A stretch of DNA of 64,000 nt from Desulfobacter postgatei 2ac9 (lineage in GTDB: Bacteria; Desulfobacterota; Desulfobacteria; Desulfobacterales; Desulfobacteraceae): the NCBI RefSeq assembly GCF_000233695.2, contig NZ_CM001488.1, forward strand, positions 1,048,792-1,112,791, read 5' to 3'. A program made the translations under genes and the position numbers. Below are positions 1 to 64,000 of this stretch, piece after piece. The stretch's first letter is position 1; each line of letters begins with the position of its first letter. The notes beneath the pieces were generated by a model. The model made no database searches, was not told the DNA's origin, and worked only from the letters and a program-made list of their open reading frames with translations.

Positions 1-1
1 T

Positions 2-106
2 TTCAAGACAGATACGCGTGGATCAATTATTTATGACGAATCCGGAATAGAGGTGATTAATTTTAAAACTCCAGCCCAGAAGAATATGGATGGTCAAACT
101 TGCTGA
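2..106 (+). CDS. 3' end of an unidentified gene (partial)
   Basis: An open frame enters from the left edge and ends at TGA 104-106, giving 34 residues that begin FKTDTRGSIIYDESG. The start lies outside the window. The following gene begins 57 bases later on the same strand and encodes a small acidic protein. That order would fit the C-terminal tip of a large polymorphic toxin followed by its immunity protein, but the fragment is too short to name a family. The toxin reading is inference only. Confidence 0.4.
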   Translation, partial: FKTDTRGSIIYDESGIEVINFKTPAQKNMDGQTC

Positions 107-163
107 CAAAATCAATAACCTCTCTTCTTGATCAACTTGAAGTAACAGAAAACTGGAGAAATT

Positions 164-490
164 ATGAATTTAAATGATCCTTCACTGTTAATTGGAGTAT
201 CAATCATATCTGAAATGCATCAAAATTTTCAGGAAGGAAACAATGATGATAGGGACCATATTACCAATCTGTCGTTGGTCATAAACGGAATATCGGGTTA
301 CCTTGAGACAATAAAGATGCCAAAAGCAGAGTGCCGGGAAATTTTAGCTGAATTAGAGAAATATGGAAAGAAACTGTGGATTGATTATTGCGTAGAGCAA
401 AATGAATATGATGAATCTGAACAGGAAATACGAGAAGATTCAGACTATCTTTTTGACTATATCTTTAAGCATCATGATTATCCAGAATAA
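164..490 (+). CDS. Hypothetical small acidic protein
   Basis: A 108-residue soluble protein with no signal peptide or membrane segment. It is rich in Asp and Glu, especially in the C-terminal third around EYDESEQEIRED, and has aromatic residues at the end. I do not recognise the family. It follows a truncated gene on the same strand with a short gap, so the two may be co-transcribed. Small acidic proteins behind large toxin genes are often immunity proteins, and that is a possible but unproven role here. Upstream bases 'aactggagaaattATG' contain a GGAG ribosome site, which supports this start. Confidence 0.55.
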   Translation: MNLNDPSLLIGVSIISEMHQNFQEGNNDDRDHITNLSLVINGISGYLETIKMPKAECREILAELEKYGKKLWIDYCVEQNEYDESEQEIREDSDYLFDYIFKHHDYPE

Positions 491-812
491 TCGATTTTAA
501 TCAGCATTAGTGTGATCTATTTATTGGTGAATATGAGACCGATAAGCTGATGGAAGACACCAAGGACTGAGCTTTAACAAAAGTATCGAACGCCCTTTGA
601 ATAAAGGCAATGGGGCCACAATCATAGACAGAATGCTCGCTTTTCAAAATTATAATTTCACGAAAAAGGGGGGATTGATTCGCGGTACATTTTTTTTGAG
701 CAGGATTAATCCGAGGGAGCCATACAATCGGAATAAATTCTCTAAATATTTTTTAGCCATTATCTGATTGTTTTTTGAATTAGCAGAATTTCTAAATACA
801 AATGATGGAAAG
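491..812. other. Gene-poor AT-rich spacer
   Basis: About 320 bases between the small acidic gene and rnlB. All frames are broken by stops. I see no hairpin with a T-run, tRNA or recognisable promoter. It may hold decayed coding sequence, because one plus-strand frame from about 690 stays open for roughly 25 codons, but nothing can be named. Confidence 0.4.
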
Positions 813-1181
813 TCATAAAAGCCGTTTCTTTTTAATTAAGAATCGTTGCGGCTTTGTCAATACGCTATTATCAAGGATTTCAGAATTTCTGCTATAATAT
901 TCGCCCGAAACTTGTTTTAGTTCTTCTGAAACTTTTGTAACATTTAAGAGCGTTTGGAAGTTTAACTTTTTTCCATCAAAGAAAATTTCATAAAATCGAT
1001 CTCTATCGTAACCATTTGACAGAAGTAAGTCTAAAAGGATATTTCCAACATACTCTTCTTTCATCAAACAGGCTTCAAGCTCTTCTACCCATTCTATGGG
1101 GCTCATATAGCTCGTTGACAAAACGATATAAGAATATCTGTCAGCGTTGGTTCTTTTTATGTCAAATCGTTTATTCTTCAT
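813..1181 (-). CDS. rnlB: RnlB-type antitoxin
   Basis: 122 residues, matching the usual RnlB length (about 123 in E. coli). Recalled similarity to E. coli RnlB includes the central block NILLDLLLSNGYDRDRF (E. coli has a comparable EILFDLLCANG stretch) and the C-terminal NSVLTKP region. In the known system RnlB binds and restrains the RNase toxin RnlA (RNase LS), which degrades phage T4 mRNA when the antitoxin is lost. The ATG lies inside the end of the upstream rnlA, an 11-base overlap that implies translational coupling. The order toxin then antitoxin is the same as in E. coli. Family assignment rests on recalled sequence rather than a search. Confidence 0.82.
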   Translation of the reverse strand: MKNKRFDIKRTNADRYSYIVLSTSYMSPIEWVEELEACLMKEEYVGNILLDLLLSNGYDRDRFYEIFFDGKKLNFQTLLNVTKVSEELKQVSGEYYSRNSEILDNSVLTKPQRFLIKKKRLL

Positions 1182-2235
1182 TTGTTATTTGATAAAAGGA
1201 TTGATTTATAACATCAAATATTTCATTAATCAAGGTGGTTGCTGTTTCTCGAGTATGAGTTATTACCGTCAAAGAGGCGTCTTTTTTATCGGTATGAAAC
1301 AATGGGTGCCGATGCTTCACGTACATAAAATAAGCATTTTGTAGGGATTTGCAGACAACATCATTTTTTATGTCATCTTTTAAAAATAGCATCGTTTCAT
1401 AACTTTTATTTTCATCGAAAAGCGATCCTAAGCGGCCGACGGTCTTATACTCTTTTGAAAATTCACTTAGAAGCATACGAATATAGCCTTCTAAACCCCT
1501 TAGGGCAGGATAGATACAGCAAGAATAATCTTCCAATTCAACATCTATTTTCATTAATGACAACGCAGGCGTCATCACCTTAAGGATTTTTTCATCAAAT
1601 CGTCCGTAAACTGCAAATAACCTTGATTCTAATTCTTCCCGGACCACATCAGGCTTTAGGTCTATCTTATACAAATCGGATTCGATTTCGACAACTTGAT
1701 CAAAATCAATCAATTCATTAATAAATGATTTGATTACATTGTATATATATAGTGGCCGCCCTTGCAATAATATGGTTTGATTGGCATATTGAGTTAGTGT
1801 CGTTTCATCTTTATAAATACTGCTGATTTTGAAAATGGTATGATTATTATTAGTCTTGTATGGTTCAAGACTTTCACTTTTTACTGCTTCTTCTGTATCC
1901 AAATATTCCAATAATAATTCAAAGTCGTCCTGTTTAATTTTTCGATACGTTATGCAATTATTGTGCGAGTCTGCTTCCTTGCATTCGCCGATTAAAAATT
2001 TAATGTAATCTTCTGATAATTCAGGGTTTTTCCCAATTATCGAAAAAGAAACTGTGCCATTATTATTAAAATATATTGTTATTGATGCTTGGATGCCTTG
2101 TTTTTCGATTGTTATATTTGATGATGCCCCTTTAGTCTTTTTTACTATTGGCGGCTCAGATAAATCAAAAAATATTTTGTCTTTTAAAAGTTCATTTAAT
2201 CTCTTTTGATCGATATTAAGGTTTTTATATGCCAT
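1171..2235 (-). CDS. rnlA: RnlA-type mRNA endonuclease toxin (RNase LS)
   Basis: 354 residues, against 357 for E. coli RnlA. Shared signatures are the N-terminal YKNLN, the central QGRPL, YPALRGLEG (E. coli YPELRTIEG) and the C-terminal KHRHPLFHT. The last holds an R-x4-H motif (about residues 309-314) typical of HEPN ribonucleases and corresponds to the catalytic region of RnlA. The protein is expected to cleave mRNA in the cytoplasm when its partner RnlB is depleted, for example after phage shut-off of host transcription. The ATG at 2235 is chosen over the adjacent GTG because AGGAAA lies at a suitable distance. It follows a TPR/cold-shock gene by about 20 bases and overlaps rnlB, forming one operon. 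Confidence 0.85.
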   Translation of the reverse strand: MAYKNLNIDQKRLNELLKDKIFFDLSEPPIVKKTKGASSNITIEKQGIQASITIYFNNNGTVSFSIIGKNPELSEDYIKFLIGECKEADSHNNCITYRKIKQDDFELLLEYLDTEEAVKSESLEPYKTNNNHTIFKISSIYKDETTLTQYANQTILLQGRPLYIYNVIKSFINELIDFDQVVEIESDLYKIDLKPDVVREELESRLFAVYGRFDEKILKVMTPALSLMKIDVELEDYSCCIYPALRGLEGYIRMLLSEFSKEYKTVGRLGSLFDENKSYETMLFLKDDIKNDVVCKSLQNAYFMYVKHRHPLFHTDKKDASLTVITHTRETATTLINEIFDVINQSFYQITNEE

Positions 2236-2255
2236 CACGTTTCCTAAATTGATAA

Positions 2256-3509
2256 TTACTTGAGATTAGAATTTGTATCCGTACATCCTCTGACATTATG
2301 TGCTGCAATAGTTTTTCTTTGCTTTTTATTATCGAAACTATCCTTTGTTAAAAATAAAACCTTAAGTCCTATTTTTATATTTTGTGTTTTAATATGGGAG
2401 TCTCTAAAACTAAAGTAAAAATCTTCATTAGTATCGTCTTGGTTAATGAATCCCGCTTTACCATTAGCCAAGATATTTTTAATAGTTCCTTTTAAAAAAT
2501 TGGAATTATCTATTAGCGACTGTTCCCATGTCTCGAATAACTTTTTATGAAGACTCAACGTGTCTCCATAATTATCCAAGCTCAAGTTTATAAGGTTTGT
2601 AAAATCGTCCAATTCTTCTGGAATATTCCAATTGTTATCTTGACGGAGTTTGTAGGCAAGAGCCGTATGATCTTTCGCTAAATCGAACATTTTTAAGTTT
2701 TTGTAAATTCTTGCCATATGAAAAAACAATTCCCATTTAAATCCGACTTGTCCTTTAAACAATGCGGCTTGAATTGAATACTTTAAAGCGTCGGGCATAT
2801 TATCTAAATGATAATATACTCTTGAAATATCAAAATTCACAAACCATTCGCTCTTTTGTTTTAGAACTGATTCTAAAAAAATGAGCGCTTTCTCATATTC
2901 ACCAGTTTTGATATAGCATAGACCTAATCGCCTTTTTAACCAGATATTGTCGTTATAATGGAACGATTCGATAGTTTTTAAAGCGTCTTCACATATAGCA
3001 ATGCAATCATCATATAGACCCATCCGTTCCAATGCTTTGGATTTTAGCATATAGTACTTCTCTTTTTCAGACGGGATTGAAAGAATTTTATTGTTTTTAT
3101 CTTTAAAGGTGTACTCTTCAGAGGAAATCAGATCAAACGATAATCGATTAAGCCAGTTCAATATCGTTTCTGCTGGGAAACTTTTTTTTGATTTGCTTAA
3201 ATATTCACATGTTTTTAGTACAGCTTTGGAAAAGGGGGTATGAGCTTTTTGATCGACTAATCCTTCAATGGCACTAACAGCTTTAAAAAAAGTTGATTCA
3301 TCATCGCTTATTTGATCAAGGTCCAATTTAACACTGGTTTCATAAATGCACCATGCGTATAGATTGTTGCCCAATTCAAATTCTTTATTAAGAGGATAAT
3401 ATTCACGACAAATATCCAAAGCCTTTTCGGACTTCCCCAGTTTTCTTAAACAATTTGCATATCCCCACCCTTCCCATTCATTGCATCGTGGCCTATAATT
3501 TTCCCACAA
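2256..3509 (-). CDS. TPR protein with C-terminal cold-shock-like domain, 5' end damaged
   Basis: About 417 residues. Most of the protein is tetratricopeptide-like helical repeats, such as GEYEKALIFLESVL. The last 80 residues resemble a cold-shock/OB fold (GTIKNILANGKAGFI, then DFYFSF). It lies directly upstream of rnlA in the same direction, so a regulatory or accessory role for RnlAB is plausible but unproven. The only candidate start is a TTG at 3509. The frame stays open upstream to about 3609 and encodes a further TPR helix (LRKNGNFNQALEIYKYLW) with no ATG. A run of eight A residues near 3573-3580 could hide a frameshift. The gene may therefore be N-terminally truncated. Confidence 0.65.
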   Translation of the reverse strand: MWENYRPRCNEWEGWGYANCLRKLGKSEKALDICREYYPLNKEFELGNNLYAWCIYETSVKLDLDQISDDESTFFKAVSAIEGLVDQKAHTPFSKAVLKTCEYLSKSKKSFPAETILNWLNRLSFDLISSEEYTFKDKNNKILSIPSEKEKYYMLKSKALERMGLYDDCIAICEDALKTIESFHYNDNIWLKRRLGLCYIKTGEYEKALIFLESVLKQKSEWFVNFDISRVYYHLDNMPDALKYSIQAALFKGQVGFKWELFFHMARIYKNLKMFDLAKDHTALAYKLRQDNNWNIPEELDDFTNLINLSLDNYGDTLSLHKKLFETWEQSLIDNSNFLKGTIKNILANGKAGFINQDDTNEDFYFSFRDSHIKTQNIKIGLKVLFLTKDSFDNKKQRKTIAAHNVRGCTDTNSNLK

Positions 3510-3612
3510 ATATTTATATATTTCTAAGGCTTGATTGAAATTTCCATTTTTTCTGAGAGATAGGGCTTCGGCTTTTTTTTGCGAAAATTCGATTCCGAGT
3601 ATCCTTTATTTG

Positions 3613-4077
3613 AATTGAAAAAGGAGTTGTTGGCTTGACAGCAATAAATATACAAAAATTATTATTGCAATAATACACCCATATTTAAATAACTTATTAA
3701 TATACGGGTTCTATTTTATGATGTCAATTTGTTGCTAAGATATTGAAATTTTATCTATCGCTACTTATTATTTTTAACCTTTCTTAGGGAACAATTATGG
3801 TATTATTTTTCTTAATGGCCTTTCAGAAAAAAGCGGTCAATACCAAACGTAAGGCTGGCGGTGGCTCACATAAGCCAATCACTGGTCAATAAATGTCAGA
3901 TTATATGAATTATGCCGCTAAAATAAGGTCTTTCATGAAAAAAATCCAGAAGAAAACCAGGCTGAACGAACAAGGTCTTAGAACAATTTTCAGTTTGATC
4001 TTTAATTCTTTACAAAATTAATGGTCCGCTTATAATCTAAAGCTTGTAAAGCTAATTCAAAAATAGGAGTATTTTAT
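3613..4077. other. Spacer with one possible 42-codon reading frame
   Basis: No confident gene. A plus-strand frame from ATG 3893 to TAA 4021 would give 42 mostly basic residues beginning MSDYMNYAAKIRSF, with no ribosome site or recognisable family. The rest is AT-rich and presumably contains the promoter of the rnl operon on the minus strand and of the SEC-C gene on the plus strand. Confidence 0.35.
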
Positions 4078-4278
4078 ATGGGTTGGTTCAGTCAGCTTTT
4101 TAGTAACGAGCAGATACCTCCTGAAATTTCACCGGGGAAAAATGATCCGTGCTGGTGTGGTAGCGGAACGAAATACAAAAAATGTCATCTTTTAAAGGAT
4201 AAACTTTACTTCAAGGAACACCCTATTTCTAAAAAAAAGACACCTAAAAAAAATGCATGTGGTCCCGTTTTTGGCTGA
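4078..4278 (+). CDS. SEC-C motif mini-protein
   Basis: 66 residues. The middle carries a SEC-C zinc-binding motif, PGKNDPCWCGSGTKYKKCH, with ligands Cys25, Cys27, Cys36 and His37. This is the same metal-binding knuckle found at the C-terminus of SecA and in YecA-like proteins. Little else is present: a short N-terminal amphipathic stretch and a lysine-rich tail. A role as a small zinc-binding adaptor is all that can be said. ATAGGAGT upstream serves as ribosome site. It precedes a rhomboid gene by 51 bases on the same strand, and the two may be co-transcribed. Confidence 0.75.
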   Translation: MGWFSQLFSNEQIPPEISPGKNDPCWCGSGTKYKKCHLLKDKLYFKEHPISKKKTPKKNACGPVFG

Positions 4279-4329
4279 CGAAAATGATGAGAAACCCTGT
4301 ATGGGTTTAAAACCGGTAAAGAACGACAA

Positions 4330-4878
4330 ATGAGGATTAAATACAACTCTCCTGTTATTCTGACCTATGCCATAATATCCATATGTGTTTTGGCATTCAC
4401 CAGCAACGGTATTTTAGCAAAATATTTTTCATCGCCTCGGCACTTATCATCATTTTTGAATCCATATTTTTATTTCAAGTTGGTTTCATACATTGCCGGT
4501 CATGCTAATTGGAATCACCTCATCGGAAACATGATGATCATTCTTCTTGTCGGACCTTTGCTTGAAGAAAAATATGGTTCAGTCAAGCTCTTTGAAATGA
4601 TTTTGATTACAGCGATATCAACGGCATTGCTAAACGCATTTTTATTCTCCAATTCCCTCATAGGTGGAAGCGGGATTGCATTTATGCTGATTCTTCTTAG
4701 CTCTTTTTCAAATATCAGAAGTCGAGAAATTCCTTTGACCTTCATCATTATTGCAGTGCTTTACATCGGCAGTGAAGTGTTATCAATTTTAAAAATTGAT
4801 AGGGTATCCCAATTTAGTCATCTCGCTGGAGGGTTTATTGGAGCGTCTTATGGATTTGTCCGAAGTGTGGGGCGGTGA
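4330..4878 (+). CDS. Rhomboid-family intramembrane serine protease
   Basis: 182 residues with about six hydrophobic segments, the minimal rhomboid size. The diagnostic features are H58-x3-H/N in HANWNHLIGN (loop 1 and TM2), the GGSG active-site motif with Ser114, and the catalytic His164 in SHLAGG of the last helix. Rhomboids cut transmembrane helices inside the membrane. The substrate is unknown. The catalytic Ser and His are both present, so it should be active. It sits in an accessory region next to a SEC-C mini-protein and shares that region's AT-rich base composition. Confidence 0.85.
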   Translation: MRIKYNSPVILTYAIISICVLAFTSNGILAKYFSSPRHLSSFLNPYFYFKLVSYIAGHANWNHLIGNMMIILLVGPLLEEKYGSVKLFEMILITAISTALLNAFLFSNSLIGGSGIAFMLILLSSFSNIRSREIPLTFIIIAVLYIGSEVLSILKIDRVSQFSHLAGGFIGASYGFVRSVGR

Positions 4879-5267
4879 AAAATAAATTTCTAAATATCAT
4901 GTGTCATCGGGCCACATTTTGACATAGCTATCACTGACTGAAGAAATCATCGCTTTTATCAACAGGCTCTCAGTCAAAAGCGAAATCTCCCAGACGCTAA
5001 ATTTAGAACCCCAGGCTATTTTAATGGTTATAACCATCAAGCACCTGAAAAATGAAAACGGGTACTCAATATTTATATCCAATTTCAATCCTAAAATCTG
5101 TCTATATTAAAACGTTGGAATCCCTGTTAGCAGTGGCTCCTTCTTCTGTCATTGACGATGATCGTTCAAGTTTTATTAACGTAGAAACAGAGCCCGGTGT
5201 ATCCACAATCCCAGGTTTATGATAATATGCCGGACCTGAAAGATGAACTTTAATTTAAGGATCGAAC
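4879..5267. other. Spacer with short open frames, no assignable gene
   Basis: About 390 bases between the rhomboid gene and yhbY. Two overlapping plus-strand frames stay open. One of about 58 codons ends near 5110 and reads like a decayed protein (LTEEIIAFINRLSV). The other runs from ATG 5052 to TGA 5222 (56 codons, beginning MKTGTQYLYPISIL). They compete for the same DNA and neither has a recognisable family. The 3' part should contain the yhbY promoter. Confidence 0.35.
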
Positions 5268-5573
5268 GTGACACAACTTACCGGCGCTCAGCGCAAATAT
5301 CTAAGGGGCCTTGCCCATAGTTTAAATCCTTCAGCCTTTGTGGGGGCAAAGGGCCTGACAACAGCCCTGATCCAGGAGATGGACAACGCCCTGAACGCAT
5401 CCGAACTGATTAAGATAAAATTTATTGATCACAAGGAAAAGGATGTAAAATCTGCTCTTATGGAAGAGATTTCAGCGCGGCTTAAATGCCATCTTGCCGG
5501 AACCATCGGCCATGTGGCTGTTCTTTACCGCTGTCATCCAGACCCGGAAAAGCGAAAAATCACTTTGGCTTGA
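5268..5573 (+). CDS. yhbY: YhbY/CRM-family RNA-binding protein
   Basis: 101 residues, the full length of the single CRM (CRS1-YhbY) domain. The diagnostic N-terminal part is LTGAQRKYLRGLAHSLNP followed by the glycine loop VGAKGLT. The ELIKIKF strand and a basic C-terminal strand (AVLYRCHPDPEKRK) complete the fold. Members bind pre-50S ribosomal particles and are thought to aid ribosome assembly. The start is GTG at 5268, with AAGG seven bases upstream. It is followed 30 bases later by an MBL-fold hydrolase. Confidence 0.93.
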   Translation: MTQLTGAQRKYLRGLAHSLNPSAFVGAKGLTTALIQEMDNALNASELIKIKFIDHKEKDVKSALMEEISARLKCHLAGTIGHVAVLYRCHPDPEKRKITLA

Positions 5574-5602
5574 ACTGAATCAACCACCCAAAGGGGATTA
5601 CC

Positions 5603-6478
5603 ATGATGCAGGAAACGTCATTTATTGTTATTCGGGGCAACAGTATGCGGCTGGACGGCGGCACCATGTTCGGCAACGCCCCTAAAGCCCTGTGGCAGAA
5701 ATGGGTCCGGGCAGATGAACGGGGCATGATTGATATCGCTTCAAACTGTCTGCTGGTCAAAACCGGAAATTATAATTTATTGTTTGAGACAGGATGCGGC
5801 GCATATCTCTCTCCTGACATGAAGGCGCGTTTTGCCGTCCAAGAAGAGACGCATATCTTGCTCAAAGCCCTGTCAGAACAGGGTTTAAGTGATTCAGACA
5901 TCAGTCATGTTGTTCTGTCTCATCTTCATTTTGACCATGCCGGCGGACTTTTAAGCGCCTGGGAACCGGATCGGGAACCGGCCCTGCTTTTCCCCAATGC
6001 CCTTTTCGTGGTGGGAGAGGAGCATTTCAGGCGCTCAAAATCCCCACATCCCCGTGACCGGGCCTCATTTATTCCGGGTCTTGCTGAAAAGTTGCAGGCC
6101 ACAGGGCGTCTCGTGTTAAAGCAGGGTGGGGACCGCCTGACTGTGGGCGCCCTGACCATTGAATTTTTCCAGAGCCAGGGACACACCCCGGGGATGCTGG
6201 TCTCCCTGATTCAGGCCCGGGGCGGTACCGTTATTTACACAGGCGATCTTATCCCGGGACTGCCCTGGGTGAACCTGCCCATCACCATGGGGTATGACCG
6301 GTTTGCCGAAAAGCTGGTGGACGAGAAAAAACAGATACTGGACCGTGCCGTTGCCGAAGATGCCCTGCTGGTCTTTCCCCATGATCCGGTCCATGTGGCT
6401 GCCCGGGTTGAACGCGATCCCGTGAAAAAAAGGGTGATGCCGGCAAAGGTCTTTGAAACTTTAACTATGACGCTTTAA
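5603..6478 (+). CDS. MBL-fold metallo-hydrolase
   Basis: 291 residues of the metallo-beta-lactamase superfamily. The metal-binding motif HLHFDHAGG is near residues 110-118, with further ligands in QGHTPGM (around 195), YTGDLIP (around 213) and FPHDP near the C-terminus. The fold binds two metal ions and hydrolyses thioester, phosphodiester or lactone substrates; the actual substrate cannot be told from sequence. There is no signal peptide, so it is cytoplasmic. Two adjacent ATG codons (5603, 5606) follow an AAGGGG ribosome site. It sits between yhbY and ychF on the same strand. Confidence 0.87.
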   Translation: MMQETSFIVIRGNSMRLDGGTMFGNAPKALWQKWVRADERGMIDIASNCLLVKTGNYNLLFETGCGAYLSPDMKARFAVQEETHILLKALSEQGLSDSDISHVVLSHLHFDHAGGLLSAWEPDREPALLFPNALFVVGEEHFRRSKSPHPRDRASFIPGLAEKLQATGRLVLKQGGDRLTVGALTIEFFQSQGHTPGMLVSLIQARGGTVIYTGDLIPGLPWVNLPITMGYDRFAEKLVDEKKQILDRAVAEDALLVFPHDPVHVAARVERDPVKKRVMPAKVFETLTMTL

Positions 6479-6498
6479 AAGAGGATAAACATAAAAAA

Positions 6499-7569
6499 AT
6501 GAAGGTAGGCATTATCGGACTTCCCCAGACAGGGAAGAAAACATTGTTTCAGATTTTGACCGGCAACGAGATTACGGATCCGGCCAAGGCATTTAAGCCG
6601 GTCCCGGGCACCGCCGACATTCTGGATTCCAGGTTTGACCGCTTGGTGGAGATGTATGCCCCCAAAAAGGAGGTCAGGGCGCGTCTTGACCTGGTACTTT
6701 TGCCTAAAATGGAGGCTGAAACCATTTCCAAAGGAGATATTTTTAAAGATATATCCGACATGGATGCGGTTTGCCATGTGGTCCGGGCTTTTGAAGATGA
6801 GGCTGTTTATCATGCCGAAGGCAGTGTGGATGCCCTGCGCGATTTTGACATGGTCAATTCCGAGCTTGTGATGCACGACCAGATTTTTGTGGAAAAGCGC
6901 ATTGAGCGGCTCTCTGCCATGGTCAAGAAAATTAAGGATGAAGACCAGAAAAAAGAACTGGTCCTTATGGAGAAGATGCTGGCCCATCTGGAACAGGAAC
7001 TGCCGCTTCGCCTGCTTGAGTTATCCGAGGATGAGGAGAAACTGATTCGCTCCTACCCCTTCATCACGTTGAAAAAATTGGTGGTTGCGGTCAATGTGGC
7101 CGAACATGACCTTGGCAATACAGGTATTCTGGAGGTCTTTAAAGGCAGTTGCGATGCCCTTGCCATAGAGGCGATGCTGGTATCGGCCAAGGTGGAGGCG
7201 GAAATCGCCATGCTGGACAGTGCCGAGGAAAAACAGGCGTTCCTTGAGGACTTGGGTATTACCTCCACAGCCCTGGAGTCTTTGACTGCGCTTTGCCTGA
7301 AGTCCCTGGATCTGATCTCGTTTTTTACCGTGGGCAAAGACGAGGTTCGGCAGTGGCTGGTGAGAAAGGCGTCTAAGGCCCCCACAGCCGCCGGTGTCAT
7401 CCATTCAGACCTTGAGCGCGGTTTTATCCGGGCCGAGGTGTTCAAGTACGATGAACTCATGGAACTTGGTTCCGAAGCGGAATTGAAAAAGAACGGCAAG
7501 TTCTATGTGGAGGGCAAAGATTACGTGGTCCAGGACGGAGATATCTTAAATATCCGCTTTTCTGTGTGA
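6499..7569 (+). CDS. ychF: YchF-like P-loop ATPase/GTPase (Obg family)
   Basis: 356 residues, close to the usual 363. The N-terminal P-loop is GLPQTGKKT (residues 7-15), and the family-typical C-terminal TGS domain ends with GKDYVVQDGDILNIRF. The middle contains the long helical insertion seen in YchF. YchF/Ola1 proteins bind ATP rather than GTP and associate with ribosomes, with links to oxidative stress. The P-loop has Gln where many members have Asn (GLPNVGKS), and the usual Ser after the Lys is replaced by a second Lys. This marks a divergent lineage and could alter nucleotide handling. The gene ends a few bases before a strong hairpin. Confidence 0.85.
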   Translation: MKVGIIGLPQTGKKTLFQILTGNEITDPAKAFKPVPGTADILDSRFDRLVEMYAPKKEVRARLDLVLLPKMEAETISKGDIFKDISDMDAVCHVVRAFEDEAVYHAEGSVDALRDFDMVNSELVMHDQIFVEKRIERLSAMVKKIKDEDQKKELVLMEKMLAHLEQELPLRLLELSEDEEKLIRSYPFITLKKLVVAVNVAEHDLGNTGILEVFKGSCDALAIEAMLVSAKVEAEIAMLDSAEEKQAFLEDLGITSTALESLTALCLKSLDLISFFTVGKDEVRQWLVRKASKAPTAAGVIHSDLERGFIRAEVFKYDELMELGSEAELKKNGKFYVEGKDYVVQDGDILNIRFSV

Positions 7570-7572
7570 ATC

Positions 7573-7620
7573 ATCCAGGGACAATACTATTTTTTTCAAA
7601 AAATAGTATTGTCCCTGGAT
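7573..7620. terminator. Perfect 23-bp hairpin between convergent genes
   Basis: Arms 7573-7595 and 7598-7620 are exact reverse complements (ATCCAGGGACAATACTA followed by six T on the left) with a two-base loop. The T/A-rich inner part and the position between converging ychF and a minus-strand gene fit a bidirectional terminator. Its length and perfection would also fit a mobile hairpin repeat. Confidence 0.75.
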
Positions 7621-7626
7621 AAGTGT

Positions 7627-8031
7627 CTATTCCGGGGCGTTGCCGTGTGCTTCGGTGAGCTTTTCTTTTAGAAACGCTATTTCCTGCTCATCATATTCAT
7701 ACATATCAAAGCAGCATGCGTCTTCGCCCAGAAGTCCTTCGGGCACGTGGTCTCCTTGCTCCTGGGGATCGGTGACCAGGTCCGCGTAAAAACAGATAGA
7801 CAGCCAGCGGTCCTCCGGGTCATCATCAATGACATCCACCATGGCAAAGAGCGGGCGTTTGGCTTGGGCCGTATGCCGGGGGCGAAAGGAGTAACTTACC
7901 CCGGGCCGGCTGACAAATTCAAGAGCGATGTCGGACAGGGTGTTTACGTGATCCACAAGCTCGGTAAATGCCTTGCGGGTCTGGTTGTCATTATCTTTCC
8001 AGTCGTTTAATAATGCGTCAAGTTCTTTCAT
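7627..8031 (-). CDS. Conserved-looking hypothetical protein
   Basis: 134 residues, acidic, no membrane segment or signal peptide. Notable are a central FRPRHTAQAKRPLFAMVDVIDD block and a pair of cysteines in GEDACCFDMYEYDEQE. The gene is four bases downstream of moaB and probably belongs to the pyrR-moaB operon. I do not recognise a named domain. Codon use matches the neighbouring core genes, so it is not an obvious import. Confidence 0.7.
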   Translation of the reverse strand: MKELDALLNDWKDNDNQTRKAFTELVDHVNTLSDIALEFVSRPGVSYSFRPRHTAQAKRPLFAMVDVIDDDPEDRWLSICFYADLVTDPQEQGDHVPEGLLGEDACCFDMYEYDEQEIAFLKEKLTEAHGNAPE

Positions 8032-8034
8032 AAC

Positions 8035-8538
8035 CTATTCCTTTGCATGTTTAATCAAATGTCCAAGTTCCGGGAAAATCAGATTGCTGCAGGCCAGTTT
8101 GCAGGCGTTCAGACTGCCGGGCATGCAGAATACCGCAGTGCCTTTTATAAAGCCTGCGGTGGCCCGGGACAAAATGGCGGCAGAGTCAATCTGTTCAAAA
8201 CTGAGCTGGGCAAATACCGGCCCAAAGGCTGTCAGTTCCTTGTCAAACAGGGGCCGAACCGCTTCTATGGTGACATCTTTGGGACTGATGCCGGTACCGC
8301 CGGTCATGATGACGGCATGGGGGACTATGCGCCCGATAATATGCTCAAGCGCTTCTGTGATGGCATTTATATCGTCGGGGATCACCTGGTGAATCACCAC
8401 GTCATGCCCCTCTTTTTTTGCCTGTTTTTTTATCCATAAACCGCTTTTGTCATTTTCAAAAGTTCTGGTGGAGGAGATGGACAATATGGCAATTTTGAGA
8501 TGCCTGGGCAACGATGTCCGATGGGCGTGGGTACTCAT
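8035..8538 (-). CDS. moaB: Molybdopterin biosynthesis protein MoaB/MogA family
   Basis: 167 residues from the ATG at 8538. The molybdopterin-binding fold is shown by ILSISSTRTFENDKSG near the start, the TGGTGISPKDVT loop and the PGS motif near the end (VFCMPGSLNACKLA). Members adenylylate molybdopterin before metal insertion (MogA/MoaB). The ATG overlaps the pyrR stop in an ATGA arrangement, which is why this start is preferred over an in-frame upstream codon. Other Moco genes (mobA, moaE, moaC) lie just to the right on the opposite strand, supporting the assignment. Confidence 0.9.
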   Translation of the reverse strand: MSTHAHRTSLPRHLKIAILSISSTRTFENDKSGLWIKKQAKKEGHDVVIHQVIPDDINAITEALEHIIGRIVPHAVIMTGGTGISPKDVTIEAVRPLFDKELTAFGPVFAQLSFEQIDSAAILSRATAGFIKGTAVFCMPGSLNACKLACSNLIFPELGHLIKHAKE

Positions 8539-9077
8539 GAGTCTTTTAGTTCCCTGTAAACGCAATCTTCATTGTCTTGTTCAAGGACATGGACATGGAT
8601 CATATCTTCGGGTTCTGTATTCGCAAAAATACCCTGATAATCCGCCTGGATGGGTAATTCCCTGTGACCTCGGTCCACCAGGATGGCAAGCTCAATGCGG
8701 GCGGGTCTGCCAAAATCCATCAAAGCCTCCATGGCAGCCCGGATGGTTCTTCCTGTGAAAAGCACGTCATCCACCAGAATAATCTCTTTGTCATCCACGG
8801 AAAAGGGGATGTTCGAGGGCCTTACCGTGGGCTGGTGACTGATTTTTGTCCAGTCGTCCCGGTACATGTTGATGTCCATGGACCCCACAGGCGGTGTTGT
8901 ACCTTCAATGGCTGCGATTTGATCGGCCAGGCGTTTTGCAAGAAAATCTCCCCGGGTCTGGATCCCCACCAGGGCCAGGTTTTTTACCCCTTTATGTTTT
9001 TCAATAATTTCGTAGGCAATGCGGGTGATGATCCGTTTGTAATCCTGATCATTAAGAATGCTCTTTTTTTTTGTCAT
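8535..9077 (-). CDS. pyrR: PyrR bifunctional regulator / uracil phosphoribosyltransferase
   Basis: 180 residues. The PRPP-binding motif ILVDDVLFTGRTIRAAM (about residues 98-114) is the PyrR/phosphoribosyltransferase signature, and LVGIQTRGDFLAKRLA near residue 37 is typical of PyrR. The protein binds pyr mRNA or acts as a uracil phosphoribosyltransferase, tying pyrimidine level to gene expression. It is the first gene of a minus-strand operon with moaB and a hypothetical. No pyr genes are in view, so here it may work mainly in salvage or regulate in trans. Confidence 0.92.
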   Translation of the reverse strand: MTKKKSILNDQDYKRIITRIAYEIIEKHKGVKNLALVGIQTRGDFLAKRLADQIAAIEGTTPPVGSMDINMYRDDWTKISHQPTVRPSNIPFSVDDKEIILVDDVLFTGRTIRAAMEALMDFGRPARIELAILVDRGHRELPIQADYQGIFANTEPEDMIHVHVLEQDNEDCVYRELKDS

Positions 9078-9163
9078 GATATGCCTTTTTACGTGTTCGG
9101 ATATGGCCTAAAAGTTTTTTCTACCATCTTTTTTTTAGCACGGCAACACCTTGATTTCTTATC

Positions 9164-9295
9164 CGGCAATTCTAAATTTTATTCTCGCACAAAGCCTCAA
9201 AGAGACAAAGGGGCACAAAGTAGAATAAAAATTTTTGTGTCTTGGTGTCTTTGTGCGAGTTTTCAACTAATAAATATTCATATTTAGAATTGCTG
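9164..9295. mobile_element. MITE-like palindromic element with flanking direct repeat
   Basis: About 132 bases. Ends are inverted: CGGCAATTCTAAAT at the left against the complement of ATTTAGAATTGCTG at the right, one mismatch. The interior is a long imperfect hairpin (CTCGCACAAAG on the left, CTTTGTGCGAG on the right). TTTCTTATCCGG occurs at 9155-9166 and again at 9296-9307, so a 9-12 base target duplication is likely. No coding capacity. A partial second copy lies near 52534-52590. Confidence 0.7.
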
Positions 9296-9372
9296 TTTCT
9301 TATCCGGATTCATATAATGAAGATTATCATTAAGGGTTTCGGAAGAAATAAACGCAGAAGGGATTAAAGGCA

Positions 9373-9999
9373 TTGGAAAAAATAGACTGCACGGGCGTGA
9401 TCCTGGCCGGCGGCCGCAACAGCCGGTTTCCCGGCATAAACAAATCATTTCACAAGGTTGGGACACATACCATGCTGGCCCGGATTCATACCCTGTTTTC
9501 CATGATGTTTAAGGAAGTGATTCTGGTGGTTAATGAGCCGGCCCTTTTTTTAGATGTCGACGCCCTGATTGTAACGGATATTGACCCCTCCCAATGCGCT
9601 TTGGCAGGGCTTCATGCCGGCCTGTTTCATGCCGGCTTTGACTGGAGCTATGTAACGGCCTGTGACGTTCCCTTTGTCAGCGAGAAGATCATCCGGTACC
9701 TTCTGACGCAAAGAAGTCCCGGAAAACAGATTATCATACCCAGAACCTGGGAGGGGCTTGAACCCTTGTCCGCTTTGTATCATAAATCCTGTATGCCGAG
9801 AATTGAGACCAATCTTAAAAAAAAGGTGTTTATGATCAAAAAATTTTTTAAGCCTGAACGGGTCCGGCAGATTCCGCCCCAAACGCTTGAATCCCTGGAC
9901 CCGGATTTGCGTTTTAAGTTTAATGTGAACACGCCTGCCGACCTTGAAACAGCCAGGGGGATGGCCCAGCATTCAGACCCGGGGTATGGACGGGGGTAA
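9373..9999 (+). CDS. mobA: Molybdenum cofactor guanylyltransferase MobA
   Basis: 208 residues. The nucleotide-binding loop GVILAGGRNSRFPGINKSF at the N-terminus is the LAGGxSxRMGxxK signature with Pro replacing Met. Further family motifs are the Mg-binding VTACDVPFV (near 95) and a C-terminal FNVNTPADLETA. The enzyme joins GMP to molybdopterin to make the bis-MGD cofactor used by formate dehydrogenases and similar oxidoreductases. The start is a TTG at 9373; no in-frame ATG lies near. It heads a plus-strand run with moaE, moaC, rmuC and mltA. Confidence 0.9.
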   Translation: MEKIDCTGVILAGGRNSRFPGINKSFHKVGTHTMLARIHTLFSMMFKEVILVVNEPALFLDVDALIVTDIDPSQCALAGLHAGLFHAGFDWSYVTACDVPFVSEKIIRYLLTQRSPGKQIIIPRTWEGLEPLSALYHKSCMPRIETNLKKKVFMIKKFFKPERVRQIPPQTLESLDPDLRFKFNVNTPADLETARGMAQHSDPGYGRG

Positions 10000-10023
10000 A
10001 GAGAAAATATATAAGGAGGATTC

Positions 10024-10383
10024 GTGGATTTACCTGCAATGATAAACCAGATGAGAAATCACCCGGATTTTTCCAAAGCCGGGATGGTGCTTTACCATAA
10101 CGGGGTGGTCCGGGACAGCTCCCGGGACGGTCGGCCTGTCACGGGTCTGACTTTAACGGTAGACCGGAAAAAATTGGATCGGATTATAAACGAGACCCGG
10201 GCCATGCCCGGTATTGTGGAGGTGCTGGTGCATATCAATTCGGATATGCCGCTGATGGTGGGCGATGACGTAATGTTTCTGGCCGTGGCAGGCGATATCC
10301 GGGAACATGTGATTGACGCCCTAACCTTGGCCCTGAACCGCATAAAAACAGAAGCCACGGCCAAAACCCAAGTGTTTGCCTGA
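10024..10383 (+). CDS. moaE: MoaE-like molybdopterin synthase large-subunit protein
   Basis: 119 residues, shorter than E. coli MoaE (about 150). Family-like parts are GMVLYHNGVVRDSSRDGRPV near residue 20, PGIVEVLVHI and GDDVMFLAVAG with the following helix (REHVIDALTLALNRIKTEA). MoaE with MoaD converts precursor Z to molybdopterin. The C-terminus ends just after the RIKTEA helix and lacks the FWK-type segment carrying catalytic lysines in E. coli, so it may be a short variant or have a changed role. GTG start with AAGGAGGA upstream. 27 bases separate it from moaC. Confidence 0.75.
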   Translation: MDLPAMINQMRNHPDFSKAGMVLYHNGVVRDSSRDGRPVTGLTLTVDRKKLDRIINETRAMPGIVEVLVHINSDMPLMVGDDVMFLAVAGDIREHVIDALTLALNRIKTEATAKTQVFA

Positions 10384-10410
10384 TTGGGTTAAACGTTTAA
10401 AGGTGTTGAT

Positions 10411-10899
10411 GTGAACGACTTTACCCATATTGACGGCCAGGGCCGTGTCCGGATGGTGGATGTGGGCCAAAAGCCTCCCACAAAACGTGTTGCCGTGGCA
10501 AAAGGGAGGGTTTTCATGTCCCCGGACACCCTGACCGCGATTGTGGATGAAAAGGTAAAAAAGGGGAATGTGCTGGAAACAGCACGCATTGCAGGGATCA
10601 TGGCGGCCAAGCAGACCTGGTCCCTGATTCCCATGTGCCATCCCCTGAACATCACCCATGCCCGGGTGGATTTTTCTGAGGATAAGGAGAACAGCTGTAT
10701 TCACATTGAGGCGCAGGTGTCGCTGACCGAAAAAACCGGGGTGGAGATGGAAGCCATGACCGCTGTCAGTGTTGCGGCCCTGACCATCTATGACATGTGC
10801 AAGGCCTATGACAAGGGCATGGAGATATCCAACATTCATCTGGCCTTTAAATCCGGGGGAAAAAGCGGCACGTACACGGCACCTGAAACATCTGCATGA
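10411..10899 (+). CDS. moaC: Cyclic pyranopterin monophosphate synthase MoaC
   Basis: 162 residues, full length. Signature segments are the N-terminal HIDGQGRVRMVDV, IAGIMAAKQTWSLIPMCHPL (the active-site loop with the MCHPL motif), KTGVEMEAMTAVSVAALTIYDMCKA and the C-terminal KSGGKSG. MoaC makes cyclic pyranopterin in the first stage of Moco synthesis, together with the radical-SAM MoaA, which is not in this window. The start is GTG at 10411. The stop overlaps the start of rmuC. Confidence 0.95.
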   Translation: MNDFTHIDGQGRVRMVDVGQKPPTKRVAVAKGRVFMSPDTLTAIVDEKVKKGNVLETARIAGIMAAKQTWSLIPMCHPLNITHARVDFSEDKENSCIHIEAQVSLTEKTGVEMEAMTAVSVAALTIYDMCKAYDKGMEISNIHLAFKSGGKSGTYTAPETSA

Positions 10900-12101
10900 T
10901 TGATTTTGCCCACATGACCATCAGCACGGGGAATCTGGCCTTCTTAGGGGCAGGGTTTGGACTAGGCCTTTTAACAGCTCTGGTTCTTGTTAAACTGGTC
11001 ATGCATTTTTTTTCAGACCGGTTCAAGGCGTTGTCCAACAAGGCGCTTTATGAAAATTCCCGGCACTTCATGGACATGGCCCAGTCCCATTTCAGCGGTT
11101 ATGTGCGGGAAGCCCATCAGGATTTCAAGGTCAAAGAGGAGGCATTCACCCGGGCCGTTGATCCGGTACACCGCATGTTAGACCGCTATGAACAGCGGCT
11201 TGGCACCATGGAAAAGGACAGAAGCCAGGCCTTTGGCGCCATCAGTCAGTATTTGTCGGATATGGCAAAAATCCAGCACCAGCTTGCCAAAGAAACGGAT
11301 AACCTGGTTAAAGCCCTGCGGGTGCCCCATGTCCGGGGCAGATGGGGGGAAGTGACCCTGAAACGGGCAGTGGAACTGGCCGGCATGGTCGACCATTGTG
11401 ACTTTATTGAACAGGGCGTGCAGGGGAGCGGCAAGGGGGCGCTTCGCCCGGACATGGTGGTGAAACTGCCCGGCAACCGTCAGGTTGTGGTGGATGCCAA
11501 GGTACCGCTCATGGCGTATCTGGATGCCCTGGAAACAACGAATGAAGCGGCCCAGAAAGAAAGACTTGATGACCATGCCCGCCAGGTGATGGCCCACATT
11601 ATCCAGCTGGGATCGAAAAATTATGCAGCCGCCTTTAGCCCAAGCCCTGAGTTTGTGGTCCTGTTTATCCCCGGGGAAAATTTTTTTTCTGCCGCCCTTG
11701 CGGCCCGGCCGGATCTTATTGAAAAGGGGGTAAGCCACGGCGTGATTCTGGCCACGCCCACCACGCTGATCGCCCTGCTGAAAACCGTGTCCTATGTGTG
11801 GCTTCAGCAGGCAGGTCATGAAAACGCCCGGGCCATCCGGGAACTTGGTCTGGAGCTTTTTGAGCGGCTCTCCACCATGGCCGGACACATGAACCGCCTG
11901 GGAAAGGATATTGAGCGCACCGCCGCCACCTTTAACCGCACCCTGGGTGCCATGGAAAAAAGGGTGCTGGTTTCGGCCCGGAAATTTGAAAATTTAGGCG
12001 TCTCCAGTGCCGGTCTGCCGGATTGTGAACCTGTGTCTGGATCTGTTCTGACCCTTAACCGTATAAAAGAAAGGAGTCCGGGTGATGAGACTGATGAATA
12101 A
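10896..12101 (+). CDS. rmuC: DNA recombination protein RmuC homologue
   Basis: 401 residues. An N-terminal transmembrane helix (about 10-32, LAFLGAGFGLGLLTALVLVKLV) is followed by a coiled coil (about 45-130) and the RmuC nuclease-like domain with VRGRWGEVTLKRAVELAGM, RPDMVVKLPG and VVDAKVPLMAYLDA. The VVDAK element fits the PD-(D/E)xK-type core proposed for RmuC. RmuC limits DNA inversion at short inverted repeats in E. coli. The ATG overlaps the moaC stop in an ATGA pattern. It also overlaps the next gene at its 3' end. Confidence 0.92.
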   Translation: MIDFAHMTISTGNLAFLGAGFGLGLLTALVLVKLVMHFFSDRFKALSNKALYENSRHFMDMAQSHFSGYVREAHQDFKVKEEAFTRAVDPVHRMLDRYEQRLGTMEKDRSQAFGAISQYLSDMAKIQHQLAKETDNLVKALRVPHVRGRWGEVTLKRAVELAGMVDHCDFIEQGVQGSGKGALRPDMVVKLPGNRQVVVDAKVPLMAYLDALETTNEAAQKERLDDHARQVMAHIIQLGSKNYAAAFSPSPEFVVLFIPGENFFSAALAARPDLIEKGVSHGVILATPTTLIALLKTVSYVWLQQAGHENARAIRELGLELFERLSTMAGHMNRLGKDIERTAATFNRTLGAMEKRVLVSARKFENLGVSSAGLPDCEPVSGSVLTLNRIKERSPGDETDE

Positions 12102-13377
12102 CCTTGAACAAAGACCTGTAGGGTTTTGTCTGAATTGTGGAAATACGCACATGTATAAGAAACGCAAGCCACTATACCAACGCGTGCTTTATCTGTTACT
12201 GATCCTGACGCTTGCCGGGACCTTGGGGTGCCAGAGTCAGAAAAAAATGGAACATCCCCGGGAAAATCCGTTGGTGAAGGTGGCTGGCTCAGACCTGCCC
12301 GAATTTACGGATGCGTTGTTTTTTCAAGATCTTGTGGTCTCCATTGACCAGAGCCTCGTCTATTTTAAGCGTGTGCCGGCAAATCGGACCTATAATTATG
12401 GTGAGGATGTGTATAATGCCGCCCATATGATCACTTCCCTTGAAACGTTTAAAGCGTTCCTTGATACCAAGCCGTCGCCCAAAGATCTGAACCGCTTTAT
12501 CCGGAAATCGTATACAGTGTACAAAAGTGTGGGCGGCCCAAATAAAGATGTGCTTTTCACCGGTTATTTTGAACCCACCTATCCGGGCAGCCGCACCCCG
12601 GGGCCGCAATATCCGTGGCCGGTCTACGCCATGCCCGATGATTTGTTCCAGATTGATTTGTCGGCTTTCTCAGATGCATATAAAGGGCACAAACAGCTCA
12701 TGGCCCGTGTTGATTCAAACTCCCGCAGGATTCTGCCCTATTATACCCGGGAGCAGATCAACAAGCAGCCCGATTTTGCACAAAAAGCCCGGCCCGTGGT
12801 CTGGCTGGCCAACCGTATTGACCGGTTTTTTCTGGAGATTCAGGGGTCGGGCAGGGTGGCGCTTCCCGATAACGAGATTATGCGCCTGCATTACGCCGGG
12901 GTTAATGGCCGAAAATACAGTGCTGTGGGAAAATATCTCATTGATAACAACGAGGTGCCAAAGGAAAAGATGTCCATGCAGGCCATACGCGAATGGCTCA
13001 CGGCCCATCCGGAACGCATGGATGAGGTGTTGTTTACCAATGACAGCTTTGTGTTTTTCAAGGAAGGCAAGGGCGGCCCCTTTGGTTGCATCAATGTCGC
13101 CGTAACGCCTGTCCGTTCCATTGCCACGGACACCAAACTTTTTCCCAAAGGGGGGCTGGCTTTTATCCAAACGGCGCTGCCTGCCGGCGTGGGGCAACCC
13201 AAAGAGGCATGGCCCAGGGCGTCTTTGTTCGTGCTCAACCAGGATACCGGCGGTGCCATCAAGGGGCCGGGCCGGGTGGATCTGTTCTGCGGTGCCGGTG
13301 ACTGGGCCGATTACACTGCCGGTCACATGGTGGCCAGGGGGCAACTCTATTTTCTGGTGCTTACGCCAAAGAACTAA
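12085..13377 (+). CDS. mltA: Membrane-bound lytic murein transglycosylase A (MltA)
   Basis: About 430 residues. The N-terminus carries a lipoprotein-like signal (YLLLILTLAGTLGC), then the MltA barrel (VLFTGYFEPTYPGS near 150) and the 3D domain with the catalytic Asp region (QDTGGAIKGPGRVDLFCGAG). The enzyme cleaves peptidoglycan with formation of 1,6-anhydro ends, anchored in the outer membrane. Start choice is uncertain: ATG 12085 has AAGGAG at ideal distance but gives a long N-terminal tail, while ATG 12151 gives a typical lipoprotein start with a weak ribosome site. It overlaps the end of rmuC slightly. Confidence 0.9.
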   Translation: MRLMNNLEQRPVGFCLNCGNTHMYKKRKPLYQRVLYLLLILTLAGTLGCQSQKKMEHPRENPLVKVAGSDLPEFTDALFFQDLVVSIDQSLVYFKRVPANRTYNYGEDVYNAAHMITSLETFKAFLDTKPSPKDLNRFIRKSYTVYKSVGGPNKDVLFTGYFEPTYPGSRTPGPQYPWPVYAMPDDLFQIDLSAFSDAYKGHKQLMARVDSNSRRILPYYTREQINKQPDFAQKARPVVWLANRIDRFFLEIQGSGRVALPDNEIMRLHYAGVNGRKYSAVGKYLIDNNEVPKEKMSMQAIREWLTAHPERMDEVLFTNDSFVFFKEGKGGPFGCINVAVTPVRSIATDTKLFPKGGLAFIQTALPAGVGQPKEAWPRASLFVLNQDTGGAIKGPGRVDLFCGAGDWADYTAGHMVARGQLYFLVLTPKN

Positions 13378-13390
13378 AGAGATGTAAAAA

Positions 13391-13639
13391 CTAACGGTCT
13401 TTCAAAAACAGGCTGTGGTATTCGTTTTCGGAAATGTGTTTTTTTAAGTATGTATTGACCCAATCATAAATTTCTTCAAGTTCCTGGTGGGAAAGTCTTG
13501 GCAGAAGGGTTTTCATGAAGGCGTCCTCACTGAATTTCTGCATATAGAACATGATGGTCTCCTCATCACTTGTCCTGTCCATGCCAAAGGCACCAATGCC
13601 GTTATATTCCTGGATAAACTGGTGGGTGTCTTTTTTCAT
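13391..13639 (-). CDS. Small hypothetical cytoplasmic protein
   Basis: 82 residues, charged and probably helical, no membrane segment. Distinctive parts are an N-terminal Phe/Gly block (EYNGIGAFGMDRTSDEETIMFYMQ, shown here only in part) and a C-terminal helix LSHQELEEIYDWVNTYL. I do not recognise the family. It lies convergent with mltA and downstream of the CHASE2 kinase operon, separated from the kinase by about 90 bases on the same strand. Confidence 0.65.
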   Translation of the reverse strand: MKKDTHQFIQEYNGIGAFGMDRTSDEETIMFYMQKFSEDAFMKTLLPRLSHQELEEIYDWVNTYLKKHISENEYHSLFLKDR

Positions 13640-13730
13640 AAGCTTGGTAGTTCCGGGTTTGAAGTTGATTTTAAAAATAAAGAACTCAAAGACGAAGCAG
13701 GGGGCGGTTTATCTCCCAAACAGTCAAATT

Positions 13731-16352
13731 TTAAATAAGCTGTCCCTGATGCCCTCTGATGGCCTTCTGGATTGCCTTTGACAGCTGCGTAACGAAAAAA
13801 GGCTTGTTAATAACAACGCTGATGCCGGCCTGATTGGCTGCTTCCTCTGTCATGGCGTAGTTGTAACCAGTGCACAGGACAATGGGGATATCCTTTCGAA
13901 CCCTGCGCAACTTTTCGGCCAGAAGTATCCCTGTCATCTTTTTCATGTGCAGGTCGGTAATGACCGCATCAAAAAACTCAGGCCGGTTCTGGAAATCCTT
14001 CAAGGCCTGTTCCGGACAAGTGGTTGCTTCAACTTCATACCCCAGGCCCGTTAAAAGCTCTCGGCCTGTTTCCACAAGTTCTTCCTGGTCATCCACCAGC
14101 AGCAGCCGTCCCAGAGCCTGTTGCCCTTTACCCTGCTCGTCCGCAAGACTGCTCGTCTCAATCTGTTCTGCCTGGGGCAGGTAGACATGGAAACAGGTCC
14201 CCTTGTTTTCACTGGAGTCAAACCGGATGCTGCCCCCGTGATTCTTCACGATGCCGTGGGTGGTGGCAAGGCCTAAACCCGTGCCAGAACCTTTTTCCTT
14301 GGTAGTAAAATAAGGCTCAAAAACGCGGCCCCGGATTTTTTCCGGGATACCCGGCCCTGTGTCTGCAACACTGATCTGCACATATTTTCCCGGCAAAAGT
14401 TCAAGGTCTGGGACAAGGGTCTGCCTGTCCACCTCAATGCCCTTTACCGTCACGGTTATTTTTCCGGGCTGATTTCCCATGGCTTGAAAGGCATTGGTGC
14501 ACAGATTCAGCAGTATTTGATAGATTTGGCTCGGATCTCCTGTGACCATCTCATTTCCTCCGGGATCGGCTGTCAGGGTTATGGTCGGCGGCAGGGTAGA
14601 TTTGAGCAGCTGGATGACTTCCTTGACAATGGGGCCAACCATCAGTGGGGCGCGCTCTTTAGGGGATTTGCGGCTGAAGCTCAGGATCTGGGAAATCAGC
14701 TCTGCTGAGCGGCTACATGCCTTGAGTACCTTTTCGAGATACTCGGCGGCCTTATTGTTATCCTGGATCTCATCTTTGGCCAGCTGGGTGTACCCCATGA
14801 TGGCCGAAAGAATATTGTTGAAATCGTGGGCAATACCGCCGGCCAGGGCACCGATGGCATCCATTTTTTCGGACTGGCTCAACTGTTCCTGCATGGCTGT
14901 CTGCTGCTGCCGCAGCCGGGTGCTTTCAGTGATGTTTCGCACCACATGGACGCTGCCGGCGGACGATCCATCCTTTCCCTGACGAGAAAATTGTTGAATC
15001 TCAAAGTATTGGTCGAGCTTTGGATCAAAGATCTGGGCATGTCCGGGATTTTCTGTCTGCCCATGCCGTTCCAGCACCTCCATCGCCCCGGAAGAGGCCG
15101 CCCTATTGAACAATACAGGCTGTCCAAGTTTGTCTTTGATGATAATGGCATCGTCAATGGCGTCAAAGGAGGTCTGCCAGTCCTGCCGGGCCTGAGCAAG
15201 CCTTTGCCCCATGATCTCCAGATGAACGATATGACCAAATATCTGCGCCCCTGCAACACCAGCCCAAAAAATCCCGGGGGGCACCCAGAAATGAAAAAAG
15301 GATAATAGAACGAAGGCCCCACCTGTCACTCCGATGAAAAGAGCGGCTCCCGTCATCAGCGCCCGGCTGCCCGATCGCTTTGACATCCACAGAAGCGTGA
15401 CAAGAAAAAAAAGGGCCCCAAGGGTCCTGTGCCGGATCGGGCCCATGGTTCGAATGTATGAGCGGTCCAGGATATTACCCAATATGGTTGCCTGCAGTTC
15501 CACCCCGGCCATGCGGTTCCTGTTCTGGCTGAAACAGCTCAGGTGATCCTGATCCACCCCGGCGGCAGTAAGGCCCAGCACCAGGATTTTGTTTTTAAAA
15601 TAATCCTGTGGATACCGATTTTCCAGGATGTCGGAAAATGAAATGCTGGGAAAAGTGCCCGGCGGACCGTAATAGTTGATCCTCCTTTTCTGTGTCTGGA
15701 GAATACTATACAAAGGCGCGCCATTCAGGCCATGGCTATCGACACTTTTCAGTTGGTTCGGTGTCGCCGATTCGTCTTCTGTCATGAATTTGTAAAGTGA
15801 AGAAGCTGCAGAAGGCAACTCTTTTCCGTCAAGGATGAGGGTGTGGCATATCTCTCTGACCACCCCGTCCATTCCCGGCTCAATGTGGACATGGCCCACG
15901 GGCGGATGTCCCAAAGAGGAAGCGGGCAGCACAAGATGCCCGCTTCGGTTCACGTAGGCCGCCAGAATCATATGAGGAAACCGGGCCAGTGCCTCTTTGA
16001 ACAGCTTGTCGCCCATGGCAGGTTCAGCAAAAATAATGTCTGAAAGAATACCCAGAGCCTCTTTTGTCTGTTCAAGGAAAGGGGCGTAGTACTTCCTTTC
16101 AATGGGCCATCGTCCCAGGGTTTCAAGGCTTTTTTCGTCAATCGCCGCGATCAGAATCTGTTGTGGCGGATCAGTGGTTCCCCTGAGCCTGAAAAAAAAA
16201 TCATAGGTGTAATCGTCTATGCCGTTGAAAAAACCCATGACATCCAAAAGGCCCGCCACAACCAGGAAAATAAGGCCCAGGGCAAGACAGCGGCGGCCAA
16301 ACAAAGGTTCCTCCCCCGGCAGAATATCTCCTTGAAAATTTTTCGCGCCCAT
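13731..16352 (-). CDS. CHASE2-PAS hybrid sensor histidine kinase
   Basis: 873 residues. Order of domains: TM helix (about 22-42), periplasmic CHASE2 domain (about 45-300), three TM helices (about 308-378), PAS-like linker (about 390-475), HisKA with phospho-acceptor His509 in GGIAHDFNNIL, HATPase (N-box DPSQIYQILLNLCTNAFQA, G-boxes DTGPGIP and GTGLGL) and a C-terminal receiver with Asp754/755, Asp800 and Lys850. It senses an extracytoplasmic signal and phosphorylates itself and a partner; no output regulator is next to it. It lies 20 bases after a LysM/FecR gene in the same direction, so that periplasmic protein probably supplies or modifies its signal. Confidence 0.92.
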   Translation of the reverse strand: MGAKNFQGDILPGEEPLFGRRCLALGLIFLVVAGLLDVMGFFNGIDDYTYDFFFRLRGTTDPPQQILIAAIDEKSLETLGRWPIERKYYAPFLEQTKEALGILSDIIFAEPAMGDKLFKEALARFPHMILAAYVNRSGHLVLPASSLGHPPVGHVHIEPGMDGVVREICHTLILDGKELPSAASSLYKFMTEDESATPNQLKSVDSHGLNGAPLYSILQTQKRRINYYGPPGTFPSISFSDILENRYPQDYFKNKILVLGLTAAGVDQDHLSCFSQNRNRMAGVELQATILGNILDRSYIRTMGPIRHRTLGALFFLVTLLWMSKRSGSRALMTGAALFIGVTGGAFVLLSFFHFWVPPGIFWAGVAGAQIFGHIVHLEIMGQRLAQARQDWQTSFDAIDDAIIIKDKLGQPVLFNRAASSGAMEVLERHGQTENPGHAQIFDPKLDQYFEIQQFSRQGKDGSSAGSVHVVRNITESTRLRQQQTAMQEQLSQSEKMDAIGALAGGIAHDFNNILSAIMGYTQLAKDEIQDNNKAAEYLEKVLKACSRSAELISQILSFSRKSPKERAPLMVGPIVKEVIQLLKSTLPPTITLTADPGGNEMVTGDPSQIYQILLNLCTNAFQAMGNQPGKITVTVKGIEVDRQTLVPDLELLPGKYVQISVADTGPGIPEKIRGRVFEPYFTTKEKGSGTGLGLATTHGIVKNHGGSIRFDSSENKGTCFHVYLPQAEQIETSSLADEQGKGQQALGRLLLVDDQEELVETGRELLTGLGYEVEATTCPEQALKDFQNRPEFFDAVITDLHMKKMTGILLAEKLRRVRKDIPIVLCTGYNYAMTEEAANQAGISVVINKPFFVTQLSKAIQKAIRGHQGQLI

Positions 16353-16372
16353 GGACTACATCCGCAATGGTT

Positions 16373-18046
16373 CTATAAAATAATTATCAATGCGCCGATT
16401 ACCCATGTTACAATCGCTCCTACATCTGCATAGGGAAAAGTTTTTATTTCAAAGGCCTGGGCCGGAGTAAACCGCCCTTCATACCCGTCCGGATCAACGG
16501 CCCTGACCCGGACATAATAAGTGCCTCCCTTTTTGGGCCTGTCAAAACGGACATCGGATACATTGGTTGTTTTCTCAAGCAGAACTTCTTTGAATAGCGG
16601 ATCCTTGGCCATTTGAAACAGGTAGGTCATATCGGGTCCCATCTCCTGCCACCTGATAGTGATGGTCTTCTTGTCCACAGCCGGCGCCATGCCCTCGGGT
16701 GCCTTTGGCGGTTCAACAACGCTAAAGGAGATTGCGTCCGACCATAACCCTTTGAAATCATCTTCGGCAATGGCGCAAACCCTTAAATAATAAACGCCAT
16801 ATTCTTCAAGAACAATGGATTGGCGGGTGCCGGTGATACCCTCAATATTCCTGTATAAATTTTTGAAATCCGATTCTTTTGACACCTGGACGCTGTAGGA
16901 GGCGGCATCTCCCACCTTCAGCCATTCCACTTCCACCCGTTTTGTTTTCAATTCTTCGCCGTTAACAGGACGTTGAACAAAAGGCGGAAAAGGATTGGTT
17001 CGGACCTTGAAACCTTGAGGCGCTAAAGGAATACCTTCAAGTCCTGCCGGACTCATGCTCAAAGTCTGGCAGTAATAATTGCCGTCCGGCAGCATGATCT
17101 TTGGCACAGGATCACCCTTTTGCACTACAACCTCTTTGACGACATCCTTCATTTCAGGATCTTTTGCGACAATTACTCTTGCCGCCACAGCCTTTTGGGG
17201 CATGGCAAGGGAAAAGTCTATCGGCACACTTTGGTACAAAGGGCGCAGCCCCTCAAGGGCCGGCGGCGGCAAAAGCGTTTGGGGCGTATTCGGCTGTTTT
17301 CCCTTTTCCACCCAGGTCCCCTGGCCCGAATCCAGCATTACCTCTTTTCCGGTTCCTGCAACGCCGACCATACCGTCCAGCACCTCTGTCCGTGTTGTTT
17401 TATCATTGTCCACAGACACCCTGAACTGGGTTCCCCTGGCTGCGGAAACCGCAGATGGGGTATGAATTTCAAACCGGGACTCCCCGCCTGTACTCTTTTG
17501 TATATGCATCATTGTCCGTCCGGCAGGCACAAAAAGCCTGCGGATCATAAAATAGGGCTGCCGCTGCCTTGCGGTCCTGATGCTGACCCGGGTCTCAGGC
17601 CTGAGAAAAAAAGCGCTGCCGTCCTCAAATGTGATTTCCACTGCACTTTCTTTCCCGGTTTCAATCTGAGCACCCTGGCCCACCACATCTGCCTTTTTCA
17701 AAACAGATCTGGCCTCGGTACCCTCCGGGCAGGCCCAGACATCACCTTTGATAAATGTGACAACCCCTTCCATGGGAATCCCTTTGAGCAGTTTGACCGG
17801 AATTTTTATACGCTGCCCTGGATATATCAGGTTGAAATTTTTAAGCTGATTGAAGTTTGAAATTCTTTTCCAGTCATGGGGATTCTCAAGCCAGGTCTTG
17901 CTGATATTGACCAGATTGTCTTTTTTGGCGACGGTGATGGTGACGATTTTTTCATCTAAGATTTCAGCAGAAAGAAATGGGGTAAAAAAAAGAAAAACAA
18001 AAAATAGAATCGCCGGATATTTTATTTTATGTCTCATATGTCTCAT
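16373..18046 (-). CDS. Periplasmic LysM-FecR domain protein with fibronectin-like repeats
   Basis: About 557 residues from ATG 18046. A signal peptide (YPAILFFVFLFFTPFLSAE) is followed by a LysM domain (NLVNISKTWLENP to YPGQRIKIP), a FecR-type domain (GKESAVEITFEDGSAFFLRP and SAARGTQFRV) and two or three beta-sandwich repeats with the EYGVYYLRV/GGTYYVRV pattern. A last hydrophobic segment (YADVGAIVTWVIGALIIIL) suggests a C-terminal anchor. The frame could be opened further upstream through a polypurine tract encoding ten Phe in a row, but that is unlikely to be protein. The gene leads the CHASE2 kinase operon. FecR domains usually relay signals from envelope to cytoplasm, so a co-sensor role is inferred. 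Confidence 0.82.
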   Translation of the reverse strand: MRHMRHKIKYPAILFFVFLFFTPFLSAEILDEKIVTITVAKKDNLVNISKTWLENPHDWKRISNFNQLKNFNLIYPGQRIKIPVKLLKGIPMEGVVTFIKGDVWACPEGTEARSVLKKADVVGQGAQIETGKESAVEITFEDGSAFFLRPETRVSIRTARQRQPYFMIRRLFVPAGRTMMHIQKSTGGESRFEIHTPSAVSAARGTQFRVSVDNDKTTRTEVLDGMVGVAGTGKEVMLDSGQGTWVEKGKQPNTPQTLLPPPALEGLRPLYQSVPIDFSLAMPQKAVAARVIVAKDPEMKDVVKEVVVQKGDPVPKIMLPDGNYYCQTLSMSPAGLEGIPLAPQGFKVRTNPFPPFVQRPVNGEELKTKRVEVEWLKVGDAASYSVQVSKESDFKNLYRNIEGITGTRQSIVLEEYGVYYLRVCAIAEDDFKGLWSDAISFSVVEPPKAPEGMAPAVDKKTITIRWQEMGPDMTYLFQMAKDPLFKEVLLEKTTNVSDVRFDRPKKGGTYYVRVRAVDPDGYEGRFTPAQAFEIKTFPYADVGAIVTWVIGALIIIL

Positions 18047-18058
18047 GGCTTTGCTATT

Positions 18059-18115
18059 TAAAAAAAAAGAAAGAAAGAAAAAGAAGAAAAAGAAGAAGAA
18101 GAAGTTGATTGACAA
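18059..18115. repeat. Polypurine low-complexity tract
   Basis: A nearly pure A/G run of more than 45 bases on the plus strand (blocks of AAAG, AAGA and GAAGAAG), just upstream of the LysM/FecR start. Such tracts are prone to slippage and could alter the spacing of the promoter or leader. Confidence 0.8.
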
Positions 18116-18348
18116 TAGAATTTAAATATCACCTGATACCCGTTTTGTCAACCCGGTAATTTTTTTTGTCCCGCAGTAGGCAAAGCCATTTAACTGAAGT
18201 GTTCGGTAAAGACCAGAGAATCTGAAAAACGTATGTCTACTTGAGTTTTCGTTAACAAAAAAAAGATGAAAAAATACTTTGGCATACTTTCTGCTGATTT
18301 TGTAGTTGGTATATATAAAAATTGATAGGAAAAAAGGGATATCCAAGG

Positions 18349-18489
18349 ATGAAAATAATATTACATGCGAGCGAAAACGATGAACTCAGGAGGAGGTTGA
18401 AAACTCGAATTGAGGATGCATTGCCGGAAGGTGAGCTTGTTTTGACAGACGCCAGGCTGCATCTGATCAATTGGTCCAATATCAAATGA
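18349..18489 (+). CDS. Possible 46-residue ORF in the chemoreceptor leader
   Basis: ATG 18349 to TGA 18489 gives a charged peptide beginning MKIILHASENDELRRRLK, with a purine-rich ribosome site (GGAAAAAAGGGAT) about ten bases upstream. It looks like a short real or truncated gene because charge and codon pattern are protein-like, but no family is recognised. It is 200 bases upstream of the sigma-54-type promoter. Confidence 0.35.
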   Translation: MKIILHASENDELRRRLKTRIEDALPEGELVLTDARLHLINWSNIK

Positions 18490-18690
18490 ATGCAGCCTAT
18501 AAACGGCTTTCAAGCATGATTTTTTTTGTTACAGGGAATTTCAATCCTTCAAACTATATGTTATCTTGTAAAAAATTAAAATTTATTGGCTTTGCACCGT
18601 TTCCCCCATATTTTAGTTTCTTGGAAACAAGAAAGTCATAGATATATATAACACACTGTTTTAAAAGTCTAAGTTTAAAATTTTATCCGC

Positions 18691-18706
18691 TGGCATGACC
18701 TTTGCT
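18691..18706 (+). promoter_or_regulatory. Sigma-54-type promoter upstream of the chemoreceptor
   Basis: TGGCATGACCTTTGCT matches the RpoN consensus TGGCACGNNNNTTGCW at all fixed positions but one, with the GG (-24) and GC (-12) correctly spaced. The chemoreceptor ATG at 18780 follows by 74 bases with an AAAGGAGG ribosome site between. This implies RpoN-dependent transcription with an enhancer-binding activator not seen in this window. Confidence 0.7.
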
Positions 18707-18779
18707 GTAGTTATTATGAACTGCATGCATTTAAAATGATAAAAATCAAGAGAGACTTACAAAGGAGGAAATAATAGAA

Positions 18780-20750
18780 ATGACATTAAAAACAAAATTA
18801 ATCGTTGGTGGTGTGGTGGCGGCAATCCTGCCACTGGTCGTTGTGGGGGTATTTTCGATCATCAAATCTTCCACCGCACTGGTCGGTATTGCCGAGGGAC
18901 AGGCCAAGCTTACCGCCCAAAATCTTGCAACCATGGTGGACCTTTCGATGAAACAGGAAGTCGGGAAAGCCGAGGCCATGGCATCGGAATCCTCTATCCG
19001 GGAAATAGCCAAAGGATCTGGAAATGAAGAGGCGTTGACCGCTGCAGAGACCTATTTGGCAGCAGTTTATAAAAAGATTGGAGAAAATTATGTGTTCTTT
19101 TTTGTTACCGATTCATCCGGCCAGGTGATCGCTGACAGTGATTATGGCAAATACAGGCGGGAAAATATGAATTTGGCAGACAGGGACTATTTCCAGGCTG
19201 CCAAATCGGGCAAAAGTGTCATAAGTGAGCCTCTTATTTCAAAGGCAAGCGGGCTGAACATCTTTGTGGTTGCCGTTCCGTTGCAGGACAACTCCGGTTC
19301 ATTTGCCGGGATTCTGGGTGTGTCTGTAAAACTTTCCGTTCTGTCTGAAGAGATTACACAGGTGAAAATTGGAGAAACCGGCTATCCTTTTATGCTGGCT
19401 AAAGACGGTGTTTTTATCGCTCACCCTGTAAAGGATTATATTTTCAAACTCAATGTGTCCAAGCTTGACGGCATGGAGGAGATTGCCAGAAGATCACTGG
19501 CCCAGGAAGCAGGCGTTGAAAAATATCGTTTTAAAGGCACTGACAAGATCGCCGGTTTCGCACCCGTACCTGCCACAGGCTGGAGTCTTGTGGTCACCCA
19601 GGATGAATCGGAGTTTTTAGCCTCTGTGGTCTCTATCCGGAATATGGTTCTTGCTGCCGGCGGCATCTTTCTGGTTTTGACCGTACTGGCTGTACTGTGG
19701 TTTGTTAAAGGCATTATGGCGCTGCTGGGCCATGATCCGTCTGAAATTGCCAATGTGGCCAACCAGATCGCTGCAGGAGACTTGACCTATCAATTCCCAA
19801 CGACCGGCAAACCGCTCACCGGGGTGTATGCCAGTATGCAGCAGATGACAACCAATTTGAAAAATATGTTTAATGACATTTCCCAGGGTATTCAGACACT
19901 GACATCTTCTTCCACGGAGCTGTCTGCGGTGTCCCAGCAGATGACCTCCGGGGCCGAGCGGTCATCCCAAAAGGCCAATAACGTTGCTTCGGCCGCAGAA
20001 GAGATGGCAACGGCGATGAACAGTGTCGCCGCCGCCACAGAGCAGACAAGTGCCAACCTTCAGATGATTGTCGCCGCAGCAGAAGAAATGTCCGCAACGA
20101 TCAATGAAATCGCATCAAATACAGCCAAGGGAAGCCAGACCACGACCCAGGCGGTTGAAAAAGCCGAACACATTTCCCAGAGAGTGGATGCGTTAGGCAG
20201 GGCTGCTGCTGAGATCAGCAAAGTGACGGAAGCCATAGCCGATATCTCCGAACAGACCAATCTTCTGGCACTGAATGCAACCATCGAGGCCGCAAGGGCC
20301 GGCGAGGCGGGCAAAGGGTTCGCTGTGGTGGCTGGTGAAATCAAGGAACTTGCAAAGCAGACGGCCCGGGCGACTGAAGAAATCGGGTTGAAAATTGGTG
20401 AGGTTCAGACAAGCACCACGGAATCTGTTGAGGCGATAAAAGCAATCGTTGAAATTATAGACGATATTAATTCCATTGTTTCATCAGTTGCCACGGCCAT
20501 AGAAGAGCAGTCTGCGACAACCCAGGAAATTTCCAATAATGTCAGTCAGGCAGCCACCGGTGTTCAGGAGGTCAATGAAAACGTCAACCAGACCTCCACC
20601 GTAGCTGCACAGGTCACCGCAGATGTCCATCAGGTGAGCCAGTCTGCTGACGAGATCACAGCCGGAAGCATGCAGATCAATGAGAGTGCTTTGGAATTAT
20701 CTAAACTATCGGAAAGTCTTAATGAGATGGTCAGCCGGTTTAAGCTGTAA
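18780..20750 (+). CDS. Methyl-accepting chemotaxis protein with dCache-type sensor
   Basis: 656 residues. TM1 is at about 7-29 and a large periplasmic ligand-binding region (about 35-275) resembles a double Cache domain ([17 protein letters not shown], then [14 protein letters not shown]). TM2 is near 287-307, followed by a HAMP-like linker and the cytoplasmic signalling hairpin. The tip is the conserved [28 protein letters not shown]. It senses a small molecule and controls the CheA kinase. No C-terminal CheR-binding pentapeptide is visible. AAAGGAGG ribosome site; sigma-54-type promoter upstream; an HPt gene follows 26 bases later. Confidence 0.95.
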
Positions 20751-20776
20751 TTATTAGAAACAATTAGGGTAATTTC

Positions 20777-21097
20777 ATGAATTTTCGGAATATTGAGTCT
20801 TTCCTAAGCATTGATACCGATGAAGCCGAAAAGCTGGGTCGCCTTCTGGCGGGTATCCTGACATCTGATCTGGAAAAAATCCGTCGGGGTATCCGCGAGA
20901 ATGATCCGGAATCCATTCGTTTTGTGGCACATTCCATAAAGGGCGCCTCCGGGAATCTGGGATTTGAAAGTCTTTCTCAGCTGGCAGCGGTTATGGAGAC
21001 CCGTACCCGGGCGGGCCGGCTTGACGGTTTGGAGGATCTGCTTTTGGAAATGCAGCACCTTTTAGAAAAGCTTGAAGAGAGTCTGTCAGGCAAGTGA
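20777..21097 (+). CDS. HPt phosphotransfer protein
   Basis: 106 residues forming one histidine phosphotransfer domain. The phospho-acceptor is His52 in AHSIKGASGNLG, followed by the second helix pair (LSQLAAVMETRTRAGRL). There is no other domain, so it should be a free phosphate carrier between a hybrid kinase and a receiver. It is placed between the chemoreceptor and a receiver-phosphatase protein, with one base before the latter, so the receiver of that protein is the likely partner. The cognate kinase is not evident here. Confidence 0.88.
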   Translation: MNFRNIESFLSIDTDEAEKLGRLLAGILTSDLEKIRRGIRENDPESIRFVAHSIKGASGNLGFESLSQLAAVMETRTRAGRLDGLEDLLLEMQHLLEKLEESLSGK

Positions 21098-21098
21098 T

Positions 21099-22214
21099 AT
21101 GGTCGACGCATATTCCATACTTGTGATTGATGACAATTTGTTGAATCTGAAGCTCATTGAGAAAGTCCTGACCAAGGAGGGGTATAATACCCTTTTGTCG
21201 GATAATGGACCTGATGCCAGGCGTATAGCTGCGCAAGAACATCCGGATCTTATCCTGCTGGACATTGAAATGCCGGATGAAGACGGATTTGAAGTTATTC
21301 GGAAGCTTAAAAATGATCCGGCCACCGTCACCATCCCCGTGCTTTTTTTAACGGGTGTGTCCGAAGTGGATGTCAAGCTCAAGGGTTTTGAACTTGGGGC
21401 CGTGGATTATATCGTCAAGCCCTTTCATCCCGAAGAGGTCCTGGCCCGGGTGCGTATTCACCTTAAACTTTCCATTGCCACCAACTCCCTGGTGCATGAA
21501 CAGGCCAGAAAGCTGCGCCAGATAACCCAAGCCCAGAATGCCTTGCTGCCCAGGCCCGAAGATTTTCCCAATGCCGGATTCAGTGTTTTCTACCGGCCCC
21601 TGGAAGAGGCGGGCGGAGATTTTTATGATATTTTAAATATTTCAAATCAGATCACCGGGTATTTTTTGGCGGATTCCTCGGGACATGATATTGAAATCTC
21701 CTACACCACTGCATCTGTCAAGGCGCTTCTGGCCCAGAACTGCACCCCGCTATATTCGCCCTGTGAGAGCATGAAAATGATCAATGACGTGCTTGTGGAA
21801 ATTCTGCCGGAAGACAAATATCTCACCGCATGCTACATGCACCTCAATCGCGGCACCAGGATCATGACCCTGGTGAATGCAGGCCATCCCCCTGTGATTT
21901 ACATGCCCAAGGGTAAAAAACCTTTTTTTATCAAAGTTCCGGGAGATATCCTGGGCATGTTCACCGATGCTGCCTTTGGTATCAAAAGATTTTCAGTTAA
22001 TGAAGGGGACCGGTTTTTTCTTTATTCAGATGGCATGGTGGAATCCAAAGAAAAGAAAATATCATGGGTTGCAGGGGTGCAACGGCTTTTATCCGTTTTT
22101 GAGGGGGTGGGGCAGATTAACCTTTCCCTTCTCCCAAACACACTCATTTCCCGGATTTTTAACGGCTATCCCATGCCCGAGGATGATATTGTTCTTTTAT
22201 GCATTGAGGTGTGA
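21099..22214 (+). CDS. Response regulator with PP2C (SpoIIE/RsbU-type) phosphatase domain
   Basis: 371 residues from ATG 21099, which fits directly after the HPt stop. An earlier in-frame TTG overlaps the HPt gene and is less likely. The N-terminal receiver has Asp11/12, phospho-acceptor Asp55 (LILLDIEMPDEDG) and Lys in IVKPFHP. A short coiled linker is followed by a SpoIIE/PP2C phosphatase (EEAGGDFYDI near 170, VNAGHPPVIYM and FLYSDGMVESK). Such proteins dephosphorylate an anti-sigma-factor antagonist in partner-switching pathways. The downstream anti-sigma-type kinase gene overlaps and supports this reading. Confidence 0.92.
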   Translation: MVDAYSILVIDDNLLNLKLIEKVLTKEGYNTLLSDNGPDARRIAAQEHPDLILLDIEMPDEDGFEVIRKLKNDPATVTIPVLFLTGVSEVDVKLKGFELGAVDYIVKPFHPEEVLARVRIHLKLSIATNSLVHEQARKLRQITQAQNALLPRPEDFPNAGFSVFYRPLEEAGGDFYDILNISNQITGYFLADSSGHDIEISYTTASVKALLAQNCTPLYSPCESMKMINDVLVEILPEDKYLTACYMHLNRGTRIMTLVNAGHPPVIYMPKGKKPFFIKVPGDILGMFTDAAFGIKRFSVNEGDRFFLYSDGMVESKEKKISWVAGVQRLLSVFEGVGQINLSLLPNTLISRIFNGYPMPEDDIVLLCIEV

Positions 22215-22216
22215 TG

Positions 22217-22657
22217 ATGCCTGATATCCTGGGTTTTTATGAAATCAAAGAGGAGAAAGATCGTCTCTTCATACGGTTTTCCTCCACCATGGAACATATT
22301 GATACGGCCTGTGCCGCAGTCCTTCTTTTTCTTAGATCCAAGGGACCAAAGTTTTTCCCCCATTTGTTTGCCGTCAATTTAGGTATGCGCGAAGCCATGG
22401 CAAATGCCGTGCGTCATGGCAATAAATACGATTTGGATAAACTTGTCTCCATGGAACTGGACATAAGCGGGGACGAATGGCTTCGTATGAAGATTTCCGA
22501 CCAGGGGCCGGGTTTTGAATGGGTGCAAGTCCAGGACCAGGTACTCCCTGATGAAGCTGACCACGGCAGGGGCATGCGTATCATGCAAACCTATTTTGAC
22601 CGTTTCAGTTATAACAAAAAGGGCAATACCCTCTATCTTGAAAAACATATTTTTTAA
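22217..22657 (+). CDS. Anti-sigma-factor-type serine kinase (RsbW-like HATPase)
   Basis: About 147 residues with a GHKL ATPase fold: N-box NLGMREAMANAVRHGNK, G1-box KISDQGPGFEW and G2-box DHGRGMRIM. These are the features of RsbW/SpoIIAB-type kinases, which phosphorylate an STAS antagonist and bind a sigma factor. The start codon overlaps or touches the stop of the phosphatase gene (alternative ATG at 22214). No STAS antagonist gene or sigma factor is next to it, so the partners lie elsewhere, or the HATPase acts on another target. Confidence 0.88.
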   Translation: MPDILGFYEIKEEKDRLFIRFSSTMEHIDTACAAVLLFLRSKGPKFFPHLFAVNLGMREAMANAVRHGNKYDLDKLVSMELDISGDEWLRMKISDQGPGFEWVQVQDQVLPDEADHGRGMRIMQTYFDRFSYNKKGNTLYLEKHIF

Positions 22658-22680
22658 TAAAATTAATTCCTCGTTAATAC

Positions 22681-22702
22681 AATTCTAACGAAATTCTAAT
22701 GA
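22681..22702 (+). promoter_or_regulatory. Tandem 11-bp repeat, possible Pho box
   Basis: AATTCTAACGA at 22681-22691 is followed directly by AATTCTAATGA at 22692-22702, differing at one base. PhoB-type regulators bind tandem 11-bp direct repeats, and the site lies 64 bases upstream of phoU with phoB and phoR behind it. An autoregulatory Pho box is inferred. Confidence 0.5.
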
Positions 22703-22765
22703 TTTCAGGGTAAAAAACTAACATTGATTATCCGTGAAACTTTTTTAAAAATATGAAGGACGTTT

Positions 22766-23413
22766 ATGACAAACCAGCTTACCCGGGCCATGCACAAAAT
22801 CAAAAACGAGATTCTATCTCTTGGTGCCATGGTCGAAGATCGGTTCAAAAAAGCCATATATGCCGTCAAGACAAAAGATCTTGGGCAGGCCATTGAGATC
22901 ATTGAAACCGATTACCTGGTGGATGCCCAGGAGATTGAGGTCGAAGAGGAATGCGTGAAAACCCTTGCCCTGTATCATCCTGTGGCAACGGATCTAAGGC
23001 TGATTACCGCCGTGATCAAAATCAACAATGACCTTGAGCGTATTGCCGACTATGCCGTGAACATTGCCCGGCGTTTTAAGACAAGCGGCCAAAGTTCAAA
23101 TTCCTTTCAATATGACTACACGGCCATGGCCGAACAGGCGGCAAAAATGCTTAAATTCAGTCTGGATGCCCTTGTCAGCCTGGATAGAGATCTGGCATAT
23201 AAAGTCCGGGAAATGGATGAGCAGGTCAATACCATGCGAAATGAAGCCTACAGTGTCATGAAAGATGCCATACGCAAGAATCCGGAACAGGTTGAGGAAA
23301 TTATTAATATGTATCTGATTTCAAGGCATATTGAACGGGTGGGCGATCACACTAAAAATATCGCAGAGGAGGTCATTTACCTGATAGAAGGTGAGATTAT
23401 CCGTCATTCCTGA
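22766..23413 (+). CDS. phoU: Phosphate signalling protein PhoU
   Basis: 215 residues of two PhoU three-helix bundles. The typical segments are LGAMVEDRFKKAI near 25, LALYHPVATDLRLITAVIKINNDLERIADYAVNIA (metal-binding core, about 70-105) and a second copy ending YLISRHIERVGDHTKNIAEEV. PhoU restrains PhoR signalling with the Pst transporter when phosphate is plentiful. It is the first gene of phoU-phoB-phoR; no pst genes are in the window. Confidence 0.95.
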   Translation: MTNQLTRAMHKIKNEILSLGAMVEDRFKKAIYAVKTKDLGQAIEIIETDYLVDAQEIEVEEECVKTLALYHPVATDLRLITAVIKINNDLERIADYAVNIARRFKTSGQSSNSFQYDYTAMAEQAAKMLKFSLDALVSLDRDLAYKVREMDEQVNTMRNEAYSVMKDAIRKNPEQVEEIINMYLISRHIERVGDHTKNIAEEVIYLIEGEIIRHS

Positions 23414-23445
23414 ATTCTAATAAAAAAATAACACGGAAATAAAAA

Positions 23446-24135
23446 ATGTCCAAAGAGACCATATTGATTGTTGATGATGAGGAAGACATTCTTGAATTGA
23501 TAAAATTCAATCTCAAGGGCGAGGGGTACAATATACTTCAAGCCATGACCGGGGAAGAGGCCATTAAAATTGCCAAACAGTCCGGCCCGGATCTCATGGT
23601 GCTGGATCTTATGCTGCCCGGAATTGACGGGCTTGAAGTTACCAGGTATATGAAAAACAACAATACCACCATGCATATTCCCATTGTGATGCTCACGGCA
23701 AAGGGCGAGGAGTCCGATATCGTGGCCGGTCTGGAACTCGGGGCCAATGATTACATATCCAAGCCTTTCAGTCCAAGGGAGCTTACGGCACGGATTCGCG
23801 CCATCCTGCGCCGACGCCGGGAGAACGGCGGTGAAGCGCCGGTCCGTGTCCGTCAGGAAGGGGATATGGTCATTGACCGGGCCAAACACCAGGTCACCAT
23901 TGAAGGTAAAATTATTGAACTGACCTTGTCCGAGTTTGAACTGCTCTCCTTTCTGGCGGAGAAAAAAGGCTGGGTGTTTACCCGGGGGCAGATTGTGGAT
24001 GCCATCCACGGTGAAAATTATGCAGTGACAGAGCGCAGTATTGATGTGATTATCGTGGGGCTGCGTAAAAAACTGGGTGCCTATTCATCGTGTATTGAAA
24101 CTGTTCGGGGTGTGGGATATCGGTTTAAGGAATAG
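23446..24135 (+). CDS. phoB: PhoB-type response regulator (OmpR/PhoB family)
   Basis: 229 residues. Receiver with acidic pair Asp10/Asp11, phospho-acceptor Asp54 (MVLDLMLPG) and Lys in ISKPFSP, then a winged-helix domain (LTLSEFELLSFLAEKKGWVFTRGQI, ending VRGVGYRFKE). It binds tandem repeats in Pho promoters when phosphorylated. It lies 32 bases after phoU and 5 bases before the kinase gene phoR, as in most phosphate-response operons. Confidence 0.93.
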   Translation: MSKETILIVDDEEDILELIKFNLKGEGYNILQAMTGEEAIKIAKQSGPDLMVLDLMLPGIDGLEVTRYMKNNNTTMHIPIVMLTAKGEESDIVAGLELGANDYISKPFSPRELTARIRAILRRRRENGGEAPVRVRQEGDMVIDRAKHQVTIEGKIIELTLSEFELLSFLAEKKGWVFTRGQIVDAIHGENYAVTERSIDVIIVGLRKKLGAYSSCIETVRGVGYRFKE

Positions 24136-24140
24136 ACTTC

Positions 24141-25970
24141 ATGCACCGTAAAAAAACAAAGCTCATTTGGCGGGTTTTTCCATCATTTCTGGTTATTATT
24201 CTTTTGTCCCTGACCGTTGAAGCCTGGTATTCAACCAGCTATTTTAAAAATTTTTTTCTTGAAACCGCCCAGCGCGAACTCGTGGTCAGGGCCTCTTTGT
24301 TGCAGGACCGGTTTGCACAAGCCCTGTATGTGGATGGCTTGTCGCCACAGAATATTGATGCCCTGTGCAAAACTTTGGGAGAAAAAATTCAAACCCGCAT
24401 TACGGTGATTCTGCATTCAGGGGAGGTGATCGGTGACTCCTTTGCCAGGGTGGAAACTATGGAAAATCACAGGAAACGGCCTGAGATTCAGGAGGCGCTT
24501 TCCGGTGGAAAGAGTGTGGCCGTACGCTACAGTGACACCCTTGATAAAAACATGATGTATATTGCCCTTCCCATTGTTTACAACCGGTCTGACCCCGCTG
24601 TGATCCGGACGGCTGTCTCACTTTCAGGTATTGATGCCGAGGTTGAGGCCATGCGCAATTCAATTGTCCTGGTTCTGCTTTTGACCACCATGGCCGCGGC
24701 CCTGGCAAGCCTGTATGTTTCAAGACGCATCACTAATCCCGTGGAGCAGATGCGTCAAGAGGCCCAGGCGTTTTCCATGGGTAACCTGACCCATCGATTG
24801 TCCTATCCCGATACCGAAGAACTGGCTCAACTGGCCGAGGCTATGAATTTTATGGCCTCAGAACTTAATAAAAAGATCATAGATACCAGAAACCACAGTC
24901 AAGAACTTGAAGCGGTTCACGCCAGTATGCAGGAGGGCGTAATCGCCATTAACGCTCAGGAGCAGATCATTACCATCAATAAGGCTGCTGCCAAAATATT
25001 TGACTTCTCTCCGGAGATTCTCAAAACAAAGCATGTGCTTGAGGTTGCCAGAAATTATGACCTGCAGGTATTCATTAAAAAGGCCCTTGCCACCAGTGAA
25101 CCTGTGGAAGATGATATCGTGATTGACAGAGGCGAGCGAATGGTGCTCAATATCCATTCCACGGCTTTGTACGACACCCAGGACAAGCGCATGGGCACCC
25201 TGATCATTTTTCGTGACATCACCCGGATCCGGTTGCTTGAAACCATGCACAAGGATTTTGCGGCAAATGTTTCCCACGAATTAAAAACGCCTTTGACCGC
25301 GATCAAAGGCTTCATTGAGATCATTTTGGAGATGATGCCGGACAACGGCGGCACCTTATCCCAGGATTCCGTGGCCCAGTATGGCAGGTTTCTGGGGATC
25401 ATCGAAAAAAACGTCAACCGGATGGTCAGCCTGATTGATGACCTTCTGGCTCTGGCAAGACTGGAGCGCCTTAAAGGGACCGATGTTCAGTTTGAGGCCC
25501 ATCCCCTGGCCGGCCTGATCCAAAAGGCTGTTGGGTTTTGCGCGGACAGGGCCCAGGCCCGGAGCGTAACCGTGGACGTTCACTGCCCGGAAGGCGTTGC
25601 CGCCATGGTGGACCCCACGCTCATGGAGCAGGCTGTGTTTAATCTGGTGGACAATGCCGTAAAGTACAGCAGTGACGGAACAAGTGTCAGCATTCATGCA
25701 GAACAAAAAGGCCACGATATAGAAATCCAGGTCAAAGATACGGGGCCTGGCATTGATCAAGAGCATCTGCCGAAAATATTCAATCGATTTTACCGGGTGG
25801 ATAAGGGCAGAAGCCGGGACCAGGGCGGTACAGGACTGGGGTTGGCCATTGTTAAGCATATTGTCCAGTACCACAACGGCCGTATTGAGGTGGAAAGTCG
25901 GCGGGGGAAGGGGACATGCTTCACCATCACCATTCCCGGGGCTACAGAAAAGCACATGGTCTCAGGGTAA
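24141..25970 (+). CDS. phoR: PhoR-type sensor histidine kinase
   Basis: 609 residues. TM1 (about 10-28), a periplasmic region of about 140 residues, TM2 (about 172-195), HAMP (TNPVEQMRQEAQAFSMG), PAS (about 255-360), HisKA with His379 in VSHELKTPLTAIKGF and HATPase with N-box MEQAVFNLVDNAVKYS and G-boxes DTGPGID, GTGLGLA. The extended periplasmic part and the HAMP domain differ from the short E. coli PhoR but are common in this lineage. It follows phoB by 5 bases. Confidence 0.92.
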   Translation: MHRKKTKLIWRVFPSFLVIILLSLTVEAWYSTSYFKNFFLETAQRELVVRASLLQDRFAQALYVDGLSPQNIDALCKTLGEKIQTRITVILHSGEVIGDSFARVETMENHRKRPEIQEALSGGKSVAVRYSDTLDKNMMYIALPIVYNRSDPAVIRTAVSLSGIDAEVEAMRNSIVLVLLLTTMAAALASLYVSRRITNPVEQMRQEAQAFSMGNLTHRLSYPDTEELAQLAEAMNFMASELNKKIIDTRNHSQELEAVHASMQEGVIAINAQEQIITINKAAAKIFDFSPEILKTKHVLEVARNYDLQVFIKKALATSEPVEDDIVIDRGERMVLNIHSTALYDTQDKRMGTLIIFRDITRIRLLETMHKDFAANVSHELKTPLTAIKGFIEIILEMMPDNGGTLSQDSVAQYGRFLGIIEKNVNRMVSLIDDLLALARLERLKGTDVQFEAHPLAGLIQKAVGFCADRAQARSVTVDVHCPEGVAAMVDPTLMEQAVFNLVDNAVKYSSDGTSVSIHAEQKGHDIEIQVKDTGPGIDQEHLPKIFNRFYRVDKGRSRDQGGTGLGLAIVKHIVQYHNGRIEVESRRGKGTCFTITIPGATEKHMVSG

Positions 25971-26025
25971 TGGCATGTAACTGTCCTGCCGTTTAATGCC
26001 AATATCCAATTATTCATACGGATTA

Positions 26026-26217
26026 TTAATAATAGTCCGGGCGTTGAATTCGGTATTTTTCAAATTCGCTTTCGGCGTGGGCCTTGGCTATTTCCGCCGT
26101 TACCCTTCCAGCGTCCTGCAGGATTTCCCGGTCGGTGGATTGAGCAGTCACATCATAATCAATGGATGTCTCTTTTTTTCCAGCTTTTTGACGTTGCTTG
26201 TTTTTATCCCTCTTCAT
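26026..26217 (-). CDS. Small hypothetical protein, possible antitoxin-like
   Basis: 63 residues, lysine-rich N-terminus and a long charged helix (GRVTAEIAKAHAESEFEKYRI). The start ATG overlaps the stop of the preceding pRiA4b-type gene by four bases, so they are cotranscribed. The final helix resembles C-terminal helices of RhuM-type proteins, but the match is too weak to name. A partner role to the neighbouring small gene is possible. Confidence 0.5.
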   Translation of the reverse strand: MKRDKNKQRQKAGKKETSIDYDVTAQSTDREILQDAGRVTAEIAKAHAESEFEKYRIQRPDYY

Positions 26218-26804
26218 TCAACGCCGCCCCAGTTTTGATACCTGTCCCGGGACCAACGGAGGTATTTCATCAATTCCCAATTGATAGAATCGGAATCAAA
26301 CCGCTCACTGTCGTAATCGCCGCCGGACCATTCCATGTAACCTTCGTGTTCTTCATGGCTCGGGTCCTTCAGGGCGTTGCAGAATTCAAAGTAGCCGGGT
26401 ACGCCGCCCACATCTTCAGGAGGGCATGCCTGTTCGCCTTCAAGACAGACCAGCTCCGTTCTGAGTTCCGGATTGAAATAACGGCTTTCCTCCAGAACAA
26501 GTTCATGCTCCCAGCTGTCCCCGAAATCATACAGATAACCAAAGGTGCGGCCTTTCTGTTTGATCAGATCTCCAAGACGGTATCTGCCGCAGACCAGCCC
26601 GTCTTCTTTCGATTCCGGGTATTCCGTGTATCGTTTCTTACCGATGGTGAATTCGTGCAGATGGCTGTCGGTCCAACCCATGACAATCTGGATAACATCG
26701 TGCAGCCGGTCCAGTGTAATGCTGGCGGGCACCACAAAACGACGCCAGATTGCCGGTTCGATATCAAGCAGTTGTATTTTCAGCAAATAAAATCGTTTGT
26801 TCAT
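26214..26804 (-). CDS. pRiA4b ORF-3-like family protein
   Basis: 196 residues. The family signature is visible as LKIQLLDIEPAIWRRFVVPA (residues 8-27), LHDVIQIVMGWTDSHLHEF, FGYLYDFGDSWEHELVLE and CPPEDVGGVPGY. This family is common on plasmids and islands; its function is not established. It overlaps a 63-residue gene downstream. A 38-codon fragment of another gene lies directly upstream, so this edge of the island looks rearranged. Confidence 0.88.
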   Translation of the reverse strand: MNKRFYLLKIQLLDIEPAIWRRFVVPASITLDRLHDVIQIVMGWTDSHLHEFTIGKKRYTEYPESKEDGLVCGRYRLGDLIKQKGRTFGYLYDFGDSWEHELVLEESRYFNPELRTELVCLEGEQACPPEDVGGVPGYFEFCNALKDPSHEEHEGYMEWSGGDYDSERFDSDSINWELMKYLRWSRDRYQNWGGVE

Positions 26805-26824
26805 TTCTTCACCTCATATTTTGA

Positions 26825-26941
26825 TTAGAATCTTGGTTTTCGGCCATGGGCCTCATCAAAATGGACTGCAAGATTCAACAAGGCATCTGCAAGGGCGTGC
26901 GGCCCCAGATCGATCAGTTTTTGTTTGCGGTAATCAGTCAT
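26825..26941 (-). pseudogene. N-terminal gene fragment (38 codons)
   Basis: ATG 26941 to TAA 26825 encodes a 38-residue peptide that begins MTDYRKQKLIDLGPHALADALL. This resembles the start of larger island proteins with a repeated LxxLGxxxLAxxLL helix (possibly DUF6880), cut short by a stop. The gene lies between sbcC and the pRiA4b-type gene. The family suggestion is from memory and weak; that the ORF is a remnant is inference from its length and position. Confidence 0.4.
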
Positions 26942-26957
26942 TTGCTTGTCCTCTAAT

Positions 26958-29900
26958 TCATATTCCAACCCTTGTACAGCCCGGGCCGGACATTGAGCTG
27001 CGGCCGCCGGATACAGGTGTGATGTTTATCCGGGTGCTGATTCTTTCTTTCAGTGCAGATACATGGGAGATGATTCCGATTAGCTTGGCGTCCTGCTGAA
27101 GTCCGGATAATGTTTCCAGTGCGGTCTCCAGAGCCTCTTCATCCAAGGTGCCGAAGCCTTCATCCAGAAACAGGGAATCCACCCGGACTTTTCGGCTGGC
27201 CATTTGAGATAGCCCCAGCGCCAGCGTCAGGCTGACAATAAAGCTTTCACCGCCGGACAGGTTCTTGGTCGAGCGGATTTCACCGGCCTGATAGTTGTCG
27301 ACGACGTTCAGCTCCAGTGGCTGCTGTTCATCACGGATCAGCAGATAGCGATCGGTCATTTTTTCCAGCTGCCGGTTGGCATGGGATACCATCAGTTCGA
27401 AAGTCAGCCCCTGAGCAAAGTTCCGGTACTTTTTCCCGTCGGCTGAACCGATGAGTCCATGCAGCTTCTCCCAGCGTGCGCACTCTTTCTTTTGGGCGTC
27501 GATGGCGGACTGCTTTTGTTTTATCCGCTCTTTGGCGGCTGTATTTTCACTTAAGCGGTATTTGAGACCGGCAAGGGCATCGCGGAGTGTTTTCAGGGAT
27601 TCTTCATCCGCCTTGAACTGCGGTGCAAGCTCCCCAAGCGTCTTGTCAGTAAGCTTTTTGGCGGTCTCCGTGGCCAGACGAGTTTCCCGGTCTTTCTGTT
27701 TCGCGTTGAGCTCTGTCCCCGCATCATCCAGCGCCTTTGCCCGGGAGGCTAAGGATTCCTGTTTTTCATAAGGCAGTCTGGCTTCGAGGAAGGATTTCTC
27801 ATCTGCAAAGCCTGCCGGAATCAGAGCCGCTGAAAAGTCGGTTTCCGCTTTTTTCAGTTCAGGTGCTCTCTGCTCAATGCGCCTCTTCAGGGAGTCAACA
27901 TGGGTCTTCGCCGTAGTCAGCTTCTGCTGCCGCTCGGTGTTCAGGTCTCTGGCTTTCTTCTCGGCATTTTCAGCGTCGGTAATGGCTTTGTTCAGTCGAC
28001 CTTCTTCATCATCAGGCTTTTTGTCGCCATACAATTTCTTCCGCTCATCTGTTCCGTCGGTCAGTTCTTTTTTCAGCCGTTCCAGATTTTCCTGCTTTTC
28101 AGTCAGAGCCTTAACCTGCGTATTAATCACGGCATCAAGACGCTTCAGTTCGCTGTCGATGTCAGCAATCTGTTTTTCGATGTCGGTCTTTAGCTTTGCC
28201 TGTTCCTGCCATGCCTTCAGTCTTGATTTGAGGGATTTGAGCAGTGCCTCGACCTCTGACTCAGGAATTTCCGTGATACCAAGTGGCTGGAGTTTCCCGG
28301 AAACAGCCAGCTTCATTTCATCAAAGCCGGTCCGAAGCTTCGCGAGGATTTCCTTCAGTGCCGTGAGCGTTTTTTCTGCGGCCTTCTTATCATTGGCGGC
28401 ATCGGTTTGCAGCTTCTCGCCGTCATTCAGGTTTTTACGGGCAGTGGTTTCTGCCTGTTCCAGTTTTTTGATAGCCGCTTCCTGTTCGTCTGCCGTGTCG
28501 ATCAACTTGGTCAGCGGTCCTATCTTTTGCTCGATTTCATCGGGAACCGGAACATTGCCCTTTGCAAACGGATGTTCGGTTGAGCCGCAGAGTGGGCACG
28601 GTTTGCCGTCTTGAAGCTTGGACCGGTGATCTTCAAGCTCCTCGATTTTCTTGATAAAAGCCATCTCACGAAGGAGGGTCTCCTTCTCGGTGCGATATTC
28701 CCGGAGCAGTTTGTCACCCAGCAATTCGCTCAGGGCATCCTTGCCTTGCTGTAGCTTTTTACCGGTGGTCGCAAGCGCCTGTTTTTTGAGGGAACACTGC
28801 CTGGCGGCTTTCTCCAGTTTCTTTGCGGCATTTGCTACGGCCGTATCGGCTTTTTTGAGATCGGTTTCTTTCTGTGTGATCTCCTGTTGTCTGGTGAACA
28901 GGTTAACAAACTGTTCTTCAATACCGGCCAGTCCACTGATCAACCATTCATCCCGGGCATTTTCTTTGAGGTACAGCTCTGCAGCTTCAAGTGTTTTCTC
29001 TGCGGCAGTCCGTTTTTCCTGTTCCTTCACTCGGGTCTGCTTTTCGGCCCCAATCTTTGCGGCTTCCTTGGTGCAGGCATCAGCACCTTCCGATACAGTC
29101 TTTGTCTGTTCGGCAATTTTTTGATCCAGTGACCGGATTTTCTGGATCAACGGGGCAGCCGTTTTGAGATCCTCTTTGGATTTAAGGGTGATTTGTTCGG
29201 TAGCCTTAAGCGCCTCAGCTTGTGTGTTTGCCGATGTTTCAAGTTCTGGAAGTGCGGCTTCAGCCGTTTTCAAGGCGGTCTGATCGTCAGCCTGCTGCTT
29301 GCGCAGGGATGTTACGCTCACGTATGTTCCGTCCAGTGATGCGGCTTTAACGGCCTGTTCAAGTTTGGCCCGTTCCGTTTTAAACGCCTCAGTATCGGCC
29401 TCCAGTTTGGTGGCTTCATCCGTAAGGCTGAGGATCTCCTTTTTCAGGTTATCAATGGTGGTCAGCCATGTGATGGCTTTGCCGGTTTCGGTAGCTTTTC
29501 CGGTAAGCTCAGTCTCCTGTTTCTGCTTAGCCGCAAGGTCATCCTGAATTTCCTTTTCCTGTTCCGGCTCCAGAATCACGATGCCGGATGTTTCTGCGTT
29601 CAGGAGGTTCAGCTTTTCCCGCTCGTCACGTTGACGCTCATGGACCCGGCGTGAAATTTCCGAATAGATTTCGGTGCCGGTGATCTGCTCGAGTATCTTG
29701 GATTTCTGTTCAACGTCAGCTTTCAGGAAGGTATCAAACCCGCCTTGTGCCAGCAGAATGGAGCGGGTGAAACGGTCAAAGTCCATCCCGGTTTTTTCTT
29801 CAATGAGCCCACCCACAAGGCTCTTCTTGGTTTCGATGAGCTTTTCCGTAACATCGTCCGCAATCTGGTGTTCTTGATCCTGCAGGTTGCCTTCAGCCTT

Positions 29901-30209
29901 TTTCCGTGCCCGGCGCTGTTCCCAGTGACAGCGGAACCGGCCGGCCTGGGATTCAAACAGCACCTCGGCGTAGCATTCACCGGTCTGGCGAGACATAATC
30001 TCATTTCCACTCTTGGTGATTTTTCCAAGGCGGGGCGTGGCGCCATACAGGGCCAGACAGATGGCATCAAGAATGGTCGACTTGCCCGCACCGGTTGGAC
30101 CGGTCAGGGCAAAGATACCGTTGGACACATATTCGGGATCAGTGAAGTCTATGACCCATTCACCGTAGAGGGAGTTGAGGTTCTTAAATCGCAGTTCAAG
30201 GATTTTCAT
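26958..30209 (-). CDS. sbcC: SbcC exonuclease subunit (Rad50-like SMC ATPase)
   Basis: 1083 residues. N-terminal Walker A ALTGPTGAGKSTILDAICLALYG (about 33-55, with the P-loop GPTGAGKS), long coiled coils broken by a zinc hook CPLC (about 536-539), and a C-terminal ABC signature NLSGGESFIVSLTLALGLS with Walker B LFLDEGFGTLDEE. With SbcD it makes the nuclease that opens hairpins and processes double-strand ends. It is separated from sbcD by a four-helix-bundle gene, which overlaps its ATG by four bases. The C-terminus after SHVSALKERI is conventional for SbcC. Confidence 0.95.
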   Translation of the reverse strand: MKILELRFKNLNSLYGEWVIDFTDPEYVSNGIFALTGPTGAGKSTILDAICLALYGATPRLGKITKSGNEIMSRQTGECYAEVLFESQAGRFRCHWEQRRARKKAEGNLQDQEHQIADDVTEKLIETKKSLVGGLIEEKTGMDFDRFTRSILLAQGGFDTFLKADVEQKSKILEQITGTEIYSEISRRVHERQRDEREKLNLLNAETSGIVILEPEQEKEIQDDLAAKQKQETELTGKATETGKAITWLTTIDNLKKEILSLTDEATKLEADTEAFKTERAKLEQAVKAASLDGTYVSVTSLRKQQADDQTALKTAEAALPELETSANTQAEALKATEQITLKSKEDLKTAAPLIQKIRSLDQKIAEQTKTVSEGADACTKEAAKIGAEKQTRVKEQEKRTAAEKTLEAAELYLKENARDEWLISGLAGIEEQFVNLFTRQQEITQKETDLKKADTAVANAAKKLEKAARQCSLKKQALATTGKKLQQGKDALSELLGDKLLREYRTEKETLLREMAFIKKIEELEDHRSKLQDGKPCPLCGSTEHPFAKGNVPVPDEIEQKIGPLTKLIDTADEQEAAIKKLEQAETTARKNLNDGEKLQTDAANDKKAAEKTLTALKEILAKLRTGFDEMKLAVSGKLQPLGITEIPESEVEALLKSLKSRLKAWQEQAKLKTDIEKQIADIDSELKRLDAVINTQVKALTEKQENLERLKKELTDGTDERKKLYGDKKPDDEEGRLNKAITDAENAEKKARDLNTERQQKLTTAKTHVDSLKRRIEQRAPELKKAETDFSAALIPAGFADEKSFLEARLPYEKQESLASRAKALDDAGTELNAKQKDRETRLATETAKKLTDKTLGELAPQFKADEESLKTLRDALAGLKYRLSENTAAKERIKQKQSAIDAQKKECARWEKLHGLIGSADGKKYRNFAQGLTFELMVSHANRQLEKMTDRYLLIRDEQQPLELNVVDNYQAGEIRSTKNLSGGESFIVSLTLALGLSQMASRKVRVDSLFLDEGFGTLDEEALETALETLSGLQQDAKLIGIISHVSALKERISTRINITPVSGGRSSMSGPGCTRVGI

Positions 30210-30583
30210 GATTTTTGAACTCTGATTTTAGATTTTTGATTCTGCTGCGAAGTTTTGATTGAGGAAACGAATATAGCCGTCAGTTCATCGGCTTCTTTGA
30301 GTAAAGGTTGCACCTTGGATTCGGGCAGCAGGTTACCTTCAATAATTAGCTCAAGCCGGAAACAGGTTTCGTCTGCTTCTTCCGCCACAATACCAAGTTT
30401 TGAAATAAATTCAGCCTTTGATCTTCCCCGGCAAGCTGCTCGGTAGTTGGCACCCACAGAAGTCCCTGATCGGATAATTTGCCTCCCAATGGCAATTGCA
30501 GACGTTGTCTTAGGCAGGGCATCAACCAAGTTCATGATCCTTAGTGCAAATTGCTTAGTGCGATCCTTAAGCTCCTGTTCCAT
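30206..30583 (-). CDS. Four-helix-bundle protein (S23/IVS family) between sbcD and sbcC
   Basis: 125 residues. Signature parts are FALRIMNLVDALPKT, IGRQIIRSGTSVGANYRAACRGRSKAEFISKLGIVAEEADET and a LxELxx helix typical of the S23 ribosomal-intervening-sequence family. Function is unknown. It lies exactly between sbcD and sbcC and the stop overlaps the sbcC ATG. The last dozen residues (NQKSKIRVQKS) are encoded by an A/T-rich repeat (ATCAAAAATCTAAAATC type), and a similar repeat covers the gap upstream. The unit therefore looks inserted into an older sbcDC pair. Confidence 0.85.
   Translation of the reverse strand: MEQELKDRTKQFALRIMNLVDALPKTTSAIAIGRQIIRSGTSVGANYRAACRGRSKAEFISKLGIVAEEADETCFRLELIIEGNLLPESKVQPLLKEADELTAIFVSSIKTSQQNQKSKIRVQKS
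30211..30247. repeat. A/T-rich repeat, left flank of four-helix-bundle gene
   Basis: Written TTTGAACTCTGATTTTAG then TTTTTGATTCTG on the plus strand. It supplies the final codons of the four-helix-bundle gene. A related repeat lies at 30590-30625. Confidence 0.5.
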
Positions 30584-30589
30584 AAATCA

Positions 30590-30625
30590 GCATTCCTAAA
30601 TCAAAATTCAAAAATCAAAATTCAT
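30590..30625. repeat. A/T-rich repeat, right flank of four-helix-bundle gene
   Basis: Reads CCTAAATCAAAATTC then AAAAATCAAAATTC on the plus strand. It spans the gap between sbcD and the four-helix-bundle gene and provides the sbcD stop (last codons ...NEF). Confidence 0.5.
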
Positions 30626-31907
30626 TCACGTCTTCTTCATGGAGAGACTTGATTATTTCGTTGTAGGAGACCGTCAGTTCCTCCCGGTCTTCATCCGGCA
30701 CCTCAAAGGCATCCAGACAGCGGGTGAAAACATCCCCGGCATCCAGATCATCAAGGGTTTCATCTTCAGCGACAGTACTGATCACCCGGTCCATGCCGCG
30801 CCGGTTTTTAATCCGCCTGATTTCCATGGCAGAGTCGGCCATCGCCTCGTCGAGCATCTTGCGCAGGTTGCCGATGATGTCGCTGCCGGTGTATTCAATC
30901 TCAAGCCAGGCAGCGCTTTCTCTCTTTTTGAGCGCCTCCAGTTTTGTATGGATATCATCCAGAGACCCGACAATGCGGACCAGCTCCTGAAAACAAGGCA
31001 CAGGAAGTTCCTGGATTTTTGGCGTGGTACTGTTGAACTCTATGAGTACGACCTTTTTTTTCTGAGTCGCTTCGCCGTAGCCCATCGGGATGGGCGAACC
31101 ACAGTAGCGGATGTGCTCCGCGCTGCCGACCGCCTGGGGAACATGCAAATGCCCGAGGGCGAGGTAATCGATTGCCGAGGGGAAAACTTCCGCACCGACA
31201 TGGGCCAGCGACCCCACATACAGCTCTCGGACACCATCACCGTCAACCGTCTTACCACCTGCCGTGAACAGGTGGCCCATGGCAACGATGGGAATCTGGG
31301 ATTGCGGATTTTTGATTGCGGATTGCCGAATTATTTCCTCGCGTTTGCGCTCGGCGATTTTAACCACTTCGGCATAGTGTGCCTTGATCCCTTCGACCAG
31401 TTTCCGATTCTTATCATCAATCGTCTCACCGGGTTCAACAGTACGCACATCCTTATCTCTCAGGTACGGAATCGCACAAATGATTGCAGATTTTTCAAGG
31501 TTGATTGCATTGCCTTCACAATCCGCATTCCGCAATCCAAAATCTAAAATCGGAATGACCTCATCCTCCAATACATCGGTCATGGAGCCGACCACATAGA
31601 CATTCAGCGCTCGAAGCAGTTCCTTTGGTGCATTCAGAAATGACGGCGAATCGTGATTTCCGGCAATGACCACAACATGACGGCAGCAGGATGCCGCAAC
31701 CCGGCACAGGAAGCGATAGTAGAGCTCCTGTGCCCGGTTGCTGGGGGTGCTGGTATCAAACAGATCACCGGCAACCAGCAGCGCATCGACCTTTTCATCT
31801 TCAATGGTCTGAGCCAGCCAATCCAGAAACGCTGAAAACTCCTCATAACGCTTCCTGCCGTAAAGGGACCGGCCTAAATGCCAGTCTGATGTGTGAAGGA
31901 TTTTCAT
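30615..31907 (-). CDS. sbcD: SbcD nuclease subunit (Mre11-like), with two in-frame insertions
   Basis: 430 residues from ATG 31907 (MKILHTSDWHLG). The calcineurin-like phosphoesterase motifs are DWHLG, AGDLFD, AGNHDS and MGHLFTAGG. The in-frame start at 32000 adds only repeat-encoded residues and is rejected. Two segments do not look native: PILDFGLRNADCEG (about 118-132) and RQSAIKNPQSQIP (about 192-204). Both are encoded by GGATTGCGGA-type repeats. Removing them leaves normal SbcD text (for example ending PIVAMGHLFTAGG). It works with SbcC on double-strand ends; catalytic residues look intact. Confidence 0.93.
   Translation of the reverse strand: MKILHTSDWHLGRSLYGRKRYEEFSAFLDWLAQTIEDEKVDALLVAGDLFDTSTPSNRAQELYYRFLCRVAASCCRHVVVIAGNHDSPSFLNAPKELLRALNVYVVGSMTDVLEDEVIPILDFGLRNADCEGNAINLEKSAIICAIPYLRDKDVRTVEPGETIDDKNRKLVEGIKAHYAEVVKIAERKREEIIRQSAIKNPQSQIPIVAMGHLFTAGGKTVDGDGVRELYVGSLAHVGAEVFPSAIDYLALGHLHVPQAVGSAEHIRYCGSPIPMGYGEATQKKKVVLIEFNSTTPKIQELPVPCFQELVRIVGSLDDIHTKLEALKKRESAAWLEIEYTGSDIIGNLRKMLDEAMADSAMEIRRIKNRRGMDRVISTVAEDETLDDLDAGDVFTRCLDAFEVPDEDREELTVSYNEIIKSLHEEDVNEF
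31293..31335. repeat. In-frame repeat inside sbcD (copy 1)
   Basis: Plus strand shows CTGGGATTGCGGATTTTTG then ATTGCGGATTGCCG. It encodes the non-native RQSAIKNPQSQ segment of SbcD without a stop. Inverted relative to copy 2. Confidence 0.65.
31508..31550. repeat. In-frame repeat inside sbcD (copy 2)
   Basis: Minus strand shows TTTTAGATTTTGGATTGCGG then AATGCGGATTG. It encodes ILDFGLRNADC in SbcD, in the opposite orientation to copy 1. Confidence 0.65.
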
Positions 31908-31921
31908 TGAGCCTCCATTTC

Positions 31922-31996
31922 TAACCACGAAAAACACGAAAAGGGTTGGAACCACGAATGAACACGAATGGACACGAATAATTGAACCACGGAAGG
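31922..31996. repeat. ACCACGAAT repeat between sbcD and OLD gene
   Basis: Several tandem-like units AACCACGAA-AAACACGAA, then AACCACGAATGAACACGAAT and AACCACGG. This is the same family as copies at 33.8, 36.9, 37.3, 38.5, 41.0 and 41.4 kb. It is upstream of sbcD, where it may hold the promoter or only be spacer. Confidence 0.8.
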
Positions 31997-32040
31997 ACAT
32001 GAAAGCGTCTTATACATGTTAAATATCTTTTGAGATTTCG

Positions 32041-33756
32041 TTAGTCATTAGATCTTTTTTCATCAGCAAAACATGATTCAACCTTCGCACAGAAATCACC
32101 TATTTTTGCCTCGTCAATTTGATTCTCAGAATAACAATAAAGAAGGTGTTGAGGTTTCCTGTGAGGCGAGCCGGGGGGAGTGACGCCAAGAAATGTTTCA
32201 AGATCTTTTGTAAGCGGAACAATATTCTTCGTAAAATCACTATTTTTGGAATCGGCAATTAATAGATTTAGCTCCTCATGCTCATTTTTGTTTTCATCAT
32301 CGTCATGCAACACCGAATGGTGAACACCGAGTGCACTGAGCAGATTCATAAAACGATGGATGTTGTATTTTCCTAAGCAGTCCAAAATGTAGATACCTTG
32401 CGGCAAGGTCAGCTTTTCATCATCAAGCAAACGATTTATTAACGCTGTTTCACTTGGACCTTCAACTAACAAAACATTCTGCGCAAAGAACATCCCTGCA
32501 CGATCCGGATTAAGCCAGAGAAAATATTTCACGGCTTCCATCTCGGGCTTTAGATCTGCTTCCTGCATAGTTTTTTTTACTTTCGCATATTTATCAGCGA
32601 CCTGTGCAATGGCCCGGTTGGCATCAACAATGGTGTCCCACTTTTCTTGATCGACCTGAAAAGTGTTGATGACGCCGGCTTCTCTTCGGGTTCGAATTAT
32701 TGTGGGTATCCTGCCTACATTGCGGCTTACAAAATGAGCGGAATGTGTGGAGCAAACGATCTGCCAGTCCTCTGCTTCACTGACTCTAATGAGATTTCTG
32801 GCAAGGTCATCCTGTTGAGGAGGATGGAGAAACGCTTCCGGTTCTTCAAAAAGAACGAGATTGAGAGAGGGAGTAAAATCTTTTGTTTTCTTGGAAGCTT
32901 TCTGAGGCACATACTTTGCACCTAACTGAATCAATGAATAGATGAAATGGCGTTGAAATCCCGATCCAAAGTATTCAACACCTTGTGACTTTTCGTGATA
33001 GTCGTCTCGGATATCCCAGCCAAGCATTGATTTGATAATCTCTGCTGTGGATGGTGTAGAAAACTTCAGATTAAACTTAGTTTGCCAAGGCGAGAGCAAA
33101 CTATTCAGGTCACCCTCAAAGCTCGATAAAGACCGGTTGTCTTCCGTTTTAATTGCACGAACACTGTCTGCAAAGGTGGTGACGCTATCCGTTAATGACT
33201 TATACGCTTCGCTGCCCTCGACTACATCCGCCATGATGTTTGTAATGAGGTCACGCAAAGCCGAAGGGCAACTTAGTTTTGTGTGCTCATCAACTTTGCT
33301 GATGGCAGGGATATAGATTAAATCGCCAAACTTACCACTGGAAACATTCTTTGCTCCATAAAAGGGTTCGTTTGATAATGTTCCATCAGATTTATACCCA
33401 AGAATTGATCCAGCAGCATTTTTACCATCATGCAATTTCTCTTTTGTCAGGAAAGATTTCCTGACTTTCAGGGTCATTTCAGGCGTTTGGTACTCCTCTT
33501 TTAATGAACTTTGTTCCCCATCAATTAGCCCAAACGTCAATTCAACCCATGATTCTTCGTCAGTTGATCCCTTAAGAGGAAAGTCGCTGTCTTTTTTAAA
33601 TTTGAATCCGTCCTTTTCGTAAAATGCCCGAATACAGTCAATAACGGAGCTTTTTCCGCCATTGTTCGCACCAACCAATAAGGCATAGTCATGAAAATTC
33701 ATAGACGCATCAATGATGCCCCGAAAATTATGGATTGTGACGTGTTTTAATTTCAT
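32041..33756 (-). CDS. OLD-family ATPase/TOPRIM nuclease
   Basis: 571 residues from ATG 33756 (MKLKHVTIHNFRGI). Walker A in VGANNGGKSSVIDCI (about 28-42), ABC-like Walker B LVLFEEPEAFLHPPQQ, His switch STHSAHFVS, then a TOPRIM-like core starting VLLVEGPSETALI. OLD nucleases cut DNA and act in phage defence (P2 Old, GajA). A longer frame to 34032 crosses an intergenic repeat and is rejected. It follows the type III restriction subunit by about 90 bases containing a repeat, and is probably part of the same island operon. Which defence role it plays is inference. Confidence 0.87.
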   Translation of the reverse strand: MKLKHVTIHNFRGIIDASMNFHDYALLVGANNGGKSSVIDCIRAFYEKDGFKFKKDSDFPLKGSTDEESWVELTFGLIDGEQSSLKEEYQTPEMTLKVRKSFLTKEKLHDGKNAAGSILGYKSDGTLSNEPFYGAKNVSSGKFGDLIYIPAISKVDEHTKLSCPSALRDLITNIMADVVEGSEAYKSLTDSVTTFADSVRAIKTEDNRSLSSFEGDLNSLLSPWQTKFNLKFSTPSTAEIIKSMLGWDIRDDYHEKSQGVEYFGSGFQRHFIYSLIQLGAKYVPQKASKKTKDFTPSLNLVLFEEPEAFLHPPQQDDLARNLIRVSEAEDWQIVCSTHSAHFVSRNVGRIPTIIRTRREAGVINTFQVDQEKWDTIVDANRAIAQVADKYAKVKKTMQEADLKPEMEAVKYFLWLNPDRAGMFFAQNVLLVEGPSETALINRLLDDEKLTLPQGIYILDCLGKYNIHRFMNLLSALGVHHSVLHDDDENKNEHEELNLLIADSKNSDFTKNIVPLTKDLETFLGVTPPGSPHRKPQHLLYCYSENQIDEAKIGDFCAKVESCFADEKRSND

Positions 33757-33770
33757 CAGATAAAACCCTT

Positions 33771-33837
33771 TCGTGTGCTTCGTGCTTTTCGTGGTTCTAA
33801 AAGATATTGGTGTCCATTCGTGTTCATTCGTGGTTCC
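33771..33837. repeat. ACCACGAAT repeat between res and OLD gene
   Basis: On the minus strand reads GGAACCACGAATGAACACGA then ATGGACACCAAT and AACCACGAAAAGCACGAAG. Two units face the same way. Same family as the others in the island. Confidence 0.8.
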
Positions 33838-33844
33838 CTTTAAA

Positions 33845-36832
33845 TTAAACGTACTTCCCTGAAAAATCCTCAAATGCATTGGTAACGGCGAACTCAACCT
33901 CTTTGCCCAGAGCTTTGAAGTGTTCCTTGCCGCATGCGATCTTGGCTTTTTCAGTTGGGCGTAACGCATCGGTGAATAAGGTGCCTTTGGTTTCAACAAC
34001 AAAGTAAAGCTTCTCTTTGCCATCCACATCAATCAATACGGCCCAGTCCGGGTTATAGGTGCCCAGCGGGGTGTCGATTTTAAACCAGTCCGGGAGCTTG
34101 GCGTAGAGCTTGATGTCATCGCTGCGTTCAAAGGCGGTGGCAAACTCCAGCTCTATATCGGAATCGTAGACCACATGGTCAAAGACCGATTTCCGGCTTT
34201 CAACCATGTTCTTCTGCAGGTAGCCAAACAGCTCGTTGTCGCTTAACAGCTCCTGAGCGTAAAAATGTTCATCACCGATCTTGTGGTATTTAATTCCGTC
34301 CACCACAAAGAGACGCATCTGGTGCTGGATGATGGTTGATACCTGTTCGATGAATTTTTGCGGGTTGTTTTTGAATGACTCAAGGCGGCCACTGTCGTTG
34401 ATAATCCTAACGATTGTCCGGCGGGTCAGGTTGGTTTCGTTCTGGAGATAAGTAATCAGATCCGGCAGCTCAAAAGATCGTGACTCGTAGACGCTGGCTG
34501 TTTCCTGAACCTGTTCCGCGTGAACGCCTCCCCGGTCAATTTCAGCCTTGGCCTTTCGATAAATAAACCTGGCTTTGCCCACCTGCAGATTGGCTTTGAT
34601 CTCTTCAGCGCATTTAGAGGCAAGTGCCTCCACATCAAAACTCACTCTGAATGTGGTCTTGTATTTGATTCGGTCCCATAGTTCTTTGAACTCCGGGCTT
34701 AAAAATACGGCCTTATTCAGCGACACCTTCTTCTTGTCGTCACGGTTCTTGATATTGAGATTGCCGGAAACTTTCTTCAGCACCGCAGCAATTTGAGGTG
34801 CGTGTTCTTTGAATTCCTCGGGCAGTTCCAACTCACCTCTTTTCAGTGCTGTTTTCAATAAATCCTGAACCTTGCCTTTGGTGTCAATATATCCGGTGGT
34901 TTTCAGGTGATCCCACAGTTTTTTGGAGGCATCGACACCCAGATATTCGTTGTTGTAGTCGTCAATCGGAACAACGATGTTGGCAAACAGGTGCTCTTCA
35001 ACCACGCCGAATTTAATGCCTTCTTCCTGCTCAATCTCTTTCTGGAGCTGTTCGGCAAACTTCTCATAGGATTCATTGGCCATAACCGTAAGGGTATTCA
35101 CTTCAAACCCGTGAACCCGCTCACCATCCTGATTGACGCATATACGCAGACCCCGGCCGATTTCCTGCCGTTTCTTGATAACTGAATTGGTTTCGTTGAG
35201 CGTACAGATCTGGAATACGTTGGGGTTGTCCCAGCCTTCTTTCAGCGCGGAGTGGGAGAAGATGAACTTAAGTTTTGAGTCAAAGCTGAGAAGTTTCTCC
35301 TTCTCTTTCATGATCAGGTTGTAGGCGCTCTCATCCGCTGCAGTGTTACCGGAGGCATCCTTCAACATCTCGTTACCAGTAGCGTCTTTCTTTTTATCGA
35401 CGGCAAAATACCCGTTATGCACACCGGCGGCCACCGTATCCAAATCGGCCCCTTCAAAGAGCGTGTTGTATTTAGGTTTGCGGATTGCCCGGGCATACTC
35501 CTCTTCAAACATCAGAGCGAATTTGCCCTTTTGCGGATTGCCGTCTTCATCGTACCAGCGGTAGTTGGCAACCCTGTCGATAAAAAACAGGCTGAGGACT
35601 TTGATGCCCTGAGGCCGCAGGCGCATTTCTTTATCCAGATGTTCCTCAATGGTCTTGCGGATCTGCAGGCGCTTGTATTCATCCGGGTCGACTTCGCCGA
35701 TGGCCTGACCCAGTTTCAGGATCTCCGGGTTGCTGGTGAAGCTGATGTATTCATTGCCTTTTTCGCAATAGATATCCTCGATGATGTAGCCATCATAGAT
35801 GTCACGACCACCACTTTTTTCGAGTAAGTCATCTCCGCTTTGTACGGTAATTTCTTTTCTCTTGATTGAACCTTTGCTTTGAAAGTCGATCTCTATTTTA
35901 GCGGTGATCGGGCTCTTCTTGTTGCTTACGCTCAGAAGCTTTATATAGGCTTTGTTGTGGCCGTCTTTGACTTCAACTCCGGCAACTTCAATCTGTTTAA
36001 CCAGCTTTTGCTCATAGGCATCAACGGAATCCAGTTTGTAGAGCATGTGATGCTTGTCGATATGAGTGGCGGAGTAACGCAGCGTGCAGAGCGGATTGAG
36101 TGAGCGAATAGCCTCTTTACTCTTTGACGTGGTATCCACGCTCTGCGGCTCATCCACAATGACAATCGGGTTGGTTTCCTGAATGTATTCAATCGGCTTA
36201 GCCCCGGTCATCCGGTCATGGGACCGGTGGATAATATTCGCCTTATTTTCTTTTTCCGGATCAGTGAAGCTTTTTCGGAAGGCATCGATATTGATCACCA
36301 TGATCTGGATATCCGGACTGGTGGCAAAGTTTCTTACGTCGGAAAGCCTGCTGGAGTCATAGACGAACGCATCGAAAGTCACATTGTCATAGAGCTCTTT
36401 AAAGTGCTCGGCGGTAATCTCTAATGACTTGGCAACGCCTTCCTTGATGGCGATGGACGGCACCACAATGATGAACTTGGTGAAGCCGTAGAGCCGGTTC
36501 ATTTCAAAGATGGCGCGCAGATAGACATAGGTCTTTCCGGTTCCGGTCTCCATCTCCACGGTAAAATCCATGGAGTCCATTTTCTCGGAGGGGGCCAGCC
36601 CGTTCTGCAGCTGTATCTTGCGGATGTTTTTGTGGATGTCCTCAGGCAGAAGTTTTAAGCGGTTTCCAATACCCAGATTGTTTTCCATGCCGGGAATGAG
36701 CTGCTGGGTCGTGTATTGCAGCGGAGCCACGGTAAAGTTGGTCTGGCATATCTCCTGACCTTCAAACACTCCGGCAACGGATTCTATAGCCTGTTTCTGG
36801 AAGTCCAGATTCGGGTCAAATTTAATTTTCAT
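33845..36832 (-). CDS. res: Type III restriction enzyme Res subunit
   Basis: 995 residues. Helicase motif I METGTGKTYV (Lys100), DEAD-like motif II VIVDEPQSVD (227-230), a later helicase lobe with QEIGRGLRICV (motif VI), and a C-terminal PD-(D/E)xK nuclease (YNPDWAVL then FVVETKG). It translocates on DNA with Mod and cuts at unmethylated head-to-head sites. Mod is encoded about 1.7 kb upstream, separated by a DUF1016 gene and a broken rhuM. AGG ribosome-type bases precede ATG 36832. All catalytic motifs are present, so it looks active. Confidence 0.95.
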   Translation of the reverse strand: MKIKFDPNLDFQKQAIESVAGVFEGQEICQTNFTVAPLQYTTQQLIPGMENNLGIGNRLKLLPEDIHKNIRKIQLQNGLAPSEKMDSMDFTVEMETGTGKTYVYLRAIFEMNRLYGFTKFIIVVPSIAIKEGVAKSLEITAEHFKELYDNVTFDAFVYDSSRLSDVRNFATSPDIQIMVINIDAFRKSFTDPEKENKANIIHRSHDRMTGAKPIEYIQETNPIVIVDEPQSVDTTSKSKEAIRSLNPLCTLRYSATHIDKHHMLYKLDSVDAYEQKLVKQIEVAGVEVKDGHNKAYIKLLSVSNKKSPITAKIEIDFQSKGSIKRKEITVQSGDDLLEKSGGRDIYDGYIIEDIYCEKGNEYISFTSNPEILKLGQAIGEVDPDEYKRLQIRKTIEEHLDKEMRLRPQGIKVLSLFFIDRVANYRWYDEDGNPQKGKFALMFEEEYARAIRKPKYNTLFEGADLDTVAAGVHNGYFAVDKKKDATGNEMLKDASGNTAADESAYNLIMKEKEKLLSFDSKLKFIFSHSALKEGWDNPNVFQICTLNETNSVIKKRQEIGRGLRICVNQDGERVHGFEVNTLTVMANESYEKFAEQLQKEIEQEEGIKFGVVEEHLFANIVVPIDDYNNEYLGVDASKKLWDHLKTTGYIDTKGKVQDLLKTALKRGELELPEEFKEHAPQIAAVLKKVSGNLNIKNRDDKKKVSLNKAVFLSPEFKELWDRIKYKTTFRVSFDVEALASKCAEEIKANLQVGKARFIYRKAKAEIDRGGVHAEQVQETASVYESRSFELPDLITYLQNETNLTRRTIVRIINDSGRLESFKNNPQKFIEQVSTIIQHQMRLFVVDGIKYHKIGDEHFYAQELLSDNELFGYLQKNMVESRKSVFDHVVYDSDIELEFATAFERSDDIKLYAKLPDWFKIDTPLGTYNPDWAVLIDVDGKEKLYFVVETKGTLFTDALRPTEKAKIACGKEHFKALGKEVEFAVTNAFEDFSGKYV

Positions 36833-36847
36833 GCGGTACCTCCATTT

Positions 36848-36906
36848 TTAACCACAGAAAACACAGAAAAGGTTGGAACCACGAATAGACACGAATGAAC
36901 ACCAAT
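36848..36906. repeat. ACCACGAAT repeat between rhuM remnant and res
   Basis: Plus strand: AACCACAGAAAACACAGAAA then AACCACGAATAGACACGAAT and GAACACCAAT. Covers almost the whole gap upstream of res. Confidence 0.8.
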
Positions 36907-36914
36907 AGCTTTAT

Positions 36915-37268
36915 TCATGGTCGCCTCCTTTTTTCTTTGAGGCTTCGATCTGTTTTATGGCTTTGTCGAAGTCGGATTCGATGCGCTGGGTTTTGTTGAA
37001 CTGTTTCCAAAATGGAAACAGTTGCATCCTTCGACAATTCACCATCTTGATAAATGTTGTCCAAATGCTTCGAAATAGCTGGAATACCTACTCCAAACAA
37101 CTCGGCGATACGCTTCTGCGGCAGCCAGATGGTCTCGTCGTGTAGAATGCACTCCACCTTCACAGCTCCATCGGGGGCCGTATAAAGCAGGAAGTCCGTC
37201 AACTCATCCTTTGTCGTCAACCGCCGTTCTTCCGTGTTTTCAGCGGATTCGTGTTTATTCGTGTTCAT
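36915..37268 (-). pseudogene. Internally deleted RhuM-type gene
   Basis: The 117-codon frame begins MNTNKHE, which is repeat-derived. Next comes a RhuM-like N-terminus: TDFLLYTAPDGAVKVECILHD in part, then TIWLPQKRIAELFGVGI and KHLDNIYQDGELSKDATVSILETVQ. After that the frame changes to unrelated residues. A neighbouring frame in the same stretch reads NKTQRIESDFDKAIKQIE and ends at a stop near 36915, which matches a RhuM C-terminus. The large middle is missing. The junction falls near a 25-base palindrome. RhuM proteins are of uncertain function (some act in islands as regulators). The gene is almost certainly inactive. Confidence 0.75.
36999..37023. repeat. Palindrome at the rhuM deletion junction
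   Basis: AACTGTTTCCA, three A, then TGGAAACAGTT: perfect 11-bp arms. It coincides with the place where the rhuM reading frame breaks, so it could have promoted the deletion. Confidence 0.65.
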
Positions 37269-37278
37269 TCGTGGTTCC
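37246..37278. repeat. ACCACGAAT repeat forming a gene overlap (DUF1016 end / rhuM start)
   Basis: Minus strand GGAACCACGAATGAACACGA then ATAAACACGAATC. In one frame it ends the DUF1016 protein with GTTNEHE-stop; in the next it starts the rhuM remnant with MNTNKHE. The 14-base overlap is the same as at 41.38 kb. Confidence 0.85.
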
Positions 37279-38550
37279 TCCTTGATCCTGAACTGCCGGG
37301 GAATCCTCGTGAGTTGCTTCCCATTCTGCCTGAGCCTCTTCGAGTTGTTTTTTTAAAGCCTCTTTATCGGGAAGATAAAGCTGGTAGGCGGAAGCGTGGA
37401 TGTTGGCGTCCTTTGGTAAGGTCAGTTCAACCAAACGATCATCTTTTGAATGGCAAAGCAGAATACCGACAGTCGGTTTTTCATCCTCCAGTTTTACATA
37501 ACGGTCGAAGTAGTTGACATACATCTGCATCTGTCCAAGATCCTGATGGGTGAGACGATCACGTTTTAAATCGATAATCACATAACAGCGAAGTAGCCGA
37601 TTGTAGAAAACCAGATCGACATAAAAGTGGTCATCGTCAAAGGTGAATCGTTTTTGCCGCGCCTCAAAGAGGAATCCTTTGCCCAGTTCAAGCAAGAAAT
37701 GTTCGATTTTATCAATGATTGCCGTCTCAAGATCATGCTCTGAATATTCTGGTTTTTCCTGCAAACCCAGAAATTCCAGAACATACGGGCTTTTCAAAAC
37801 ATCTGATGGCTTGGCCACTAATTGACCTTTTTGAGCAAGTTCTTTTACACCCGCTTTATCACGGCTCAATGCCAGACGTTCGTATAGGCTGGAGTTGATT
37901 TGACGCTTCAGCTCCCGAATACCCCAGGCATCCTCAATGGCTTCCAGCTCATAAAACCGACGTTCATCCACAGAGTCAATCGTCAGTAAAACCACATAGT
38001 GCGACCAGCTTAACGAAAACCTGGCAGACAGCGTCTGCCAAAAGTTCAGGATATCGGTAGTCGCTCCGATCTCTGATGCCAGCATTGTTTGTGCGTCGGT
38101 TAAGGGAGATGAAATACACCGTTCTATCAGGACTTTTGATTGATTTTGAGATTCGGCAGGCAGTGTCTGCCAAATCTTTTCATACCCTTCATAAAACTGA
38201 CGAAACTGATCTAACGACCTTCTGGAGAAGCCCTTCCCAAATTTCTCTGTCAACTGTTTGGCGAGCTTAGGCATGAGTGTTTTTCCATAGAGTTCTTTTC
38301 TCGATGCACCTGCCCTTTCAAACTCCACGATATACCAGCCAAACAGCCAGTTCCGAACCACCAGCGCAATATCTACAGACTTTGCCGCCTGCGTCTGCAT
38401 GGCGGTCTGCGTCTGCTCAAACAGCCCAATCAAACTATCAAAACCCACTTCCGTGTTTTCCGCAGTGCCCGCCATAGCCTTTGGCGACGGCTGGGTGTAT
38501 TCCGTGGTTGCTTTCTTCTTTCGTGTCTTTTCGTGTTTTTCGTGGTTCAT
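37255..38550 (-). CDS. DUF1016 (YhcG-type) PD-(D/E)xK nuclease
   Basis: About 431 residues. The N-terminal domain contains VVRNWLFGWYIVEFERAG and YGKTLMPKLAKQLTEKFGKGFS, and the C-terminal nuclease has FDDDHFYVDLVFYNR followed by IDLKRDRLTHQDLGQMQMYVNYFD. The D-x-D...DLK pattern fits the PD-(D/E)xK core. DUF1016 genes are frequent in restriction-modification and defence loci. The first about 12 residues (MNHEKHEKTRKK) and the last seven (GTTNEHE) are written by island repeats. The ATG overlaps the mod stop (TGATG). Confidence 0.88.
   Translation of the reverse strand: MNHEKHEKTRKKKATTEYTQPSPKAMAGTAENTEVGFDSLIGLFEQTQTAMQTQAAKSVDIALVVRNWLFGWYIVEFERAGASRKELYGKTLMPKLAKQLTEKFGKGFSRRSLDQFRQFYEGYEKIWQTLPAESQNQSKVLIERCISSPLTDAQTMLASEIGATTDILNFWQTLSARFSLSWSHYVVLLTIDSVDERRFYELEAIEDAWGIRELKRQINSSLYERLALSRDKAGVKELAQKGQLVAKPSDVLKSPYVLEFLGLQEKPEYSEHDLETAIIDKIEHFLLELGKGFLFEARQKRFTFDDDHFYVDLVFYNRLLRCYVIIDLKRDRLTHQDLGQMQMYVNYFDRYVKLEDEKPTVGILLCHSKDDRLVELTLPKDANIHASAYQLYLPDKEALKKQLEEAQAEWEATHEDSPAVQDQGGTTNEHE
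38500..38550. repeat. ACCACGAA repeat at DUF1016 start
   Basis: Minus strand: AACCACGAAAAACACGAAAA then GACACGAAAG and AACCACGGAATACAC. It encodes the first residues of the DUF1016 protein and includes its ATG. Confidence 0.7.
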
Positions 38551-40472
38551 CACAAGCTCCTTACATCGACAATGCCGGCCTGTTTGAGGATCTGAACCGC
38601 ATTGGTTTTGACCACGTCATCTTTGAAGCCGGAGTCCTTGAATACCACCCGCATGATTTCAGGATTCAGCTCATCCTTTAACTCGGCAATGCCTTCGACC
38701 ACTTCAAGGGAGATGGCATCCGACAGGCAGATGATCAGCGCTCCCATACCGATAGAGTAAACCAATTGAGAATTGACAGTTGATAATTGAGAATGATGTT
38801 CATCTTTCATTATCAATTTTCCATTGTCCATTATCCATTCATCAATAGGCAGGGTCAGGTCGAGGCCATACTTGAGCAGGACCTCGTAAAGAACATCTTC
38901 TTCACGGCGGTCGGTTTTGATATTGGAAATATAATCTTCGAGAGTGCGCTCAGTTAGATCAAAGTCGACTTCCCAAGGTTTGATATTGGTGGCGTCGAGT
39001 TTGAATACCTTGAAGCCAAGGTCACCTTCGTACTCAGGGTTCTCTTCCTTGATCTTGGCCCCAGCCCGGCGGATGCGTTCTTTGCTGATTTCCGCAATAG
39101 TTTTATAGCCAGCCTTGAAGGCTTCTGATTTCTCATCGCAGACTTCAGGTAATTGCACCAAAATGTATTTGAAAGAAGTTTCATTGCATGCGTTATGATT
39201 AACAACTGCATGTCCAGTTGTAGCGGAACCAGCAAAAAAATCTAACACAATATCACTTGAGGAAAGATTAGATATCTGAATGATTCTATCTAATAATCGA
39301 ACTGGTTTAGGCCCATCAAAGTATCCTTTGTCATCAAATAGTTTTTTTACTTCTTGGCGACCCTCTTGATTGTGGCCTACTTCCTGATGAAACCATATTG
39401 TATTGGGCCTTAATCCATCTTGAACTTCAGACAAGAATGTCTTCAGTCGAGGAATACCTGACCCATCTTTCCCAAACCATATCCTATTGTCTTCGACCAG
39501 TTCACTAAACCTGTCTCTATTTACGCCCCAGAATCTACCGTCTGGCGGCAGACATTTTCTGCCACTCGGTGTGGTGATTTCATATATCAGCTTTTCTGTG
39601 CCAGATTTTGCGGATAAAACCACTGATGTCCAAGGGCCACGATGGTCATCGTCTGGATTGGTATAGCCATCAGGTATTTCATCTCCCCTTGGTAGTAACT
39701 TGAGCTCCCATGAATCGCCATTGTTGTTTAGCTTTGTTCGTTTTGCGTAGCACAATATATGGTCATGCATCGTCGAAAAATATGATGCGTCATTGGCTCG
39801 TGAGAATTTTTTCTGCCATATCAGGTCGGCGATAAAATTTTCTTCGCCAAAAACTTCATCACAAATTTTTATTAAGTTTGAAGCTTCAGAATCATCGATA
39901 CTGATAAAAATCACCCCATCATCCTTCAGCAGGTTTCGGGCAAGCTTCAGACGTGGATACATCATATTCAACCAGTCGGTATGATAACGCCCACTGGTTT
40001 CGGGGTTGTTCGAGAGGTTGCGGCCCTCACCATCCACCTGACCGGTGATCTCTTTATAGTTTTTAATGTTGTCCTTGAAGTTGTCTTTATAAACAAAATC
40101 CTTGCCGGTGTTGTATGGCGGATCGATATAGATCATCTTCATTTTTTTGTGATAGCTCTTCTGCAGGAGCTTGAGCACTTCAAGGTTGTCGCCTTCAATG
40201 AAAATATTCTGGGTGGTGTCCCAATCCACCGACTCTTCCTTGCAGGGGCGCAAGGTTCCTGTGCTTGGTGTCTGGGCGATCATCCGGGCCTTGCTTTTGC
40301 CGTTCCAAGTGAAGCTGTAGCGTTCATCCCGGTCATCCACAAACGTGCCGAGCACTTCCTTCAGGGCGTCGAAGTCCACCTTGCCTTCGGTGAAGGCTTC
40401 CGGGAACAGCTCCTTGAGTTTGCCAACGTTTTCGGCCACGATGTCCATTGTTTTACCATCCATTTTTTCCAT
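38550..40472 (-). CDS. mod: Type III DNA adenine methyltransferase Mod
   Basis: 640 residues from ATG 40472, which has AGAGAGG upstream. Motif IV DPPY is at 117-120 before motif I DFFAGSATTGHAV (about 405), the beta-class order typical of Mod. Further parts are IFIEGDNLEVLKLLQKSY and an LPEVCDEKSEAFKAGY region. Mod recognises and methylates the site used by Res. Residues about 544-569 (MDNGKLIMKD, then HHSQLSTVNSQL) are encoded by a dispersed repeat that also sits in the DUF4391 gene in the same frame. The insertion lies in the C-terminal third, away from catalytic motifs. Confidence 0.94.
   Translation of the reverse strand: MEKMDGKTMDIVAENVGKLKELFPEAFTEGKVDFDALKEVLGTFVDDRDERYSFTWNGKSKARMIAQTPSTGTLRPCKEESVDWDTTQNIFIEGDNLEVLKLLQKSYHKKMKMIYIDPPYNTGKDFVYKDNFKDNIKNYKEITGQVDGEGRNLSNNPETSGRYHTDWLNMMYPRLKLARNLLKDDGVIFISIDDSEASNLIKICDEVFGEENFIADLIWQKKFSRANDASYFSTMHDHILCYAKRTKLNNNGDSWELKLLPRGDEIPDGYTNPDDDHRGPWTSVVLSAKSGTEKLIYEITTPSGRKCLPPDGRFWGVNRDRFSELVEDNRIWFGKDGSGIPRLKTFLSEVQDGLRPNTIWFHQEVGHNQEGRQEVKKLFDDKGYFDGPKPVRLLDRIIQISNLSSSDIVLDFFAGSATTGHAVVNHNACNETSFKYILVQLPEVCDEKSEAFKAGYKTIAEISKERIRRAGAKIKEENPEYEGDLGFKVFKLDATNIKPWEVDFDLTERTLEDYISNIKTDRREEDVLYEVLLKYGLDLTLPIDEWIMDNGKLIMKDEHHSQLSTVNSQLVYSIGMGALIICLSDAISLEVVEGIAELKDELNPEIMRVVFKDSGFKDDVVKTNAVQILKQAGIVDVRSL
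38762..38842. repeat. In-frame TGATAATTGA repeat inside mod
   Basis: Plus strand begins AATTGAGAATTGACAGTTGA and continues TAATTGAGAATG, ending with CAATTTTCCATTGTCC. It is close kin of 40775-40853. The reading frame passes through without a stop. Confidence 0.75.
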
Positions 40473-40488
40473 GATTAAACCTCTCTTA

Positions 40489-41391
40489 TTACAGGCTCGC
40501 AGCCAGTTGCCTGAGCTCTTGTTCAAACTTCTTGATCTGTGTATTCAGCTCCACCTGCCGGTTAAAAGCCGCTTTCTTCAACTGCCCGCGCAGCTCCGAT
40601 ATTCTTGATTCAATTTCCCGGCACCGTGTTAAACGTTCCAGCCGGTCGACCGCTTTGCCGATGGTAAAGGTCCCGGATAAGACCGAGCATTCGTATCCGG
40701 TAAAGCGATCCGTCCAGGCATTGTATAAAGTCCCGTAGGTCTGAAGCGGCATAGTGTCCCACGCAAGTGACTTTATAAATTGATAATTGACAGTGGATAA
40801 TTGACAATTATTTTCATTTTCAATTTTCAATTCTCCATTCTCAATTGTTACTTTCATCCAGCCGGTGGTATAAAAGCGCTCGGCAACAAAGGCTCCGTGC
40901 TCGGCCTGACTGAAACGCTTGGGAGCGATACTCAGGGCAACAAGATTGGAACCACTAATGGACACGAATTCACACGAATGTATTTCTTTTTTATTGGTGT
41001 CTATTTGTGTTGATTCGTGGTTAAGATAAAAGCCCAGCATCAAGGGATACGGGATGACCCGGTGGATGATCTCGGCAATTCGTTTGTGTCCTTTTTGGGA
41101 ATTCATTTCGATCTGCAGAACCGCCACCTCAAGGTACTCCCGCTCATTGTCTCTGTAGGGCAGAACCGGACAGGTTGATGGTTTCAGGGTGTATTCCCAG
41201 TACACGTTCTTCACGTTTTCCCGAAACAGCTTTTTGTCGCTGACACCCAAAGAAGCATTCTCAAGGAACAACTTTTTAGCCATGCGTTTATGTAAATACG
41301 CAGATTCTGGAAAGCCAATATTTGCAACCACGAATGGACACAAATTTTCACTAATATTTTCTTTATTAAATTCGTGTTTATTCGTGTTCAT
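40489..41391 (-). CDS. DUF4391-type protein carrying three repeat insertions
   Basis: 300 residues. Family-like text includes IGFPESAYLHKRMAKKLFLE, KNVYWEYTLKP, EVAVLQIEMNSQKG, RVIPYPLMLGF, LVALSIAPKRF and a C-terminal coiled coil (REIESRISELRGQLKKA). DUF4391 proteins accompany type III-like methylase/helicase loci, as here, and their role is unknown. Residues 1 to about 24 come from a palindromic repeat, 124-149 (NHESTQIDTNKK...) from the ACCACGAAT family, and about 181-206 (ENGELKIENENNCQLSTVN) from the TGATAATTGA family. All are in frame. It overlaps the SNF2 gene end by 14 bases. Confidence 0.82.
   Translation of the reverse strand: MNTNKHEFNKENISENLCPFVVANIGFPESAYLHKRMAKKLFLENASLGVSDKKLFRENVKNVYWEYTLKPSTCPVLPYRDNEREYLEVAVLQIEMNSQKGHKRIAEIIHRVIPYPLMLGFYLNHESTQIDTNKKEIHSCEFVSISGSNLVALSIAPKRFSQAEHGAFVAERFYTTGWMKVTIENGELKIENENNCQLSTVNYQFIKSLAWDTMPLQTYGTLYNAWTDRFTGYECSVLSGTFTIGKAVDRLERLTRCREIESRISELRGQLKKAAFNRQVELNTQIKKFEQELRQLAASL
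40775..40853. repeat. In-frame TGATAATTGA repeat inside DUF4391 gene
   Basis: Plus strand begins AATTGATAATTGACAGTGGA and ends CAATTCTCCATTCTCAATTG. Matches the mod copy closely over its first 30 bases and encodes a related peptide (ENGELKIENENN, QLSTVNYQF). Confidence 0.75.
40947..41022. repeat. In-frame ACCACGAAT palindrome inside DUF4391 gene
   Basis: Left arm GGAACCACTAATGGACACGA, right arm (minus) AACCACGAATCAACACAAAT. Arms are inverted copies of the family. Protein segment NHESTQIDTNKKEIHSCEF results. Confidence 0.8.
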
Positions 41392-41401
41392 TCGTGGTTC
41401 C
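41325..41401. repeat. ACCACGAAT palindrome giving the SNF2 stop and DUF4391 start
   Basis: Left arm AACCACGAATGGACACAAAT, right arm (minus) GGAACCACGAATGAACACGA then ATAAACACG. The right arm ends the SNF2 protein (GTTNEHE-stop) and starts the DUF4391 protein (MNTNKHE). Confidence 0.85.
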
Positions 41402-44400
41402 TTCCAGCAGAATCAAATACGACACCACTTCAAAGTCATCCATGCCCTTAAAGCTGTTTTTGTTGATTACGGTTCCGCCGGGAGAGAAGAGACTCTCCAC
41501 GCCGCGTTCTTCAGCCGCACCGGTCAGGGCCTGCACGGCGTTGGACAGCAGGTTGCGGTATTGAGACATATCGGAACCATTGCGTGTCAGGCCGGAAAAG
41601 CGGGTTGTGGCTGTGCCATCAACGGACTTTCCATGGATACTCATCTTCTTCAGCAGATCCAGAATCTTTTTGGTTTGAGTGAACTGCAAAAGGACCGATC
41701 CGTCATTTTTTACATAGACCAGATAGTAAGGCGACAAAGCATAGGTGGCGTCTGAAACGGTTTGAGCGCCTTCATTTCTGAGACAGAAAATCACCCCGGG
41801 TGAGAATTCTCCTTTTAAAGAGTCGTTGATGGTGGCCACGGCATAAGCGCCGGAGGGTATCCGCTCCAGTAGATTCTCATGCACTTTTATGTAGTCACTG
41901 AGATCCATACGGAAGTCGTTCAGTGTGAGGTCGGTAATGGAGATGCCACCTTCGACGTCATCAATATCAACCACTTCGTTCTGAAGCTTCTCGAGCTGTT
42001 TGCGGCGGTATTCAAGATCATTCATTTTTCCGGAATCGGTAAACGCTATGACGTTCTCTTCACCGGTGGCCGAGATATCCAGCAGAACCATGCGGCCGGA
42101 AACGCGGGCCTCAAGATTGATGTATTCGTCCAGCTCCATGTTGGGCCAGAAGTTCACCAGTTGGATTTTGTCATTTTTCGAGCCCAGTCGATCAACACGG
42201 CCAAAACGCTGGATGATCCGAACCGGGTTCCAGTGAATGTCATAGTTGATCAGGTAATCACAGTCCTGCAGGTTTTGCCCCTCTGAAATACAGTCCGTGG
42301 CAATCAGCAGGTCAATTTCAGCAGTGAGAGAAGAATCAATTTTGTCACGCTCTTTTGATACCGGAGAGAAGGAGGTGATGATTGAGGCCAGATCTTTGCG
42401 TATGCCGGGTATCTCGGTTTTGTTCTCACCGGAACCGGTCACCAAGGCGGCATAGATTCCCAGCTCCCGCTGTGCCCATTTTGCTGTGTTTTCGTATAGA
42501 TACTTGGCGGTGTCTGCAAATGCGGTGAAAATGATGAGCTTTTTGTTTCCTAAGTTAATCGGATGGGTGACTTTGTAACGAATGAGCTCCTTCAGTTTCC
42601 TGAGCTTTTCATCTTGCGGAGCCTTAACTGCTCGTGCAGACGAAATGAGCTTCTCCAGAATTTCCCGATCCTCCTCAAGCTCTTGTTTCCAGCGAACCGT
42701 ATCCATGTCTTGAATCAGGACTTTGACCTTTTTGCCGACAACAAAAGGGGAAAAGGCGTCATCTTCTATTTCAATCTCTTCGATATCAAACTCTTCGACA
42801 GATGAATTGTTGTCATGGTCCGCAATCTTCTGAATCAACCCTGTTACCTCGCCGAGCAGTTTCTCCAGCGTCATTGTGAAGGAGTTGATAGAGCTTTCCA
42901 TTCGTTTGAACAGGTTAACCCGCATCAAATGAATCAAGCTCTGTTCACGGTCTACCTGTCTGAACATGGAACCGCCGGCCACCTTTCGGTCATACTTGCG
43001 GCTATACTCTTCAGCCTTTTGCGGCAAAACATATTTCAGCGGAGCATAGGCGCTCAGATTAAGCAGCCGAATGTCTCTATTAATACTTTCAAGAGCCGGG
43101 AAGCGTCCCTGTGTATCAATGTCTGTCTTAATATTGACGGGCTTGAGCCTCTCCGGAAATTTTCCGATTTCCGTTACATCATAGTACTTCTCAATATGCT
43201 TTCTGGATCGGGCAATGGTGAGCAGGTCCAGCAATTTGAAATAGTCAAAATTCAAAGTCTCCAGCAGGGATTCGGTGGTTCTTTCGCGCTCAATCAAATT
43301 CAACCACCCATTGAAGCGCGTCTGAGCCATTTTCAGCGTCTGCTCGATGCTGGTAATACCGTTGGTCTTCAATGCGTCGTCCTTTGCCTCAACGATAAAG
43401 GCGACTTGGTTTTTCAGGTCGTTCATCCGGTTGTTTACAGGAGTCGCTGAAAGCATCAGCACCTTGGTTTTTACGCCGGCTTTGATGATCTCGTTCATCA
43501 GCTTTGAATAGCGGGTCAGAGAATCATCCTTGCGGGCCGGGTTGTTTCTGAAATTGTGCGACTCGTCGATAACGATCAGGTCGTAGTTGCCCCAGTTCAG
43601 GGTCTCTAAATTGATCTCCCCGGACATTCCTCGCACACGGGTCAGATCCGTATGGTTGAGGACATCATAATTGAACCTGTCCGAAGCCATGATGTTTCGT
43701 TTGTCATTAACGGTATATAAGGTCCAGTTTTCCCTTAGCTTTTTGGGGCAAAGAACCAGAACCCGGTCATTGCGGAGTTCGTAGTATTTGATGACCGCCA
43801 GGGCCTCAAAGGTCTTACCCAGCCCCACGCTGTCTGCGATGATGCAGCCATTGTAGCGTTCAATTTTATCGATGGCTCCAAGAACGCCGTCCCGCTGAAA
43901 TTTGTAAAGCTTCTGCCAGACCTGTGTGCTCTTGATTCCGGTCTGGGTCTTGATGATTTTGTCCTCATCCAGCTCGCCGATAAAACCCCTGAAGATATTA
44001 AACAGAGTCAGGAAATAGATTTGTTGGGGCGTTTTGTCTGAATAAACAAGCGCAAGAGCGTCCTGAAGAATCGCTTCAAAATCATTGCTGTTTTTTCCGG
44101 AAGCCCACAGTTCGTCAAACCACTTTATAAGCGAATGTGCCTCACCGGAACTGCGAAAGCAGGTGTTCAGATGGTGGGATTCAGATGGAACGATACCCAA
44201 ACCGTCAGTGGTGAAAGATGAGCTGCCCACAATAGCAAGGTACTCATCATTACCGGCGTGAGATAAATGAATAAGATTCTGATGAACCGGTGAAGGTAAC
44301 TTGCGGACTTCACACTTCTGTTTCAGCCATTCCGAGCATTCCCGTGCGATACGAGTAACATCAAGCCGATTCCGAAGACGACGGTCTAAGTGATTTCCGG

Positions 44401-44617
44401 GCAGGTTTTTAAGAAAACCCTCTCCATCTCCATGATTTGGTACAAGAAGCCTGAACTTGGAAACCTTTGAAAGTTCCTTTTTCAGTTCATCGTAGGCGTA
44501 AAGAGAAAACAGTGCGGAAACCACGGAGAAAGTGCATCCGGCAGCAATATTTCCTTTGAGCTCGGAAACAACGTTTCCCAGAGATTTGTTGTCAAGTATT
44601 CCCGCAGATTGTTTCAC
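41378..44617 (-). CDS. SNF2-family helicase with N-terminal PLD-like domain
   Basis: 1079 residues. An N-terminal PLD-like region (1 to about 190) has VGSSSFTTDGLG (131-141) preceded by H112-Q-N114 where an active HKD motif would have H-x-K. Next come the SNF2 motor with Walker A ADSVGLGKTFEA (265-269), motif II VIDESHNF, and C-terminal helicase motifs (ISEGQNLQDCDYLINYD, IQRFGRVDRLGS). The C-terminus contains a further conserved part after the motor. It opens the type III-like locus with the DUF4391 gene and mod. The ending GTTNEHE is repeat-encoded. The PLD lysine change suggests a structural rather than catalytic nuclease domain. Confidence 0.9.
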   Translation of the reverse strand: MKQSAGILDNKSLGNVVSELKGNIAAGCTFSVVSALFSLYAYDELKKELSKVSKFRLLVPNHGDGEGFLKNLPGNHLDRRLRNRLDVTRIARECSEWLKQKCEVRKLPSPVHQNLIHLSHAGNDEYLAIVGSSSFTTDGLGIVPSESHHLNTCFRSSGEAHSLIKWFDELWASGKNSNDFEAILQDALALVYSDKTPQQIYFLTLFNIFRGFIGELDEDKIIKTQTGIKSTQVWQKLYKFQRDGVLGAIDKIERYNGCIIADSVGLGKTFEALAVIKYYELRNDRVLVLCPKKLRENWTLYTVNDKRNIMASDRFNYDVLNHTDLTRVRGMSGEINLETLNWGNYDLIVIDESHNFRNNPARKDDSLTRYSKLMNEIIKAGVKTKVLMLSATPVNNRMNDLKNQVAFIVEAKDDALKTNGITSIEQTLKMAQTRFNGWLNLIERERTTESLLETLNFDYFKLLDLLTIARSRKHIEKYYDVTEIGKFPERLKPVNIKTDIDTQGRFPALESINRDIRLLNLSAYAPLKYVLPQKAEEYSRKYDRKVAGGSMFRQVDREQSLIHLMRVNLFKRMESSINSFTMTLEKLLGEVTGLIQKIADHDNNSSVEEFDIEEIEIEDDAFSPFVVGKKVKVLIQDMDTVRWKQELEEDREILEKLISSARAVKAPQDEKLRKLKELIRYKVTHPINLGNKKLIIFTAFADTAKYLYENTAKWAQRELGIYAALVTGSGENKTEIPGIRKDLASIITSFSPVSKERDKIDSSLTAEIDLLIATDCISEGQNLQDCDYLINYDIHWNPVRIIQRFGRVDRLGSKNDKIQLVNFWPNMELDEYINLEARVSGRMVLLDISATGEENVIAFTDSGKMNDLEYRRKQLEKLQNEVVDIDDVEGGISITDLTLNDFRMDLSDYIKVHENLLERIPSGAYAVATINDSLKGEFSPGVIFCLRNEGAQTVSDATYALSPYYLVYVKNDGSVLLQFTQTKKILDLLKKMSIHGKSVDGTATTRFSGLTRNGSDMSQYRNLLSNAVQALTGAAEERGVESLFSPGGTVINKNSFKGMDDFEVVSYLILLEGTTNEHE

Positions 44618-44811
44618 TGATCTTCACTCTCTTTAGAACCACTTGCTTTCCCGTCACGGACCCAAATATCGACTTCATCTTTCTTAAATTTCCAAAGACG
44701 GCCGATTTTGTGGGCAGGCATTTTCTTTTTGTTTATCCATGTGTAAACTGTATCTTTGCTGACACCCAGATATTGAGCAATCTCCTCGACTGACAACCAG
44801 CGATCTTCCAT
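44614..44811 (-). CDS. Excisionase-type helix-turn-helix protein
   Basis: 65 residues. MerR/excisionase-like HTH: LSVEEIAQYLGVSKDTVYTWI, KKMPAHKIGRLWKFKKDEVDIWV. Such small proteins bind DNA as regulators of islands or as helper proteins of restriction loci. The stop overlaps the ATG of the SNF2 gene (four bases), so it is the first gene of the leftward operon and may autoregulate it. Start ATG 44811 is followed by a promoter-like AT-rich region. Confidence 0.9.
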   Translation of the reverse strand: MEDRWLSVEEIAQYLGVSKDTVYTWINKKKMPAHKIGRLWKFKKDEVDIWVRDGKASGSKESEDQ

Positions 44812-44974
44812 TTTTTACACCTTTGAAGAGTATAGGGTCAAATTGGTTTAGTTTGTCTTTTTACACGGTGTCTGTTTTTTGTCAATCAGGTTTAGTTGGG
44901 TTTAATAAGGTTTTGAATGAAAGATTGGCATGGATAGTGGAACCGAACTTTAGCGTTTTCCAAAATTGATTCAC

Positions 44975-45090
44975 TTTTTGTTATTTGATGCCTGAAATAT
45001 AAAATTTGGCAAATCATGCTGAGGGGCTTGGGGTGAGGACTATGTCCAAGGTAAGGACCGTTTTTAGGCAAATAAAAAACCCGGACTATC
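44975..45090. repeat. Degenerate direct repeat, left copy, flanking TA pair
   Basis: Begins TTTTTGTTATT, includes TTTGGCAAATCA and GTGAGGACTATG, and ends CCGGACTATC. About 60 % identical to 45796-45912 in the same orientation, with the matching blocks equally spaced. This copy also holds the putative promoter region of the toxin. Confidence 0.55.
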
Positions 45091-45158
45091 CCTGTTATTC
45101 ATATCGGGGCTTGTATATTTTATTTGACTTTCTGTATTCGAACGATTACATATTCAAT

Positions 45159-45455
45159 ATGTACATAGTTAAAACATTACCCGAATTTGATAAATGGCTT
45201 GACAGCTTGAAAGATCGTATTACGCGGCTTCGCCTAAGCCGCCGTCTTGATAAAGCACAGCGTGGCAACCTTGGTGATGTAAAACCTGTTGGCGAAGGTG
45301 TCTTTGAAATGAGGGAACATTTTGGCCCCGGCTGGAGGATGTACTACACCAAACGGGGAGACACTTTGATCGTCATGCTTGGTGCGGGAGATAAAAGCAG
45401 CCAGGAAAGCGACATTGCCAAGGCTAAACAGAGGGAAACCACTTTGGAGGATTGA
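45159..45455 (+). CDS. RelE/HigB-type toxin (phage-derived Gp49-like killer)
   Basis: 98 residues from ATG 45159; the in-frame upstream stretch has no family match and is rejected. The signature is FDKWLDSLKDRITRLRLSRRLDKAQRGNLGDVKPVGEGVFEMREHFGPGWRMYY, here quoted in parts: FDKWLDSLKD, RLDKAQRGNLGDVK, HFGPGWRMYYTKRG. This is the addiction-module killer family whose members cleave mRNA on the ribosome. The final residues KSSQESDIAKA are typical of the family. The antitoxin gene follows after three bases. Confidence 0.88.
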   Translation: MYIVKTLPEFDKWLDSLKDRITRLRLSRRLDKAQRGNLGDVKPVGEGVFEMREHFGPGWRMYYTKRGDTLIVMLGAGDKSSQESDIAKAKQRETTLED

Positions 45456-45458
45456 ACC

Positions 45459-45761
45459 ATGAAAAAACGAATTGCAGACCTGCCGGACTTTGATTTGGCA
45501 CAGCAACTTAAAAGTGAAGAAGATATTGCTGCTTACATCACTATGGTGATTGAAGACGGAGATGCCGCAGAACTGGCCCACGCTCTGGGGGTTGCTGCCA
45601 AAGCTCGCGGTATGAGTGAAGTTGCCAAAGCGACAGGGATAACCCGTGAAGCCTTGTATAAAGCGCTTAAACCAAACGCCAAACCTCGATTTGATACAAT
45701 TAATAAGGTGTGTGCAGCCCTTGGGGTTCGTCTGATAGCTCAACCTGACAACACTCATTGA
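45459..45761 (+). CDS. HigA-like antitoxin with HTH domain
   Basis: 100 residues. An N-terminal helix and an HTH near 60-85 (GMSEVAKATGITREALYKALKPNAKP) with C-terminal TINKVCAALGVRL are the marks of the antidote family paired with Gp49-like killers. It neutralises the toxin and represses its own operon. It lies three bases after the toxin stop. The order toxin then antitoxin is usual for this family. A degenerate direct repeat begins just downstream. Confidence 0.88.
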   Translation: MKKRIADLPDFDLAQQLKSEEDIAAYITMVIEDGDAAELAHALGVAAKARGMSEVAKATGITREALYKALKPNAKPRFDTINKVCAALGVRLIAQPDNTH

Positions 45762-45795
45762 ACACAGATCAATTTTTCTAAAATTTCAGCAGATA

Positions 45796-45912
45796 TTTTT
45801 GTTATTGGAAATTGATATATACAATTGGGCAGATCAAATACTTGGTGTTAAGGCGAGGACTAATCGTCTGACAGATCCAATTTTTTCAACCAGATGAACA
45901 CACCGGACTATC
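45796..45912. repeat. Degenerate direct repeat, right copy, flanking TA pair
   Basis: Begins TTTTTGTTATT, includes TTGGGCAGATCA and GCGAGGACTAAT, and ends CCGGACTATC. Same order and spacing as the copy at 44975-45090. It also contains GGACTATCAGTCC, a short hairpin absent from the other copy. Confidence 0.55.
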
Positions 45913-45925
45913 AGTCCCCATTTTA

Positions 45926-46771
45926 TTATAAGTCCGGGTACAGGGCCCGGGCATTTTCTCCGAGTACCATCCGTTTTTGCTCTAAAGTCAGCCCTGACTG
46001 GTCAATGTCAGTGTAATACCTGTCAGGGGTCAGCAGGGGATAATCCGTGCCGAACAGAACTTTTTCCAGTACGCCTGCCTTGACCGCCATATCGTAGATT
46101 TGCGGTTCGTAAAGAAAAACAGACGCGGCCGTATCATACCAGATATTTTTAAGCCGTTCTTTCATCTGCTTTTTCATGATGTGATAAAAAAAGATGCCGC
46201 CGCCCCAGTGGGCAAGAATGATTTTGTTGTCCGGAAAGGTTCGGGCTAGATTATCAATCTGATTAAGGGTGACAGGGCTTTTTCCCGGATATTGATGCCC
46301 CACAGGCTCATTGGTATGGATCATACACGGTAAATTGCCCTTGCGTTTGAGAACATCCATCACAGGCTCCAGAAGCCGGATGGCTCTATCGTCAATGCCG
46401 GATAAGTAAAAGGCCAGTTCCCCCACACCGGAAAGCCCGGCATCAATACAGCGTTCAGCCTCTTTGGGCGCACCTTCCCAGGCCGGATCAAAACAGGCCA
46501 GCCCCCGTAACCGTTTCGGGTGCGCCGTGACCGCCTCAATTATCGCATCATTATTTTTTTTTGTGTATTCGGGGTTGCGCCATGGAAATCCTAAAACAAT
46601 GGAAATATCCACCTCGTGCCGGTCCATTGTGTCAATGAGTTGGGGCAGTGTTGCAATTTTTGCCTTTGGGCAATTGTATAGAAGCTTGAATTCAGGTTCG
46701 TTGTCAAAAAATGGAGTCCTGTCATTTGCAACGGCCTGAAAAAAAAGATGGGTATGGAAATCGATAATCAC
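45926..46771 (-). CDS. Amidohydrolase-family (TIM-barrel) metal-dependent hydrolase
   Basis: 281 residues from GTG 46771, chosen for GAAGG upstream and the immediate family start VIIDFHTHLF. The metal motif is HTH near the start. Other family parts are VLGFPWRN, LACFDPAW, MIHTNEPVGH, IILAHWGGG and LFGTDYPLL. These fit the amidohydrolase-2 group (dihydroorotase-related, including decarboxylases). The substrate cannot be told. It is divergent from the sirohaem operon. Confidence 0.85.
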   Translation of the reverse strand: MIIDFHTHLFFQAVANDRTPFFDNEPEFKLLYNCPKAKIATLPQLIDTMDRHEVDISIVLGFPWRNPEYTKKNNDAIIEAVTAHPKRLRGLACFDPAWEGAPKEAERCIDAGLSGVGELAFYLSGIDDRAIRLLEPVMDVLKRKGNLPCMIHTNEPVGHQYPGKSPVTLNQIDNLARTFPDNKIILAHWGGGIFFYHIMKKQMKERLKNIWYDTAASVFLYEPQIYDMAVKAGVLEKVLFGTDYPLLTPDRYYTDIDQSGLTLEQKRMVLGENARALYPDL

Positions 46772-46865
46772 GGTATTGCCTTCATAAGGATAAAGATTGA
46801 AAAAAACTAACAGGCAATATATATTAAACCCCCTGCCCAAACAAGGGCAAATAAGGGATAAGGTG

Positions 46866-47540
46866 ATGGATTACTATCCGATTTTTTTAGATGTTAAAGA
46901 CAGATGCTGCCTTGTGGTTGGCGGTGGGGCAGTGGGAACAAGAAAAGCGTTTGGCCTTGCCGGGGCAGGTGCCCGGGTCATCGTGGTCAGCCTTGGCTTT
47001 TCAGATGAACTGTTAAATAGGCCGTTTTCTGCCATTACATTAAAGAAGAAAGATTTTCAGGATTCGGATCTGGACGGCATGAGTCTGGCTTTTGCCGCCA
47101 CAGATAATATGAAGTTAAATGCCAGGATACGGCAGGCTGCACAAAAGAAAAATATATTGTGCAATATTGCTGACGGTCCGGATAAAGGGGATTTTATCCT
47201 GCCGGCAGTGGTGGACAGGGGCGATCTTTTATTTGCCGTATCTACCTGCGGGGCAAGTCCGGCCCTTTCAAGGCGCCTGCGCATGGCGATTGAAACACGT
47301 TTCGGTCGTGAATACGGTATACTTGCCACCCTTTTAGGCCGCATCAGATCCATTTTGCTGGAACAGGGACATGATCCCAAGGGACACCGCAAAATTTTTT
47401 GTGCCCTGCTTGATGCCGATCTGCCTGAAAAGATTGCCGCAGGACAAACCCACCAGATTGATGCCGTACTTACTATGGTGCTGGGTGACGGTTTCAGCCT
47501 GGAAAGGCTTATGCCCGATTTCGGTTCCCGGGAGTTGTGA
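46866..47540 (+). CDS. Precorrin-2 dehydrogenase (sirohaem synthase N-terminal type)
   Basis: 224 residues from ATG 46866, preceded by AAGG. The NAD-binding motif CCLVVGGGAVGTRKAFGL is at the N-terminus; the middle has LAFAATDN and CNIADGPDKGDFILPAVVDRGDLLFAVSTCGASPALSRRLR, in parts VVDRGDLLFAVST and GASPALSRRLR, a hallmark of CysG/Met8 proteins. It oxidises precorrin-2 to sirohydrochlorin for sirohaem, needed by dissimilatory sulfite reductase, and for the alternative haem pathway. It is the first gene of an operon with a HemX-like protein and HemA. Confidence 0.93.
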   Translation: MDYYPIFLDVKDRCCLVVGGGAVGTRKAFGLAGAGARVIVVSLGFSDELLNRPFSAITLKKKDFQDSDLDGMSLAFAATDNMKLNARIRQAAQKKNILCNIADGPDKGDFILPAVVDRGDLLFAVSTCGASPALSRRLRMAIETRFGREYGILATLLGRIRSILLEQGHDPKGHRKIFCALLDADLPEKIAAGQTHQIDAVLTMVLGDGFSLERLMPDFGSREL

Positions 47541-48373
47541 TGTTTATGAATATTCCTTTTATCCTTTTGCAGTGCGCAACGTTTTTTTACCTGATCAGTA
47601 CGGGCGGGTATTTTTGCTATCTGTTTTACCAGAAAGATCGGATACAGCAGACCGCCTTGGGCGCTGTGGGTATCGGGGCTGTGGTTCATCTGTTCGCCAT
47701 TGTTCTGCAGAGCGCGGCACTTGGGGGGCTGCCCATCTATACCATTGGCCAGAGTCTGTCCATGGCAGGCCTGTCTCTTGCCGCCATGTTCATCTATGTG
47801 CAGTACCGGTTTTATTTAAAAATTCTTGGTGTCTATGCCACGGCCATGATCAGCGTGCTTATGCTGGCAGCCATTCTTTTGCCCGAAGCAGCCCAGGCCC
47901 CGGACAAGATATATAAGGGCATTTTCTTTTTCGGGCACATCATCCTTATCTTTACCGGGGAGTCCATGCTAGCCCTGGCCTGCGGTGCCGGTATCCTTTA
48001 TCTGCTTCAAGAGCAGGGCATCAAAGGCAAAAGTCCGGGGTTTTTTTTCAAGCGGCTGCCCTCTTTGGATTTTCTGGATGCCGTCTCCTATACCTGTATT
48101 TCCACAGGATTTGCCTTGCTTACGTTTGGGCTTGTCACCGGTCTTATTTATGCCAGATCCGTGTGGGGCAGTTTCTGGCGATGGGATGTCAAAGAGGTGT
48201 TTTCCCTGGGGGCCTGGCTGGTGTATGCGGTGCTTTTGCATCTGCGGCTTAATTCGGGGTGGCAGGGCCGTAATTCCGCGATCATGTCCGTGATTGGTTT
48301 TATCATACTAATTTTTACCTTCCTGGGGGTGAATTTTTTCCTTGGCGGGCATCACCAGGGGTTTACCCAATAA
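47540..48373 (+). CDS. HemX/CcsA-type cytochrome c assembly membrane protein
   Basis: About 278 residues with seven to eight hydrophobic helices. The last third has RWDVKEVFSLGAWLVYAVLLHLR, which corresponds to the tryptophan-rich WD-x-KE motif of CcsA/ResC haem-handling proteins. The gene overlaps the precorrin-2 dehydrogenase stop and leads to hemA by 24 bases. In this position it is usually called HemX and thought to modulate HemA level or haem delivery. Its function here is inferred from context. Confidence 0.85.
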   Translation: MFMNIPFILLQCATFFYLISTGGYFCYLFYQKDRIQQTALGAVGIGAVVHLFAIVLQSAALGGLPIYTIGQSLSMAGLSLAAMFIYVQYRFYLKILGVYATAMISVLMLAAILLPEAAQAPDKIYKGIFFFGHIILIFTGESMLALACGAGILYLLQEQGIKGKSPGFFFKRLPSLDFLDAVSYTCISTGFALLTFGLVTGLIYARSVWGSFWRWDVKEVFSLGAWLVYAVLLHLRLNSGWQGRNSAIMSVIGFIILIFTFLGVNFFLGGHHQGFTQ

Positions 48374-48397
48374 GAACAGGACACAGATTAACCCATT

Positions 48398-49690
48398 ATG
48401 CCGAAGATAATTCTGATTGGTGCCAGCCATAAGACCGCGCCTGTAGAGCTCAGGGAAAAACTCTCTTTTTCCCAGGAACAGATTGAAACAGCCCTGGATT
48501 TTATAAAACGGGATCCGGGTATCAAGGAAGGCCTGGTTTTTTCCACCTGCAACCGCCTGGAATTTCTCTATATACCGGGAAAAGAGGCGTTGGACAACAA
48601 TGACGGAATTGATGCCGTTATGCGGTTTATCTCTGAATTGAAGCAGTTACCTGCTTGTGAATTCAAATCATCCCTTTACATCCACCGGGATGACGATGCT
48701 GTCCGCCATCTGTTCTGTGTGGCTGCAAGTCTTGATTCCATGGTGGTGGGAGAACCCCAGATTCTGGGCCAGGTGAAAAAGGCCTATAAAACTGCGGTAA
48801 GTGCGGGTACCACAGGGGTCTTGCTTAATCGCCTGATGCACAAATCCTTTTCCGTGGCAAAACGGGTGCGAAAACAGACCGGCATTGGTGATAATGCCGT
48901 TTCCATTTCCTATGCCGCCATTGAACTTGCCCATAAAATTTTTGCCGATCTTGCCACCAAAAGCGTCATGCTCATCGGGGCCGGCGAGATGGCGGAGCTG
49001 GCTGTTGAACACCTTATGACCCATCAGGTAAAAAAGATTGTGGTGGCCAACCGAACATTTAAAAACGCTTTGGAACTGGCCCGCAAGTTTAACGGCAAGG
49101 CGGTCCAGTACGAGGAACGGGAATCTGCCCTGGCTGATGTGGACATCATTATCAGTTCCACCGGGGCCACGGATTATGTGTTAACCCGTGACCAGGTCAA
49201 GCGCGTCATGAAAAAAAGACAGAACAAGACCCTGTTTTTTATTGATATTGCCGTACCCAGAGATATTGACCCCCGGATCAATAAAATATCCAATGCCTAT
49301 GTTTATGATATTGACGATTTGAAAAATATTGTTGAAACAAATATCAGCCAACGGGAACAGGAAACCGTCAGGGCGCAAGGTTTTGTGGAGGAAGCGTTGC
49401 TGGCTTTCCGGCGATGGCTGGATGAACTGGCCGTGGTGCCCACCATCAAGGCCATCAACCGGAAAATGACTGACATTGTGAATCTGGAATGTGAGAAAAC
49501 ACTGGCCGGTCTGCCTCATCTGTCAACGGCGGATACCGATGCGATCCGCAGGATGACACGGGCCATTGCTTCCCGTGCCATCCATGATCCCATTTTATTT
49601 TTGCGTCACACCGGCGATCACAGGGACGATTCTTTCTATTTGAATGTGGCCCGGAAGCTCTTTAATCTGGATATCATGGATCACAACTAG
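48398..49690 (+). CDS. hemA: Glutamyl-tRNA reductase HemA
   Basis: 430 residues. Catalytic Cys51 is in FSTCNRLEFLY, followed by the Asn-Arg pair. Other hallmarks are GASHKTAPVELREKL at the start, EPQILGQVKKAY, the NADPH-binding IGAGEMAELAVEHL, and the C-terminal dimerisation region. It makes glutamate-1-semialdehyde from glutamyl-tRNA, the first step of tetrapyrrole synthesis by the C5 route. The family's usual haem-regulated N-terminus is present. Promoter presumably upstream of the operon at 46.8 kb. Confidence 0.97.
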   Translation: MPKIILIGASHKTAPVELREKLSFSQEQIETALDFIKRDPGIKEGLVFSTCNRLEFLYIPGKEALDNNDGIDAVMRFISELKQLPACEFKSSLYIHRDDDAVRHLFCVAASLDSMVVGEPQILGQVKKAYKTAVSAGTTGVLLNRLMHKSFSVAKRVRKQTGIGDNAVSISYAAIELAHKIFADLATKSVMLIGAGEMAELAVEHLMTHQVKKIVVANRTFKNALELARKFNGKAVQYEERESALADVDIIISSTGATDYVLTRDQVKRVMKKRQNKTLFFIDIAVPRDIDPRINKISNAYVYDIDDLKNIVETNISQREQETVRAQGFVEEALLAFRRWLDELAVVPTIKAINRKMTDIVNLECEKTLAGLPHLSTADTDAIRRMTRAIASRAIHDPILFLRHTGDHRDDSFYLNVARKLFNLDIMDHN

Positions 49691-49704
49691 TGAAGGTGCG
49701 CTAA

Positions 49705-52014
49705 ATGAAACTGTTGAGACGATTGGTCCTTTTTTTATTGTTATGTGCATGCATGGCTTTTTTCGGGTATGCTTACCTGATCAATCATCAGGTGGCCCAG
49801 CGATTCAAAGACCGGTTGTGGGATGTGCCGGCCAAAGTATATGCACGGCCCATGACCCTTTATCCGGGCTTGCAGCTGTCCGTCAAATCCCTTGAGCAGG
49901 AACTGGATTTGCTGGGATATCGAAGGGTTGAAACCCAGGCGCAGTTGACGGTTCCTGGTACTTACACCCGGTATCAGGGGCGGTTTGTCCTCAGTTGCCG
50001 ATCCTTTGACTTTGGTGAACAGCGCCGCCCCGTGAGGCGCATAGAGCTAATCATTTCCGGCGATCGCATTGCCCAATTGAAAAGCGGGGAGCGCATCGCT
50101 GACATGGAACAGCTGGACCCCGTGCTGATCGGGCAGTTCTACCCGTCGTCCATGGAAGACCGTATCCTTGTTGATACTGAAGATATCCCGGCATTACTTA
50201 AAAAGACCATTATTGCCGTGGAGGATAAAAATTTTTATTCCCATTACGGTATTGATTTTAAATCCATTTTCCGGGCCATTGTGGTCAATATCCGCCAGGG
50301 TCGGCTTACCCAGGGCGCAAGTACCCTGACCCAGCAACTGGCAAAAAATTTTTTCCTTTCACCTGACAAAACGCTCAAACGAAAATTCAGCGAAGCCTTT
50401 GTCGCAGCAGCCATTGAGCGTCAGTTTACCAAGGAAGAAATTCTTGAAGCCTATATTAATGAAGTTTATTTAGGCCAGGACGGTTCCAGGGGCATATACG
50501 GGTTCGGTCTGGGGGCTCAGTTTTATTTCGGCAAGTCTTTGGAGTTGCTTTCGCCTAAAGAAACAGCTCTGTTGGTGGGTATGCTTAAAGGACCGTCCGT
50601 CTACAATCCAAGGGTGCATCCGGACCGGGCCATTGCCCGACGAAACACCGTGCTTGGTCTCATGGCAGACCAGGAGCTGATTTCATCCGCCGAGCTTACA
50701 AAATCACTCGGCAGTTCCTTAAGCGTTATTCCGATGCCCCGGCAATGGCGATTTCCCTTTTACCTGGATTTCGTTAAGCGCAGACTGCTTGAAGAATACC
50801 GTGAAAAGGATTTAAAAACCATGGGGCTGCGTATTTTTACCCCGTTGGATCCTTTGGTGCAGTTGGCTGCAGAAAAAGGGGTGGCGGATTTCATAGCGGG
50901 GAGAGATTCAAAGCTTGAGGCCGGTGTGGTGGTGACGGCCTCTGCGACCAATGAGATCCAGGCCCTGGTTGGGGGAAAGAAACCGAAATATCAAGGGTTT
51001 AACCGCGCCCTGGACGCAAAGCGTCCTATCGGTTCACTGGTGAAGCCTGTGGTATACCTTTCGGCCCTGGAGCGGCCTGAAAATTATACCCTGGTGACCC
51101 GGATCAATGACGGGCCTGTTGCATTGAAAAGTGGCGGCCGTCTTTGGAAGCCCATGAATTTTGACAAAAAATTCCATGGAGAACTGCCCTTGTTCCAGGC
51201 CCTGGTTCACTCCTACAATACCTCCACGGTCAGGCTTGGCATGGATCTTGGTTTGGACACCGTTTTTGCAACCATGGCGCAGTTGGGCTTTAAACCCAAT
51301 CCCCCGCTTGTTCCTGCAATGCTTCTTGGCAGTTTTGAGATGACGCCTGTCCAGGTTGCCCAGGTTTACCACACCCTGGCCTCGGGGGGATTCTACACCC
51401 CGGCCCGGGTCATCAACGCCGTTTATACCCCTGAAGGGGAAACACTCCAGCGCTATTCTTTGAACATTGAACAGCACCTGGATCCGGGAGCGGTATTCCT
51501 GGTGGACAAAACACTTCAGGCTGTTGTCCGTGAAGGTACAGGCAGATCTCTGTCCAGATGGCTTTCACCTGATTTGGGCATTGCCGGAAAGACCGGTACG
51601 ACCAATGATCTGCGGGATACCTGGTTTGCCGGATTTTCCGGAAATCGCCTGGCCGTGGTCTGGGTGGGCAGGGATGACAATCACTCCACTGGGCTCACCG
51701 GGGCTTCCGGGGCCCTGCAGGTTTTTGGCCGGATCATGGCACAAATCCCCAATACACCCCTGGTCCTGACGCCGCCGGAGAATATTGAATGGGCGGTGAT
51801 TGATCCGCAAACCGGGCTTCGCACAGACAGCAATGCTCCCGGTGCCCTTGCCGTGCCTTTTATCCAGGGGTCTGCCCCTGTTCTTTTTAATCCCCTTCCC
51901 AACCCCGGTACCCAAGTGATACCTAAGACCCCGGCATACCCAAGGCCTGGCCAACAACCGGTACAGAAAAAAAAGCCGCGATATCTCATTGACTGGCTCA
52001 AGGATGTGTTTTAA
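49705..52014 (+). CDS. Penicillin-binding protein 1B-like class A PBP
   Basis: 769 residues. An N-terminal anchor (LVLFLLLCACMAFFGYAYLI) is followed by a UB2H-like domain (VPAKVYARPMTLYPG, LLGYRRVE), glycosyltransferase domain with catalytic Glu173 (VEDKNFYSHYGID) and QGASTLTQQLAKN, and transpeptidase with Ser444 in GSLVK (SxxK), a second SYNTS motif and KTGTTN. It polymerises and cross-links peptidoglycan. The C-terminus ends in a proline-rich tail. The next gene (TPR lipoprotein) abuts with no gap, so the two may work together like PBP1B and LpoB, an inference. Confidence 0.94.
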   Translation: MKLLRRLVLFLLLCACMAFFGYAYLINHQVAQRFKDRLWDVPAKVYARPMTLYPGLQLSVKSLEQELDLLGYRRVETQAQLTVPGTYTRYQGRFVLSCRSFDFGEQRRPVRRIELIISGDRIAQLKSGERIADMEQLDPVLIGQFYPSSMEDRILVDTEDIPALLKKTIIAVEDKNFYSHYGIDFKSIFRAIVVNIRQGRLTQGASTLTQQLAKNFFLSPDKTLKRKFSEAFVAAAIERQFTKEEILEAYINEVYLGQDGSRGIYGFGLGAQFYFGKSLELLSPKETALLVGMLKGPSVYNPRVHPDRAIARRNTVLGLMADQELISSAELTKSLGSSLSVIPMPRQWRFPFYLDFVKRRLLEEYREKDLKTMGLRIFTPLDPLVQLAAEKGVADFIAGRDSKLEAGVVVTASATNEIQALVGGKKPKYQGFNRALDAKRPIGSLVKPVVYLSALERPENYTLVTRINDGPVALKSGGRLWKPMNFDKKFHGELPLFQALVHSYNTSTVRLGMDLGLDTVFATMAQLGFKPNPPLVPAMLLGSFEMTPVQVAQVYHTLASGGFYTPARVINAVYTPEGETLQRYSLNIEQHLDPGAVFLVDKTLQAVVREGTGRSLSRWLSPDLGIAGKTGTTNDLRDTWFAGFSGNRLAVVWVGRDDNHSTGLTGASGALQVFGRIMAQIPNTPLVLTPPENIEWAVIDPQTGLRTDSNAPGALAVPFIQGSAPVLFNPLPNPGTQVIPKTPAYPRPGQQPVQKKKPRYLIDWLKDVF

Positions 52015-52521
52015 ATGAAAAGATATTTTTTTTATTTCATTTTATTTATGACTCTTATGGTTTTATCCGCCTGTGCGCAAAAAAGACCTGTCTCAATACC
52101 CCAGTCCCATCGGCCCCCTGAATCCGTGCCCGAGATCGGCGGGCCTGTAAGGGATCAACGCGCTGCGCCCTATGATTCGACAGTTGGTGGGGGAAAGCAG
52201 GAGGAGAATCGGCTTCTGTCTGCGGTTCGTCCTGTCCAGCGTCCCCGGCCAAAGGCGTTGACCCGCATGATTGAGAATGCCGAAAATCAGCTGCGCCGCA
52301 AGCAACCCCAGCTTGCCTTTTCAACCCTGGAGCAGGCATTGTACATTGACGGTCAGGACCCTTTGGTCTGGCATCTGATGGCAAGGGCCCGGCTAGATCA
52401 AGGTAATATCGTCCAGGCGGTTTCCCTGGCCAAAAAATCCGACAGCCTGGCGGCTGCATATCCGGACGTAAAGAAAAAAAACGCAAAGCTGCTTCGCCAA
52501 GCCCAGGAGCGTGCTGATTAG
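52015..52521 (+). CDS. TPR-containing lipoprotein
   Basis: 168 residues. A lipoprotein signal (FMTLMVLSACAQK) with Cys after LSA, a proline-rich linker (about 25-75) and a C-terminal TPR pair (RRKQPQLAFSTLEQALYIDGQDP and HLMARARLDQGNIVQAVSLAKKS). It directly follows the PBP1B-like gene (stop TAA 52012-52014, ATG 52015), which suggests an outer-membrane cofactor of the PBP, as LpoB or LpoP activators are. That role is inferred. Other than this the gene has no close neighbours. Confidence 0.8.
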   Translation: MKRYFFYFILFMTLMVLSACAQKRPVSIPQSHRPPESVPEIGGPVRDQRAAPYDSTVGGGKQEENRLLSAVRPVQRPRPKALTRMIENAENQLRRKQPQLAFSTLEQALYIDGQDPLVWHLMARARLDQGNIVQAVSLAKKSDSLAAAYPDVKKKNAKLLRQAQERAD

Positions 52522-52533
52522 ATTCGTCTGTGT

Positions 52534-52590
52534 CCAGCAATTCTCATTTTATTCTCGCACAAAGCCTCAAAGGCACAAAAGGCCACAAAG
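52534..52590. repeat. Partial second copy of the MITE-like element
   Basis: CAGCAATTCTCATTTTATTC then TCGCACAAAGCCTCAAAGGC matches the left end of 9164-9295 closely (few substitutions over about 55 bases). The right terminal repeat is missing. Confidence 0.65.
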
Positions 52591-52670
52591 TTAAAATTCT
52601 AAAAGATATAGACATGATAGTTTTGCAATACTAAGGAACGGGTCTTAAATAACTTGTCCATTTTGCTATA

Positions 52671-52700
52671 TCCGTGAGCGTGGGCGTCTCGCCCGCACTC
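52671..52700. repeat. REP-like GC hairpin
   Basis: GAGCGTGGGCG-TCT-CGCCCGCACTC: arms pair with two mismatches (G-T allowed). It is short, GC-rich and lies in an AT-richer gap upstream of the Gate-domain gene. It could be a terminator or REP element. Confidence 0.6.
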
Positions 52701-52766
52701 CCAGATTAAATTATTTTGATCTCATTCCTTAGCTTTACCGGTACTGAAACCCCATTATGGTTGGAC

Positions 52767-53753
52767 ATGGAAATTTTATTATCTTCAATTGTGTTTACGG
52801 CGGACCTGATGTTTCGAATGGGCTCGGTAATGTTTATCAGTCTTTTCGGGGTGGAGCTGTTCATGCAGATGGGATTGATGCGCCACCTGAAACCTTTTGG
52901 GAAACCTGTGGCAAGAGCCGCCCGGCTACCGGCCGAAACAGCGGTTTGTTTTCTGGCCGCAATAGGCTCCATGATCGCGGCCCATACCATGGCAGCCCAA
53001 TTCCATGCGGACGGACGACTGAATGACCGTGAGCTGCGCCTTACCGGTATCCTCAATACAGTGCCCTTTCATCTCAGGGAGACTCTGACCTTTCAGCTTC
53101 CCATTGTTCTGCCTCTGCTCGGCACCCGTCTGGCCATGATTTACATTGCCGCCTTCTGGCTTACCGGCGTACTCAAACTTTGCTATGTGCTCATCTGCGG
53201 AAGGGCTTGGGGCAATGGCAAAGCGCCTTTGGAAACCGGGGAGGATCCATTTTCGGCCTACGAATGCTCGCCGGATGATCCGGAATGTCTTAACCGCAGT
53301 TTGACCCGGCTTTTGAAAGACGCCTGGCATGCGCGAAAAAAAATGTTTTTCAACATGATCGGTGTGCTGGCTGTTGTGACCCTGCTGGTTCAGGTGCTGA
53401 CCCTGTCGGGAATGCTCTCCTGGGTAGAGGCCGGGATTGCTCCTTTGACATCCGCCCTGGGTTTATCCGCGGCCGTCATTGGTCCGCTCACCACCTATAT
53501 ATTCAGTCCGATTGCCGGGATCAGCTACATGTCAACCCTTTTGGCCCAAAACAGCATCAGCGGCTATGAAGCCATCACGGCCCTCATAGCCGGCGGTCTG
53601 ATCATGATACCGGTTACCCGCCTGCGCCGGACCTTGCCTCGGTATATCGCCATTTACGGAGGCTGCAACGGTTCTCTCATCTGCCTTTTGACCATGGGGT
53701 TTGGTCTTTTGTCCAGAATACTGGTTTTGGCCTGGATTATCTTATTTTATTAG
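52767..53753 (+). CDS. Nucleoside-recognition (Gate) domain membrane protein
   Basis: About 328 residues from ATG 52767; a TTG at 52716 is possible. Eight or more hydrophobic segments. The family pattern ARAARLPAETAVCFLAAIGSMIAAHT and RLTGILNTVPFHLRETLTF is the Gate domain seen in SpmA/FeoB-type and nucleoside-transport proteins. A second half has LTTYIFSPIAGISYMSTLL. The transported substrate is unknown. It stands alone between a repeat cluster and the decayed ABC transporter. Confidence 0.78.
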   Translation: MEILLSSIVFTADLMFRMGSVMFISLFGVELFMQMGLMRHLKPFGKPVARAARLPAETAVCFLAAIGSMIAAHTMAAQFHADGRLNDRELRLTGILNTVPFHLRETLTFQLPIVLPLLGTRLAMIYIAAFWLTGVLKLCYVLICGRAWGNGKAPLETGEDPFSAYECSPDDPECLNRSLTRLLKDAWHARKKMFFNMIGVLAVVTLLVQVLTLSGMLSWVEAGIAPLTSALGLSAAVIGPLTTYIFSPIAGISYMSTLLAQNSISGYEAITALIAGGLIMIPVTRLRRTLPRYIAIYGGCNGSLICLLTMGFGLLSRILVLAWIILFY

Positions 53754-53803
53754 TTTTCTATTTGTAAAGCCATCAAGAAACAAGAGCAATTATTAACGAT
53801 GCT

Positions 53804-54166
53804 TCAGCCCATAAATTGCCGGACCCAGTCATTCACCGGGCGCAGCATCAGATCTTTTGGGGTGCCGGCCTGGACAATGCAGCCCTGGTTCATCAGGATG
53901 ATCCGAGATCCGGCGGCAAAGGCTTCTTCGTGATCGTGGGTGACAAATATGGTGGTGATGTGAAGCCGGGAGAAAATTTGTGTGAGTTGCTCCAGAAGGT
54001 GTTTTCGCAAGACCCGGTCCAGTGCGCTCAGGGGTTCGTCCAGCATGAGCAGCCTGGGGCTTGGGGCAAGGGTTCTTGCCAGGGCCACCTGCTGGCGCTC
54101 TCCTCCGGACAGTTTATCCACCTTTCTGTTTTCAAATCCTTTGAGATTGATAAGTTCACTTTCCAT
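53804..54166 (-). pseudogene. ABC-transporter ATPase fragment (N-terminus missing)
   Basis: 120 residues that start just before the ABC signature LSGGERQQVALARTLAPSPRLLMLDEPLSALD. Walker B, D-loop and His switch (VTHDHEEAFAAG) are present, but the Walker A P-loop and Q-loop half is absent, so it cannot bind ATP as it stands. The frame starts at an internal ATG adjoining the permease stop. The expected about 100 residues before it are not in the upstream DNA, which is permease coding sequence. Likely a deletion remnant of an ATP-binding subunit for a metal or thiamine transporter. Confidence 0.75.
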
Positions 54167-55242
54167 TAAAAGTGTTGTAGCCCTTTTGAACTGATTTTTT
54201 CAATGAGGATAAACCCGGCTGCTGTGATTGCCATGAGAAGGGTGGAGATAGCCATGGCCTGGCCGTAATTAATGGCGCCCGGCCGGCCTAAAAACCGGTA
54301 GATGGCCAGGGGTATGGTGGGGGTGCGTGGGCCTGCCGCGAAAATGGTGGCGCCGAATTCCCCCATGCTTATGGTAAAGGCAAACACGGCGCCTGCCGTC
54401 AATGCCCCGGATATTAACGGCAGGTCAATGCACCTGAATATGTTTCCAGGGCCGGCGCCTAGTGTGGAGGCAGCCTCCCTGATGTTGTTGGGGATGCTTT
54501 TCAAGGCAGGCAGCACCGCCCGAAGCACAAAGGGAAATCCCCCCAGGGCATGGACTAAAGGGACAAGCAGAATTGAAGACCGTAAGTTCAGCGGCGGCCG
54601 GTCCAGGGTGATGATGATGCTGAAACCCAGGGTGACTGCGGAAGTGGACAGGGGCAGCATAAACAACGGGTCAAAAAATCCGGCAAGGTTTTTTGCTTTT
54701 ATTCGGTCCAGGTGGTTCAGGCAGAGGGCTGCGCAAAGGCCTGTCACAAGGGCGATAAAAAGAGCGGTTCCCGCAAAGATAAAAGAGAACATATGGGCGG
54801 CCTGGCGAAAGATCTCTGCCTCTATGGTGGAATAGGCAGGTCCCCCAAGAATCAGAATAATGCCAAAGCTTGAAAAACAGAAGATGAAGACCAGAAAGGA
54901 AGCTACCCATACCGCAGGCATGAGAAGGGGCAGGGTAACATGGATAAATATCTGATACGGTCCTGCCCCGAGCATGGCTGCCGTTTCCTGGATATTGCCC
55001 CGCAACCCTGTCCAGAAGCTGGTCAAAATTCTGAGCATGACCGAAAAATTGTAAAACACATGGGCCATGAAAATCAGAACCAGGGGGTGGCGGATATTTA
55101 AGATACCCAGCCATCCGTTTTTGCCGAAACTTGCATCAAGGGCGGCGGCCACCACCACGGCAGGCAGCACAAAGGGGATGGATGCACACAGGGTTAAGAA
55201 TTTTTCATATATTTTTTTCTTTAGCTGTGGAAACCCACGCAT
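54166..55242 (-). pseudogene. ABC-transporter permease, N-terminally shortened
   Basis: 358 residues with two homologous membrane halves, each with a conserved EAA-type loop (ETAAMLGAGPYQIFIHVTLPLL and EAASTLGAGPGNIFRCIDLPLI). This resembles the two-in-one permeases of iron(III)/thiamine ABC systems (about 500 residues). The first half lacks the initial helices: the protein starts at MRGFPQLKK just before LCASIPFVLPAVVV. No substrate-binding protein is next to it. With the truncated ATPase downstream, the transporter is probably dead. Confidence 0.75.
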
Positions 55243-55310
55243 TTAGGCTTGGGAGAAAACAGTGCTTAACCAGGATTTTTGTATTAAAATTCGAATTAAA
55301 ACCATACAAG

Positions 55311-55383
55311 ACCATGAAGGACATGAAGATCAATTTTCAAGTATATCCTTCATGCTCTTCATGCTCTTCATGTCCTTCATGGT
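55311..55383. repeat. Inverted repeat of CATGAAGGACATGAAG type
   Basis: Left arm ACCATGAAGGACATGAAG, right arm its exact complement CTTCATGTCCTTCATGGT, separated by about 37 bases that contain further CTTCATG units. It lies between the shortened permease and the CoA ligase and may have promoted the deletions. Confidence 0.75.
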
Positions 55384-55419
55384 AAAAAACTCAGTGCTAA
55401 AATTTATGCTATTGGGTGA

Positions 55420-57084
55420 TCAGCGTCTTTCCGGCCAAATCTTTTCCGACATCTCCGTCAATTTGTATTTCTGAATTTTTCCTGAGGCCGTCATGGGATA
55501 TTGATCGATAAAATGGACATACCTGGGAATTTTGTAGCGGCTTATTTTTCCCCGGCAAAAGTCCTGGATATCGCTGGGCTCAAGATTTGCACCTTCATTC
55601 AGAATCACAAAGGCACCGACCTCTTCACCGTATTTCTCGCTGGGAACCGCAGCCACCTGGATATCCCGGATTCCATCCATGCGGTATAAAAATTCTTCGA
55701 TCTCCCTGGGATAGATATTTTCCCCGCCCCGGATGATCATGTCCTTGTGCCGGCCCGTGATGGACAGATTGCGTGCTTCGTCCATGACGCCAAGATCGCC
55801 TGAGTGCAGCCAGCCCTCCTCGTCAATGGTCTGAGCCGTGGCTTCAGGATTGTTGTAGTATCCTTTCATGACACTGTATCCCCTGACACACACTTCACCC
55901 TGTTGGCCCGGGGGCAGTTCTTTTCCTGTTCCAAGGTCAATGACCTTGACTTCAAGGTGGGGCAGGGCACGGCCCACGGTTTGTGTCCGCACCCGGATGT
56001 CGTCGTGAGGTCGGGTTTGGGTCAAGACCGGAGAGGCCTCGGTCAGACCGTAGCAGATGGTGATTTCCGTCATGTTCATCTCATTAATAACCTTCTCCAT
56101 GACACGGATGGGGCAGTTGGATCCTGCCATGATGCCGGTGCGCAGGGATGAAAAATCAAATTTCTTGAAAAGGGGATGTTCCAGCACGGCAATGAACATG
56201 GTGGGCACGCCGTAAAGGCCGGTACATTTTTCCTGCTCCACCGAGGCCATGATCAAAAGGGGATCAAATTTTTCCAGGATCACCATACAGGAGCCATGGT
56301 TGATGAAAGCCATTACCCCGAGTACACAGCCAAAGCAGTGGAAAAGGGGCACGGGCAGGCAGACCCGGTCATCCGGGCCCAGGTTCTGGTTGGCACCGAT
56401 CCAGAACCCGTTGTTGGCGATATTGTAGTGGGTGAGCATAACGCCTTTGGGAAAACCCGTGGTTCCCGACGTATACTGCATGTTCACCACATCATGGCAA
56501 TCCAGGCTATCCTGGCGGGCCTGGTATTCATCATCGGAAACCATGACGGACAAGGCCCGGATTTCGGGAGTGGTATACATGCCCCTGTGTTTTTCAGGGC
56601 CAAGAAAGATCACCCGTTTAAGATGGGGGAATTTTTCAGATTTCAGGTGGCCGCGCTGGCAGGTTTTCAGCTCCGGCACCAGTTCATATATGGTGGATAT
56701 GTAATCCGTGTCCTGGTATCCGTCAATGAGAAAGAGGTTTTCACAGTCAGATTGGGATAGCAGGTATTCAAGTTCCGCTGTTTTATAATTGGTGTTCACC
56801 GTGAGCAGCACAGCCCCGATTTTGGCCGTGGCAAACTGCAAAATCACCCAGTATGGTACATTGGTGGCCCATATACCTACCTTTTCTCCTTTCTTAATGC
56901 CCAGGGCCATCAAACCCTTGGCTGTTTCATCTACATAGGTGGCAAACTGTCTGTACGTCAGGCGAAAATCCCTGTCCACATATACAACAGCCGGGTTGTC
57001 CGGATATTTTTCAACGGTTCTGTCAAAGATCTGCCCTATGGTCAGGGCTTGCAATGGCAAAGTTTCGTCCATATGATGCTCCAT
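55420..57084 (-). CDS. AMP-forming acyl-CoA synthetase (fatty acid/aromatic acid CoA ligase)
   Basis: 554 residues. Adenylation motifs: [16 protein letters not shown] (about 200-216), [24 protein letters not shown] and the C-terminal lid with SGKIQKYKL. It forms an acyl-AMP then CoA thioester; the acid cannot be deduced. Start is ATG 57084, or ATG 57072, which has a better-placed GGAG. The gene lies 23 bases after the end of the divergent-free upstream XRE-cupin regulator and shares its strand, so the regulator probably controls it. Confidence 0.92.
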
Positions 57085-57107
57085 TCCTCTTTGGCTTAAG
57101 ATGGTTG

Positions 57108-57677
57108 TTATTCTGGGATATAAACCACGGCATAAATTTCAGCCTTTTTTTCCCCGACACAGGAGACATAATGGGGAACCACAGAGTTGTAATAGATGGA
57201 GTCTCCGGGTTTGAGTTCATATGTTTGATTGCCGTAAATCACTTCCACAACTCCTGAAACAATAACAATAAACTCTTCGCCTTCATGGGAAGAGAGAGTT
57301 TTTTTCTTTGCGGATTCAGGCAGGATTTCAACAAAGAACGGCTCCATGTGACGGTCTGACTTACCTTTGCCCAGGGCATAGAAATTTAAGGCAGGCGCTT
57401 TGTTGGTACTGTCAAGAACGGAAAAACTGTCTGCCCGTTCCGCCTTGTGGACAATATAAGGATCACTGCTGTCCTGGTCATCCAGAAAGGTGCCTAGCCG
57501 CACACCCAGGGCCCGGGCAATTTTCATTAAAGGCCCAAGGGGGGGATAGGCGTCTTCGTCAAGCATGGTTTTGATAAATTGGGGGTCAAGGCCGGCAGCC
57601 TCGGATAATGCCGTGATATCCATGCCCCGTTTTTCCATGAATGATAAAATCCGCTGGTTAACTTTTCCTGTTTGCAT
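57108..57677 (-). CDS. XRE-family regulator with C-terminal cupin domain
   Basis: 189 residues. HTH at about 8-60 ([25 protein letters not shown]), linker, then a cupin beta-barrel (about 110-185, [21 protein letters not shown] and [17 protein letters not shown]). Cupins of this class bind a small metabolite or metal and shift the HTH domain. It is transcribed first, then the CoA ligase gene follows after 23 bases. It lies divergent from a histidine kinase gene, with a palindrome in between as a candidate operator. Confidence 0.9.
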
Positions 57678-57767
57678 CTATCCTCCATCATTATAGATTA
57701 TAAAAGTATATTGATATAATATATCATAAAATTTTTGTCAAAAAATTCATGGAGTTCATTCCCTGAT

Positions 57768-57788
57768 GCGGTATACCGAATATACCGC
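57768..57788. promoter_or_regulatory. Dyad in the divergent promoter region
   Basis: GCGGTATA-CCGAA-TATACCGC: perfect 8-bp arms, 5-base spacer. Located in the about 290-base gap between the XRE-cupin gene and the GAF kinase, so it could be an operator for the regulator. No T-run follows, which argues against a terminator. Confidence 0.5.
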
Positions 57789-57964
57789 GCTGTCGTTGAT
57801 TTCGCATGCGCGGTGAATCTTGCAATTGACGGTGTTTGTGTATGGATTGAATTTTAAAATAATATTTTTCTAGAGAAAGAGGGGCTGTTTTGGTTTATAA
57901 CAGGCGATTGAATTTTTAAGCGCTGATCGGCAACCATTAAAGACCGGATGCAAAGTTTCAACCC

Positions 57965-60070
57965 ATGGAACAATCAAAAATGGAAACTGCAAAAGGAAAA
58001 GAAGTGTATAGCAAAAAAGTACTGGATGCCTATTCCGCCCTGATTCGGGAAAAATATCCCGAAATTGAAGTCGAAGACCTCATGGCCGATGCTGGGATTG
58101 GAATTGATAAGACAGGGGATAATGCCCCGGGGATCTCCCAGGCACAGATCAATCGGTTCCATGAACGTTTGTGCATGCTTACCGATAATCTGAGAATCGC
58201 GAGGTCGGCCGGCCGGTATGCTGTGACGCCCGGATGCCTGGGAATGATTCGCAGCCTGGTGCTGCCATTCGCCGGGGTCAGGCGGGCCTGTGGGATGATG
58301 GTAAAATATGCCGGAGGCCTGACCCGGGCTTCGCGTTATACTATCCGTGATATAGAAAAAAATAAAATCGAAATTATGGTCACTCCCAATGAAGGTGTAA
58401 AAGAGGAACCTTTTCAGTGCGAGCTCCGACAGGGATATTTCCAGGGGCTTGTGGATGTTTTTCTCCATAATGAATTGTCCGTGCAGCATCCGGAATGTAT
58501 ATTCAACGGGGGCGGGGGGTGCCGGTATGAGCTATCCTGGAAGGGGTCGGCGTTTCCCATACTTGCCGTGCTTTCCTGGCTTGCCGGTGTTGCTGCAATC
58601 GCGATGCCCATTGCATTGTGGATAATACCTTCCCCTGTTGTGCCCAAAAGTTTGTGGCTGATTTGCCCGGCCTTATTGTTTTTTGCTCTGGGGTGGGCCG
58701 GCCAGAGCGTGAAATCAAAGGCGCTTGCAAAGTCTTTACGTGGTATTCATGCCGCCAGGGAAGAGATGCTCAATCAGGTTGAGGTCAATGCGGAAAATTC
58801 AAAGGCCATTGTCGATATCGGCCAGGCCCTGGAGCTTGAAGATCCTGATACTTGCATCTTTGAACGGACCACAAATATCGTGGGTAAAAAACTTCGGTAT
58901 GACCGAGTGATGATCATGATCGCCAATGATGAGAAAACGTCTTTGTGCTATCGTGGCGGGTATGGCTTTACCGAGGTTGAAAAGCTCTACATCAGCAATT
59001 ACAGCATTTCCCTTGATGGGTCATCCGAAGGGGTGTTTTATGAGTCCTTCCGGCACAAAAAAACCATGCTTGTGAATGATATGGCGTGGTTGAAGCAAAA
59101 ATATCCCCAGAGTCAGGACCTTGCCGACCGTCTCAAACCCCTTTCCTTTATTATCAGCCCCATCGAAGTGGATGGGGAAGCCATCGGCCTCATGATTGCC
59201 CTAAATACAGTCACCCTCAGAAGACTGGATAGAAATGACACTCACCTGGTCATGGCCGTGGCCCAGCAGGTCGGAAGCGTCTACAGGCGTCAGAAGTATG
59301 AAAAGCAGCAGGGTGAATTTAAACGTCAGATCGTGCAGCTTCAGAAAATGGAGGCACTTGGCGTTCTGGCAGGCGGTATTGCCCATGATTTCAATAATAT
59401 TTTATCCCCTATCATTGGATATACGGATCTATGCCTGTCAATGTGTCCGGAAGCTGGGAAGATGCTGACATACCTTCACCGGGTGAAAAATGCATCGGGT
59501 CGGGCCCAGGACCTGGTGGCCCAGATCCTGGCATTCAGCCGCCAGGGGGAAAGGGAGTATATCCGCTGCCACCCCGGCCCCATTATCAAGGAGAGCTTAA
59601 AGCTGCTGCGCGCATCTGTTCCCCAAACCATAAAGATCGAAACGTTGGTCAAAACAGATCTTGCGCCTGTGATGGCAGATCCCACCCAGATTCATCAACT
59701 GGTCATGAATCTTTGCACCAATGCCTATCATGCCATGGCGGACAACGGCGGGGTTCTTACCGTTTGTCTGGATGAAATTCAGGTTAACGAAAGCCCCCTT
59801 GAAGAGACGCGGCAGATGTTGCCCGGCCCCTATATTCATTTGCAGGTGAAAGATACGGGGCACGGGATGAGCCGTGCCGTCATGGACAATATATTTGAAC
59901 CCTATTTTACAACAAAGACAAAAGGACGGGGCACGGGCATGGGTCTTCCCATTATCAAGGGTATTGTTGCCCGGCTCAAGGGCTATATCTTTGTGGACAG
60001 TATTGAAGGAAAAGGCAGTTGTTTTGATATTTACCTGCCCCAGGCTGCTGAAAACAGATCCGCACAATGA
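57965..60070 (+). CDS. GAF-domain sensor histidine kinase
   Basis: 701 residues. A soluble N-terminal sensor (about 1-195) has a Gly-Cys segment (HPECIFNGGGGCRYELSW) resembling cysteine-bearing sensor folds. Two TM helices follow (about 198-222 and 228-247), then GAF (about 275-430) and HisKA with His474 in GGIAHDFNNILSPIIGY. The HATPase has LVMNLCTNAYHAM, DTGHGMS and GTGMGLPI. The cytoplasmic GAF may bind a cyclic nucleotide or other ligand. No response regulator is adjacent, so the partner is elsewhere. Confidence 0.87.
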   Translation: MEQSKMETAKGKEVYSKKVLDAYSALIREKYPEIEVEDLMADAGIGIDKTGDNAPGISQAQINRFHERLCMLTDNLRIARSAGRYAVTPGCLGMIRSLVLPFAGVRRACGMMVKYAGGLTRASRYTIRDIEKNKIEIMVTPNEGVKEEPFQCELRQGYFQGLVDVFLHNELSVQHPECIFNGGGGCRYELSWKGSAFPILAVLSWLAGVAAIAMPIALWIIPSPVVPKSLWLICPALLFFALGWAGQSVKSKALAKSLRGIHAAREEMLNQVEVNAENSKAIVDIGQALELEDPDTCIFERTTNIVGKKLRYDRVMIMIANDEKTSLCYRGGYGFTEVEKLYISNYSISLDGSSEGVFYESFRHKKTMLVNDMAWLKQKYPQSQDLADRLKPLSFIISPIEVDGEAIGLMIALNTVTLRRLDRNDTHLVMAVAQQVGSVYRRQKYEKQQGEFKRQIVQLQKMEALGVLAGGIAHDFNNILSPIIGYTDLCLSMCPEAGKMLTYLHRVKNASGRAQDLVAQILAFSRQGEREYIRCHPGPIIKESLKLLRASVPQTIKIETLVKTDLAPVMADPTQIHQLVMNLCTNAYHAMADNGGVLTVCLDEIQVNESPLEETRQMLPGPYIHLQVKDTGHGMSRAVMDNIFEPYFTTKTKGRGTGMGLPIIKGIVARLKGYIFVDSIEGKGSCFDIYLPQAAENRSAQ

Positions 60071-60143
60071 TCGTTTTTTTGAAAAAGGTGAGGGCCAACT
60101 ATGAAAAGAAACGAGATTCGGTTAACAAGAAATCGTAAATGTT

Positions 60144-62738
60144 ATGGACGCTACGAAATCCACATTACCTTCCTTTGAAGGAAACAAAAAGATCCAGGCG
60201 GTCCGGGCCTTTGTTTCGGAAACCCTGTGTCATATCTATCTGACCGGCAGGGCCGGCACGGGTAAAACCACGTTCCTGAAATCTTTGTCGGCGTTTTGCC
60301 CCAAGCAGTTCCTTGTTGCGGCCCCCACAGGCGTTGCCGCCGTAAATGCCGGGGGGGTGACCCTGCACTCCTTTTTTCAGATTCCGTTGGGGCCATATCT
60401 TCCCGGACAAAGTGATCGATCCCAGGATAACCGGCGATTTTTCAGGTTTTCAAAGGTTAAAAAACAGATTATCAACGGCCTTGATCTGCTGGTGATTGAT
60501 GAAATCTCCATGGTCCGGGCTGATCTGCTGGACGCCCTGGATGCGGTATTGCGCCGCCTGCGACGGGATGATCGGCCTTTTGGCGGGGTGCAACTGCTGC
60601 TCATCGGGGACCTGTTTCAACTGCCGCCGGTGACCAAACCCGAAGAATGGGATCTTTTGTCTAACTATTATGCCTCCCCCTATTTTTTTTCAAGCCAGGC
60701 GTTAAATCGCTCCGATCTGGTGACAATAGAGCTTGAAACCGTTTACCGTCAGAGCGATCCTGATTTTATCCGTCTGCTCAATGCCGTGCGCGAAAACCGC
60801 ATGGATCGTCGTTGCACTGATATCCTCAACCGGCAGGTGAGGCCCGATCCCCCGGATCAGGGATACATTACCTTGACCACCCACAATCGACGGGCTGAGT
60901 CCATTAATAATCTGAAACTTGCCCGGCTTGGGGAGAAAGCATACACCCTGGCTGCAGAAGTGTCCGGAGATTTTCCGTCCCATGCCTTTCCCACGGGAGA
61001 GCAGCTTACCCTTAAACCAGGGGCCCAGGTGATGTTTCTGCGCAATGATGCTTCCCCTGACAAAGCTTATTTCAACGGCACCATCGGCCAGGTGACCCAT
61101 GTGGGACGGGAAACCGTAACCGTTGCCTGCCGGGGCAGTGCCGGAAGAGCGGCCGGGGAAAGTGCGTCGGATCTTAAGGATGGTCCCGTTGTGGAGGTCA
61201 AGCCGGTAGATTGGGAAAATGTTACATATAAGGTAAACGAGGAAGATAACACCATCCAACAGGAGGTGGTGGGCAGATTCAAGCAGTTTCCGTTAAAGCT
61301 TGCCTGGGCTGTGACCATCCACAAAAGCCAGGGCTTAACCTTTGACCGGGCCATCGTGGATGCAAAAAATGCCTTTGCTCCCGGACAGGTATATGTGGCC
61401 TTGAGCCGCTGTACCGGCCTTGACGGGCTGGTACTCACCGCCCCTGTGCCGCCTCACGTCCTGGGCACCGACCCGGTGGTGGTGGATTTCATGAACCGGA
61501 CGGCCCCGCCCGGCCAGGACCTTGCCGGGATTTTTAGAGCCGCCCGTGCCGCCTGCCAGCAGACCCTTGTGCTGAGATGCTTTGACTGCTCAAGTTTCAG
61601 AGGGTTGTTTTTTTATTTTCTGCGCCTGGCAAGGGATAACCGCAATGTGCTGCGCATCCCCGGGCTTGGTGAACCGGCGGAACTGGAATCCAGGGGCCGG
61701 GACCAGGTGTTCCAGGTGAGCGATAAATTTCAGGTGCAACTGCAACAGTTGATGGCAAATGAGTCTTTGCCGGAAACAAGTGCCGTTATCCAGGATCGGG
61801 TGCAAAAAGCCAGTGCCTGGTTCGGCAATGCCCTGGATCAGGTGTTTGGTCGTCTGCTGGAAAAAGGTTCCGTAGAAACCGACAATGCAACATTAGGCAA
61901 GCAGGTGCAAAATGCCCTGGACAATTTAAAGCAGGAAGTCCGTGTCAAACAGGCCGGGATTTTATCCTGTGCTCATGGATTTTCCACAACCGCCTATCTT
62001 AGGGCCGTATCATCCCAAGCCATGGCAGATACGCCGGGAAATCAGTCAAAAAAAAGTGCCGGTTCATCCACTACGGATTACACCGAGCTCGACATTGCCC
62101 ATCCTGAAATGTTTCAAGCCTTGAAGGCATGGCGGACCCGGACCGCAGCCGCTCAAAATGTCAAGGCGTTCCAGGTGGCCCACCAGAAAGTCCTGGTTCA
62201 GATTGCGGTTTGCCTGCCCCGGTCGAAAAAAAGTCTGAAAGCTCTGAAAGGGGTGGGCCCGGCTACCGTGGAAAGCTATGCAGAGGAATTGCTGGCCATG
62301 GTGGATACCTACTGCAATGAAAAAAATATCCCGGGCGATGAATCCCCTGAGCCGCGTCCTGCAGAACAGGCCTCAGAGAAAGAGACGGGAACCCGCCGTA
62401 ACAAAACCCCGGCCACGGATAATGCCGCACCCCAGGCCAACACCCGGGACATCAGCCTGATGCTGTTTAAAGACGGCTTGTCCGTGGACGAGATTGCCGA
62501 AGAACGGGGCCTGGCTGCGACCACCATCCAGGGCCACTTATGTTCTTTCATCGCCAAAGGCGAACTGGCTGTGGATCTGCTGGTGCCGGACAAAGAAAAA
62601 CAGGCGGTTATCGCGGCAGTCGTGGTGCCTGATAAAAATTTGAGCCAGATGAAAGAGGAACTGGGCCACGATTATTCCTATGGTGAAATTCGGGCTGTCG
62701 TGGCTCACCTGCAATATCTTGAAGCCGGGCAGGGATAA
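60144..62738 (+). CDS. PIF1/RecD-like helicase with HRDC and HTH domains
   Basis: 864 residues. Walker A LTGRAGTGKTTF (about 34-44) and the PIF1-type motifs (AAPTGVAAVNAGGVTLHSFF, VIDEISMVRADLLD, LIGDLFQLPPV and VTIHKSQGLTFDRAIVD). After the motor (to about 440) come an HRDC-like part near 650-720 (LKALKGVGPATVESYAEELL) and an HTH near 765-815 (LFKDGLSVDEIAEERGLAATTIQGHL). It is an ATP-driven 5'-3' DNA helicase for repair or replication. The C-terminal arrangement resembles RecQ tails fused to a PIF1 core. No nearby gene shares its operon. Confidence 0.9.
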   Translation: MDATKSTLPSFEGNKKIQAVRAFVSETLCHIYLTGRAGTGKTTFLKSLSAFCPKQFLVAAPTGVAAVNAGGVTLHSFFQIPLGPYLPGQSDRSQDNRRFFRFSKVKKQIINGLDLLVIDEISMVRADLLDALDAVLRRLRRDDRPFGGVQLLLIGDLFQLPPVTKPEEWDLLSNYYASPYFFSSQALNRSDLVTIELETVYRQSDPDFIRLLNAVRENRMDRRCTDILNRQVRPDPPDQGYITLTTHNRRAESINNLKLARLGEKAYTLAAEVSGDFPSHAFPTGEQLTLKPGAQVMFLRNDASPDKAYFNGTIGQVTHVGRETVTVACRGSAGRAAGESASDLKDGPVVEVKPVDWENVTYKVNEEDNTIQQEVVGRFKQFPLKLAWAVTIHKSQGLTFDRAIVDAKNAFAPGQVYVALSRCTGLDGLVLTAPVPPHVLGTDPVVVDFMNRTAPPGQDLAGIFRAARAACQQTLVLRCFDCSSFRGLFFYFLRLARDNRNVLRIPGLGEPAELESRGRDQVFQVSDKFQVQLQQLMANESLPETSAVIQDRVQKASAWFGNALDQVFGRLLEKGSVETDNATLGKQVQNALDNLKQEVRVKQAGILSCAHGFSTTAYLRAVSSQAMADTPGNQSKKSAGSSTTDYTELDIAHPEMFQALKAWRTRTAAAQNVKAFQVAHQKVLVQIAVCLPRSKKSLKALKGVGPATVESYAEELLAMVDTYCNEKNIPGDESPEPRPAEQASEKETGTRRNKTPATDNAAPQANTRDISLMLFKDGLSVDEIAEERGLAATTIQGHLCSFIAKGELAVDLLVPDKEKQAVIAAVVVPDKNLSQMKEELGHDYSYGEIRAVVAHLQYLEAGQG

Positions 62739-62792
62739 ACGGTATATCCCTGCCCTTGGACTGCCATCTGAAGCGAAAACTTGCCCAATGGC

Positions 62793-63713
62793 TCAGCTTT
62801 TTTTCATGGTATACCCGCCCCAGGTCTGCTGGGATACGCCGACCACCATGAATGCATCGGGGTCGATCCGGTTAATGATGAATTTCACATCATAGACCCG
62901 GGAGCGTAGTACTGTGAGATATAAAAGGGTTCGCTCTTCACCGGAATACCCGCCTTTGCCCTGCCACATGGTCACGCTGCGTTTCAATTCGTTAATAATG
63001 GCATACCGCAAAGGTTCTGGATTTTGGGTAATAATCATCAATGTGCGCATCTGGCTGGCTCCTTCCATGGCAAAATCTGCGCTCATGCCTGCGATCAGAA
63101 GCGCCAGGAAGGCCAGTAAAGAGGTTTCCCAGCTGAACACAAAGCCGGCAACGGCAATAATTAACACATCCACGTAGAGGCTGGACTGGGACATGGGAAA
63201 TCCGGTTTTATTGTAAATGATCCGGGTAATGATTGATGTGCCGCCGATGGTGCCGCCAAAACGGTAGATAATACCCAAGCCAATGCCAATGAGCAGTCCG
63301 CTGTAAATGCTTGCCAAAAGTTTGTTCTCGGTGATGGGAAATTGGGTGAATAGCGTTGGCATGCAGACAATAAGAAATTCTGTGGCACCGGAAAACACCA
63401 CCACAGCGAGGGTGGAGGTAAACAAAAACCGCCATTTACCCAGGGTGAAAAAGCCAAGGATAAACAATGGAATATTTGCCGTAAAATAAAACAGGCCGGG
63501 GGAGAATCCGGTCAAATGATTCACAATAATGCCCAATCCGGATGCTCCGCCTGCAGCCAGGTTGTACGGCATTTGGAACAATACATAGCCAAAGGCGTTG
63601 AGCGCAGCACCTAAAGTAATGGCCAACTGCTGGTTTGAAATCCGCAGGATTTTCTGCCAACCGGGAGATTCAAGTTTTTGTTGAACCGCTTCTTTCAGTT
63701 TTTTTCGTGCCAA
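62793..63713 (-). CDS. YitT-family membrane protein (DUF161/DUF2179)
   Basis: 306 residues, about five or six TM helices followed by a cytoplasmic DUF2179-like domain (VTMWQGKGGYSGEERTLLYLTVLRS). The membrane part has LGAALNAFGYVLFQMPYNLAAGGASGLGIIVNHLTG in segments: ALNAFGYVLF, NLAAGGASGLGII, and GGTIGGTSIITRII. Function is unknown; suggested roles are transport. It is convergent with the PIF1-like helicase and is followed by a hairpin near 63730. Confidence 0.9.
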   Translation of the reverse strand: MARKKLKEAVQQKLESPGWQKILRISNQQLAITLGAALNAFGYVLFQMPYNLAAGGASGLGIIVNHLTGFSPGLFYFTANIPLFILGFFTLGKWRFLFTSTLAVVVFSGATEFLIVCMPTLFTQFPITENKLLASIYSGLLIGIGLGIIYRFGGTIGGTSIITRIIYNKTGFPMSQSSLYVDVLIIAVAGFVFSWETSLLAFLALLIAGMSADFAMEGASQMRTLMIITQNPEPLRYAIINELKRSVTMWQGKGGYSGEERTLLYLTVLRSRVYDVKFIINRIDPDAFMVVGVSQQTWGGYTMKKS

Positions 63714-63792
63714 GCTTCACTCCTTCATGAATGTGGCCAGACCTTCGGCCTTGAACCGAACCGGCGACTAAAGCGGTTCCGGTCTGACCCAT

Positions 63793-63999
63793 TTATAAAC
63801 GCCCCTTGATACCCGTTCCAGTTTGCCCTTTTTGATAAGTCCGTACAGGATGTTCCTGATCTTTTGCGGCTTTTGCCTGTTTTTCACTGATCATCAAATC
63901 AATCTTTTCCTCGATGGTGCCCCGGGTGACAAATTTATGCACCAGGACTTTTTTCGTCTGCCCGATGCGAAACGCCCTGTCAGTGGCCTGGTTCTCCAC
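63793..63999 (-). CDS. SNF2-family helicase, C-terminal end (partial, damaged tail)
   Basis: Frame open at the right edge, ends at TAA near 63793. The segment [36 protein letters not shown] is the SNF2 motif VI region (DRAFRIGQT); quoted in parts. After SEKQAK the residues no longer look like a SNF2 end. The neighbouring frame in the same DNA reads [17 protein letters not shown] then SRGVYKWV, a winged-helix-like sequence, stopping at 63768. A frameshift or junction has replaced the true tail. Start lies outside the window. Confidence 0.7.
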
Positions 64000-64000
64000 G

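Follow-up and report, generated by a model that had tools for sequence, protein, structure and literature searches.

The restriction and repair genes of one island in Desulfobacter postgatei 2ac9 carry short repeats through which the reading frames run open, which raises the question of where these segments came from and how the genes accommodated them. The window, the whole stretch of DNA analysed, is 64,000 nucleotides long, and every feature given below lies on its minus strand. We think it somewhat probable that the in-frame segments are gene-less solo copies of S23 and GxxExxY repeat cassettes, inserted by replacement of native DNA and then imported with the island. The island itself, which we take to be mobile, has outer limits set by the stretch common to the congener G003 (L217) and spans 26842..45101; the flanks of the islands gave no match to one another over the sequence available (0.9 and 0.65 kb in G003; 3.7 and 6.6 kb in G013). 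It encodes SbcC (26958..30209; Pfam SbcC_Walker_B), SbcD (30615..31907; Metallophos and SbcD_C), an OLD-like ATPase (32041..33756; AAA_15 and OLD-like_TOPRIM) whose slot holds another gene (AAA_13) in G003, the type III restriction subunit Res (33845..36832; ResIII and RE_endonuc), a RhuM-like gene remnant (36915..37268), a YhcG/DUF1016 nuclease (37255..38550; YhcG_C) between this remnant and the Mod methyltransferase (38550..40469; N6_N4_Mtase), a DUF4391 protein (40489..41391; PF14335, 5.4e-65) and an SNF2-related/Helicase_C helicase (41378..44617; from Pfam and synteny with pHRM2a). The remnant has no Pfam match of its own, and its G003 homologue is intact (369 aa, PF13310). The closest named relative of the island genes lies on the Desulforapulum plasmid pHRM2a, which a plasmid collection yielded as a source of DUF4391 homologues; SbcD homologues were also found on plasmids. 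Across the phylum, DUF4391 homologues occur in eight of 395 genomes, the source genome included, and at 36% identity or less they are too distant to be informative on empty sites.

All five segments named in the original prediction are present, and alignment with close homologues, the check that it had proposed, identified sister islands without them: G003 lacks all five, G013 the one in Mod, and pHRM2a those in Mod and DUF4391. In SbcD, an in-frame heptamer segment at 31494..31556, also found in G013, occupies 63 nt against 30 nt in G003; a second, at about 31290..31335, likewise in frame and present in G013 but not in G003, was recognised from the alignment only, stands outside the replacement-length measurement and has approximate limits. 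Mod carries a heptamer palindrome at 38764..38837 (74 nt for 20 nt, a net gain of 18 aa), with the native form retained in G003, G013 and pHRM2a. DUF4391 carries both a heptamer palindrome at 40780..40852 (73 nt for 31 nt) and a decamer palindrome at 40939..41025 (87 nt for 18 nt), and a further decamer palindrome at 41317..41403 (87 nt for 66 nt) spans the helicase/DUF4391 junction, where it provides the helicase stop and the DUF4391 start. Native DNA was replaced at all five solo sites measured, four in genes and one at this junction, with the loss of 18–66 nt, the limits of the changed segments relative to G003 being set by the alignment anchors chosen; no target duplication was visible by eye in the alignments with sister islands. 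Exactly one of the three gene-strand frames is stop-free in each of these five segments, which bears out the predicted passage of the frame in the measured in-gene repeats, and the peptide QLSTVN is indeed encoded in both Mod and DUF4391. The proposed selection for harmless insertion requires nothing beyond purifying selection on the survivors, since each measured element leaves only one frame open and closes the other two.

Decamer repeats also lie upstream of sbcD (31908..31995), between the OLD-like ATPase and Res (33757..33840) and between Res and the RhuM-like remnant (36839..36912). A decamer element at 37230..37285 gives the end of YhcG (GTTNEHE and stop) together with the start of the next ORF, the remnant, which begins with the repeat-encoded MNTNKHE. 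Decamer-type repeats at 38480..38553 lie at the start of YhcG, whose N-terminus is repeat-encoded; G003 has no YhcG at the same place. Repeat copies at gene junctions provide stop and start codons. Folding differed among the segments: those of SbcD folded no better than shuffled sequence (z 0.57 and 1.00), that of Mod did so weakly (16 of 200 shuffles were equally good), and the helicase/DUF4391 junction palindrome reached z -6.9. No clear rule of A+C or purine bias was evident in the arms.

The sbcD/sbcC junction holds a gene-bearing form. An S23 (23S rRNA intervening-sequence) four-helix-bundle gene at 30206..30583 (PF05635, 4e-16; PDB 2rld, 3.8e-20) follows an upstream heptamer arm at 30584..30633, built of TTTTGAT/TTTTGAA units with period 14/7 and overlapping the end of sbcD, and it ends in an inverted heptamer arm at 30209..30241 that encodes the S23 C-terminus and stop. 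The cassette measures 424 nt against 30 nt at the same place in G003. Across three congeners this junction is empty (G003), filled by S23 (the source genome) or filled by a PDDEXK_3 (GxxExxY) gene (G013). Elsewhere, a GxxExxY gene between direct repeats (L028) is missing at the same place in a second locus (L171), the two sides being 88.6% and 93.2% identical. The original prediction had omitted both the S23 gene with its heptamer arms and the decamers at gene junctions.

The prediction spoke of three repeat families; by unit length they make two classes rather than three, with TGATAATTGA and GGATTGCGGA as 7-bp repeats and ACCACGAAT as a 10-bp repeat. Tandem, degenerate 7-bp repeats that are multicopy within a genome are known as heptameric STRRs. 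Mapped across the 3.97-Mb genome with up to 3 mismatches, ATTCGTGTTCATTCGTGGTT matches at 17 sites against 0 for its reversed control, more than chance would give, and all 17 fall into two clusters, one in the island and the other in a type I restriction remnant. TTGACAGTTGATAATTGA has nine sites at the same threshold, of which two, both in the window, have at most 1 mismatch; the other seven have 3 mismatches and are near noise (reversed control, 1). At the same tolerance the 27-mer GGATTGCGG occurs once in the genome. Both heptamer patterns of the window are thus island-only and not multicopy in the source genome, although other heptamer arrays exist there, among them those that flank the S23 gene at L259. 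A search with the decamer alone (up to 1 mismatch) found it in one of 18 congeners and not in the other 17, the genomes being 56–100% complete. Decamer clusters were also listed in genome G049 (L173–L175) and at L172, and repeat-rich genera exist, for instance that of G046 and G449, which have 38 and 70 exact 18-mers. DNA searches for solo elements on plasmids gave weak or partial matches only. As its sites in the source genome are limited to those two clusters, the decamer probably came in with the island. Genome mapping, also suggested in the original prediction, thus places the decamer at one restriction locus besides the island and the heptamer patterns in the island alone. The prediction had held that absence of the repeats elsewhere in the genome would count against it; their near-absence goes partway in that direction, and import of the island is the likely reason.

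In the sampled loci, flanking repeats and their unit length are associated with gene family. Repeats flanked the gene in 23 of 24 S23 loci, 23 of 28 GxxExxY loci and 0 of 23 ParE loci, against 3–8% of random positions, after truncated or N-bearing loci had been dropped (six S23, two GxxExxY and seven ParE of 30 each); the failures were thus one S23 and five GxxExxY loci. An inverted score of at least 14 was reached by 22 of the 24 S23 loci. An ORF-based test, with five S23, three GxxExxY, seven ParE and ten YhcG loci of 30 each dropped on the same grounds, gave 21/25 for S23, 19/27 for GxxExxY, 0/23 for ParE, 1/20 for YhcG and 46/378 for other ORFs. The ParE and YhcG results argue against arrays being general boundaries of any accessory gene. 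Period 7 or 14 was found in 30 of 50 S23 flanks and one of 56 GxxExxY flanks; GxxExxY flanks with a clear period had units of 8–10 bp, and no clear period was seen in 45 of 56 GxxExxY and 14 of 50 S23 flanks. The score of one S23 flank (L263) is inflated by an N run, which the true array precedes. On plasmids, the best period was 7 or 14 in all 24 S23 flanks and in none of 14 GxxExxY flanks, the S23 records being 12 of 25 picked non-randomly for species spread; two of seven GxxExxY and one of 12 S23 plasmid loci did not exceed their own control. The window segments divide in the same sense: the heptamers matched one, three, six and eight of 37 S23 flanks and zero, three, zero and zero of 35 GxxExxY flanks, the decamers matched three, three, four, five and five of 35 GxxExxY flanks and 0 of 37 S23 flanks all five times, and ParE flanks matched in at most one of 23. 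Both gene families are common, with S23 in 70 and GxxExxY in 42 of 118 genomes of a phylum sample. Strong co-evolution of array and protein sequence was considered and set aside: the Mantel correlation was weak (S23, rho 0.113, p 0.014; GxxExxY, rho 0.171, p 0.005; array-less loci left out, four of 38 and one of 35) and for S23 was found mainly at ≥60% identity.

We propose that two kinds of cassette were involved. In one, inverted arrays of 7-bp units enclose an S23 four-helix-bundle gene; in the other, a GxxExxY (PD-(D/E)XK-like) gene is enclosed by arrays whose units measure 8–10 bp. Solo and gene-bearing forms may have entered the restriction/repair island, probably in an earlier, repeat-rich host, each of the five solo sites measured losing 18–66 nt of native DNA. 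Selection would have kept insertions with an open frame, or junction insertions whose arm gives stop and start codons, and the island would later have moved into the source genome, which save for one restriction locus is otherwise without these repeats. The solos would derive from the cassettes, and S23 and GxxExxY proteins would act in the movement of the repeats. Insertion may also have taken place within the source lineage, which has five S23 and five GxxExxY matches of its own, at least one with different heptamer arms (L259). Also against the cassette reading, GxxExxY made up only four of 150 ORFs beside the decamer in other genomes, and in the window the repeats border other kinds of gene as well (YhcG, ATPase); the flanks with no clear period, the loci that failed the flank tests, the weak Mantel correlation and the poor folding of the SbcD and Mod segments count in the same direction. 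More broadly, and tentatively, S23 and GxxExxY proteins could define two cross-phylum families of mobile elements that end in short tandem arrays, with the array unit fixed by the protein (7 bp for S23, 8–10 bp for GxxExxY). Dispersed repeats of the heptameric and ACCACGAAT-like types would then be gene-less copies of these elements, and insertion would replace a short target stretch, the stop and start codons in the ends allowing cassettes to fit into operons.

An alternative that we consider rather unlikely is that the repeats came first, the arrays having arisen and multiplied through replication slippage, template switching or break repair with no dedicated protein, and S23 and GxxExxY being passengers that recombine at array homology. 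Replacement of native DNA with no target duplication seen by eye is what break repair with filler DNA would leave, the direct repeats at the cassette ends of L028 could serve homologous recombination, and an identical decamer adjoins many unrelated genes across many taxa. What such a process does not predict is the pairing of 7-bp units with S23 and 8–10-bp units with GxxExxY, or the absence of arrays from ParE and YhcG genes. It is improbable that the arrays are regulatory sites between operon genes (binding sites of translational regulators, ribosome-binding sites or RNase III stems) with in-gene copies as by-products. Arms do lie directly upstream of starts and provide starts and stops, in 15 of the 17 cassettes annotated on plasmids both neighbours are co-directional with the cassette, a translational role has been proposed for TAACTGA heptamers (PMC4679880), and the S23 intervening-sequence stem is cut in vitro by RNase III (PMC4990558); however, five window copies lie inside coding sequence and the corresponding G003 operon has no repeats at these places. 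It is very improbable that the palindromes were retained because the peptides they add took on a new role, one of the original suggestions, for which no evidence was found: the frame is open every time and QLSTVN is identical in two proteins, yet the shared peptide results from related repeats in the sole open frame, homologues without it exist, and one site, in DUF4391, is a loop of variable length even in repeat-less homologues.

Gene-less palindromes that accompany a gene-bearing form are familiar from REP/RAYT systems, and the cassette reading places the window elements in similar company. They resemble MITEs in having gene-less palindromes beside a gene-bearing form, and differ in the lack of a visible target duplication, in their tandem-array ends and in that no transposase was recognised among the cassette genes. 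As to inverted ends like those of an autonomous element, the window segments resemble S23 or GxxExxY flanks by class, and the two in SbcD do not fold. Rickettsia palindromic elements are short palindromes of about 150 bp, in several families, found in frame in unrelated genes (PMC10969869). Compared by description rather than by sequence, the window elements share with these the in-frame insertion into unrelated genes (here three, at sites lacking the segments in sister islands) and differ in being 63–87 nt long, built of tandem 7- or 10-bp units, island-confined and provided with gene-bearing counterparts; the predicted likeness thus stands for frame-keeping insertions missing from close homologues and falls for a genome-wide family. 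In the Coxiella 23S rRNA intervening sequence, terminal inverted repeats bracket an S23 gene, and tandem heptamers lie immediately upstream of its ORF (PMC4990558). The window S23 gene is likewise set between inverted repeats, but between sbcD and sbcC rather than within a 23S rRNA gene, and gene-less forms in coding sequence are a feature of the window. The TAACTGA heptamers of Beggiatoaceae and cyanobacteria also have 7-bp units, patchy over distant lineages and near gene starts (PMC4679880), and that paper does not contain the terms S23, four helix, 23S rRNA or intervening; the window arrays are inverted pairs and also surround S23 genes.

S23 and GxxExxY genes are widespread, without a known role outside rRNA intervening sequences, and the heptameric and decameric repeats described so far have no known mover. 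Should each repeat class prove to belong to one of these families, both puzzles merge into one question, whether the protein binds, cuts or copies its array. Such a link would also account for the way in which small genes enter and leave defence operons, and sites that are empty in one congener and filled in another are available for study of the insertion chemistry, here target-replacing. The repeats do not appear to be defence-specific. Among the 25 commonest families listed, no defence family was commoner beside the 20-mer than far away (150 near and 150 far ORFs of ≤900 aa, sampled from 135 loci with 207 near and 481 far; NCBIfam applied to the near set alone), and the ORFs beside the 20-mer in other genomes include housekeeping genes.

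The repeat segments that the original prediction named in SbcD, Mod and DUF4391 were all found in the window, which corresponds to 1048792-1112791 of a genome held on a single contig of 3,974,658 bases. Pfam identified SbcC, S23 (PF05635), SbcD, an OLD-like ATPase, Res, YhcG, Mod and DUF4391, and the helicase was identified from Pfam together with synteny with plasmid pHRM2a. The elements were not limited to the genes first named, as decamer copies also lay at operon junctions (31908-31995, 33757-33840, 36839-36912, 37230-37285, 38480-38553 and 41317-41403). In the repeats at 41317-41403 and 37230-37285, one frame encodes GTTNEHE and a stop, closing the upstream gene, and another encodes MNTNKHE, opening the downstream ORF. 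Three repeat families had been proposed; the repeats are real but seem to fall into two classes, with a small gene family linked to each. The best period was 7 or 14 for the segments of SbcD, Mod and one of DUF4391 (40780-40852) and for the S23 arms (heptamer class), and 10 for the ACCACGAAT copies (decamer class). In each of five segments measured, exactly one of the three frames on the gene strand was free of stops and this was the frame in use; the in-frame reading is right. Selection for harmless insertion had been suggested earlier; purifying selection on surviving insertions is enough to explain the open frames. Rickettsia palindromic elements, as described in PMC10969869, are the closest likeness for in-frame insertion. 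Three of six elements folded clearly better as RNA than 200 shuffles (z -2.6, -6.9 and -2.8), the Mod element did so weakly (z -1.5, 16/200 shuffles being as good) and the two SbcD segments did not (z 0.6 and 1.0).

Relatives of the island occur in two genomes of the same genus, G003 and G013, and on pHRM2a of Desulforapulum autotrophicum, the matching pieces in G003 spanning window positions 26842 to 45101 at 78-91% identity. The island appears to be mobile, since its flanks in G003 (0.9 and 0.65 kb) and G013 (3.7 and 6.6 kb) had no match in the window's flanks. Measured in gene orientation between limits set by the chosen anchors, window and G003 lengths were 87 vs 18 nt at the DUF4391 decamer palindrome (40939-41025), 73 vs 31 nt at the DUF4391 heptamer segment, 74 vs 20 nt at the Mod heptamer segment, 87 vs 66 nt at the helicase/DUF4391 junction, 63 vs 30 nt at the first SbcD segment and 424 vs 30 nt at the S23 cassette between sbcD and sbcC; the net change was divisible by three at all five non-cassette sites. 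For DUF4391, Mod and the junction the repeat-free form is well supported as the native state, because pHRM2a at all three and G013 at the Mod site have the G003 length. The original prediction had asked whether sister strains lack the insertions; G003 lacks the segments, G013 the Mod copy and pHRM2a the DUF4391 and Mod copies. Both SbcD segments are common to G013 (95.97% identity over 1266 nt) and neither is present in G003. Judged from these alignments, the window segments are replacements of native DNA; inspection by eye showed no target duplication at the replaced sites. Between the two heptamer segments of SbcD, positions 31339-31473 were 62% identical to G003 vs 91% on either side, so that the repeats mark the limits of a divergent piece, which was possibly exchanged. 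At the G013 locus the Res start survives in a 174-aa ORF and the ORFs include neither DUF4391 nor the helicase; beyond Mod, before the end of the island, there is a PDDEXK_3 (GxxExxY) piece.

At the sbcD/sbcC junction G003 has 30 nt and the window an S23 gene flanked by inverted heptamer arms. G013 has a PDDEXK_3 (GxxExxY) gene there, and an AATCCGCAGATT-type repeat encodes both termini of its product and the stop. Decamer repeats separate the genes of a type I restriction remnant elsewhere in the genome (1762537-1763694), which are an HsdM remnant (249 aa vs 518 aa in its G019 counterpart), GxxExxY, Fic and Bro-N. The GxxExxY gene of this remnant has a copy of the decamer arm on each side, in direct orientation, and the matching place in G019 holds a single palindrome without a gene (identity 88.6% and 93.2% on the two sides). 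Of the plasmid cassettes with annotated neighbours, 15/17 were co-directional with both. Seven of 12 S23 plasmid cassettes lay between genes that are annotated as, or taken to be, defence genes, for example drmD and pglX, cas2 and cas1 (L326) or csx2 and cas1 (L321). A Chloroflexota (L315) and a cyanobacterial (L317) plasmid carry S23 at the same junction, between DUF1156 and Swt1-HEPN genes.

The repeat class was associated with the gene family, firmly so on the samples used. A search of 118 genomes of the phylum for S23, GxxExxY and ParE genes supplied 30 loci per family, taken from among the best and one per genome, and 160-bp flanks were compared for a local match between sides, inverted or direct, scoring at least 14. 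Flanks matched at 23/28 GxxExxY, 23/24 S23 and 0/23 ParE loci, against 7.7%, 3.4% and 3.5%, respectively, for random positions in the same loci. With flanks set by ORFs, 19/27 GxxExxY, 21/25 S23, 0/23 ParE and 1/20 YhcG loci matched, as did 46/378 other ORFs at the same loci, a figure that may include ORFs sharing a flank with the cassette. With unit length called at a score of at least 12, the best period in S23 flanks (n = 50) was 7 in 24, 14 in six, another in six and none in 14; in GxxExxY flanks (n = 56) it was 8 or 9 in ten, 14 in one and none in 45, and in ParE flanks (n = 46) 13 in two and none in 44. A second set came from plasmids: 12/25 S23 records, picked for spread (Chloroflexota, Bacteroidota, Cyanobacteriota, Spirochaetota), and 7/7 GxxExxY records. 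Here the best period, taken without a score threshold, was 7 or 14 in 24/24 S23 and 0/14 GxxExxY flanks and 8-10 in 10/14 of the latter, and the flank match exceeded the locus's own 95th percentile in 11/12 and 5/7 cases. The window's heptamer segments matched S23 flanks in 1, 3, 6 and 8 of 37 loci and GxxExxY flanks in 0, 3, 0 and 0 of 35, and its five decamer segments matched GxxExxY flanks in 3, 3, 4, 5 and 5 of 35 loci and S23 flanks in 0/37 each; ParE flanks gave 1/23 for two of the nine segments and 0 for the others. These counts are mutually non-independent. Array similarity tracked protein similarity weakly (S23 rho 0.113, p 0.014; GxxExxY rho 0.171, p 0.005), also with background composition controlled (partial p 0.019 and 0.006), which is what rapid turnover of arrays with a conserved unit length would give.

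The best explanation, which we hold with moderate confidence, is that the in-frame segments are gene-less copies of S23 and GxxExxY repeat cassettes, brought with the island. A solo element would most likely be a cassette minus its gene, that is, arm, short loop and inverted arm, and the S23 and GxxExxY proteins may bind to or cleave the arrays. A structure is available for a homologue of S23 (2rld). GxxExxY genes gave matches to PDDEXK_3, a PD-(D/E)XK family, and their product is a possible nuclease; a search by sequence found no solved relative. As the main rival, recombination between arrays alone could produce the movement. The S23 intervening sequence of Coxiella has a terminal inverted repeat of 28 bp and, ahead of the ORF, GACAGAT heptamers in tandem, and RNase III cuts it in vitro (PMC4990558); its anatomy is the same as that of the window S23 cassette, its place different. 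For TAACTGA heptamers of Beggiatoaceae and cyanobacteria, horizontal spread was proposed, in which a protein that binds them might be the mobile component, and S23 goes unmentioned in that paper (PMC4679880). Beyond the Coxiella paper, the literature in scope, which left out most subscription papers and all preprints, held no report linking S23/four-helix-bundle genes to such repeats, and within the same scope a search for GxxExxY, which brought up PMC8934634 and PMC12085832, likewise gave no report of a repeat link.

At up to three mismatches the decamer had 17 genome sites vs 0 for the reversed control, in two clusters, the island and 1.2 kb of the type I restriction remnant. TTGACAGTTGATAATTGA, at up to one mismatch, was confined to the island, and the GGATTGCGG 27-mer occurred once in the genome. 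At up to one mismatch the decamer was present in 5/59 genomes (its own, 18 congeners and others of the family and order, several incomplete), G013 being the sole congener among the 18 searched, several of them incomplete. The exact 20-mer was widespread, in at least 120 stretches of the species collection with titles naming at least 10 phyla, some of these names being taken by us to rank as phyla; among the matches listed were Verrucomicrobia, Planctomycetota, Acidobacteria, Chloroflexi, Hydrogenedentota, Kiritimatiellaeota, Lentisphaerae, Neomarinimicrobiota, Cloacimonadota, Proteobacteria and more, with binning error possible because most stretches are metagenome-assembled. It was also found in 15 viral-contig stretches. 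The repeats seem to be imported and to travel with the island rather than to be native; however, five S23 and five GxxExxY matches in the own genome count against simple import, one of these S23 loci (L259) having other heptamer arms. Two genomes of one genus in the same order, G046 and G449, are rich in the decamer repeat, with 38 and 70 exact 18-mers respectively, and may represent the native state or one like that of a donor. Elsewhere in the window, CTCGCACAAAGCCTCAAAG repeats at 9176-9259 and 52546-52591, comprising an inverted pair (9184-9259) plus one more copy, resemble GxxExxY-type arms at other loci, and positions 7573-7620 hold a perfect inverted repeat of 23 bp whose loop is 2 nt long and whose centre has A/T runs.
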